This document shows positions 1 to 33,694 of a stretch of 33,694 nt of DNA, one piece after another (within the stretch, counting starts at the first letter, position 1; each line of letters opens with the position of its first letter). The notes beneath the pieces were generated by a model. It saw only the letters and a program-made list of their open reading frames with translations. It was not told the origin of the DNA and ran no database searches. Source of the DNA: Actinomycetota bacterium. Lineage in GTDB: Bacteria > Actinomycetota > Actinomycetes > S36-B12. The stretch spans positions 1 through 33,694 of the forward strand of contig JAUXRN010000158.1 of the NCBI GenBank assembly GCA_030681835.1, read 5' to 3'. The position numbers and the translations under genes are program-made.

Positions 1-383
1 GCGTGCCGGTTGCGCTGGGCGCAGCAGAGTCCGTCGGCGTCGAGGTGAACGGACTTGTCGTCGAGCGAACAGATTCGGGTGCCTCGGTGCCGGCCCGGCC
101 CGACCTCGCGGGCCGCCACGTCGTGGTCGTCGATGACGGCGTCGAGACGGGGACAGTGGCCCGGGCCGCCGCTGCGAGCCTGCGCGAGAGTGGCGTGGCC
201 AGCCTTCGGCTCGCGGTGCCAGTGTGCCCGCGAGAGGTCGAGGCCGACCTGCAGCACCGCTACGACGAGGTGATCGCCGTGGTCCGGCCGATGGCCCGGC
301 GGGACCTGGCCTGGCACTATGCCGCTTTCGACACCATCGACGAGCACACTGCCCGGCGGCTGCTCTGGGACCACAACGCCTAG
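1..383 (+). CDS. Phosphoribosyltransferase-domain protein, 3' part only
   Basis: This is the C-terminal part of a protein whose start lies left of the window; the first complete codon begins at base 3 and the TAG stop is at 381-383. The run VVVVDDGVETGTVARAA (about residues 40-56 of the visible part) is a PRPP-binding loop: two acidic residues after a hydrophobic strand, then a Gly/Thr-rich turn. This is the hallmark of type I phosphoribosyltransferases. The tail, with a strand ending in a DEVI-like segment and an aromatic WHYAAF stretch, resembles the predicted phosphoribosyltransferases of the COG1926 type, which are about 210 residues long. The base and substrate cannot be told. The TAG stop is the first half of a candidate -10 box for glyS. 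The fold is fairly sure; the exact function is unknown. Confidence 0.7.
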   Translation, partial: VPVALGAAESVGVEVNGLVVERTDSGASVPARPDLAGRHVVVVDDGVETGTVARAAAASLRESGVASLRLAVPVCPREVEADLQHRYDEVIAVVRPMARRDLAWHYAAFDTIDEHTARRLLWDHNA

Positions 384-386
384 AAT
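381..386 (+). promoter_or_regulatory. Candidate -10 box for glyS (TAGAAT)
   Basis: TAGAAT is a good -10 hexamer and overlaps the stop codon of the upstream gene. It would give a leader of about 57 nt for glyS. No convincing -35 box is seen at the usual spacing. Confidence 0.4.
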
Positions 387-417
387 TCGAGGCGTCCGCC
401 GACAACCAGCCGGAGTG

Positions 418-434
418 GAGCGCGCAGTGCGCTC
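418..434 (+). other. Hairpin in the glyS leader
   Basis: A perfect 6-bp inverted repeat (GAGCGC / GCGCTC) with a 5-nt loop sits directly in front of the GAAGGAG ribosome binding site of glyS. There is no T tract, so it is not a standard terminator, and no T-box features are visible. It may only shape the leader RNA. Confidence 0.35.
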
Positions 435-449
435 GAGAAGGAGCGCCTG

Positions 450-1832
450 ATGGCCGCCGATCGTGTTGATTCCGTCGTCAATCTCAGCAAGCGGCGGGGC
501 TTCGTGTTCCCTTCGTCGGAGATCTACGGCGGCTCCCGCTCGGCGTGGGACTACGGTCCGCTCGGCGTCGAGCTCAAGGAGAACATCCGTCGCCAGTGGT
601 GGCAGGCCGTCGTGCGCGGCCGCGATGATGTCGTGGGACTGGACTCCTCGGTGATTCTGGCCCCCCAGGTATGGGTGGCATCCGGCCACGCGGGCGCGTT
701 CGTCGAGCCGTTGACGGAATGCCGCAACTGTCACCGGCGCTGGCGCGCGGACCACCTCGTCGAGGCGTACGAGGCCAAGCACGGACGATCACCCGAGAAC
801 GGGCTGGCGGACATCGTCTGCTCCAACTGCGGGACGCGCGGGGACTTCACCGAGCCGCGGGACTTCAACGGCATGCTGAAGACCACGGTCGGGCCCGTCG
901 AGGACGCGGGGGACGTTCACTACCTTCGGCCGGAGACCGCGCAAGGAATCTTCGTCAACTACCTGAACGTGATGAACGCCGCGCGCAAGAAGCCACCGTT
1001 CGGCATCGGCCAGACCGGAAAGAGCTTCCGCAACGAGATCACGCCCGGCAACTTCATCTTCCGCACGCGCGAGTTCGAGCAGATGGAGATGGAGTTCTTC
1101 GTCGTGCCCGGGACCGACGAGCAGTGGCATGAGTACTGGCTCCAACAGCGGTGGGACTGGTACACCGACCTCGGCATGAACCCGGAGAACATGCGGTTCT
1201 ACGAGCATCCGCAGGAGAAGCTCAGCCACTACTCCAAGCGCACGGTCGACATCGAGTACCGGTTCCGGTTCGCGGGGTCGGAGTGGGCCGAGCTCGAGGG
1301 CATTGCCAACCGCACGGACTTCGACCTGCGCACGCACAGCGAGCACTCCGGCACGGACCTGTCCTATTTCGACCAGGAGACCGGGGAACGCTGGGTGCCG
1401 TACGTGATCGAGCCTGCTGCCGGCCTCACCCGGGCGGTGCTCGCCTTCCTTCTCGACGCATACGACGAGGACGAGGCACCCAACGCCAAGGGGGGCGTCG
1501 ACACTCGCACCGTCCTGCGGCTGGATCCCCGGCTGGCGCCGGTCAAGGCGGCCGTGCTCCCCTTGTCGCGCAACGAGGCCCTCACCCCCAAGGCCAAGGA
1601 CCTCGCCGCCGCCCTGCGCACGCGGTGGAACATCGAGTTCGACGACGCTGGTGCGATCGGCCGTCGCTACCGTCGGCAGGACGAGATCGGGACGCCTTAC
1701 TGCGTCACCGTCGACTTCGACTCCCTCGAGGACCAGGCCGTCACGGTGCGCGATCGCGACTCGATGCAGCAGGAGCGCATCGGCATGGACGCGTTGCCCG
1801 GCTGGCTGGCCGCGCGGCTGCCGGCCTGCTAG
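450..1832 (+). CDS. glyS: Glycine--tRNA ligase, class II alpha2 type
   Basis: Charges tRNA-Gly with glycine in the cytosol. The 460-residue protein matches the single-chain homodimeric (alpha2) form used by actinobacteria, not the alpha2beta2 form. The N-terminus carries [12 protein letters not shown]...WDYGPLG (17-38). A zinc-binding insertion shows Cys91/Cys94 and Cys124/Cys127. Class II motif 2 is in RPETAQGIF and [25 protein letters not shown] (160-217), and motif 3 is in [14 protein letters not shown]. The end is an anticodon-binding domain (about 350-460). The ATG at 450 is chosen because a clear GAAGGAG lies 8 nt upstream and the conserved N-terminus begins right there. The TAG stop overlaps, as CTAG, the stop of the convergent GGDEF gene. 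Confidence 0.97.
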
Positions 1833-2833
1833 TACGCGCCGCGGTCCCGCTTGCGCTGGTAAAGCTCCTCGTCGGCCCGCGCGACCGCGAGGTCGTAGCC
1901 CTCGTCGGTGGGCCACTGGGTCATGCCGTAGGACCACGGCACCGAGGATGCGGACCGCAGCCGGCCGAGCAGGGCGTGGGCCTGTTCGATGGTCGTGCCC
2001 GGCAGGATCAGGACGAACTCGTCGCCGCCGCTGCGCACGGCGATGTCACCCACCCGCAGCGTCTGCTGCCACGCCTCGCCGAGTTGGCGAAGCGCCTCGT
2101 CGCCGGCGAGGTGGCCGTGGGTGTCGTTGAGACGCTTGAAGTCGTCGAGGTCGATCACCACCAGCGTGCGCGCCACGTCACCGCGCCCCGGCTCGCGGGC
2201 CGCGTCGAGCAGCATGGCCAGCCCGCCCCTGTTGAGCATGCCGGTGAGGGGGTCGACGGTTGCATACCGAGCCGTGACGCGGGTGAGGTGGCTCACGATC
2301 GAGGCAAGCAGCCAGCACAGCAGCGTGACGATCAACCAGGTGGGGAAGAGGATCCTGAAGTCCTCGGCGCGGACCCAGTAGGCGAGGAACGCTGACACGG
2401 TGACGATGGTGGTCGCGACCATCGTCACGCGCCAGGACATCCAGTAGGCGACGTACAGGACGATGGCGACGTAGCGGAACGAGATGTTGACGGCATTGAC
2501 CGGGGTCGGGGCGAGCTGGATGAGAACGGCGGTGAAACCGAGGACGACCAGGCACTGGGCCTGCAGCAGCCACATCGGTGCGCGCGAGCGCAGGATCATG
2601 AGAACGACCGCGACGAGCAGGCTGTAGCCGGCGGTCACGAGAAGCACGCCGCTGTTCGACTCGTCGTCGCGAAGGGTCGTGGCCATGAGGGCCAGCGCCG
2701 CGTAGACGAGCGTCCCGGCCGCCATGGTCCACACCGGGCCGGGGATTCCGCGCCACGGGATGTCGATGGGGCTGCGGGCGTAGGCGACGCTCGTCGCACC
2801 ATGCGACGCGAACGGCTCCGGCGCGTGGGTCAC
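1829..2833 (-). CDS. Membrane-bound GGDEF-domain protein (probable diguanylate cyclase)
   Basis: The 334-residue protein has about six hydrophobic helices (roughly residues 33-185) followed by a complete GGDEF domain (about 190-334). Visible are DPLTGMLNR at the domain start, [21 protein letters not shown], and an intact GGDEF at 269-273. An RVGD motif at 260-263 sits five residues before GGDEF, the expected spacing of the allosteric c-di-GMP inhibition site (I-site). It should therefore condense two GTP to c-di-GMP in response to a membrane signal. There is no recognised ligand domain and no EAL partner nearby. The GTG start at 2833 is supported by a GATAAT hexamer ending 6 nt before it. The convergent end shares CTAG with glyS. 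The MFS gene lies 24 nt upstream on the same strand. Confidence 0.9.
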
Positions 2834-2839
2834 GTGGGC

Positions 2840-2845
2840 ATTATC
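2840..2845 (-). promoter_or_regulatory. Leaderless-type -10 box GATAAT for the GGDEF gene
   Basis: On the minus strand GATAAT is followed by exactly 6 nt and then the GTG start. Transcription would start at or next to the start codon. It fits within the 24 nt separating this gene from the MFS gene, suggesting independent expression. Confidence 0.5.
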
Positions 2846-2857
2846 CGCTTTCCTGCG

Positions 2858-4492
2858 CTAGCCGGGTGGTGCGTAGCCCTCGGATTCCACGCGCGCGGCG
2901 TTGCGTGGCAGGAAGAAGGTGGTCGCCAGGCCAAGCAGCACGAACGCGCCGGCGACGAACGCCACCCCCTTGATCGCCGTGGCGAAGCCGGCCGACGCGC
3001 CTTCCACGAGGACCTCGCCGTTGGGAAGGGCTGCCAGGGCGGGGATCGCCTGCCCGGCGGACGTGGCCACGGCGTCGGACACCTGCTGGGCCTGCTCGGC
3101 CGGGACGCCCCGATCCTCGAGCTGGCTGGCCACGTTGCCCAGGCCGATGATCAGCGTCGTGCCGATGATCGCGGTGCCGATGGCGGCGCCCACCTGCCGG
3201 GCGGTCGACTGCACGGCGCTCGCCTGGCCGGACTCCACGACGGGCACCTCGGCAAGGATGACCCCGGTGAGCTGCGCGGTGGCGAAGCCGACGCCCATGC
3301 CGTAGACGAACAGCCACGGTGCCATCTGCCAGCCCGTGATGGTGGTCGACAGCATGATGCCCAGGCCGAGGATGCCGACCGCCTCCAGGGCCATGCCCAG
3401 CTGAAGGACGCGGACCGGGCCGAACCGCTGGGACAGCGGCGCCCCCATGCCCGACGCCGCGAAGGACCCGACCGCGAGAGCGAGCAGGATGACGCCGGTC
3501 TCCAGCGCGTCGTACCCCCGGGTTGCCTGGAGGAACAGCGGCAGCGCGAAGAGCAGGCCGAACTCCCCGAGGCTCACCACGAGGGCGACGACGTTGCCGG
3601 CACCGAACGTGCGGATCTTGAACAGCCCTAGGTTGAGGACGACGACCTTGCCGGCACGGCCACGCCGGCCCTCCAGCACGAGCAGCGCGACGATCGCCAG
3701 CACTCCAGCGAGCGCCGAGAACAGCACGATGGACACCGAGTCCGATGGCCAGGTCCAGGACCCGACCTGGAACTCCGCGGTCGGGACCACCCAGCCGTAT
3801 CGGTTCCCCTCGATCAGGGCGAACACGATGCCGAACAGGCCCATCGTGACGAGCACCGTCCCGAGCGCGTCCATCCCCTTGGGGCCGCCACGCTCCTTGG
3901 TCTCCGGCACGGTCATGAGTACGCCGACGAGGACGAGGATGCCGATCGGGACGTTGATCAGGAAGGCCCAATGCCATGACGCATACGTCGTCAGCCATCC
4001 CCCGACCAGCGGCCCGAGGGCGGCCATGCCGCCGATGGTGCCGCCCCAGACCGCGAATGCCACGGCCCGGTCGCGCCCGACGAAGACGGCATTGATGACC
4101 GACAGCGAGCTCGGCAGGATCATCGCACCGCCGATGCCCTGCAGGGCGCGGGCCGCGATCAGCGTCATCGGGTCGTCCGATGCAGCGACCAGGACGCTGG
4201 CACCGACGAACACGACGATGCCGAGCATGAAGATGAGCTTGCGGCCCGAGCGGTCGGCGACCCGGCCGAAGAGGATGAGGAGCGAGGCGAAGGTCAGCGA
4301 GTACGCCGCGGTCACCCACTCTGCATCGGCCGTCGTCAGGCCGAGGTCCTTGACCATGGTGGGGATGGCGACGTTCACGACGGTCGCGTCGAGGATGATC
4401 ATCGCGACGCCGAGCGCAAGGAACATCAGCGCCACCCAGCGCTTCCGACCGGTCAGCACCTTGCCGGCCGCGAACTCGGTGGGCCGTGCCAT
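2858..4492 (-). CDS. DHA2-family MFS drug/solute exporter (14 TM)
   Basis: The 544-residue protein fits the proton-driven 14-helix EmrB/QacA (DHA2) family. Motif D1 is visible as LDATVVNVAIPTM (about 34-46), motif A as GRVADRSGRK (about 76-85), motif B as RALQGIGGAMILPSS (about 114-128), and motif C as a GP..GG stretch near 159-164. A long hydrophilic insert rich in Ala and Glu (about 455-510) lies in the external loop before the last helix. The substrate is unknown. The ATG at 4492 has a GAGGAG ribosome binding site about 7 nt upstream, so this gene has a 5' leader, unlike the leaderless dusB diverging from the same spacer. A 7-bp inverted repeat in that leader could be an operator or an RNA hairpin. 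Confidence 0.92.
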   Translation of the reverse strand: MARPTEFAAGKVLTGRKRWVALMFLALGVAMIILDATVVNVAIPTMVKDLGLTTADAEWVTAAYSLTFASLLILFGRVADRSGRKLIFMLGIVVFVGASVLVAASDDPMTLIAARALQGIGGAMILPSSLSVINAVFVGRDRAVAFAVWGGTIGGMAALGPLVGGWLTTYASWHWAFLINVPIGILVLVGVLMTVPETKERGGPKGMDALGTVLVTMGLFGIVFALIEGNRYGWVVPTAEFQVGSWTWPSDSVSIVLFSALAGVLAIVALLVLEGRRGRAGKVVVLNLGLFKIRTFGAGNVVALVVSLGEFGLLFALPLFLQATRGYDALETGVILLALAVGSFAASGMGAPLSQRFGPVRVLQLGMALEAVGILGLGIMLSTTITGWQMAPWLFVYGMGVGFATAQLTGVILAEVPVVESGQASAVQSTARQVGAAIGTAIIGTTLIIGLGNVASQLEDRGVPAEQAQQVSDAVATSAGQAIPALAALPNGEVLVEGASAGFATAIKGVAFVAGAFVLLGLATTFFLPRNAARVESEGYAPPG

Positions 4493-4515
4493 CGCAGGTC
4501 TCCTCTGGGGTGCGT

Positions 4516-4534
4516 TCCCGACAGGGCGTCGGGA
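4516..4534. promoter_or_regulatory. Inverted repeat between divergent MFS and dusB genes
   Basis: TCCCGAC and GTCGGGA are perfect 7-bp arms around a 5-nt spacer. It lies 24 nt upstream of the MFS start codon and 37 nt upstream of dusB. It could be a repressor operator for the exporter or a leader hairpin. No regulator gene is adjacent. Confidence 0.4.
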
Positions 4535-4558
4535 CGGCAGTCTGCCGCATGGGGGTGG

Positions 4559-4564
4559 GACAAT
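4559..4564 (+). promoter_or_regulatory. Leaderless-type -10 box GACAAT for dusB
   Basis: GACAAT is followed by 6 nt and the dusB ATG at 4571. No Shine-Dalgarno sequence precedes this ATG, which agrees with a leaderless transcript. Confidence 0.5.
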
Positions 4565-4570
4565 CCGGCC

Positions 4571-5698
4571 ATGCCCCTCATCGACGGTCGCCCGGTGGTG
4601 CTCGCCCCGATGGCGGGCATCACGAACCGGGCATTCCGCCGGCTGTGCCGCGAGGCCGGCGGCGAGCGCGGCCTGTACGTGTCGGAGATGACGACGTCAC
4701 GCGCGCTGGTCGAGCGCAACGCCGAGACCATGGACATGGTCACCTTCGGCCCCGGCGAGTGGCCCCGATCCGTGCAGCTGTACGGGGTCGATCCTCAGGT
4801 GATGGCGGCTGCGGTGCGCATGGTGGTCGACGAGGACCTGGCCGACCACATCGACATGAACTTCGGCTGCCCGGTGCCGAAGGTGACCCGCAAGGGAGGC
4901 GGGAGCGCGCTCCCCTGGAAGCGGGACCTGTTCCGCGCGATCGTGACGGCGGCCGTCGATGCCGCAGGAGGGCGGGTCCCCGTCTCGGTCAAGATGCGCA
5001 CCGGTATCGACGACGAGCACCTGACGTACCTCGAGGCGGGACGGTCCGCAGCGGAGGCGGGCGTGGCCTGGGTGGCCTTGCACGGCCGCACGGCAAGCCA
5101 GATGTACGCGGGCACCGCGGACTGGGATGCGATCGCCCGGCTGAAGGATGAGCTCGCTCCGTATGGCACGCCCGTCCTGGGCAACGGCGACATCTGGACC
5201 GCCGCCGATGCCCTGCGCATGGTGGCGAGTACCGGGGTCGACGGGGTCGTCGTCGGGCGCGGGTGCCTGGGCCGCCCGTGGCTCTTCGCCCAGCTGGGCG
5301 CGGCATTCGCCGGCACGCCGGTGCCCGACGAACCTCGGCTCGATGCCGTGCTCGGCATCCTGCGCCGGCACGCCCAGCTCTTGGTGGACGACTACGGCGA
5401 GCAACGCGGCTGCCGCGACATCCGCAAGCACATGGCCTGGTACCTCAAGGGCTTCCGGGTGCCGCAGCCGGTGCGACTGGCCCTCGGCACGGTGACGACA
5501 CTCGACGATCTCGATGCGCTGCTCTCCCGGATCGATCCCGATCAGGGCTTCAACGCCGCGGTCGGCGAAGGGCCGCGCGGTCGCACGTCCGGCAACCGGC
5601 GACCCTCCCTTCCCGACGGATGGCTGGATTCGCGGTACCTCGACGAGGCGCTCGCCTGCGAGCTGCGCGAGGCCGAGCTATCCGTGAGCGGCGGATGA
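4571..5698 (+). CDS. dusB: tRNA-dihydrouridine synthase, DusB-like
   Basis: FMN- and NADPH-dependent enzyme that reduces uridines of tRNA to dihydrouridine in the cytosol. It opens with LAPMAGITNRAFR (11-23), part of the FMN site of the TIM barrel. The conserved NFGCPVPKVTRKGGGSAL (97-114) contains the catalytic Cys100. GRTASQMYAG, GNGDIW and GRGCLGRPW follow in the usual order. The helical C-terminal domain includes RKHMAWYLKGF, which contacts tRNA in this family. At 375 residues it carries a short C-terminal extension compared with enterobacterial DusB. The stop overlaps the start of the GNAT gene (ATGA), so the two are probably translated together. The start is fixed by the family N-terminus and the leaderless -10 box. 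Confidence 0.93.
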   Translation: MPLIDGRPVVLAPMAGITNRAFRRLCREAGGERGLYVSEMTTSRALVERNAETMDMVTFGPGEWPRSVQLYGVDPQVMAAAVRMVVDEDLADHIDMNFGCPVPKVTRKGGGSALPWKRDLFRAIVTAAVDAAGGRVPVSVKMRTGIDDEHLTYLEAGRSAAEAGVAWVALHGRTASQMYAGTADWDAIARLKDELAPYGTPVLGNGDIWTAADALRMVASTGVDGVVVGRGCLGRPWLFAQLGAAFAGTPVPDEPRLDAVLGILRRHAQLLVDDYGEQRGCRDIRKHMAWYLKGFRVPQPVRLALGTVTTLDDLDALLSRIDPDQGFNAAVGEGPRGRTSGNRRPSLPDGWLDSRYLDEALACELREAELSVSGG

Positions 5699-6489
5699 GC
5701 GGGATGGCGGAGGCCCTGTCGCCTGGATGGACCACGCACCTCGGCGTCCTCGAGCACGCCGGCGCAACCGTGACTCCCGGCGATGGCTGCGTCGTGGTGC
5801 GCTGCGAGCCGCTGCCGGACTTCCACTGGGGCAACTTCCTGCTCGTCACCGACGGCGACGTCGATGATGCCGATCGATGGGCGGCGGAGTTCTCGGCTGC
5901 CTTCCCAGCCGCGTCCTGGGTGGCCATCGGCCTTACTCGCTTGCCCTCCCGCGTCGACGCGTGGGAGCGGATCGGCCTCGAGGTCGAGCAGGACGATGTG
6001 CTGACGACGAATGTCCTGCCGCGGCAAGCGGCGCTGCCCGACGGCTACACGGTGCGCGCATTGACCGGGCCGGACTGGGCGCAGCAGGTCGCCCGCGACG
6101 TGGCGGGCAACGCGGCCGACGGCACGTACGAGCCGGCCGGCTACCAGCGGTTCGCCGAGTCGCAAGGCAGGTGGCGGCAGGAGATGGCTGCCCGAGGGGT
6201 GGCGTGCTTCTTCGGCGCGTTCGCCGGGGCGGACCTGGTCAGCGACCTCGGGATCATTCGCTGCGGACGACTGGCCCGGTACCACAACGTGGCCACGCAT
6301 CCGGCCCACCGGCGTCGGGGGCTGGCCGCCCACCTCCTGGGCGTCGCCGGGACGTGGGCGGGCGACCGCGGCTGCGACGAGTGGGTCATCGTGACGGAGT
6401 CCACCAACGACGCCGGCCGGGTGTATCGGCGGGCCGGCTTCGGGCCGGACCGGCTGATGGCCCAGGCCTACCGCCCACCCGCCCGCTGA
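5695..6489 (+). CDS. GNAT-family N-acetyltransferase, two-domain
   Basis: The 264-residue protein starts at the ATG that overlaps the dusB stop by 4 nt (ATGA). The C-terminal half (about 114-264) is a GNAT domain: the strand YHNVATHPAHRRRGLAAHLLG has the R/Q-x-x-G-x-G/A acetyl-CoA pyrophosphate-binding turn (RRRGLA), followed by TESTNDAGRVYRRAGF, the usual strand-helix end of the fold. The N-terminal 100 residues look like a degenerate companion domain without the acetyl-CoA motif. The acceptor substrate cannot be predicted. Coupling to dusB is a matter of position, not evidence of tRNA modification. The stop codon TGA lies in the first arm of a palindromic repeat. Confidence 0.85.
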   Translation: MSGMAEALSPGWTTHLGVLEHAGATVTPGDGCVVVRCEPLPDFHWGNFLLVTDGDVDDADRWAAEFSAAFPAASWVAIGLTRLPSRVDAWERIGLEVEQDDVLTTNVLPRQAALPDGYTVRALTGPDWAQQVARDVAGNAADGTYEPAGYQRFAESQGRWRQEMAARGVACFFGAFAGADLVSDLGIIRCGRLARYHNVATHPAHRRRGLAAHLLGVAGTWAGDRGCDEWVIVTESTNDAGRVYRRAGFGPDRLMAQAYRPPAR

Positions 6490-6544
6490 CACCAGCACCT
6501 GGCGTCAATCCGGGGACGTCTTTGCGACGCTGGCGGCTGGTGTC
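6488..6544 (+). repeat. 57-nt imperfect palindromic repeat, copy 1
   Basis: The element starts in the GNAT stop codon and lies between the convergent GNAT and VKOR genes. The outer arms GACACCAGC and GCTGGTGTC are perfect complements, and inner arms ending GCGTC / GACGC extend the stem. A second copy in reverse orientation is at 12706-12762; my hand alignment gives 47 identities in 58 columns with two single-base gaps. It may act as a two-way terminator or be a mobile REP-like element. Confidence 0.75.
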
Positions 6545-6555
6545 GGCGGTCCGCG

Positions 6556-7221
6556 TCAGGCGAAGAGCTCGCCGCCGTACTTCAGGACGATGGCGGCGAT
6601 GAGGAGGGCGAAGATGATGATGACCCCGAGGGTGTCGGCGCCCGCCTTCAACCATGAGGCGACCGTGCGGTAGGCGCCGGCCGGCAGGCCAAACGTGTTG
6701 TCGAGCAGGTTGACCCGGGTCAGGCTCATGAACACCGTCGTCGTCGTGAGGGTGATGAGCAGGCACCACGGGCACAGGGCGCCGATGACGAAGTACGACT
6801 GGTAGAAGAGCCAGTAGGCGAAGACCAGGCCGATCGAGTACACGACCTGCGCGGAGTTCATGAACCACCGCGGGAACCGCACTCCGCCGAGGGCCGCCAC
6901 GGCGATAGTGATGACCACCGGCTCCGCGATCAGGCCCAGGTACGCGTTGGGAAAGCCGAGCAGGCTGGCCTGCCAGGACGAGCCCACCGTGCCGCACGAC
7001 AGCACCGTGCTGATGTTGCAGGACAGGTCGGCGAACGGGTCCTTGGCCAGCGCGATTGCCTCGATGGAGAGCACGAGCGACGCGTAGAGCCCGATGAGGG
7101 ACGAGACGAGCATCTCGACGAACGTCCAGCGGTAGCGCACCGGGCCGGGCCGGTACGGCGCCGGCCGCGGGTCCTCAGGGGTGGGCTGGCCGTCCGAGGT
7201 GGCCTGGTCGGTCGACGTCAC
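6556..7221 (-). CDS. Vitamin K epoxide reductase (VKOR) family membrane protein
   Basis: Integral membrane oxidoreductase that, in this family, reoxidises a thiol-disulfide partner and passes electrons to a quinone, supporting disulfide formation outside the cytoplasm. The 221-residue protein has a Pro-rich cytosolic head (1-30), then about five hydrophobic helices. The four redox cysteines are present: Cys68 and Cys76 in the periplasmic-side loop, and the Cys150-Pro-Trp-Cys153 active pair at a helix start. It lacks the fused thioredoxin domain of some bacterial VKORs and so needs a separate partner; the TlpA-like lipoprotein at 10778-11347 is a candidate. The GTG start at 7221 is supported by a TAGGCT hexamer ending 6 nt upstream. 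Confidence 0.93.
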   Translation of the reverse strand: MTSTDQATSDGQPTPEDPRPAPYRPGPVRYRWTFVEMLVSSLIGLYASLVLSIEAIALAKDPFADLSCNISTVLSCGTVGSSWQASLLGFPNAYLGLIAEPVVITIAVAALGGVRFPRWFMNSAQVVYSIGLVFAYWLFYQSYFVIGALCPWCLLITLTTTTVFMSLTRVNLLDNTFGLPAGAYRTVASWLKAGADTLGVIIIFALLIAAIVLKYGGELFA

Positions 7222-7227
7222 GCGCTG

Positions 7228-7233
7228 AGCCTA
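7228..7233 (-). promoter_or_regulatory. Leaderless-type -10 box TAGGCT for the VKOR gene
   Basis: On the minus strand TAGGCT, 6 nt, then GTG. No Shine-Dalgarno sequence is present. Confidence 0.5.
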
Positions 7234-7322
7234 CGTCGTGTGCCCGACCTCACAGGGATGGGCCAAGGGTCCCGGTCCTTCGGCCCTTGTCCGGCATACC
7301 CCATGGGGTGTCGAGTAGTCCC

Positions 7323-10055
7323 ATGACGGCTACCGCGACCACCACTGCCTTCGTCTTCGACTTCATCGAGGGGGACCGCACGCAGCAGGACCTCCTCGGC
7401 GGCAAGGGGGCCAACCTTGCCGAGATGACCCGCATGGGGCTGCCGGTGCCACCCGGCTTCACCATCTCGACCGAGGCCTGCCGGCACTACCTGCTGCACG
7501 ACGTGCTGCCGGACGGCCTGAGCGAGCAGATCGCACTGCACGTCACGCGGCTGGAGGCCGAGATGGGCCGGGTCCTCGGTGACACGGAGGACCCTTTGCT
7601 GGTCTCCGTGCGGTCCGGCGCCCGCTACTCGATGCCCGGCATGATGGAGACGGTCCTGAACATCGGCCTCAACGACTCCAGTGTCGGCGGTCTGGCGAGG
7701 CACGCGCACGACGAGCACTTCGCGTGGGACTCCTACCGGCGGCTCATCCAGATGTTCGGCAAGACGGTCCTGGGACTCGACGGCGAGGACTTCGAGCACG
7801 CACTCGAGCAGGAGAAGGTCAACTTCGACGTGATCACGGATGTCGACCTGCCGGTCGACTCCCTCAAGCACCTCGTAGGCGTCTACAAGTCGATCATCCT
7901 GGACGGCACCGGCGCCCCGTTCCCCCAGGATCCGCAGGTGCAGCTGGACCTCGCAATCCTGGCGGTCTTCAAGTCGTGGAACACCAAGCGCGCCCGCCTG
8001 TACCGGCGGCAGGAGCGGATCCCGCACGATCTCGGCACCGCAGTCAACGTCCAGTCCATGGCGTTCGGCAACGCCGGCCCCGGCTCGGGTACCGGGGTCG
8101 CGTTCACGCGTGACCCGGGATCGGGCGCCCGCGGCGTGTACGGCGACTACCTCTCGGATGCTCAGGGCGAGGATGTCGTCGCCGGCATCCGCAATACGGT
8201 CCCCCTGCAGGACCTCGAGAAGCTCGACCCCGCCTGCTACGTGCAGTTGCTCGACATCATGCATCGGCTCGAACTGCACTACCGAGACCTGTGCGACATC
8301 GAGTTCACCATCGAGAGAGGCAAGCTCTGGATGCTGCAGACCCGGGTCGGCAAGCGCACGGCCGGCGCCGCGTTCCGCATCGCCGTCCAGCTGGTCGACG
8401 AGGGCGTCATCAGCATGGACGAGGCACTGATGCGGGTCAACGGGGCGCAGTTGGCCCAACTGATGTTCCCGCGATTCGTGGCCGGCGACGACCACGCGCT
8501 CGTCGCGACGGGCATGAACGCATCGCCCGGGGCCGCAGTCGGCCGGGTGGTCTTTGATTCACCGACGGCCGTCCGCTGGGCCGCCACGGGGGAGAAGGTC
8601 ATCCTCGTGCGGCGCGAGACCAACCCCGACGACCTCGGCGGCATGGTCGCGGCGGCGGGAATCCTCACCAGCCGTGGCGGCAAGACCTCGCACGCCGCCG
8701 TCGTGGCAAGGGGCATGGGCAAGACCTGCGTGTGTGGCGCCGAGTCGCTCGACGTCGACACCAAGGGACGCGTTCTGCTCACGGAGTCCGGCCTCGTCAT
8801 CCGCGAGGGCGACACCATCTCCATCGACGGGACCAGCGGCGAGGTCTTCGTGGGCGAGGTCCCGGTCGTCGACAGCGCGGTCGTGCACTACTTCGAGGAG
8901 GGCCTGGACGTGGCGCTCGTCGGGGTTGACGAGCCGACCGCCGAGCTCATCCGCGCCGTCGACCGGCTGATGACGCACGCCGACTCCGTGCGCCGACTGC
9001 GCGTGCGCGCCAACGCCGACACACCGCCGGATGCCATCCGGTCACGGCACATGGGCGCCGAGGGCATCGGCCTGCTCCGCACCGAGCACATGTTCCTGGG
9101 CGAGCGACGGACCTACGTCGAGCGGCTCATCCTCGCCGAGTCCGACGAGGACCGGGAGGAAGCACTGAAGGCGCTGCTCCCATTGCAGCGCAAGGACTTC
9201 ATCCGGATCCTCGAGGCGATGGACGGCCTGCCCGTCACGATCCGCCTGATCGACCCGCCGCTGCACGAGTTCCTTCCCGACCTGACCGAGCTCGCCGTCC
9301 GCGTTGCCCTGGCGGAGTCCAAGGGGGAGCCGATCGAGGCGGACCTGCGAATGCTGCAGGCGGTCAATCGCATGCACGAGCAGAACCCCATGCTGGGCCT
9401 GCGCGGGGTGCGCCTGGGGCTGGTCCTGCCCGGACTGTTCGCGCTCCAGGTGCGTGCCATCGCGGAGGCAGCGTGCTTCCGCCAGCGGATGGGCGGTGAC
9501 CCGCAGGCAGAGATCATGGTGCCGCTGGTCGGCTCGATCCAGGAGCTGGAGCTGGTGATCGACGAGGCCGCCATGGTCCTGAAGGAAGTGGCGGACGCCA
9601 ACGGCTGCACGCTGCGCTTCCCGATCGGCACGATGATCGAGCTGCCACGGGCAGCCCTGACGGCCGGGCAGATCGCCGAGGCGGCGGAGTTCTTCTCCTT
9701 CGGCACCAATGACCTCACCCAGACGACGTGGGGGTTCAGCCGCGACGACGTCGAGGGCGCCTTCTTCTCTGCCTACCTGGACAAGGGCGTATTCGGGGTG
9801 TCCCCCTTCGAGTCCCTCGATCGCGAGGGGGTCGGCGAGCTCGTCCGGCTGGCCGTGGAGAAGGGCCGGGCCACCAGGCCCGACCTGCACTGCGGGGTGT
9901 GCGGGGAGCACGGCGGCGACCCCGACTCGATCCACTTCTTCGACCAGGTCGGCCTGGACTACGTGTCGTGCTCGCCGTTCCGCGTGCCGGTCGCCCGGCT
10001 CGAGTCCGGCCGGGCCACCCTGGCCCGCTCCGCGGCGACGAGTGACACCCGGTGA
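7323..10055 (+). CDS. ppdK: Pyruvate, phosphate dikinase
   Basis: Interconverts pyruvate + ATP + phosphate and phosphoenolpyruvate + AMP + diphosphate in the cytosol. The 910-residue protein has the full three-part layout. The N-terminal ATP-grasp domain shows GGKGANLAEM and VSVRSGARYSMPGMMETVLNIG. The phosphohistidine domain has GGKTSHAAVVARGMGKTC with catalytic His457 and the Thr455 that regulatory proteins modify in plant and some bacterial enzymes. The C-terminal PEP/pyruvate barrel has GIGLLRTEHMF, FFSFGTNDLTQTTWG and a VCGEHGGDP loop with catalytic Cys860. The ATG at 7323 is preferred over an in-frame TTG 36 nt upstream because the family begins close to FVFDFIEGDRTQQDLLGGKG. Its stop codon lies in the loop of a strong hairpin. 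No PPDK regulatory protein is visible nearby. Confidence 0.97.
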   Translation: MTATATTTAFVFDFIEGDRTQQDLLGGKGANLAEMTRMGLPVPPGFTISTEACRHYLLHDVLPDGLSEQIALHVTRLEAEMGRVLGDTEDPLLVSVRSGARYSMPGMMETVLNIGLNDSSVGGLARHAHDEHFAWDSYRRLIQMFGKTVLGLDGEDFEHALEQEKVNFDVITDVDLPVDSLKHLVGVYKSIILDGTGAPFPQDPQVQLDLAILAVFKSWNTKRARLYRRQERIPHDLGTAVNVQSMAFGNAGPGSGTGVAFTRDPGSGARGVYGDYLSDAQGEDVVAGIRNTVPLQDLEKLDPACYVQLLDIMHRLELHYRDLCDIEFTIERGKLWMLQTRVGKRTAGAAFRIAVQLVDEGVISMDEALMRVNGAQLAQLMFPRFVAGDDHALVATGMNASPGAAVGRVVFDSPTAVRWAATGEKVILVRRETNPDDLGGMVAAAGILTSRGGKTSHAAVVARGMGKTCVCGAESLDVDTKGRVLLTESGLVIREGDTISIDGTSGEVFVGEVPVVDSAVVHYFEEGLDVALVGVDEPTAELIRAVDRLMTHADSVRRLRVRANADTPPDAIRSRHMGAEGIGLLRTEHMFLGERRTYVERLILAESDEDREEALKALLPLQRKDFIRILEAMDGLPVTIRLIDPPLHEFLPDLTELAVRVALAESKGEPIEADLRMLQAVNRMHEQNPMLGLRGVRLGLVLPGLFALQVRAIAEAACFRQRMGGDPQAEIMVPLVGSIQELELVIDEAAMVLKEVADANGCTLRFPIGTMIELPRAALTAGQIAEAAEFFSFGTNDLTQTTWGFSRDDVEGAFFSAYLDKGVFGVSPFESLDREGVGELVRLAVEKGRATRPDLHCGVCGEHGGDPDSIHFFDQVGLDYVSCSPFRVPVARLESGRATLARSAATSDTR

Positions 10056-10063
10056 CGGGTGTC
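10044..10063 (+). terminator. Hairpin at the end of ppdK
   Basis: Perfect 8-bp arms GACACCCG / CGGGTGTC enclose a GTGA tetraloop, and the ppdK stop codon TGA (10053-10055) is within that loop. There is no T tract, as is common for GC-rich actinobacterial terminators. The next gene starts 40 nt downstream. Confidence 0.55.
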
Positions 10064-10091
10064 GCAACCGCGTAACCCATGAGGCACGTGT

Positions 10092-10097
10092 GACGAT
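10092..10097 (+). promoter_or_regulatory. Possible leaderless-type -10 box GACGAT for the DUF218 gene
   Basis: GACGAT, then 6 nt, then GTG at 10104. Only the A2 and T6 positions match the usual consensus, but the spacing is the same as for its neighbours. Confidence 0.35.
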
Positions 10098-10103
10098 TGG
10101 GAC

Positions 10104-10781
10104 GTGAGCGCTCCTTCCCTGGCGTCCGCCATGCGCTCGCGAGCCTCCGTCGCCAGCGTTGCCGCGACGGCCCGCGTGCCCCGCACCGCACGTGGCGTGA
10201 CGACGGTGGCGCTGACCGTGGTCGTTGCGCTCGGCCTGCTCCTCCCGATCGGAGCGGTGCTGCAGATCGTGCTCATGGCGCAGGTGGACGACCGCACCAG
10301 GACCCAGGCGATCGTCGTCCTCGATACCGGCCGGGTTTGGGGGAACCCAGGGCAGGTGCTGCAGGCCCGACTGGCCCACGCCGCCGATCTCTACCGTGCG
10401 GGGGTTGCCCCGGTGGTCGTCCTGACCGGGCCCGAGCGGGTCGTGCTGCAGGGCCGGGCCGACCTGATCGCCTACGGGGTGCCAGCCGAGGACATCGTCG
10501 GCTTCACCACGGGTGCGGACACCGTGGGAGCCCTCCAGATCATCGCCGGGGTCATGCGCGACCTCGGCTGGTCGGCCGCCACGGTCGTGACCGACCCGGC
10601 GCACGCCGCGCGGGCCCACGCCACGGCGACGGCCCTGGGGATCGACGCCCACCTCTCGCCCACGGCAGAGGGGACCGGGACGGCGCTAACGTCGGAATAC
10701 GTGGGCAAGGAGACTGTCGCCCTGCTGCGATTCCACCTGATGACCCGGTGGTCGCTGGTGCCGATCGTCCCCCAGGCCTAG
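10104..10781 (+). CDS. DUF218 (YdcF/SanA-like) membrane-anchored protein
   Basis: The 225-residue protein has a basic head, one hydrophobic helix (about 33-57), then a DUF218 domain facing outward. Recognisable family features are AIVVLDTGRVWGNPGQVLQARLAHAADLYRAG, the VVVLTGP strand and a TTGADTVGALQ segment; in SanA/YdcF-type proteins the matching stretches are ..LGgg....R...a..Ly..G and E...T..N. This class is linked to envelope integrity in enterobacteria, but the reaction is not established. The GTG start agrees with the -10 box spacing. The gene converges on the TlpA-like gene and shares CTAG with it. Confidence 0.8.
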   Translation: MSAPSLASAMRSRASVASVAATARVPRTARGVTTVALTVVVALGLLLPIGAVLQIVLMAQVDDRTRTQAIVVLDTGRVWGNPGQVLQARLAHAADLYRAGVAPVVVLTGPERVVLQGRADLIAYGVPAEDIVGFTTGADTVGALQIIAGVMRDLGWSAATVVTDPAHAARAHATATALGIDAHLSPTAEGTGTALTSEYVGKETVALLRFHLMTRWSLVPIVPQA

Positions 10782-11347
10782 TTCAGCGACTCCGGCTGCG
10801 CGGGCTCCGCGACCACGCCGGCCACCAGTGCCGGCAGTGTCGCCGGATCCACCTCGCCGATGATGCGGACCGCCACGCGGCCGTCCCGGTCGAGGATCAC
10901 GGTGCTGGGCAGGGATGCGGGGGGCACTCCAGGGACCGTGGGCAGGATGTCGCCCTCCGGGTCGACGATGCTCGGGTAGGTGACCCCCAGGCTGTCCGCA
11001 AAGGCCGCGGCGGCGTCCGAGTCGTCACTGACGTTGAGGCCAACCACGGCGACCTTCCGCGGGTCAGCGTCCGCGGCAAGGTCGACCAGGGCGGGCAGCT
11101 CGGCCCGGCACGGCTCGCACCATGAGGCCCAGGAGTTGAGGACGACCACCCGGCCCCGCAGGTCGGCCAGGTCGAGCATGCCGCCGTCCAACGTGGGCCC
11201 GGCGATGGGCGGAAGGGCCGCGCGGTCCTCCGAGTCGATGACGGTGGTGCCGACCTGCACAGGCTGGTCTCGACCACAGCCGGGCAAGGCGGCGAGCGTG
11301 ACGAGGAGCGCTGGCACCAGGAACGCGAGTTCCCGCCGCTTGGTCAC
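10778..11347 (-). CDS. TlpA/ResA-like thioredoxin-fold lipoprotein
   Basis: A 189-residue secreted thiol-disulfide protein. The N-terminus is a lipoprotein signal with lipobox LPGC (Cys24), so it should be anchored on the outer face of the membrane. The thioredoxin-like domain follows: LRGRVVVLNSWASWCEPCRAELP carries the redox pair Cys77-Glu-Pro-Cys80, and the cis-Pro loop is probably ASLPSTVILD. The WCxPC context is typical of the TlpA/ResA group, which reduces apocytochrome c or other exported thiols, or serves disulfide exchange. With the VKOR gene 3.6 kb away it could be part of one extracytoplasmic redox couple; this is inference. The GTG start has a TAGCAT hexamer ending 6 nt upstream. 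Confidence 0.92.
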   Translation of the reverse strand: MTKRRELAFLVPALLVTLAALPGCGRDQPVQVGTTVIDSEDRAALPPIAGPTLDGGMLDLADLRGRVVVLNSWASWCEPCRAELPALVDLAADADPRKVAVVGLNVSDDSDAAAAFADSLGVTYPSIVDPEGDILPTVPGVPPASLPSTVILDRDGRVAVRIIGEVDPATLPALVAGVVAEPAQPESLN

Positions 11348-11353
11348 CGCGTC

Positions 11354-11359
11354 ATGCTA
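11354..11359 (-). promoter_or_regulatory. Leaderless-type -10 box TAGCAT for the TlpA-like gene
   Basis: On the minus strand TAGCAT, 6 nt, then GTG at 11347. Confidence 0.5.
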
Positions 11360-11444
11360 GCCGTGGGTAATCCCCTCGTGTCCTCCGCGTTCGTGAGTGG
11401 ATAGAGGCCGGGGTCGTTCGGGACGGTCCAATCCGACGCGGCGC

Positions 11445-11450
11445 TACTCT
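11445..11450 (+). promoter_or_regulatory. Leaderless-type -10 box TACTCT for dgt
   Basis: TACTCT, 7 nt, then the GTG start of dgt. No Shine-Dalgarno sequence lies between. Confidence 0.5.
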
Positions 11451-11457
11451 CGGCTGC

Positions 11458-12696
11458 GTGAGCCCGGTACCGCCCATCGGATATGACGAGCACGACGTCG
11501 AGCGGCTCGTGCCCGAGCCGGTGAAGGAGTCGGTCCGCAGCGCGTTCGCCCGCGACCGTGCCCGGGTGCTTCATTCATCGGCCCTGCGCCGGCTGGCGGC
11601 CAAGACCCAGGTGATGGTCGCGGGGGAGTCGGACTTCCCGCGGACTCGGCTCACCCACACCCTCGAGGTCGCGCAGATCGCGCGCGAGCTCGGCGATGCC
11701 CTCGGGTGCGACCCCGACGTTGTCGAAGTGGCCGGGCTGGCCCATGACCTCGGCCACCCCCCGTACGGCCACAACGGGGAGGATGCCCTGGACGAGGTGG
11801 CCGATCGCATTGGCGGCTTCGAGGGCAATGCGCAGTCCCTCCGCGTGCTCGCCCGGCTCGAGGCGAAGGTGGTCGACCCTGGAACAGGGCAGAGCGTTGG
11901 CCTCAACCTCAGCCGTGCATCCCTCGACGCCGCCTGCAAGTACCCCTGGGCGCGCAAGCCGGGACTCCGCAAGTTCGGCGCATACGAAGACGACCTCGAC
12001 GTGTTCGCCTGGCTGCGAGCCGGCGCGCCTGGGGAGCGGACCTGCATCGAGGAGCAGGTCATGGACTGGTCCGACGACGTCGCCTACTCCGTGCACGATG
12101 TCGAGGATGCCGTGCACTCGGGTCTGGCCCGGCTCGAGGCGTTCCGCTCGCCCGCCGAGCGTGCCGCGCTCGTCGAGGCGGCCTTCGACCGCTTCGGCTC
12201 CCCGGCCGGGACGGCCGAGCTCGAGGAGGCCTTCGACCGCCTCGTCGCGCTGGAGTACTGGCCGTCGGGCTTCGACGGGTCACTGCACGACCTGGTGGCG
12301 CTCAAGCGGTTCACGAGCTACCTCATCGGCCGGTTCTGCTCGGCCGCGCAGGTCGCGACGCAGGTCGCCTACGGCCCAGGTCCGCACACTCGATACGACG
12401 CGGAACTCGTGGTTCCCGACGAGGTGCGCGCAGAGGTGTCGGTGATGAAGGCGGTCGCCGTGGTGCACGTCATGAACCGCGACGGGGCGGAGGCCGAGTA
12501 CGCCCGACAGCGCGAACTGATCGCCGAACTGGTCGCGGCACTCGTCCTGGACGGCGGACGCTCGCTGGAGCCCTGGCTGCGGCCCTGGTACCTGGACGCC
12601 CAGTCGGACGCGGAGCGGTTGCGGGTCATCGTCGACCAGGTGGCCAGCCTGACCGACGTCAGCATCGTGGCCTGGCATGGCCGGCATGTCCGCTGA
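11458..12696 (+). CDS. dgt: Deoxyguanosinetriphosphate triphosphohydrolase-like protein
   Basis: HD-domain phosphohydrolase that splits dNTPs, classically dGTP, to the nucleoside and triphosphate, helping to control dNTP pools. In the 412-residue protein the metal-binding residues are visible as His67 in RLTHTLEV, His96-Asp97 in GLAHDLGHPPYGHNGE, and a later acidic pair DD at 206-207 in DWSDDVAYSVHD. The family signature GFEGNAQSLR is at 120-129. It lies on the dnaG side of the block, in the arrangement usual for actinobacteria. The GTG start is backed by the -10 box spacing and by the family N-terminus. A palindromic repeat follows 9 nt after the stop. Confidence 0.93.
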   Translation: MSPVPPIGYDEHDVERLVPEPVKESVRSAFARDRARVLHSSALRRLAAKTQVMVAGESDFPRTRLTHTLEVAQIARELGDALGCDPDVVEVAGLAHDLGHPPYGHNGEDALDEVADRIGGFEGNAQSLRVLARLEAKVVDPGTGQSVGLNLSRASLDAACKYPWARKPGLRKFGAYEDDLDVFAWLRAGAPGERTCIEEQVMDWSDDVAYSVHDVEDAVHSGLARLEAFRSPAERAALVEAAFDRFGSPAGTAELEEAFDRLVALEYWPSGFDGSLHDLVALKRFTSYLIGRFCSAAQVATQVAYGPGPHTRYDAELVVPDEVRAEVSVMKAVAVVHVMNRDGAEAEYARQRELIAELVAALVLDGGRSLEPWLRPWYLDAQSDAERLRVIVDQVASLTDVSIVAWHGRHVR

Positions 12697-12705
12697 CAAT
12701 CCGCC

Positions 12706-12762
12706 GATACCAGCACCTGGCGTCGAAAGACGGCCCCGGGATTGACCCCTGCTGCTGGTGTC
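12706..12762 (-). repeat. 57-nt imperfect palindromic repeat, copy 2
   Basis: This is the reverse-orientation copy of the element at 6488-6544. The arms can be extended to about 13 nt (CGCCGATACCAGC against GCTGGTGTCGGCG), with one change that still allows a G-U pair in RNA. The core GTCAATCC...CGTCTTT...CGACGC is kept between copies. It sits between dgt and the secreted hydrolase gene. Confidence 0.75.
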
Positions 12763-12796
12763 GGCGTGGTGGGGTCATCCGGAGGATGCTGGGCAC

Positions 12797-14299
12797 ATGA
12801 GTCGAGTCCCCGTGCTGTTCGGAACTGCCCTCACCGCGGCCGCGTGCGCACTCGTCGGCCTGGCCGGGTTTGGCCCGCCGGCCGCAACGGCTGCCCCGGC
12901 GGCCACCGCCCTCGACTGGGCCGCCTGCACGAAGGAAGGGCTGCGCGAGGGCGGCTTCGAGTGCGCCACCCTGGTCGTGCCCATGGACCGCGAGCAGCCC
13001 GGCGCCGGCAGCTTCCGGCTCGCGGTGGCGCGGCATCGCAGCAACGGGCCCGCAGACCAGCGCATCGGGTCGCTCATCTTCAACCCTGGTGGCCCGGGGG
13101 GCTCCGGTCTGGATGCCCTGTCCCTCATCTGGCACCTGCTGCCGGCCGGGATCAAGTCCCGTTTTGACCTCGTCACCTGGGATCCGCGTGGGATCGGCGC
13201 CACCCGGCCCGTCCTGAGGGACTGCGCAACGCCGTTCCCCGCGCGGCCCGCAACGGGTCCCATCGACTGGGCATCGGTGGTCCGGGGCTTCGCCACCACG
13301 ATGGCGGCGGCCAACCGAGCCTGCCAGCAGCGCAACTCCTCCTTCATCGAGCACATGGGCACCAACGAGGTCGTGCAGGACCTCGATCGGCTCCGGTCGG
13401 CAATTGGAGACGAGAAACTGACCTACTGGGGCATGAGCGCCGGCACGAGGATCGGCTATGTGTACGCGCTGGCCTTCCCTGACCGCGTCCGCGCGGTCCT
13501 TCTCGACGGTTCCATAGACCCGGCCTCGACCCTGCTGTCGCTCACCGAGGGAGGGGCCGCGCCCGATCAGGCATTCGGGTCGTTCGCGGACACGTATCCG
13601 ACCGCCGCCGCCCAGTGGGCAGACGTGCTGACAACGCTCGACGAGCGCACCTTTGCGCTGCCGGACGAGCAGGTGCTCGATCGATGGGTGCTCGCCGACT
13701 TCGTATACAACTACATCGCCCAGCAGGCCTTCTACCCGGACGTTGCCTACGTCATCGAGTTGGCTCACGCGGCGCTGCTCGGTCCTGCCGACGGTCGGGC
13801 CGAGGCCGCGACCGCCCTGGCGATGGTCGTCGCGGGGCAGCGCTCAGCGCCCAACAGCAATGCCGGCGGCGCCTTTGCCGTGGTGAACTGCCTGGACTAC
13901 CCGGGACGGCCCAGCGTGAGCCGCATGGTGTCCGCCGTGAAGCAGCAGGTCCGGCTCGGCCCGGAGTACGGCGGCAGCCTTGGGACGATGTTCGCGACCA
14001 ACTGCTCGGGGTTCACGTTCGACCCCGATCCCATACCGCTGATCACCGGCCCCGGATCGGACGTGCCCGTCCTCATTCTCGGGGCATCCCGCGACGGTTC
14101 CACGATCGTGCAGTGGACCGCCCGGATGTCGCGCGCCTTCCCCGAGTCGCGCACGGTCACCTACGCGGGCGGGCAGCACATCACTTGGCTGTTTGCCGGG
14201 TCGACATGCGTCGATCGAGTCGCCAACGCGTACCTCACCAGCCAGCGGCTGCCGGTCGCCGACCGCGGCTGCCCGAACACGGTGCGCCCAGCGAGCTAG
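12797..14299 (+). CDS. Secreted alpha/beta hydrolase, TAP-like (tripeptidyl aminopeptidase type)
   Basis: A 500-residue exported serine hydrolase. The signal peptide is residues 1 to about 33 (hydrophobic core, then AATAAPAA). The alpha/beta hydrolase core has the oxyanion loop FNPGGPGGSG. The nucleophile elbow is WGMSAGT with Ser214; the family usually has GxSYG, so Ala after Ser is a variant. Asp433 (GASRDGST) and His461 (GGQHITW) complete the triad. The C-terminal part corresponds to the TAP-like domain of Streptomyces SlpD/SlpE-type proteins, which remove N-terminal di- or tripeptides. The ATG at 12797 is preferred over a GTG 39 nt upstream because that GTG is inside the repeat and the signal peptide starts here; GGAGGA lies 10 nt upstream. 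The end shares CTAG with the convergent aminotransferase gene. Confidence 0.9.
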   Translation: MSRVPVLFGTALTAAACALVGLAGFGPPAATAAPAATALDWAACTKEGLREGGFECATLVVPMDREQPGAGSFRLAVARHRSNGPADQRIGSLIFNPGGPGGSGLDALSLIWHLLPAGIKSRFDLVTWDPRGIGATRPVLRDCATPFPARPATGPIDWASVVRGFATTMAAANRACQQRNSSFIEHMGTNEVVQDLDRLRSAIGDEKLTYWGMSAGTRIGYVYALAFPDRVRAVLLDGSIDPASTLLSLTEGGAAPDQAFGSFADTYPTAAAQWADVLTTLDERTFALPDEQVLDRWVLADFVYNYIAQQAFYPDVAYVIELAHAALLGPADGRAEAATALAMVVAGQRSAPNSNAGGAFAVVNCLDYPGRPSVSRMVSAVKQQVRLGPEYGGSLGTMFATNCSGFTFDPDPIPLITGPGSDVPVLILGASRDGSTIVQWTARMSRAFPESRTVTYAGGQHITWLFAGSTCVDRVANAYLTSQRLPVADRGCPNTVRPAS

Positions 14300-15489
14300 G
14301 GCATCGATTCGGCTACGGCGCGCACGAGGGCATCGATCTCGTCCTCGCTGTTGTAGGCGTGCGGGCTGGCTCGCACCATGCCCTCGAGCCCATGCGCCTC
14401 GAAGTCGTGGCGTGCGGTGGCCGGGGACGTCAGGCTGACGTTGATCCCCAGGGCCGTGATCGCGCGGACGAGGTCCGCCGCCGCCACGGCTTCACGGGTG
14501 AAGGTCACGATGCCCGAGCGCTCGACCCCACGGTCATGCACGCGGACTCCGTCGACGGAAGACAGGTCCGTGCGGGCCCGCGCGGCGAGCTGGGCGATCC
14601 GCCCTGCCAGTGTCTCGATGCCGCAATCCAGGGCGTAGTCGATCGCGGATCCGAGGCCGAGGATCGCCGCGTAGGACTTCTCGAAGTACTCGTACCGACG
14701 TGCCCCAGGCTGCAGTTCGTACCCGCCTGGGGTCCACGTCGCCGACTGCATGTCGATTGGGAACGGCTCGAGCGCGTCGAGTGCGTGGTCCGAGGCGTAC
14801 AGGAAGCCAGTACCCCGAGGACCGCGCAGCCACTTGCGCCCGGTGGCCGAAAGGAAGTCCGCGCCGATCGAGGGAGCATCGACGGGCAGCTGGCCGACTG
14901 ACTGGCAGGCATCGACGAGATACCAGGCCGGGTGACCCCGCAGCGCGGCGCCGATCGAAGCCACGTCGTTGACGAGCCCATTCTGGGACGGGCAGTGCGT
15001 GATCGCGACGATCGCGACGTCATCGTCCAGCGTGCGGACAAGCGACTCGACGTCGACGCAGCCGTGCTCGTCGTCGGGGATGAACTCCAGCCGGGCCCCT
15101 GACCGCGCCGCCACCTGCAGGACGGGAAGCACGTTGGAGGCGTACTCGGCCGACGACACGAGGATCCGTGACCCCGGCCCCAGCGGGCGGGTGAACGCGA
15201 TTGCCTGGAACGCCCGGGACCACCCCTCCGTCGCGGACTCGACCAGCGCCACCTGGTCCGGCCGGCAGCCGACGAGCGTGGCGATGGAGCCGTAGACCGC
15301 GGCGAAGTCGTCCGCGAGGCGGGCATACGCCTCGTACCCGCCCATCCGCTCCTCGAGGCGCAGGAAGCCGACAACCGCCTCCGTGACGACCGATGGCGGG
15401 AGCGCGGCCCCTGCATTGTTCAGGTGGGCGACGTGGCTGCTGCCGGCCGTGTCCGCCCTCAGCCGGCCGACGTCCAGGGGATCACTCAT
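14296..15489 (-). CDS. Class V aminotransferase-fold PLP enzyme
   Basis: A 397-residue fold-type I PLP enzyme of the cysteine desulfurase/isopenicillin N epimerase-like group. HLNNAGAALPP (about 22-32) is the conserved start of the group. The PLP site is clear: LVDACQSVGQLPVD supplies the Asp that holds the pyridine nitrogen, and SATGRKWLRGPRGTGFLY supplies the Schiff-base Lys. I see no clear catalytic-Cys loop of a classic desulfurase, so a lyase, epimerase or EgtE-like role is equally possible; no egt cluster is nearby. The start is chosen at MSDPL (15489), with an AAAGAT hexamer 7 nt upstream; an alternative ATG lies three codons upstream at 15498. It diverges from dnaG across about 50 nt. 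Confidence 0.88.
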   Translation of the reverse strand: MSDPLDVGRLRADTAGSSHVAHLNNAGAALPPSVVTEAVVGFLRLEERMGGYEAYARLADDFAAVYGSIATLVGCRPDQVALVESATEGWSRAFQAIAFTRPLGPGSRILVSSAEYASNVLPVLQVAARSGARLEFIPDDEHGCVDVESLVRTLDDDVAIVAITHCPSQNGLVNDVASIGAALRGHPAWYLVDACQSVGQLPVDAPSIGADFLSATGRKWLRGPRGTGFLYASDHALDALEPFPIDMQSATWTPGGYELQPGARRYEYFEKSYAAILGLGSAIDYALDCGIETLAGRIAQLAARARTDLSSVDGVRVHDRGVERSGIVTFTREAVAAADLVRAITALGINVSLTSPATARHDFEAHGLEGMVRASPHAYNSEDEIDALVRAVAESMP

Positions 15490-15496
15490 GCCGGAC

Positions 15497-15502
15497 ATCT
15501 TT
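15497..15502 (-). promoter_or_regulatory. Possible leaderless-type -10 box AAAGAT for the aminotransferase-fold gene
   Basis: On the minus strand AAAGAT lies 7 nt before the ATG at 15489. This is a weaker match than its neighbours. Confidence 0.3.
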
Positions 15503-15528
15503 GCGTGGGCACGGTCCGGGACCACACC

Positions 15529-15534
15529 TACACT
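15529..15534 (+). promoter_or_regulatory. Leaderless-type -10 box TACACT for dnaG
   Basis: TACACT, 6 nt, then the dnaG ATG at 15541. This site decides between the ATG and longer in-frame starts that would run into the divergent gene. Confidence 0.55.
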
Positions 15535-15540
15535 CGCGGT

Positions 15541-17409
15541 ATGGCCGGTCGGATCCGTGACGAGGACATCGCCCTCGTGCGAGAGCGGGCCAGGATCGAC
15601 GAGGTCGTGCGCGAGTACGTCTCCTTGAAGTCGGCCGGCGGCGGTTCGCTGAAGGGGCTGTGCCCATTCCACGACGAGCGATCGCCGAGCTTCCACGTCA
15701 CCCCCAGCCGGGGCATGTGGTACTGCTTCGGCTGCGGTGAGGGCGGCGACGTCCTGACCTTCCTGCAGAAGATCGACCACCTCACGTTCGCCGAGTCGGT
15801 CGAGAAGCTCGCCGAGCGCACCGGCGTGGAACTGAGGTACGTCGACGGCGGCGCGGCGGTCAACCGCCAGCAGGGCCAGCGCACCCGGCTGGTCGAGGCG
15901 CACAAGGTTGCCGCGGCCTACTACGTCGAGCAATTGGCCACGCCCGAGGCGGGCATCGGCCGCGACTTCCTCACCTCCCGCGGCTTCGATGCTGAGGCCG
16001 CGCGGCATTTCGGTGTCGGGTTCGCGCCGAAGTCCTGGGACGCGCTCACGGGCCATCTTCGACGGGCCGGCTTCACGGAGGCGGAGCTCATGGCCGCCGG
16101 GCTGGTCAGCCAGGGCAACCGTGGCGTCTACGACCGATTTCGTGGCCGGCTGGTCTGGCCGATCCGCGACCTCAGCGGCGACGTCATCGGCTTCGGTGCC
16201 CGCAAGCTGTTCGACGACGACGACGGGCCGAAGTACCTGAACACACCGGAGACGCCCATCTACAAGAAGAGCCAGGTCCTCTACGGCATCGACCTGAGCA
16301 GGCGCGAGATCGCCAAGGCCCAGCAGGCGGTAATAGTCGAGGGCTACACCGACGTCATGGCCTGCCACCTGGCGGGGGTGACCACGGCCGTCGCCACGTG
16401 CGGCACGTCGTTCGGCGCGGAGCACATCAAGGTTCTCCGCAGGCTGCTCATGGACGACGACCAGATGCGGGGGCAGGTGGTGTTCACCTTCGATGGCGAC
16501 GCGGCCGGCCAGAAGGCTGCCCTGCGCGCATTCGAGGAGGACCAGAAGTTCGTCACCCAGACGTTCGTCGCGGTCGAGCCGACCGGCCTGGACCCGTGTG
16601 ACCTGCGCCTGCGGCACGGGGACGCCGCGGTCACGGCCCTCGTGGACCGGCGCGTCCCCCTTTTCGAGTTCGCCATCCGCTCCCAACTGGCCGGTCACGA
16701 CCTCGACTCGGCGGAGGGCCGCGTGGCCGCCTTGCGCGAGGCAGCGCCCGTGGTCGCCCGGATCAAGGACGCCGCGCTGCGCCCGGAGTACGCCCGCCGC
16801 CTGGCCGGCTGGCTGGGCACCGACGTGGAGTCGGTCAGCCGGGCGGTCGGATCGGCCGGCAGGACGTCGGGGCGCGAGCAGGCCGCCCCGCCGGTCGCTC
16901 GGCCAATGCCGCGGTCGCAAGGGGGGCCGCGCCGCGATCCAGCCCTCGTCGTCGAGCGGGAGGCGCTCAAGTGCGCGCTCCAGGAGCCCGGTGCCGTGGC
17001 CACCTGGTACGAGTCCGTCGAGGAGACCGCCTACACGCACCCCAGCGCGCGCCAGGTGCACCGGGCGATCGAGGCGGCCGGGCTGCCGAGCGCCGAGGTA
17101 TCCGGGCTGGCCTGGATCGACAACGTCCTAGAGGCGGCCGAGGACGACGAGGCACGCCGCCTGATCCGGGAGCTGGCCGTCGAGCCTGTCCCCGTCGAGC
17201 TGGGGCAGGACGCCAGGTACGCTGCCGGCGTCTTCTCGCGGCTCCTCGAGCACGACGCCTCCCGCCGGATCGACGACCTTCGCGGGCGGCTGCAGCGCAC
17301 CGACCCTGTGCAGAACCCGGCCGACTACGAGCGACTCTTCGCCGACCTCCTCGACCTCGAGGAATACAAGCGATCCCTCAAGCAGGACAGCCTCAAGGTG
17401 ATGCCGTGA
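15541..17409 (+). CDS. dnaG: DNA primase
   Basis: Makes RNA primers for lagging-strand synthesis at the replication fork with DnaB helicase. The 622-residue protein has the three expected domains. The N-terminal zinc finger has Cys41, His44, Cys62 and Cys65 in LCPFHDERSPSF...WYCFGCGEGGD. The catalytic TOPRIM domain has Glu267 in VEGYTDVMA and the metal-binding Asp318/Asp320 in FDGDAAGQKAA. The C-terminal helicase-binding domain (about 480-622) is more variable. The start at 15541 is set by the leaderless -10 box and by the family N-terminus IRDEDIALVRERARIDEVV. The stop overlaps the GTG of the next gene (GTGA), so that gene is translationally coupled. Confidence 0.97.
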   Translation: MAGRIRDEDIALVRERARIDEVVREYVSLKSAGGGSLKGLCPFHDERSPSFHVTPSRGMWYCFGCGEGGDVLTFLQKIDHLTFAESVEKLAERTGVELRYVDGGAAVNRQQGQRTRLVEAHKVAAAYYVEQLATPEAGIGRDFLTSRGFDAEAARHFGVGFAPKSWDALTGHLRRAGFTEAELMAAGLVSQGNRGVYDRFRGRLVWPIRDLSGDVIGFGARKLFDDDDGPKYLNTPETPIYKKSQVLYGIDLSRREIAKAQQAVIVEGYTDVMACHLAGVTTAVATCGTSFGAEHIKVLRRLLMDDDQMRGQVVFTFDGDAAGQKAALRAFEEDQKFVTQTFVAVEPTGLDPCDLRLRHGDAAVTALVDRRVPLFEFAIRSQLAGHDLDSAEGRVAALREAAPVVARIKDAALRPEYARRLAGWLGTDVESVSRAVGSAGRTSGREQAAPPVARPMPRSQGGPRRDPALVVEREALKCALQEPGAVATWYESVEETAYTHPSARQVHRAIEAAGLPSAEVSGLAWIDNVLEAAEDDEARRLIRELAVEPVPVELGQDARYAAGVFSRLLEHDASRRIDDLRGRLQRTDPVQNPADYERLFADLLDLEEYKRSLKQDSLKVMP

Positions 17410-17927
17410 TCCGGCTGCCCGGGCTGCCGCCGCGGCTGCCCCGCTGGGTGCCCCAACGCCTGGGGATCCCGGCCGGGGAGCGGGTGATCTCCTGGGGGTG
17501 TGGCCCCGGTGCCGACGTCACTGAGGTCACCTACGTCGTCGCGACCACCCGTGCCCTGTACGTGCAGTCGACCAGCGAGCGGCTGCCGTGGCACCGGATC
17601 TCCAAGGCCACCTGGGACGACCCGGTGCTCGACCTCGTGGTTCTTGACGAGGCGGGCCATCCGGCCGGGCTGCGCCGGGTGCGGGTCGACGACGCCAAGG
17701 ACCTGCCCCCCGCCGTGCGCGACAGGGTCACCGACAGCGTCGTCGTCAGCGAGCGGGTGGACCTCGGCGGCGGGCGGGCTGCCGTCATGGCGGCCCGTCG
17801 GGACAGCGACACCGGGGACATCCGCTGGTCCGTGCTGTTCGACGCCGGCCTTGACGCCCGGGACCCCCAGCTGCGCGAGGCCGCCGACGAGGCACTGGGC
17901 AGGCTGCGCGGCTCCCTCGGCATCTGA
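17406..17927 (+). CDS. Conserved-looking protein of unknown function coupled to dnaG
   Basis: I do not recognise a named family. The 173-residue protein starts at GTG 17406, which overlaps the dnaG stop by 4 nt. It has no signal peptide or membrane helix. After a Pro/Arg-rich head (RLPGLPPRLPRWVPQRLG), the middle (about 24-70) has alternating short beta strands with ERVISWGCG, TEVTYVVATTRALYV and RLPWHRISKATWDD, a pattern like PH-fold domains that recognise membranes or peptides. The C-terminal part has a long helix (DPQLREAADEALGRLRGSL). The tight coupling suggests it is made in fixed ratio with primase. Function is not assigned. Confidence 0.8.
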   Translation: MIRLPGLPPRLPRWVPQRLGIPAGERVISWGCGPGADVTEVTYVVATTRALYVQSTSERLPWHRISKATWDDPVLDLVVLDEAGHPAGLRRVRVDDAKDLPPAVRDRVTDSVVVSERVDLGGGRAAVMAARRDSDTGDIRWSVLFDAGLDARDPQLREAADEALGRLRGSLGI

Positions 17928-17969
17928 GGCCCGGGCCACGCGCCTTGCGGCGGCCGTCCGGCGGCTTGC

Positions 17970-17975
17970 TATTCT
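17970..17975 (+). promoter_or_regulatory. Candidate -10 box for tRNA-Asn (TATTCT)
   Basis: TATTCT lies 24 nt upstream of the mature tRNA, with a possible -35 TTGCGG at 17945-17950 (19-nt spacer). A small hairpin, GCTGG-TTCG-CCAGC at 17982-17995, lies in the 5' leader. Confidence 0.45.
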
Positions 17976-17999
17976 TCCGGGGCTGGTTCGCCAGCATCG

Positions 18000-18072
18000 T
18001 CCCCCATAGCTCAATTGGCAGAGCATTCGACTGTTAATCGAAGGGTTTCTGGTTCGAGTCCAGATGGGGGAG
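18000..18072 (+). tRNA. tRNA-Asn (anticodon GUU)
   Basis: A full cloverleaf of 73 nt. Acceptor arms TCCCCCA (18000-18006) and TGGGGGA (18065-18071) pair perfectly and G18072 is the discriminator. The anticodon stem TTCGA/TCGAA encloses CTGTTAA, giving anticodon GTT at 18033-18035. The T arm is TCTGG-TTCGAGT-CCAGA. CCA is not encoded. The PQ-loop gene starts 17 nt downstream with no terminator between. Confidence 0.97.
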
Positions 18073-18089
18073 CGCCGGAGGGAGGGACC

Positions 18090-18698
18090 ATGACCGCCGT
18101 TCCCTTCCTGTTCGGATTGATTGCGGCGGCACTCTTCGTCGCCAGCTCGCTGCCGCAGGCGATCAAGATCTGGCGGGCCGACAGCGCAGCCGGGGTCAGC
18201 GTCCCCATGTGGACCCTGCAGTTCGCCTTGATGGCTGCATGGCTCGGGTACGCGCTGCGCTCAGGCAACCCGACGCTCCTGATGGCCAACATCGGCGGAC
18301 TGACCACGTGCGGCATCGTCCTCATCGCGATCGCACGAGCAAGGCAGATGCGGATGTGGGCCGTCCTGCTGGCCATGTCGGGCCTGCTCGTCGTCCTGAG
18401 CATGACCACGCGGGTACTGCCCCTGCCGATCCTCACGGCAGTGTTCCTCGCCAGCACTGCCATCCCATGGATGCAGCCGGTGACGTCCTTTCGCACCTGG
18501 CGCTCGGGCGGATCGAGCGATGTCTCGATCGCGACCTATGCGATTCGGGGCCTGAGCCAGGTCGCCTGGCTCGGCCAGACCATCTACACCCACGATGCCA
18601 TCCTGGTCATGACAGCGCTCATGACGCTGATCGCCGCTGCCGTGACGATCGGCCTGGAACTGGTCATCTCGGCCCGAACCGTACGGGCCGAGGCCTGA
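18090..18698 (+). CDS. PQ-loop (SWEET/SemiSWEET-like) membrane protein
   Basis: A 202-residue, highly hydrophobic protein with about six to seven helices arranged as two similar halves. The first half has FVASSLPQAIKIWRADSAAGVSV and the second AIPWMQPVTSFRTWRSGGSSDVS. Both show a Pro-Gln or Gln-Pro turn followed by a basic/aromatic helix end and a Ser/Val-rich strand, as in the PQ-loop repeat. SWEET-type members move sugars and other PQ-loop proteins move amino acids; the substrate here is open. The ATG at 18090 has a strong GGAGGG ribosome binding site at 18081-18086. Placement right behind tRNA-Asn suggests a shared transcript cut at the tRNA 3' end. Confidence 0.8.
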   Translation: MTAVPFLFGLIAAALFVASSLPQAIKIWRADSAAGVSVPMWTLQFALMAAWLGYALRSGNPTLLMANIGGLTTCGIVLIAIARARQMRMWAVLLAMSGLLVVLSMTTRVLPLPILTAVFLASTAIPWMQPVTSFRTWRSGGSSDVSIATYAIRGLSQVAWLGQTIYTHDAILVMTALMTLIAAAVTIGLELVISARTVRAEA

Positions 18699-18719
18699 CG
18701 GCGCACGGCCGCAGGGGAC

Positions 18720-18725
18720 TACTGT
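18720..18725 (+). promoter_or_regulatory. Leaderless-type -10 box TACTGT for the S53 peptidase gene
   Basis: TACTGT, 6 nt, then ATG at 18732. No Shine-Dalgarno sequence lies between. Confidence 0.5.
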
Positions 18726-18731
18726 CCGCTC

Positions 18732-20543
18732 ATGCAGCATCCGACCGTCAGCCTCCGCCGAGTGCTCGCGACCGCCGTGGTGCTCGCCGGAACGGCCACA
18801 GGGCTGTTGGTGCCTGCCAGGGCGGACACGCCACCGCAGCCCGACCCGGCCGCCGTCATCACCTTCCTGGTGGGGCTCCCGTATGACATGACAGCCCTCG
18901 AGGCGGCCGCCGTGGCGGTCAGCAGTCCCGGCTCACCGAACTTCCGCTCGTACCTGACGCCGGCCCAGGCGGCGACGAGGTACGGAGCCAGCGCATCCGC
19001 GCGGGAGCGGGTGCGCACCGCCGCAGCCAAGTTGGGCCTGGTGGCGCGCATCGACGCCACCGGGTTGTTCGCGCGAGTCAGCGGCACCGTCAACCAGTGG
19101 GAGAAGGCGCTCGGCCAGTCAGTCCAGTTCCAGCCCGCCGTGGCCGGCTCGGCGCAGGGAGCCGGGCCGGGGCCCTTTGACGAGTACGCATTCGCGTCGC
19201 CCGACGACTCGTTCGCGGCTCTTCCCAAGGCCTTGGCGGAGACAGCGACGTGGTTCCTGCCGTTCTTCATGAAATACCAGCCCGCGCTGGACGTCCCCGG
19301 GGTCGCTCCGGCGTCCCCATCCACCAGGGTGCTGCTTGATGAGGGCCCCGCTGCTCCGTTGCCGACCAATGGCGGCACTCCTGTCGGGGCCAGTTGCGTG
19401 CCGGCCGCCGTCGCCCCGTCGGTGTTCACGCCGGGGCAGCTGTCTTTGGCCTACGGGCTGCGCGGGCTGCAACGCGGCGTGGCCAACGGGGTTCAGCCGC
19501 GGATCGCGGTCCTGAGCCTGGGCGGCGGTTTCGCCCAGGCCGACGTCGACGCCGCTGCCGCCTGCTTCGGTCACCGGGCGCCGCGGGTCGACGTGCGCCG
19601 TGGGCTGGGGATTGGCACGCCGATCGTGTCCCTGTCGACTGAGAGCGCCCTCGACCTGCAGACCGTCTCGTGGGCGGCGAGGGGACTGGCCTCGGTGCGC
19701 TTCGTCCAGGTCGCCAACGGCCCGACCGGGTTCATCGAGGCATACGCCATCGCCCTCACGGCCTGGCCGACACCGCCCGACGCCATCACCAACTCCTTCG
19801 GTCAGTGCGAGTTAGAGCCCTCCCCGCAGGAGTTGGACGGCGTGGCACCACTTCTGCAGTTCGCGGCCCTCGTCGGCACATCGAGTTTTGTCGCCTCCGG
19901 AGACACAGGGTCGTCTTCCTGCCAGCAGGTGACGGGAGCCGAAGCCATCCCACTTCCGACGGTCCAGTACCCCGGATCGGAGCCGTTCGTCACCGCCGTC
20001 GGCGGTACCCAGCTCAACCTCGGGCCGGACAACACGCGTATCGGTGAGTCAGTATGGAACGACCTGCAGTACGGGCTGATCGGCAATGCGGTGGGTACGG
20101 GTGGGCCGAGCGCCGTGTTCGATGCTCCCTGGTACCAGCGACCCCTGACCCGGGCCGACGTGCGCATGGTCCCCGACATCGCCGCCCAAGCGGGCGCAGG
20201 CCCGGGGACCGCCATCTACGTAGGCGGGCAATTGATCGGGCCGGTCGGTGGGACAAGCCAGGCCAGTCCGCTGGTGGCGACGGGCTTTGCCGCCATGTCG
20301 GCACGGCTGCGCGAGGCCGGCAGTCCGCCGCTGGGCTTCGTCAACCCCTGGCTCTACCGGGTGGCCCGCTTCCATGACGATGCCCTGTACGACGTCACCG
20401 TGGGCGACAACCAATACCCCGTCCTCGTACCGCCCGCGACTCTCAACGTCCCGGCCTGCTGCCAGGCGCAGCCAGGGTACGACGCCGCGAGCGGGCTCGG
20501 CGCCCCGCTGTTCGACCAGCTGATGCCTCTCGTCGATCGCTAG
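18732..20543 (+). CDS. Secreted S53 (sedolisin/kumamolisin-type) serine-carboxyl peptidase
   Basis: A 603-residue exported endopeptidase. The signal peptide is about 1-32 (VLATAVVLAGTATGLLVPARA). Residues about 40-150 match the pro-kumamolisin activation domain (SPGSPNFRSYLTPAQAATRYG). The catalytic set of the S53 family is visible: Glu304 and Asp308 in TESALDLQTV, the oxyanion Asp391 in ASGDTGSSS, and the nucleophile Ser509 in GGTSQASP. The end, YDAASGLGAPLFDQL, matches the family's usual C-terminal region; the calcium-binding Asp residues are less obvious there. S53 enzymes usually work at low pH outside the cell. It has a leaderless-type promoter and shares CTAG with the convergent isochorismatase-fold gene. 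Confidence 0.93.
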   Translation: MQHPTVSLRRVLATAVVLAGTATGLLVPARADTPPQPDPAAVITFLVGLPYDMTALEAAAVAVSSPGSPNFRSYLTPAQAATRYGASASARERVRTAAAKLGLVARIDATGLFARVSGTVNQWEKALGQSVQFQPAVAGSAQGAGPGPFDEYAFASPDDSFAALPKALAETATWFLPFFMKYQPALDVPGVAPASPSTRVLLDEGPAAPLPTNGGTPVGASCVPAAVAPSVFTPGQLSLAYGLRGLQRGVANGVQPRIAVLSLGGGFAQADVDAAAACFGHRAPRVDVRRGLGIGTPIVSLSTESALDLQTVSWAARGLASVRFVQVANGPTGFIEAYAIALTAWPTPPDAITNSFGQCELEPSPQELDGVAPLLQFAALVGTSSFVASGDTGSSSCQQVTGAEAIPLPTVQYPGSEPFVTAVGGTQLNLGPDNTRIGESVWNDLQYGLIGNAVGTGGPSAVFDAPWYQRPLTRADVRMVPDIAAQAGAGPGTAIYVGGQLIGPVGGTSQASPLVATGFAAMSARLREAGSPPLGFVNPWLYRVARFHDDALYDVTVGDNQYPVLVPPATLNVPACCQAQPGYDAASGLGAPLFDQLMPLVDR

Positions 20544-21091
20544 CCGAAATCGACGTCGGCCGTCGCCACCGTTCCGGCCGTGCGTCCCGGTGCCTCCTGG
20601 TGGGTCCAGTACAGATTCGTGTGCGCGATGACCTGCCCCGGCGGCGGTGCTCCCCAGGAAGTTGAGTCCTCCGTGGTGTGCGCGTCACTGACGAGGGTTG
20701 CGTCGTACCCCCGGACAAGGGCACCGTGCAGGGTGGAGCGGATGCACTGGTCGGTCTGGGCTCCCACGACGACGAGTCGCCCGACCTCGAGTCCGGCGAG
20801 CACGGTTTCCAGGTCGGTGTCCTCGAACGAGTCGCCGTACTGCTTCGCGACCAACGGCTCGGCGTCGCCTGGAGCCAGTTCCGGGACGATCCGCCATTCC
20901 TCGCTACCCGTTGCCAGGTTCTCGTCTTGGTGCTGGACCCAGACCACCGGGATCTGCTCACGCCTCGCCTTCTCCACCAGGCTGCCGACGTTCGCGACGA
21001 CGGCGTCCCGCTCGTGGGCCTCCGCGACGACGCCGTTCTGAACGTCGATCACGACGAGGGCGGTGTTAGGCCTGTTCTCGAGTGTCGTCAC
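20540..21091 (-). CDS. Isochorismatase-fold cysteine hydrolase
   Basis: A 183-residue cytosolic protein of the isochorismatase/nicotinamidase superfamily. The Asp-Lys-Cys triad is visible: Asp16 in VVIDVQNGV, Lys83 in VAKQYGDSF and Cys116 in GAQTDQCIRSTLHGAL. The specific substrate cannot be named; no siderophore or nicotinate genes are nearby. The GTG start has a CAGGAT hexamer ending 6 nt upstream, inside the 18-nt gap to the DUF167 gene on the same strand. The 3' end overlaps the S53 peptidase gene at CTAG. Confidence 0.9.
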   Translation of the reverse strand: MTTLENRPNTALVVIDVQNGVVAEAHERDAVVANVGSLVEKARREQIPVVWVQHQDENLATGSEEWRIVPELAPGDAEPLVAKQYGDSFEDTDLETVLAGLEVGRLVVVGAQTDQCIRSTLHGALVRGYDATLVSDAHTTEDSTSWGAPPPGQVIAHTNLYWTHQEAPGRTAGTVATADVDFG

Positions 21092-21097
21092 GGGGCC

Positions 21098-21103
21098 ATC
21101 CTG
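21098..21103 (-). promoter_or_regulatory. Possible leaderless-type -10 box CAGGAT for the isochorismatase-fold gene
   Basis: On the minus strand CAGGAT, 6 nt, then GTG at 21091. Only A2 and T6 match, so support rests mainly on the shared spacing. Confidence 0.35.
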
Positions 21104-21109
21104 CCGTAC

Positions 21110-21391
21110 CTAGCCCGCCAGCAATGCGTCGATTGCCGCCCGGACCCGGGCGGCGTCCTCGTCCGGGACATCGATCGCCAACACCTTGCTCCGGCCCGTC
21201 GTGCCCGATACGAGCCGGACCTGGCGAGGCTTGAGCCCCAGCGCGTCGGCGACCGCCTTGATCACGGAATCGTTGGCGGCGCCGTCGACGGGCGGCGCCT
21301 GCACGGCCACCACCAGCTGCGCGTCCGTCCCGTACGAGCCCCCCACGCGGGTGCGGGATGCTCCCGGCCGGACGCGCACGGCGATCCTCAT
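21110..21391 (-). CDS. DUF167 (YggU-like) protein
   Basis: A 93-residue protein that fits the whole DUF167/YggU family. Conserved stretches are VRVRPGASRTRV at the start, APPVDGAANDSVIKAVADALGL in the middle (the family's P..G.AN..l...lA..l pattern), and RLVSGTTGRSKVLAID near the end. The biochemical role of the family is not established. The ATG at 21391 is the family start; longer in-frame starts upstream would overlap the divergent dehydrogenase gene. It lies 18 nt upstream of the isochorismatase-fold gene on the same strand. Confidence 0.87.
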   Translation of the reverse strand: MRIAVRVRPGASRTRVGGSYGTDAQLVVAVQAPPVDGAANDSVIKAVADALGLKPRQVRLVSGTTGRSKVLAIDVPDEDAARVRAAIDALLAG

Positions 21392-21421
21392 GTCCGCCAC
21401 GCCTCGATCCTCGCGCGCTGC

Positions 21422-21427
21422 CACAAT
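21422..21427 (+). promoter_or_regulatory. Leaderless-type -10 box CACAAT for the iron-type dehydrogenase gene
   Basis: CACAAT, 6 nt, then ATG at 21434, the same geometry as dusB (GACAAT). Confidence 0.45.
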
Positions 21428-21433
21428 GCCCGC

Positions 21434-22705
21434 ATGCCAATGGAGTCGATCTTCACGTACGGGGCCCCGGGCCTGAAGTTCGGCGAGGGTGCGGTGGACG
21501 AGCTTGGCCCCGACCTGCGGCGCATGGGGGCCCGCCGTGTGCTCGTCGTGACCGATGCGGGCGTCGCCGCCACGGGGCTCCCGGAGCGGGTGGCCGCCGG
21601 GCTGCGGTCGTGCGGCATCGAGGCGGGGGTCTTCGACGGGGTGCACGTCGAGCCCACCGACGAGAGCCTGGTGCTGGCGGGCCAGGCGGCCGCGTCCAGC
21701 GGGCCGTGGGACGCGTTCGTCGCGGTGGGGGGCGGCTCGGCCATCGATACCGCGAAGGCGATGAACCTCCTGGTGTCATGCCCCGGCGAGCTCATGGACT
21801 ACGTCAACGCCCCCGTCGGCGGGGGACGGACGCCCGAGGGCCCGCTGAGGCCCCTCGTCGCGGTTCCGACCACCACCGGGACCGGATCCGAGAGCACGAC
21901 CGTGTGCGTGCTGGACGTGCTGTCGATGAAGGTCAAGACGGGCATCAGCCATGCTGCGCTGCGCCCCGCGCTGGCGGTCGTCGACCCCGACGTCATGATG
22001 AGCCAGCCGCCGGAGGTGACGGCCAGCGCCGGGATGGACATCCTGTGCCACGCGCTGGAGAGCTACACCGCCAAGCCGTTCACCGGATTCGAGCGGAAGG
22101 AGGCGGACCGGCGGGTGCCCTACTGCGGATCGAACCCGCTGGCCGACGTCTTCGCCGAGAAGGCGATGGCGCTGCTGGGCCCGGCCTTCCGCACCGCCGT
22201 GCACGACGGTGGCAACAGGCGGGCGAGGTACGACATGGCCCTTGCCGCGACGTTCGCGGGCCTGGGCTTCGGCAACGCCGGCGTCCACATCCCGCACTCC
22301 AACGGCTACCCGATCGCCGGGCGGGTCCGCGACTTCCGGCCCTCCGGCTACCCGCAGGACGAGCCGATGGTGCCGCACGGGATGTCGGTGTGCCTCACGG
22401 CCCCTGAGGCATTCCGGTTCACCTACTCCACGGACCCTGGCCGGCACGAGCGAGCGGCAGCGCTGCTCGACCCCTCCAACACGGACGGGGCCGACGGCGC
22501 GGAGCGCCTGCCCGCGGTGCTGGCGTCGCTCATGCGCGACATCGGGATCCCGAACGGAATCGCCGGCGTCGGCTACGGGGAGGCCGACGTGCCGGCGCTG
22601 GTCGAGGGGGCCATGGCCCAGCAGCGACTGCTCGCCATCGCCCCGAGGCCGGTGGCCGCCGAGGACCTCGACGGCATCTTCCGGCGCTCGCTGGCCAACT
22701 GGTGA
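21434..22705 (+). CDS. Iron-containing alcohol dehydrogenase, hydroxyacid-oxoacid transhydrogenase-like
   Basis: A 423-residue member of the iron-dependent ADH superfamily. The nucleotide-binding signature GGGSAIDTAKAMNLL is at 99-113, and PTTTGTGSE at 145-153. Likely metal ligands are Asp202 and His206 (MDILCHALE), His288 (VHIPHSNGYPIAG) and His315 (VPHGMSV). The longer middle insert with CGSNPLADVFAEKAM and the GYPQDEPMVPHG stretch resemble the ADHFE1 type, which couples 4-hydroxybutyrate oxidation to 2-oxoglutarate reduction; other hydroxyacids are possible. The thioesterase gene follows 13 nt after the stop, so the two are probably co-transcribed. Confidence 0.88.
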   Translation: MPMESIFTYGAPGLKFGEGAVDELGPDLRRMGARRVLVVTDAGVAATGLPERVAAGLRSCGIEAGVFDGVHVEPTDESLVLAGQAAASSGPWDAFVAVGGGSAIDTAKAMNLLVSCPGELMDYVNAPVGGGRTPEGPLRPLVAVPTTTGTGSESTTVCVLDVLSMKVKTGISHAALRPALAVVDPDVMMSQPPEVTASAGMDILCHALESYTAKPFTGFERKEADRRVPYCGSNPLADVFAEKAMALLGPAFRTAVHDGGNRRARYDMALAATFAGLGFGNAGVHIPHSNGYPIAGRVRDFRPSGYPQDEPMVPHGMSVCLTAPEAFRFTYSTDPGRHERAAALLDPSNTDGADGAERLPAVLASLMRDIGIPNGIAGVGYGEADVPALVEGAMAQQRLLAIAPRPVAAEDLDGIFRRSLANW

Positions 22706-22718
22706 CAAGGTGGCGGCC

Positions 22719-23186
22719 ATGAGCCAGGAGGACGGGACGCCGCGCGGCGACGCGGATCCTCGTTCCCTTCGCGTCACCGACTTCGCGGTCGTGCGCGACG
22801 TGCCGACCCGCTGGGCCGACGAGGACACGTACGGGCATGTCAACAACGCCGTGCACTACCTGCTCTTCGACACCGCCGTCAACGGCTGGATGATCGAGCA
22901 GGTCGGAGACATGCGAGAGCACCCGTCCTTCGGCGTCGTCGCCGAGACCGGGTGCCGGTACTTCGGAGAGCTCCGCTTCCCCGAGCGCATCCGCTGCGGC
23001 ATCGCCCTGGGCAGGCTCGGGACATCGAGCATCACCTACCGGCTCGCGCTGTTCGGCGACCGGACCGAGGAACCGGCAGCAACGGGCCTGTTCGTGCACG
23101 TCTATGTGGACCGAGACACCCGCCGGCCGGTGCCGGTCCCCGATGACGTACGTCGGGCGGTGTCGGTCCTGCTGCCCTGGCCGTGA
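22719..23186 (+). CDS. Hot-dog fold acyl-CoA thioesterase (4-hydroxybenzoyl-CoA thioesterase/FadM type)
   Basis: A 155-residue cytosolic thioesterase. The catalytic-region signature RWADEDTYGHVNNAVHYLLFD (31-51) matches the RW.D.D..GHVNN..Y pattern of this family, with an acidic residue and the GHVNN turn in place. The rest follows the hot-dog layout of one long helix then strands (RYFGELRFPERIRCGI...SSITYRLALF). The acyl group released is not predictable. The ATG at 22719 has an AAGGTGG-like ribosome binding site in the 13-nt gap after the dehydrogenase. Confidence 0.88.
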   Translation: MSQEDGTPRGDADPRSLRVTDFAVVRDVPTRWADEDTYGHVNNAVHYLLFDTAVNGWMIEQVGDMREHPSFGVVAETGCRYFGELRFPERIRCGIALGRLGTSSITYRLALFGDRTEEPAATGLFVHVYVDRDTRRPVPVPDDVRRAVSVLLPWP

Positions 23187-23191
23187 GCCCA

Positions 23192-23214
23192 ACTAGCCGC
23201 GGTTGCGGCCTAGT
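23192..23214. terminator. Hairpin between convergent thioesterase and HMG-CoA reductase genes
   Basis: ACTAGCCGC pairs with GCGGCCTAGT (one bulged base) across a 4-nt loop. It covers the last codons and stop of the reductase gene and lies just after the thioesterase stop, so it could serve both strands. No T tract follows. Confidence 0.45.
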
Positions 23215-24374
23215 CGTTCGTGGCTGGAAACCCAGTCGCCAGCGAGCACCGCGCTGCCGAGGGAGATCTCGCCGGCCAGGACGACTGCCGCGCAGATCTC
23301 CGCCAGCTTGTGCACCTTGCCCGGACCGTGGCAGCCGAGCAGTTCCAGGCATTCCCGCTGGGTGGCGAGACCGGTACCGCCGCCCACGGTGGCGACGATG
23401 AGGGCAGGCAGGGTGATCGACCAGTAGTAGTCGCCCGACTCCAGCATCTGGGTGTACACGATGCCCGCGTGCGACTCGGACACGTTGGCGACGTCCTGCC
23501 CTGTCGCGATGAACAGCGCGGTGAGGCCGTTGGCCGCGTGGGCGCCGTTGTTGGCCGAGCGGGAGAGGAAGGCACCGGTCTGGCTCAGTTGCCGGGCCCA
23601 GAAGAGGGTGGCCGGTTCGACGCCCATGATGGAACGGAGCAGGTCGGCCGGGATGACGGCCTCGGCGACCACCCTCTTGCCCCGGGTCTGCAGCACGTTG
23701 ATGGCCGAGTGCTTCTTGTCGGTGTCGATGCCGCCGGACAGCATGTATCGGCTCGCCCCGGGGTACTGCTCCTTGAGCCACTCGCAGGCCGCGTGGGTGG
23801 CCCGGCCGACCATGTTCTGCCCGGCCGCGTCCCCGGTCGTGTAGTCGAATCGCAGGTAGAGCAGCGGGCCGACGACGTACTGCTCGATCTCCACGAGCCG
23901 GCCGATGCTGGTCGTGGACTCGGCTGCAGCCGCGATCTCGTCGTGGTGCTCGCGGATCCACGCGCCGAACTCGACGGCCTCGAGGGCGTTGGCGAAGGCG
24001 AAGACCGGCGCGCGCTGCATGCGGTCCCCGACGACCGTCGCGCGCACGCCGCCGGCCTCGCTCAGCAGGCGCATCCCGCGGTTGTAGGAAGCGACGAGAG
24101 TGCCCTCGGTCGTTGCCATGGGGACGTAGAAGTCGCCCTGGGCGTGCTGGCCATTGATCCGCAGCGGGCCAGCCAGGCCGATCGGGACCTGTGCCACCCC
24201 CAAGAAGTTCTCGATATTCCCGGGCAGGGAGGCGGGGTCGACGGAGTAGCTGCCGACGTGGGCGAGGTCGGCACCCGTCATCGCGCGGGCGAAGTCGCGG
24301 CGGCGGGCGGCTTGGGCCTCGGTGTAGTCGCCCTCCCGCTCGCGCGGGACGGACGGGGATCGCTCCGCGGTCAT
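23193..24374 (-). CDS. HMG-CoA reductase, class I-like, divergent
   Basis: Reduces HMG-CoA to mevalonate in typical members. The 393-residue protein keeps all four catalytic positions: Glu90 (MATTEGTLVAS), Lys220 (DTDKKHSAIN), Asp294 (TGQDVANV) and His385 near the C-terminus (WVSSHERLGRNRG). The order and the GRGK-like QTRGKRVVAEAVIP stretch match class I. The usual NADPH-binding DAMGMN is changed to DAAGQN (182-187). No membrane anchor is present, as in bacterial and archaeal forms. Most actinobacteria make isoprenoids by the MEP route, so this is an accessory enzyme, and no other mevalonate gene is in the window. The ATG at 24374 overlaps the stop of the upstream gene (ATGA), making it third in a coupled operon. 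Confidence 0.9.
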   Translation of the reverse strand: MTAERSPSVPREREGDYTEAQAARRRDFARAMTGADLAHVGSYSVDPASLPGNIENFLGVAQVPIGLAGPLRINGQHAQGDFYVPMATTEGTLVASYNRGMRLLSEAGGVRATVVGDRMQRAPVFAFANALEAVEFGAWIREHHDEIAAAAESTTSIGRLVEIEQYVVGPLLYLRFDYTTGDAAGQNMVGRATHAACEWLKEQYPGASRYMLSGGIDTDKKHSAINVLQTRGKRVVAEAVIPADLLRSIMGVEPATLFWARQLSQTGAFLSRSANNGAHAANGLTALFIATGQDVANVSESHAGIVYTQMLESGDYYWSITLPALIVATVGGGTGLATQRECLELLGCHGPGKVHKLAEICAAVVLAGEISLGSAVLAGDWVSSHERLGRNRG

Positions 24375-25498
24375 GCGCCCGTGAGGGGATCGGGCGAGGC
24401 ATCCGTCTCGGCGAGCGTCGTCGGCCCCACGCCGGTGTCGGTGCGCGTGCGCCACGGCCACTCCCACGTGCGGAACGGTGCGAGCGGTGCGAGCAGCGGT
24501 TCCATTCCGCGCGACGAGGCCTCGGCTGCGACCTGGCTCAGCCCGGACGGATCCGCGCTGGACGCGCGCTCCGCCACGCCGGCCGCGATCGCGTCGCGGG
24601 CACCGGTCGACAGGAGCTCGGAGTCCATGAGGAAGTAGTCCTTGAAGAAGACCTGGCCAAGGACGCGATCCGACACGATGCGGGTCAGCAGGTCGAGCAT
24701 GGCCTCGTGCGTGGTGCTGAACTCGGTCGTCTCCAGCAGCAGCAGGCGGTCGTTGAACGCCTCTTGGCCGAAGTACTGGGCCATCACCGTGAAGAGGATG
24801 TTGTTGGGCCGGGCGACGTACAGGCAGTTCGAGACGCCGTAGGTCCGTGGCCACGCCTCGTCGCCGATCAGCGCACGCCACTCGTCCATCACCGACATCC
24901 AGTGGCTGACCTGCAGGCCCGCCGCGTAGCCGATGGCGGCCTGGATGCTCGGCTTGAGCGACTGCGCGTAGACCGTCAACGTCTCGGGGGTGAACTCGCC
25001 CGAGTCGAGGCACTGGGTCATGAAATCCAGGTTCGTGCTGAGGATGTGCCGCACCGCGCCGAGCCCCTCGTCCGGCAGGCCCCAGTCATCGCAGGAGTCC
25101 AGGGCCTGCTGCATCTGCTCGCGATAGGCGCGCATCGGCCCGTGCCAGGCGCGGGTGGTGGGGTCCCCGGTGTAGCGGGCGAGGAGTTGATACGTGGCGA
25201 TGGCGCTGTGTCCCACCGACTTGGTCGCCTCGTACTGGATCGGCACCCGAGGGGCCTCGAGCGGCTCGTGGCCCGGCCGGTAGAGGGTGAACTGGCCGCC
25301 CTGGCTGGTGAACAGGCCGAGAATGACCGGGCAGGAGTCGAGCAGGTTCTTCTGGTATGCCGCCAGGGCATGGGCGTAGATGCTGTCCTTCGCCGAGTTC
25401 AACGCGAGGGCCGACGCTAGGCCCACGTCGGCCGGCGATGCCGCGGGCACCTCGCGGACGACCTCGCGCATGAACGGCGGGACAGCGGAATGGCTCAT
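24371..25498 (-). CDS. Unknown protein encoded between ABM-domain and HMG-CoA reductase genes
   Basis: I do not recognise this 375-residue protein. It has no signal peptide and no clear membrane helix, and appears largely alpha-helical (many Ala/Leu/Gln heptad-like runs, for example YREQMQQALDSC and EAMLDLLTRIVSDRVLGQVF). Notable stretches are DSCPVILGLFTSQGGQFTLYRPGHEPL (about 55-81) and WMSVMDEWRALIGDEAWPRTYGVSNCLYVARPNNILF. The C-terminal 30 residues are polar and likely flexible. The ATG at 25498 has an AGGGAG ribosome binding site; a longer in-frame start upstream would overlap the ABM gene. It is 29 nt behind that gene and overlaps HMG-CoA reductase by 4 nt, so it is probably needed in the same process. 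Confidence 0.8.
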   Translation of the reverse strand: MSHSAVPPFMREVVREVPAASPADVGLASALALNSAKDSIYAHALAAYQKNLLDSCPVILGLFTSQGGQFTLYRPGHEPLEAPRVPIQYEATKSVGHSAIATYQLLARYTGDPTTRAWHGPMRAYREQMQQALDSCDDWGLPDEGLGAVRHILSTNLDFMTQCLDSGEFTPETLTVYAQSLKPSIQAAIGYAAGLQVSHWMSVMDEWRALIGDEAWPRTYGVSNCLYVARPNNILFTVMAQYFGQEAFNDRLLLLETTEFSTTHEAMLDLLTRIVSDRVLGQVFFKDYFLMDSELLSTGARDAIAAGVAERASSADPSGLSQVAAEASSRGMEPLLAPLAPFRTWEWPWRTRTDTGVGPTTLAETDASPDPLTGA

Positions 25499-25527
25499 GT
25501 CGGGGACTCCCTGGCTCAGCGGGTGGG

Positions 25528-26523
25528 TCAGAATCCCCAGCCCATGTAGATCGTCACCGTAACGGCGACCGTCACCGCGTACACACCGATGAGGATCATC
25601 ACGCCCCGGATCGTCTCGTCCTTCGCTGCCAGCGGGTCCAGCCACCACGACATCACCCTTGTGACGAACGGCATGAGGACCCAGGTGAGCAGGATCGTGC
25701 CGATCACGTTGCCGATGAACACGACGGCCGGGAAGGGTATGCCCAGGCCGTCCACGACGGTTTCGCCGCCAATGGACAGGCCACGACCGAACCACGAGCC
25801 GAGGGTGATGTTGTAGGCCGTGACCAGGGGATAGAGGACGGCCAGGACCGTCATGGCCTTCTTCCACGTGGGCGTGGCCGCCGAGGAGGCGCCCGTGTCG
25901 AACCAGAGGTCGCGCCCGGCTGGCTGGACCCGGACCTGCGAGGTGGCGAAGCCGTCCTCGAGGGCGACGAGCCGCTTGCGCTGGTCCGACTCCTGCCAGG
26001 CCCGCAGGTCCGCATCGGACGCGAAGGTGATGATCGTCGTCCAGACGCCGTCCTCGGTCGGCGGCTCGAAGACCTTGATCCCGGCGAAGCCGGCCCGGGC
26101 AGCGACCGCTGCGTTCAGCTCGGCCTGGACGGCCCGCCAGTCATCGACCCGCTCGGCCGGGATCCACTCGCTGATGACCATCGACCGGCGTGCGTCGTCG
26201 AGCTCCTCGGTCTGCGACTCGACCGGCGGTGCGGCGAAGAGGGGTCCCGCGTCGGCCACGAGCTGGGCACGCGCCGGCGAGGCACGCCACGCATCGCGGG
26301 CCCCGCCCGACGCGAAGCGGTAGGTCAGCCGCCAGTCGGTGCCGCCTCCGCGTGCCGGCACCGAGTCGACCGTCAAGCCGAGGAAGCCATCGGCGGAGCG
26401 GGCAGAGACAGCAGTCGCGGCGAGCCACGCGTGCAGGTCGGCGTCCATGCCTGCTGCGACAGGGAAGCTCACCGAGAGGAAGGACACGGGGGCGTCCGTC
26501 GCGCCCGCCGAAGACGACGGCAT
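25528..26523 (-). CDS. Double ABM-domain protein with C-terminal membrane region (COG3224-like)
   Basis: The 331-residue protein has two antibiotic-biosynthesis-monooxygenase-type (dimeric alpha+beta barrel) domains in tandem at about 12-95 and 114-205, followed by TWKKAMTVLAVLYPLVTAYN and two more hydrophobic helices (about 222-240, 265-287, 305-327). This is the layout of the COG3224 group. ABM domains can be cofactor-free monooxygenases, but many have no known activity, and the membrane-tail form has no established role. It is first in the operon with the unknown protein and HMG-CoA reductase, which suggests a membrane-bound step on an isoprenoid or lipid-like substrate; that is inference. 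The ATG at 26523 follows a G-rich stretch that is a poor ribosome binding site. Confidence 0.85.
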   Translation of the reverse strand: MPSSSAGATDAPVSFLSVSFPVAAGMDADLHAWLAATAVSARSADGFLGLTVDSVPARGGGTDWRLTYRFASGGARDAWRASPARAQLVADAGPLFAAPPVESQTEELDDARRSMVISEWIPAERVDDWRAVQAELNAAVAARAGFAGIKVFEPPTEDGVWTTIITFASDADLRAWQESDQRKRLVALEDGFATSQVRVQPAGRDLWFDTGASSAATPTWKKAMTVLAVLYPLVTAYNITLGSWFGRGLSIGGETVVDGLGIPFPAVVFIGNVIGTILLTWVLMPFVTRVMSWWLDPLAAKDETIRGVMILIGVYAVTVAVTVTIYMGWGF

Positions 26524-26581
26524 ATCCCCCCGTTCCCGGTCGCGGTGGACCGCAGCATCGTGCGAGCGGGACGAAGCCTAG

Positions 26582-27304
26582 CTACGGCCGCTTCGCGCCG
26601 GCCACGTTGACGGTGATCGCTCCGCCGTCGCACGAGATTCCCTGGCCCGCCATCCGGACGGACTCGTCCGTCCCGATCGTGAACGTGAGGTTCCCCGTGC
26701 ACTGCGAGCCGTTGAACTCACCAGTCGCCCCCCTCGCCACCCCGCCCTGGCTGGTGGTCCCATCGGCATTGGCCGAGACGACCCAGGTCACCGTGCCGCG
26801 TGCCACGCCGCCGAGCACCCCGTTCTGCACGGTCAGCTGCAGGCCCTGGACCTGTGCTCCGACGGCGACCGCGGGGTCGGTGCTCGCCGTGACGGTGTAG
26901 CCGAAGTCATAGGTGCCGTTCAGGTCGGACAGCTGGTGTTGCGTCAGGGACGGATTCACCGTGGCGCAGCTGTTCGAGCCCAGGTTCGGCACCGACTTGG
27001 TGAGCACGAGCAGCTCGTGCTTGCCCAGGCGCCCGAACGCGGACTGAACGGCGATCTGGCCGAAGGGGATCGGGAAGCACCCCGACTTGATCGCGAAATG
27101 CCGCCCGTCTTTCGCGTTGCCGGGCAGGCAGCCGTTTGCCTTGAGCAGGGTGCGTGCCTCCTGGACGGTCAGCCCGACAACGGGGACCGCCGTGCATCGT
27201 CCGGCCTGCTGTGTGGGGATCCCCCAGGCGGGGACCGCGTTCAGCACTACGGCTGCCGCAAAGAGGCCGCCGATCATGAGTGACGCAAATCGGGGACTAG
27301 TCAT
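26582..27304 (-). CDS. Secreted protein with a PASTA-like N-terminal domain
   Basis: A 240-residue exported protein of unknown function. The signal peptide is about 1-29 (LMIGGLFAAAVVLNAVPAWG). Residues about 39-105 look like a PASTA domain: VPVVGLTVQEARTLLKANGCLPG has the V..V.GL...EA...L...G pattern. Cys at 37, 59, 76 and 113 may form disulfides. The C-terminal part (about 117-240) is a Gly/Thr-rich beta domain with DLNGTYDFGYTV and a Cys pair (202, 225). A decayed copy of the middle part lies upstream at 27445-27600. The ATG at 27304 is chosen over a GTG 9 nt upstream because GAGGTG is at the right distance. Binding of cell-wall fragments would suit a PASTA fold but is not shown. Confidence 0.8.
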   Translation of the reverse strand: MTSPRFASLMIGGLFAAAVVLNAVPAWGIPTQQAGRCTAVPVVGLTVQEARTLLKANGCLPGNAKDGRHFAIKSGCFPIPFGQIAVQSAFGRLGKHELLVLTKSVPNLGSNSCATVNPSLTQHQLSDLNGTYDFGYTVTASTDPAVAVGAQVQGLQLTVQNGVLGGVARGTVTWVVSANADGTTSQGGVARGATGEFNGSQCTGNLTFTIGTDESVRMAGQGISCDGGAITVNVAGAKRP

Positions 27305-27710
27305 CGAGATCACCTCGGATGCAGTCGAACCACGCGGACCCTTTCGCCGGACCCGCTACGCCAACGGTCCTCCCGGCCTCCCGGACTGTCAACAGGCGCA
27401 GAACGCGGACGTGCGCCTCCCCGCGTCATGGCGAAGCCCTGTCACGGTCCCTCCTGCATCTGCCCGCCGAAGGCGCCGTTCCTGACCCGGAACGTCACGA
27501 CGTACTGCTCCCTGGCAACCGGCGCGGCGGGGCTGGTGCTGGCGGGGACCTTGTACCTGGAGTCATGCGTGCCGTCGAGGTCGGACAGGCCGTGGGCGCG
27601 GCCGCGTGGCCTGATCCGCAAGCCAAGGACCCGACCATCCGGCCCGCGATGGGTGTCAAGGACGTCCGGCGGCACCGGCTGGATAGGCTGGCGAGGCATG
27701 CTTCCCCACG
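27305..27710. other. Gene-poor spacer with a decayed gene fragment
   Basis: About 400 nt with no intact gene. It holds the leader of the PASTA-like gene (GAGGTG ribosome binding site), the decayed paralogue fragment at 27445-27600 and, near its end, a possible -10 box TAGGCT (27684-27689) for the downstream tRNA. Nothing else is recognisable. Confidence 0.6.
27445..27600 (-). pseudogene. Decayed partial copy of the adjacent PASTA-like secreted protein gene
   Basis: The minus-strand reading frame gives HGLSDLDGTHDSRY, then VPASTSPAAPV, then VTFRVRNGAFGG. These match HQLSDLNGTYDFGY, VTASTDPAVAV and LQLTVQNGVLGG at about residues 123-166 of the intact neighbour, in the same order and spacing. 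The frame hits a stop soon after and there is no signal peptide or PASTA part, so this is a remnant of a tandem duplicate. Confidence 0.65.
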
Positions 27711-27784
27711 GGGGCGGTAGCTCAGCTGGTTAGAGCCCCGGACTCATAATCTGGTCGTCGTCGGTTCGAGCCCGACCCGCCCCA
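27711..27784 (+). tRNA. tRNA with anticodon CAU (elongator Met, or Ile2)
   Basis: A 74-nt cloverleaf. Acceptor arms GGGGCGG (27711-27717) and CCGCCCC (27777-27783) pair perfectly; the discriminator is A27784. The anticodon stem CCGGA/TCTGG (one G-U pair) holds the loop CTCATAA, anticodon CAT. The T arm is GTCGG-TTCGAGC-CCGAC. A paired first base and the lack of three G-C pairs in the anticodon stem exclude initiator tRNA. Elongator Met and lysidine-modified Ile2 cannot be told apart by eye. CCA is not encoded. Confidence 0.93.
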
Positions 27785-28168
27785 CTCGCTGAAAGTCGTT
27801 GCGGCGCAACGAGTTTCAGTTTGACTAAAGTGCTGCATGATGGGTGCGAACAGGCTCTCTTGTGCCCACTTAGTGGCACAGATCTGGCAGGGAATCCCTC
27901 ATAGAGCCCGTCCGAAATCCGGGCAATGGCACGATAGTGGCACGCCGACGACGACCAGATTCGGGCCGCACTCGGCGCAAGCGTCGAGGTCCGCAGACCT
28001 GGATCGGCACTCACTCGCGATGCGCAGGTCCGGGTTTCACGTCGCCGAGGCGGCTGCAGGCAACTGCAATCGGGCTAGGTAGCAGGCGCGTCTGCCATTT
28101 CAGGGCCGGGTCGATTTCGCGTATCCATGGAGCGGCACGGCTGGGAGGCGCGCGAGCGCCTGGGGGAA
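27785..28168. other. Gene-free spacer behind the CAU tRNA
   Basis: About 380 nt with no gene I can support. It contains the 31-nt hairpin at 27789-27819, a local hairpin GTGCCCAC-TTA-GTGGCAC at 27862-27879, and repeated TGGCAC words (27874-27879, 27927-27932, 27938-27943; TAGTGGCAC occurs twice). Short frames here are not protein-like. A past insertion site behind the tRNA is possible. Confidence 0.5.
27789..27819 (+). terminator. Long hairpin directly behind the CAU tRNA
   Basis: CTGAAAGTCGTTGCG and CGCAACGAGTTTCAG are 15-nt arms with one mismatch around a single central G. It starts 5 nt after the tRNA and is followed by a short T-rich stretch (TTTGACT), as expected of a tRNA terminator. 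Its near-perfect dyad could also be a recombinase or regulator site. Confidence 0.55.
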
Positions 28169-28801
28169 TCAGTAGGGCTCAGCCCAGAAGATGAGCTCGT
28201 CGGTGCCGGTCCCCACGTGGTCGACAACCTTGAGGCGACCGTCTTTCAGGTCACGGAAGAGCGAGAAACTCGCCTCATGCCACGTGGCGCAGGCGCTGGC
28301 CGCGTTACCGGGGGCCGATGGCTGCGCCGGTGGCGTGGGCGTTGGCGGTGGCGACGGCTGCGGGGGCTTGGGCTTGTCCGGCAGGAGGGCCATCTCGCGT
28401 GACGGAGGGGCCGTGGGCGCGGCCGGGGCGGTGGGGGCCGCCGGCGCCGTGTTCGGCGGCGTGCGCATCGGCAGGACCGACCCGTTGTAGGCGTAGATGC
28501 GGTTGCCGTTGGCTGGGTTGGTCGTCAGGCCGGTCCGCGTCAGGCGCCAGACAACGTCGCCGACGGCGCGGGGGCACGTCGTGGCCGGACGCGCTGACCC
28601 GTCCTGCGGACCAAGGATCTTGACCACCGTGCCGATGAACCCGGCATTGGTTGCGGTGATCGACAGCACGAGACCCTTTGTTGCCCACGCGTCCACGATG
28701 GGGTCCCTAGCGCGGGTGGGTCCGGCCGAGGCGGCTCCCGATGTGATGATGCCCACCACCAGGAGGGCCAGTACTCCACTGGCGGCGATGATCCGGCGCA
28801 T
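28169..28801 (-). CDS. Secreted protein with a split unnamed domain and Pro-rich insert
   Basis: A 210-residue exported protein. The signal peptide is about 1-26 (LALLVVGIITSGAASA). Residues 34-111 and 170-207 together form a domain that I also find in the secreted protein at 30546-31418: a W near the start, GTVV, a Cys, VVW, Y-x-GS, then C..W..A.F...D...G.LKVV......GT.ELIFW. In this copy the two halves are separated by a low-complexity linker rich in Pro, Ala and Thr (113-166). No enzyme motif is visible. The ATG at 28801 has GGAGG at the right distance; a GTG lies one codon upstream. It follows the propeller gene at 28941-30110 on the same strand after 139 nt. Confidence 0.75.
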   Translation of the reverse strand: MRRIIAASGVLALLVVGIITSGAASAGPTRARDPIVDAWATKGLVLSITATNAGFIGTVVKILGPQDGSARPATTCPRAVGDVVWRLTRTGLTTNPANGNRIYAYNGSVLPMRTPPNTAPAAPTAPAAPTAPPSREMALLPDKPKPPQPSPPPTPTPPAQPSAPGNAASACATWHEASFSLFRDLKDGRLKVVDHVGTGTDELIFWAEPY

Positions 28802-28940
28802 CACGCACCTCCACGGCCCGCCGGCACAGCGGCTTGGTGCCGCTAGGCAGCCACGTCCACGATAGGCCGAACCCGACCCTGACGCGCGCCGAGCCGACGC
28901 CAGCGAGGTCCCAGTGGGCGGTTCGCTCTAGACGGCCTGC

Positions 28941-30110
28941 TCAGCGGCTCACGGCCACGACGCTGACTGTGCCGTCGATCTCCGTGCCGTCGATCTCCGT
29001 GCCGTCGCTCTCCGTCAAGTCGGGCCAGTTCGCCACGTACAGTCGCGTCCCGGCGGAGTTGATAACCGGCTCGCCAGACGCGTACGTCACCCGGCCGCGT
29101 GCGACGACGGCGTTCGTGGCCAAATCGATCATGAGGACCCGCTTCCCGCCCGTCACGAAAAGCCGAGTCGCAGACGCGTCCAGCACCGGAGTGAACGGTT
29201 CGATACCCGTCGCGATGTGCCCGATGACGGTGTTCTTGAGCGTGTCGATGACCGTCACCGTATCCTCGTTCGCGGTCACCAGGTACAGCCGATTCCGGGT
29301 GGGGTCGAGCACCGGCATCCCGGGCCACATGCCCACGGTGATGCTGGCGACCTTCTTGTGCTTGCGCGTATCCAGGACCAGGAGCGTACCTGGGTCCTCG
29401 TCGTCGCTGAGGGGGACGTACAGGAGGCTCCGGTCCGGGTCCGGCACCATGTCGGAGGGGTTCTCGATGTCGGTGATCCGCCACACGATGCGTGCTGTCC
29501 GCGGGTCCACGGCGACGATCGACCCGCGGTAGGCGCGCCATTCGTTCATGTAGAGCCGGCCGTTGTCCGGGTTGAGCGACATGACGGTCGCACCCTTCGG
29601 TGGGGCGACAGTACGAATAACGGCACCGGTGGCCGGGGCGAGCGTGAGCAGCACCGTCGGCTCCTCGGTCAGCACGTAGAGCCGGCCGCGCGGCGCATCG
29701 AGGACCATGGCGGTCGGGTAACCCTTGGTGACGATGGTCTTGAGGACGGTGTTCGTGCCCGTATCGATCACCAGCAGCTTCTTCGCGCTGGGGAGGAGCG
29801 CGAACAGGCGCCTGCGCGCGGAGTCGAGGGCCACCTGCTGGATCTGGTCGTCCAGCGGCGTGCCGACGTCGATCGTGGCGGTGACCGCGTTGCTGGTCGT
29901 GCTGATGACGGAGATGGACGCGGAATAGCTGTTGGCCACGTACAACTGACCCCTGGCCTCGTCGAGCACGGGGGTGATCGGGCGCTCCCCGACGGTAATC
30001 GTGGCGACCGTGTTCAGGGTCGCGTGCGGCAGGACGGCCGCAGCCGGCGAGGCGAGTGACTGGGCCAGGAGGGGTAGTCCGACGGCTGCCGTGATGAGCG
30101 TGCGGTGCAT
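28941..30110 (-). CDS. Secreted YVTN-repeat beta-propeller protein (propeller A)
   Basis: A 389-residue exported protein. The signal peptide is about 1-25 (LITAAVGLPLLAQSLASPAAA). The rest is made of about 42-residue repeats of the YVTN type, for example ITVGERPITPVLDEARGQLYVANSYSASISVIST and VTVIDTLKNTVIGHIATGIEPFTPVLD, which fold as propeller blades. Such proteins bind surfaces, ligands or partners, or serve as scaffolds; no catalytic residues can be inferred. Near the C-terminus a 15-bp tandem repeat encodes DGTEIDGTEIDGT. The ATG at 30110 has GGGAGG 5-6 nt upstream. Two related propellers are encoded on the other strand (31761-33011 and from 33023). Confidence 0.88.
   Translation of the reverse strand: MHRTLITAAVGLPLLAQSLASPAAAVLPHATLNTVATITVGERPITPVLDEARGQLYVANSYSASISVISTTSNAVTATIDVGTPLDDQIQQVALDSARRRLFALLPSAKKLLVIDTGTNTVLKTIVTKGYPTAMVLDAPRGRLYVLTEEPTVLLTLAPATGAVIRTVAPPKGATVMSLNPDNGRLYMNEWRAYRGSIVAVDPRTARIVWRITDIENPSDMVPDPDRSLLYVPLSDDEDPGTLLVLDTRKHKKVASITVGMWPGMPVLDPTRNRLYLVTANEDTVTVIDTLKNTVIGHIATGIEPFTPVLDASATRLFVTGGKRVLMIDLATNAVVARGRVTYASGEPVINSAGTRLYVANWPDLTESDGTEIDGTEIDGTVSVVAVSR
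28969..29013 (+). repeat. Three tandem 15-bp units inside propeller A
   Basis: GTGCCGTCGATCTCC occurs twice in a row and a third unit differs by one base. Each unit keeps frame and adds five residues (DGTEI) in a surface loop near the C-terminus, so unit number could vary without breaking the protein. Confidence 0.85.
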
Positions 30111-30545
30111 GGCGCCTCCCAGGTCGCTCTACCGGCACCTTGCGACGTTCGCGGCCCGTCGGGCAGAGGCGAAGGTCCCGGAGGGGCTCCTCCTCCTCCG
30201 GTGTCGTGCACCTGAGCGGGCCGTCCGTCACCCCTGCCCCCGCTGGAGGGAATGCCAGGTGGAGCCTGCACGGGAGTACTCGGGCGGCAGTGGCTCCCCG
30301 TCACGCCACCCTCGCCGAACCCCCGGGTATCCGTCAAACAACAGAACTGGCGCTGCTGTCTCTTTGCGGCGAGGGTGCCGGTTAGGGCCGGATTCCCGCT
30401 GCACGGCAGGTCGCCAGCGGCGGCGTCCGCGCTCTTTGAGGCCATTCAGCGTTGCTCTGGGACCTAAGACCCTGGCTGCTTCCTGGCACGAACGGTAACT
30501 TGCCAGTGACGGCCGCTCTCGCAGGCAGAGAGAAGGTGGTGACAG
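30111..30545. promoter_or_regulatory. Divergent spacer of the propeller locus
   Basis: About 435 nt separate the start codons of the minus-strand and plus-strand halves of the locus. It should hold promoters in both directions, but I cannot place either with confidence. A CTGGCA...TGCCAG inverted repeat (30483-30506, 12-nt spacer) precedes the plus-strand gene, whose ribosome binding site is AGAAGGTGG. No gene is supported here. Confidence 0.45.
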
Positions 30546-31418
30546 ATGCCGGGGACAAGTACTCGCACCTCGAGTGCGTGGAAATTGATGGCTGTGCTTG
30601 CGTTTGTTGTTGCCCTCGTCTTCACGTCGGCCGTCGGATCGGTCGCACCGGCATCGGCCACCGCGCAAGACCTCTCGATTCTCGGATTGTGGACACGTTC
30701 CGACAACGGCGGTTCGGTGCTGGTCACCTTGCACACCTTCTCCAACAATCCTGCTGAGCGTGACTATCGGGCCACTGTCGTGACCCCATGGAAGAGCGCA
30801 GATTGCTCGTTCGAAACGGACGAGGTCGTGTGGGCGGGTGTGCAGGGGACTTGGCCGTCGTACACGGGCAGCGCTTGGGGCAAGCAACCCGGGGCCTGCG
30901 AGAGGATCGAAGGTTGGCAAGCTGCCACTTGGGACATGACCGACCCCAACACAGGTGTCTTGAAGTTGCTGGAAACAGTAACTCTCTGGGGCACCAAGAC
31001 CGTATTCATATGGACGAAATCCGGCAGGTCAGTTGACCTTCCGCCAGGTCCTCCTGCGGGCTTCAACCTTGGTGGCGGTGTGACACTGGATTTCCCGGAA
31101 TACCTACCCGGTGCGAGCCATCGGACAGCGAAGAAGGCAACCACGAGTCAGCGATCCGCACCTGTGATTCCAATACCCCTGAATCGAGCCGTATCGCTCA
31201 ACGTGCAGGGTCTGCCGAAGGGAGGGGCGGTCTTCGCGAGCATCGATGCCCGGGAGCAGTCGACGGACCCGACGAAATGGGTACCCCTGGGCGGAGGCAA
31301 ACGGACCGCAGGGCAAGTCGCGCTACCGCTGTTCTCCGTGACGAAACCCGGCGTTTACGCCCTGAAGCTGGAGGTCAGCCTGGGGGGCACGTACTTCGCC
31401 AAAGTGCGCGCTGGCTAG
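30546..31418 (+). CDS. Secreted two-domain protein sharing an unnamed domain with the 28169-28801 protein
   Basis: A 290-residue exported protein. The signal peptide is about 1-40 (LMAVLAFVVALVFTSAVGSVAPASA). Residues about 43-158 carry the shared domain: LW at 48-49, RATVV, Cys87, DEVVW (92-96), YTGS, Cys118, then GWQAATWDMTDPNTGVLKLLETVTLWGTKTVFIW without the Pro-rich insert. Residues about 207-290 look like a beta-sandwich domain ending YALKLEVSLGGTYFAKV. No enzyme motif is seen. Base use is less GC-rich than the housekeeping block (27 G/C in the 60 nt from 30961), suggesting acquisition. The ATG has AGAAGGTGG just upstream. Propeller B follows on the same strand. Confidence 0.78.
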   Translation: MPGTSTRTSSAWKLMAVLAFVVALVFTSAVGSVAPASATAQDLSILGLWTRSDNGGSVLVTLHTFSNNPAERDYRATVVTPWKSADCSFETDEVVWAGVQGTWPSYTGSAWGKQPGACERIEGWQAATWDMTDPNTGVLKLLETVTLWGTKTVFIWTKSGRSVDLPPGPPAGFNLGGGVTLDFPEYLPGASHRTAKKATTSQRSAPVIPIPLNRAVSLNVQGLPKGGAVFASIDAREQSTDPTKWVPLGGGKRTAGQVALPLFSVTKPGVYALKLEVSLGGTYFAKVRAG

Positions 31419-31760
31419 AAGGGCGCCCCAGACGGGCACTCTTGTTGCCGGCCGAGGTAGTGCCGTTGTGGCGGGGTGAGGGGCGCGAGTGGACTTACCG
31501 AGGTGCTCGCACGCTTAGGTCAGTTCATCTTCGCCGACCATCTGGGCTCGGTGAGATCCGAGGAAGGCGCTCGTGTACGGACTTGGGAAATGGGGGAGCT
31601 TTCGCACGACAATGTGGTCCCTACACATGTTAAGCGACCAGCGGACGGCCTGTTCTGCCAGGCAGCGATCTTCGCTGCGAATGGGGCGACCCAGGATGTG
31701 AACGCCCGCGAAGTTGCCGTTGACCATTCCGCGAATGGCGAAGCCAGACGGGAGGGGGAA
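31419..31760. other. Spacer before propeller B
   Basis: About 340 nt with frames open on both strands, but none shows a ribosome binding site plus protein-like composition. An in-frame extension of the propeller B gene to 31476 is rejected because it lacks a ribosome binding site and would bury the signal peptide. A GGAGGGGG ribosome binding site for propeller B is at 31751-31758. No other element is recognised. Confidence 0.5.
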
Positions 31761-33011
31761 GTGCTGACATCCGCGCCAATGCCCAGGAGTACGCTGCGAC
31801 GTGCAACCGCCATGGCGGCCGTGGCAGCGGTCGTGGCCCTGGTGGGGAGTGCCTCATCCGCGGTGGCCATCGGTGGCTCGCCGACTTCCGCCGATCCGAA
31901 GCTGGTCGCGACGATTCCGGTGGGCATCGATCTTGGCGTTCCCGTGCTGGACGTCGCCGCGCACAGGTTGTACGTCCCTGTCGCCAGCCAGAACTCGATC
32001 GCGGTGATCGATACCGCGCGTGACGCGGTTGCGGCCACGATCGGTCGCTTCAATGGCCCGCTGGGCCTGGTCCTCGACTCGGCCCGGCACCGGCTGTACG
32101 TGTCGAACTCGAAGTGGCACTCGGTCGCGGTACTGGACACCACGACGAATCGGCAGATTGCCTCCGTGGATGTTGGCGCACTGCCGGGCGCCTCTGTCCT
32201 GGACACCGGGCGCCAGTTGCTCTATGTCCTCAACACGGGTGAGGGTTCCGTGTCGGTGGTGGACACGCGCCGGAATGCAGTGGTGTCCACCATTGCCTTG
32301 GGCGGCACACCGATCGACGCCGTGCTCGACCCGACCGGGCGACGGCTGTACGTGAGCACCCACACCGGTTTTGGGGGGGGAAACGGCAAGGTGTCGGTCG
32401 TCAATACCAAGACGAGCAAGCTCATCGCCTCGCTCAGCCTCGCGGACTACCCACGGTTCTTGATCCTCAACGCTGCCGCCCATCGACTGTATGCGGCTGT
32501 TGCGAGCCGGAGCGCAATCCAGGTGATCGACACGACGAGGAACAAGGTCATCACGACCATCAAGGTCGGTCGATACCCGTACGACGCCGCACTGGATGAG
32601 GGGCGGCAGTTTCTCTATGTCACGAACACCGACTCGTGGAACGAGTTCCCAGGATCGGTGTCGGTCATCGACGCGCGAGCCAACCGAGTGGTCTCGACGA
32701 TCTCGTTCGACCAGGCCCCTACCGTACTAGCCCTCGACGCCGGAGCCCAGCGCCTCTATGTCGCGATTGTGAATCCAGACCGCCATGGGACACGGTTCTC
32801 GGTGATCGACACGGCCACGAACGCCGTGATCGTGACGAGTCCGAGCATCACAGGGGCGAGTCCGCCCGTACTGGTCGTGGACCCTTCGCTGCAGCGCCTC
32901 TACGCACCACACGACTTCAACATCACTGCCGGTGAGAGCGTGACGCCAGGGGTCGTCGACGTCTTCGACATCCAGGCAACGGCCCGACTTGTGCGTTCCT
33001 CCATTGGCTGA
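31761..33011 (+). CDS. Secreted YVTN-repeat beta-propeller protein (propeller B)
   Basis: A 416-residue exported protein. The start is set at GTG 31761 because GGAGGGGG ends 2 nt upstream; an ATG six codons later (31779) is also possible. The signal peptide follows (RRATAMAAVAAVVALVGSASSAVA). The mature part has seven or so repeats of about 42 residues with the pattern VSVIDT..N.VV.TI.VG..P....LD....RLYV, for example IAVIDTARDAVAATIGRFNGPLGLVLDSARHRLYVSN, as in a seven-bladed propeller. No catalytic motif. The stop lies 11 nt before the start of propeller C, so the two are probably one operon. Closely similar in plan to propeller A on the other strand. Confidence 0.88.
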   Translation: MLTSAPMPRSTLRRATAMAAVAAVVALVGSASSAVAIGGSPTSADPKLVATIPVGIDLGVPVLDVAAHRLYVPVASQNSIAVIDTARDAVAATIGRFNGPLGLVLDSARHRLYVSNSKWHSVAVLDTTTNRQIASVDVGALPGASVLDTGRQLLYVLNTGEGSVSVVDTRRNAVVSTIALGGTPIDAVLDPTGRRLYVSTHTGFGGGNGKVSVVNTKTSKLIASLSLADYPRFLILNAAAHRLYAAVASRSAIQVIDTTRNKVITTIKVGRYPYDAALDEGRQFLYVTNTDSWNEFPGSVSVIDARANRVVSTISFDQAPTVLALDAGAQRLYVAIVNPDRHGTRFSVIDTATNAVIVTSPSITGASPPVLVVDPSLQRLYAPHDFNITAGESVTPGVVDVFDIQATARLVRSSIG

Positions 33012-33022
33012 ACGGGGTGGTG

Positions 33023-33694
33023 ATGATGGCGCGAAGTGGCATGGTGACGTTGAGAGTGCCAGTGTCCCTGCTGGCGGCGGGCGGTCTCGTGTTGACGCCG
33101 TTGGTGCATCCTGCGTCGGCAGGTGAGACCGCCCCAACGGTGGCGGTGTCGCCGGTCATCGTTGCGACGATTGCGGTCGGGCAATTACCCGGAACACCTC
33201 TACTCGATGCGACGACGCACCACCTTTACGTACCCAACTTAAGGTCTGATTCGATCACGGTGGTCGATACCAGCACCAACAGCGTTGCTGGGACCATTCA
33301 TCTGACCAGTAGCCCGTGGATCATGGGGCTGGCGCCGATACGGGGTCATCTGTACGTGCAGGAAGGCTCCAATTCGGTCACCGTCATAGACACGACCACG
33401 AACTCGGCCGTCTCCTCGATCAGGGTCGGGAAGGACCCGACTGACGCGGTCATCGACGTGGACAAAGGGCGACTGATTGTGCTCAATGGCACATCCAGCA
33501 GCATCTCGGTGATCAACACGGCAACGAATTCGGTGACCGCCACGATCAAGGTGACTCCACCTGGGTCGGAGTTGGCGCTCGACGCGGGCCTGGGCCTGCT
33601 CTACACGGACTACAACACAGCGCGTGGCATGGGAGTGTCGGTCATCAGCATCCGGTCGAACCGGGTGATCGGGCACATCAGCACTCCCCGGGAT
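33023..33694 (+). CDS. Secreted YVTN-repeat beta-propeller protein (propeller C), 5' part
   Basis: The gene runs off the right edge of the window in an open frame; 224 residues are visible. Possible starts are GTG 33020, ATG 33023 and ATG 33026, all in the same frame. A signal peptide is present (LLAAGGLVLTPLVHPASA). YVTN repeats follow: VATIAVGQLPGTPLLDATTHHLYVPNLRSDSITVVDTSTNSV, then VTVIDTTTNSAVSSIRVGKDPTDAVIDVDKGRLIV and further units. The 11-nt distance to propeller B suggests co-expression. The complete blade number cannot be seen. Confidence 0.85.
   Translation, partial: MMARSGMVTLRVPVSLLAAGGLVLTPLVHPASAGETAPTVAVSPVIVATIAVGQLPGTPLLDATTHHLYVPNLRSDSITVVDTSTNSVAGTIHLTSSPWIMGLAPIRGHLYVQEGSNSVTVIDTTTNSAVSSIRVGKDPTDAVIDVDKGRLIVLNGTSSSISVINTATNSVTATIKVTPPGSELALDAGLGLLYTDYNTARGMGVSVISIRSNRVIGHISTPRD

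What the first reader, a model, noticed from the sequence alone, without database searches (positions are those of the whole stretch)
28169..33694. Mirrored locus pairing YVTN propellers with small secreted domain proteins
From a divergent centre at about 30.1-30.5 kb, the minus strand encodes propeller A then a small secreted protein, and the plus strand encodes a related secreted protein then propellers B and C. All five have signal peptides, none has an enzyme motif, and the two small proteins share a domain. This looks like a duplicated and inverted two-gene module for an extracellular assembly (scaffold plus bound partner), with a further propeller added. I know of no named system with this make-up.
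Basis: partly seen in the sequence, partly recalled or inferred. Interest (0 to 1): 0.7.

Follow-up and report, generated by a model that had tools for sequence, protein, structure and literature searches.

The report
Secreted propeller–barrel genes in mobile island
A bacterial genomic island next to a transfer-RNA gene carries secreted propeller proteins and two small secreted proteins that share an undescribed domain, which in a sister species is also joined to a phospholipase-like protein.

Summary
The five genes are real. S1 (28169-28804 -) and S2 (30546-31418 +) do share a domain. BLASTP misses it. Profiles built without either find both: 30.6 and 29.2 bits against 11.0 for the best of 2000 shuffles; 17.7 and 24.3 against 8.5 for 4000, using other lineages only. 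No scanned member matched a Pfam family at its cut-off over this domain.

The "mirrored duplicate" reading fails. PropA and S1 are closest to a PropA'-S1' pair on another contig (65% and 63%). PropA and PropB are 32% identical, and gene order is PropA-S1 against S2-PropB-PropC. In sister genome G002 the pair is followed, 15 bp on, by this domain joined to a phospholipase A2-like domain.

The locus lies just downstream of tRNA-Met (27711-27785), an integration site. On another contig, its far side has 43-44 bp repeats, tyrosine integrase, Xis and TrwC relaxase.

Of 25 S-domain genes with neighbours read, 5 lie within two genes of a propeller, all in the two sister species. Best reading: island cargo whose PropA-S1 pair is a secreted binding module. 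Function is inferred.

The parts
27711..27785 (+). tRNA-Met (CAT), the integration site; its 3' 43-44 bp recur at the far side of the island
   Evidence: ARAGORN; repeats in own contig C164 at 9383 (0 mismatches) and 12227 (1 mismatch) and in G002:C47:4673-4716 (44/44)
27786..28063 (.). tRNA-proximal end segment of the island
   Evidence: 27710-27961 is 87% identical to G002:C47, and 27741-28063 is 81% identical to G002:C3:103472-103796
28169..28804 (-). S1: secreted protein, one S-domain with a long Pro-rich insert (about residues 112-170) between predicted strands 5 and 6, two Cys (77, 172)
   Evidence: profile hits; 63-65% identical to S1' of G000:C29 and G002; AF2 model mean pLDDT 69, eight strands; cysteines
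28941..30110 (-). PropA: secreted YVTN beta-propeller, eight repeat motifs
   Evidence: TIGR02276 E 1.8e-24; 65% identical to PropA' on C29; motifs
30111..30545 (.). divergent intergenic region between PropA and S2
   Evidence: sequence; no sigma-70-like promoter found in 27700-33694
30546..31418 (+). S2: secreted protein, N-terminal S-domain (30663-31055) plus a C-terminal region predicted poorly
   Evidence: profile hits; domain limits; alignment A10; AF2 model poor, mean pLDDT 42
31779..33011 (+). PropB: secreted YVTN beta-propeller (the open frame begins at 31476; likely start 31779)
   Evidence: TIGR02276 E 9.6e-40; start; the regex counted nine motifs, of which I take eight as repeats by eye, one being off the pattern
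33017..33694 (+). PropC: YVTN beta-propeller, truncated by the contig end, 5 bp after PropB
   Evidence: TIGR02276 E 2.7e-25; contig length

Best explanation
The locus is cargo at the tRNA-proximal end of a genomic island integrated in tRNA-Met; on its far side the island carries a tyrosine integrase, Xis and a TrwC relaxase. Its core is a two-gene secreted module, PropA then S1, related to a PropA'-S1' pair elsewhere in the genome. S2 and the PropB-PropC pair are further secreted cargo of the same general kinds.

Proposed mechanism (inferred): the S-domain is a small disulphide-bonded beta-barrel of lipocalin/avidin-like topology that binds a ligand or surface outside the cell. The PropA propeller is its rigid partner or scaffold, and S1's Pro-rich loop acts as a spacer. 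In the sister species the same apparent operon adds an effector, a phospholipase A2-like protein with its own S-domain, so the module there would bring a lipolytic activity to its target. The window copy has the binding part without the enzyme.

Shown: gene content, the shared domain, the pairing, the island boundaries on both sides and their synteny. Inferred: that C93 and C164 are the two ends of one island, the barrel fold, the physical contact of propeller and S1, and ligand binding. My confidence is about 0.85 that the locus is island cargo, about 0.7 that PropA-S1 is a functional pair, and about 0.3 for ligand/surface binding through a barrel.
For: Island: tRNA-Met at 27711-27785. The left flank, window 17000-26531, is 90-93% identical to G002:C47. 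G002 then has a different island with a TrwC relaxase-helicase and a type I restriction R-type protein (EcoEI_R_C), ending at a 44/44 copy of the tRNA 3' end. Own contig C164 has two more copies, and C164:12227-16007 is 95% identical to the G002 right flank. C164 carries an integrase (PF00589, 1.7e-16), HTH_17/Tn916-Xis, and TrwC relaxase plus helicase. The C164 integrase region is 75% identical in DNA to G002's and the relaxase region 92%.

Module: PropA-S1 pairs in 3 of 3 S1 cases. Spacing is 136 bp in the window and 82 bp in both PropA'-S1' pairs. In G002 the S-domain+PLA2-like gene starts 15 bp after S1' (PF09056 E 8.8e-05, below Pfam's cut-off, with a C-x2-H-D-x2-Y motif). pN/pS: 0.45 PropA/PropA', 0.21 PropA' between species, 0.34 S1/S1' (synonymous sites near saturation, dS 1.9), 0.23 S1' between species.

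Domain; W, C and C invariant in 20 aligned domains. Fold hints: S1 model of eight strands; its best Foldseek rows are lipocalin HP1028, with YceI at rank 4; avidins appear at ranks 33-36 of the S2 model's rows; streptavidin C1 is second of two rows in the PDB profile search. None is significant.
Against: No fold match reaches significance: Foldseek E 0.33 at best for S1, with many phage coat proteins among its rows, and 0.15 for S2, the latter a phage tail fibre; PDB profile E 0.48 (a ribonuclease) and 0.55. The S2 model is poor (pLDDT 42), and S1's second half rests on two sequences. The S-domain without a propeller nearby is the rule outside these species (20 of 25 cases in all), so it does not need a propeller. 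S2 with PropB has been seen once only. C93 and C164 are separate contigs of a draft assembly (96% complete, 5.3% contamination), and the stretch between them is unseen. I found no integrase in the window part. The PLA2-like gene is absent beside PropA'-S1' in the window's own genome, where a search found only one S+PLA2-like gene, on C228, so it is not a fixed part of the module. The PLA2-like part also occurs without a detected S-domain in G012 and G032.
Confidence: 0.4

Rival explanations
1. Unlinked secreted cargo: the island has gathered several secreted-protein genes of families already common in this genus, and their neighbourhood has no functional meaning beyond the inherited PropA-S1 pair.
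For: YVTN propellers are common in the genus (12 of 14 genomes). In 13 propeller-bearing stretches (L057-L069) the S-domain profiles found no S-domain gene. For 20 of 25 S-domain genes no propeller neighbour was found. The tRNA-Met site holds different content in G002. S2-PropB was seen once.
Against: S1 is next to PropA in 3 of 3 cases, both stay intact at about 65% identity, and both show pN/pS well below 1.
Confidence: 0.35
2. One reading: an inverted duplication of one propeller plus small-protein module forming an extracellular assembly, with a third propeller added.
For: Divergent arrangement; the small proteins share a domain; PropA and PropB share the repeat family.
Against: The gene order is not mirrored. 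PropA-PropB identity is 32%, lower than PropB-C71 or PropB-PropC. S1 and S2 are not alignable by BLASTP. The nearest relative of PropA-S1 is the pair on contig C29.
Confidence: 0.05
3. Secreted attack module: the S-domain targets a partner cell or its envelope, with the phospholipase A2-like protein as the damaging part and the propeller as scaffold or immunity-like partner; the window copy is a disarmed remnant.
For: The apparent operon PropA'-S1'-S+PLA2 in G002; five further S+PLA2-like proteins in G002 and one in G000, of which P6 (G002) and P4 (G000) have Arg at the catalytic His position; the window locus lies in an island.
Against: I saw no killing or immunity gene family among the five genes, and no activity was tested. 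Prokaryotic PLA2 may simply feed on lipids.
Confidence: 0.12

Closest known systems
YVTN beta-propeller repeat proteins / YncE (TIGR02276, NF052280)
   Same: Repeat profile and secreted propeller; PropA, PropB and PropC all over the TIGR02276 cut-off
   Different: Far below the YncE equivalog cut-off (89, 105 and 41 bits against 400); eight repeat motifs in PropA rather than the seven blades in the YncE name; paired with S-domain genes
Prokaryotic phospholipase A2 (PF09056)
   Same: S-domains of the genus are fused to a C-terminal domain weakly matching it (P1 and P2 scanned), with a C-x2-H-D-x2-Y motif in P1-P3, P5 and P7
   Different: Below Pfam's gathering score; no such domain in the window's five proteins
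Lipocalin / YceI / avidin-like beta-barrels
   Same: Eight-stranded model of S1 and a G-x-W start in most members; non-significant structural and profile matches
   Different: No significant match; two conserved Cys and, in S1, a Pro-rich loop insert
DUF6777 proteins (PF20568)
   Same: Planobispora siamensis has an S-domain at the C-terminus of a DUF6777 protein
   Different: No DUF6777 in the five proteins; no propeller found nearby
tRNA-integrated elements with tyrosine integrase, Xis and TrwC relaxase
   Same: tRNA-Met 3' end repeated, integrase next to the repeat, Xis, relaxase
   Different: Cargo of secreted propeller and S-domain genes; assembly gap between the two ends

Membership tests
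YVTN beta-propeller repeat proteins (TIGR02276) | repeat profile above curated cut-off | tested here: met
   85.4, 134.3 and 88.1 bits against 27.85
YncE equivalog (NF052280) | score above 400 bits | tested here: not met
   89.4, 104.9 and 41.1 bits; PropC is truncated
S-domain family (defined here) | match to a profile built without the tested protein, above shuffled controls | tested here: met
   S1 30.6 and S2 29.2 bits, best of 2000 shuffles 11.0; 17.7 and 24.3, best of 4000 shuffles 8.5
S-domain family (defined here) | conserved W and two Cys | tested here: met
   invariant in 20 aligned domains including S2; S1, not in that alignment, has W40, C77, and C172 after the Pro-rich insert, the last aligned by eye
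Lipocalin/avidin-like barrel | significant structural or profile match to a solved member | tested here: not met
   best E 0.33, 0.55; so 'like' only
Prokaryotic phospholipase A2 (PF09056) | profile match above gathering score in relatives of S1/S2 | tested here: not met
   23.5 and 22.4 bits against 29.4 in the two scanned; the motif is present, so relatives are called PLA2-like
tRNA-integrated mobile element | direct repeat of the tRNA 3' end at both ends, site variable between relatives | tested here: met
   in the own genome the two ends are on two contigs
tRNA-integrated mobile element | integrase on the same contiguous element | tested here: inconclusive
   integrase on C164 beside the repeat; the join between C93 and C164 is not assembled
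Inverted duplicated module | mirrored order and closest similarity between the two halves | tested here: not met

The most novel reading that the evidence does not exclude
The S-domain is an undescribed secreted barrel domain of Actinomycetota used as an interchangeable binding part: alone, in tandem, behind DUF6777, with a C-terminal region, or in front of a phospholipase A2-like domain. With the PropA propeller it forms a new secreted two- or three-component complex, propeller plus S1 plus S-domain phospholipase, that is passed between genomes on tRNA-Met islands.
Probability: 0.3. Interest if true: 0.6.

Novelty: new variant of a known kind. Interest (0 to 1): 0.42.

Why it matters
If right, it gives a definable, unannotated extracellular domain of Actinomycetota and a testable guess at what one group of the common but mostly unexplained secreted YVTN propellers does: hold a small binding partner. 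It also shows such modules as island cargo, with or without a lipolytic enzyme.

Tried and rejected
Inverted duplication: rejected on order and identities. S1-S2 similarity by BLASTP: no signal; a five-sequence profile dominated by S1's Pro-rich stretch also missed S2; profiles without S1 found it. A first scan of genome contigs with S2 found no relative. Weak S1 matches in 19 further genomes (E 2.8e-4 to 0.08) were not taken as relatives; the loci held for 18 of these 19 (L005-L022) were among the ORFs searched and none matched; the nineteenth (G049) was not followed up. X141 in L081 looked similar by its G-x-W start but did not match the S profile; I take it for a META domain (recalled, not tested). 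Structure: the S2 model is too poor to use. An attempt to help S1's second half with fragment rows misaligned and was dropped for alignment A8. Foldseek gave no match at E <= 0.001. Promoters: none found; four terminator-like sites against 2.6 expected. Literature: six searches; I saw listings and the starts of abstracts only and read no paper. None of the listed titles or abstract starts described this domain or a propeller-S-domain pair, within that open-access library only (one search listed 20 of 85). Plasmid search with PropA: 147 records, all under 60% identity, 10 listed. My notebook entry 4 calls L102 a Thermoleophilia MAG; no call supports that name and I withdraw it. Its record title says Bifidobacterium breve, which its 5.0 Mb size makes doubtful (recalled size of that species).
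Full report
What is there. The window is the whole contig C93 of a 3.27 Mb draft genome, 269 contigs, 96% complete, 5.3% contamination. A sister species in the same genus, G002, matches the record titled Actinomycetota bacterium isolate E19_metabat.bin.114 (JAUSNB01; two contigs of the same lengths). At 28.2-33.7 kb lie S1 and PropA on the minus strand and S2, PropB and PropC on the plus strand. The propellers match TIGR02276; S1 and S2 match nothing above cut-off in Pfam or NCBIfam. PropB most likely starts at 31779 and PropC is cut by the contig end. All five have signal-peptide-like starts, no lipobox and no LPxTG motif (simple script and by eye; PropC's start is the weakest, and its C-terminus is not in the window).

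The shared domain. BLASTP of S1 against S2 gives nothing. A search with S1 in 59 related genomes found close relatives only in G000 (contig C29) and G002 (contig C15). In G002 the gene after S1' is a 429-residue secreted protein whose N-terminal part resembles S1 and whose C-terminal part weakly matches prokaryotic phospholipase A2 (PF09056, 23.5 bits, cut-off 29.4) with a C-x2-H-D-x2-Y motif. Seven such proteins (six in G002, one in G000; two of them near-identical counterparts) gave a profile of their N-terminal domains. It finds S1 at 30.6 bits and S2 at 29.2 bits, neither being in the profile; the best of 2000 shuffles is 11.0. A second profile from 13 domains of other lineages only finds S2 at 24.3, S1 at 17.7 and the other two S1-type proteins at 22.7 and 17.2; the best of 4000 shuffles is 8.5. 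The alignment of 20 domains, S2 among them, keeps one Trp and two Cys in all. I call it the S-domain.

How widespread. With profile A2, 2 of 118 genomes of the order match (G000 with 4 places, G002 with 7) and 2 of 296 in a sample of the class (G000 and one other). With profile A4, 1 of 396 in a sample of the phylum matches, the own genome. Searches scored at most 15 and 11 candidates per genome in the rows shown, so they may miss weak members; G000 itself gave 2 places and 4. A scan of genome contigs with one degenerate pattern found 5 loci: three in the G002 record, one in Planobispora siamensis (the second genome), and one in a record titled Bifidobacterium breve (G754, 5.0 Mb, so the label is doubtful). 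In the order of G754, with profile A9, 12 of 183 genomes match (13 places). Architectures seen: single domain with Pro-rich insert (S1), domain plus C-terminal region (S2 and L102-like), tandem domains (L133 by profile, L132 by eye), C-terminal in large proteins (L134-L136), behind DUF6777 (L103), and before Ig-like and PLA2-like regions (genus) ('Ig-like' is my reading, no call names it).

Propeller neighbours. I read the surroundings of 25 S-domain genes: 4 in G000, 7 in G002, L102, L103, and 12 loci L127-L138. Propellers were sought by BLASTP to eight propellers and by a profile of the same eight; both found them only in the window, L053 and L054. Five of 25 genes lie within two genes of a propeller: S1, S2, S1' of G000, S1' of G002 and the S+PLA2-like gene after it. 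Four stretches are short on one or both sides (L130, L133, L135, L137), so some neighbours are unseen. S1-type genes are next to a PropA-type propeller in 3 of 3 cases, two of which are the same locus in two sister species.

Not a mirrored duplicate. Among the eight propellers compared (not all of the genome's), PropA is 65-67% identical to PropA' of C29 and G002, and 32% to PropB. PropB's best match is C71 (37%, 141 bits), then PropA' (32-34%), PropA (32%) and the truncated PropC (38%). S1 is 63-65% identical to S1'. Gene order is PropA-S1 on one side and S2-PropB-PropC on the other. The pair has its relative at another place, not inverted in place. pN/pS of PropA/PropA' is 0.45, S1/S1' 0.34 (synonymous sites near saturation), and between species 0.21 and 0.23, so both members are probably kept by selection.

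Where it sits. A tRNA-Met gene lies at 27711-27785. Window DNA left of it, 17000-26531, is 90-93% identical to G002:C47. The tRNA and 176 bp beyond are 87% identical, then similarity ends. In G002 the site holds about 17 kb of other DNA: a type I restriction R-type protein, a TrwC relaxase-helicase and a tyrosine integrase, ending in a 44/44 copy of the tRNA 3' end at C47:4673-4716. In the window's genome, contig C164 has the same 43 bases at 9383 (exact) and 12227 (one mismatch). Its DNA after 12227 is 95% identical to the G002 right flank. Before the first copy it has an integrase (75% DNA identity to G002's), an Xis-like HTH protein and a TrwC relaxase-helicase whose region is 92% identical to G002's. 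The simplest reading is one island from C93:27786 to C164:9383 or 12227 with an unassembled middle. The two repeats on C164 suggest two neighbouring insertions. This join is inferred.

Structure. The S1 model (mean pLDDT 69) has eight strands in a row; the Pro-rich stretch sits between strands 5 and 6. The S2 model is poor (42). Foldseek found nothing at E <= 0.001. The S1 rows are led by the lipocalin HP1028 (E 0.33), with YceI at rank 4 and many phage coat proteins; the S2 rows include avidins at E 4.2 (ranks 33-36) but are led by unrelated proteins. The PDB profile search lists ribonuclease MC (0.48) and streptavidin C1 (0.55). A barrel is a guess supported by several weak hints, no more.

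How it may work. I think PropA and S1 act together outside the cell: the S-domain binds, the propeller holds, and in G002 a phospholipase A2-like protein with its own S-domain is added to the same apparent operon (15 bp spacing). In the window's genome that gene is absent beside PropA'-S1' on C29 and from the assembled part of the island; the only S+PLA2-like gene found there is on C228. In P4 and P6 the catalytic His position is Arg, so part of that family is probably inactive. The PLA2-like part also occurs without a detected S-domain in G012 and G032. S2 and PropB-PropC may be a second set of this kind or simply fellow cargo; nothing here ties them functionally to PropA-S1.

Known or new. 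Secreted YVTN propellers and tRNA-integrated elements are known kinds. Over the S-domain no scanned protein matched a Pfam family at its curated cut-off, and six literature searches showed no description of it (listings and starts of abstracts only). I file the finding as a new variant of a known kind.

Noticed in passing
window 26582-27313 (-) and 27442-27699 (-): A secreted six-Cys protein with a PASTA-like start (by eye) is followed by a short open frame resembling part of its C-terminal half (by eye), apparently a decayed copy, just left of tRNA-Met. Between the point matching window 26531 and the tRNA, G002 has only about 114 bp.
   Followed up: partly
window 23193-26523 (-): HMG-CoA reductase (PF00368, 6.9e-125), a protein without any clear Pfam match, and a protein with two antibiotic-biosynthesis-monooxygenase-like stretches and a membrane-like end (by eye) lie in a row; the DNA is conserved in G002.
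   Followed up: no
L111 (G000:C164) 9383-12269: A second direct repeat of the tRNA 3' end, one mismatch away, frames about 2.8 kb with a sigma factor and further genes: probably a second small insertion at the same site.
   Followed up: partly
L085:6832-8142 and L081:6920-8230: S-domain proteins whose PLA2-like C-x2-H-D-x2-Y motif reads C-x2-R-D-x2-Y, so the catalytic His position is lost.
   Followed up: partly
L054:3248-6612: A serine recombinase lies close to an S+PLA2-like gene, with partial repeats of a CpaF/TadA-like start nearby (name by eye): possibly a second kind of mobile element carrying this family.
   Followed up: no
L057:400-3463: Three consecutive genes at the start of G000:C127, also in G002:C42, with YVTN repeat matches over the cut-off in each and no S-domain match in that stretch.
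   Followed up: no
G002:C3:103472-103796: A second copy of the tRNA 3' part plus about 280 bp of island end lies elsewhere in G002, with no intact tRNA found there: perhaps the trace of another insertion.
   Followed up: no
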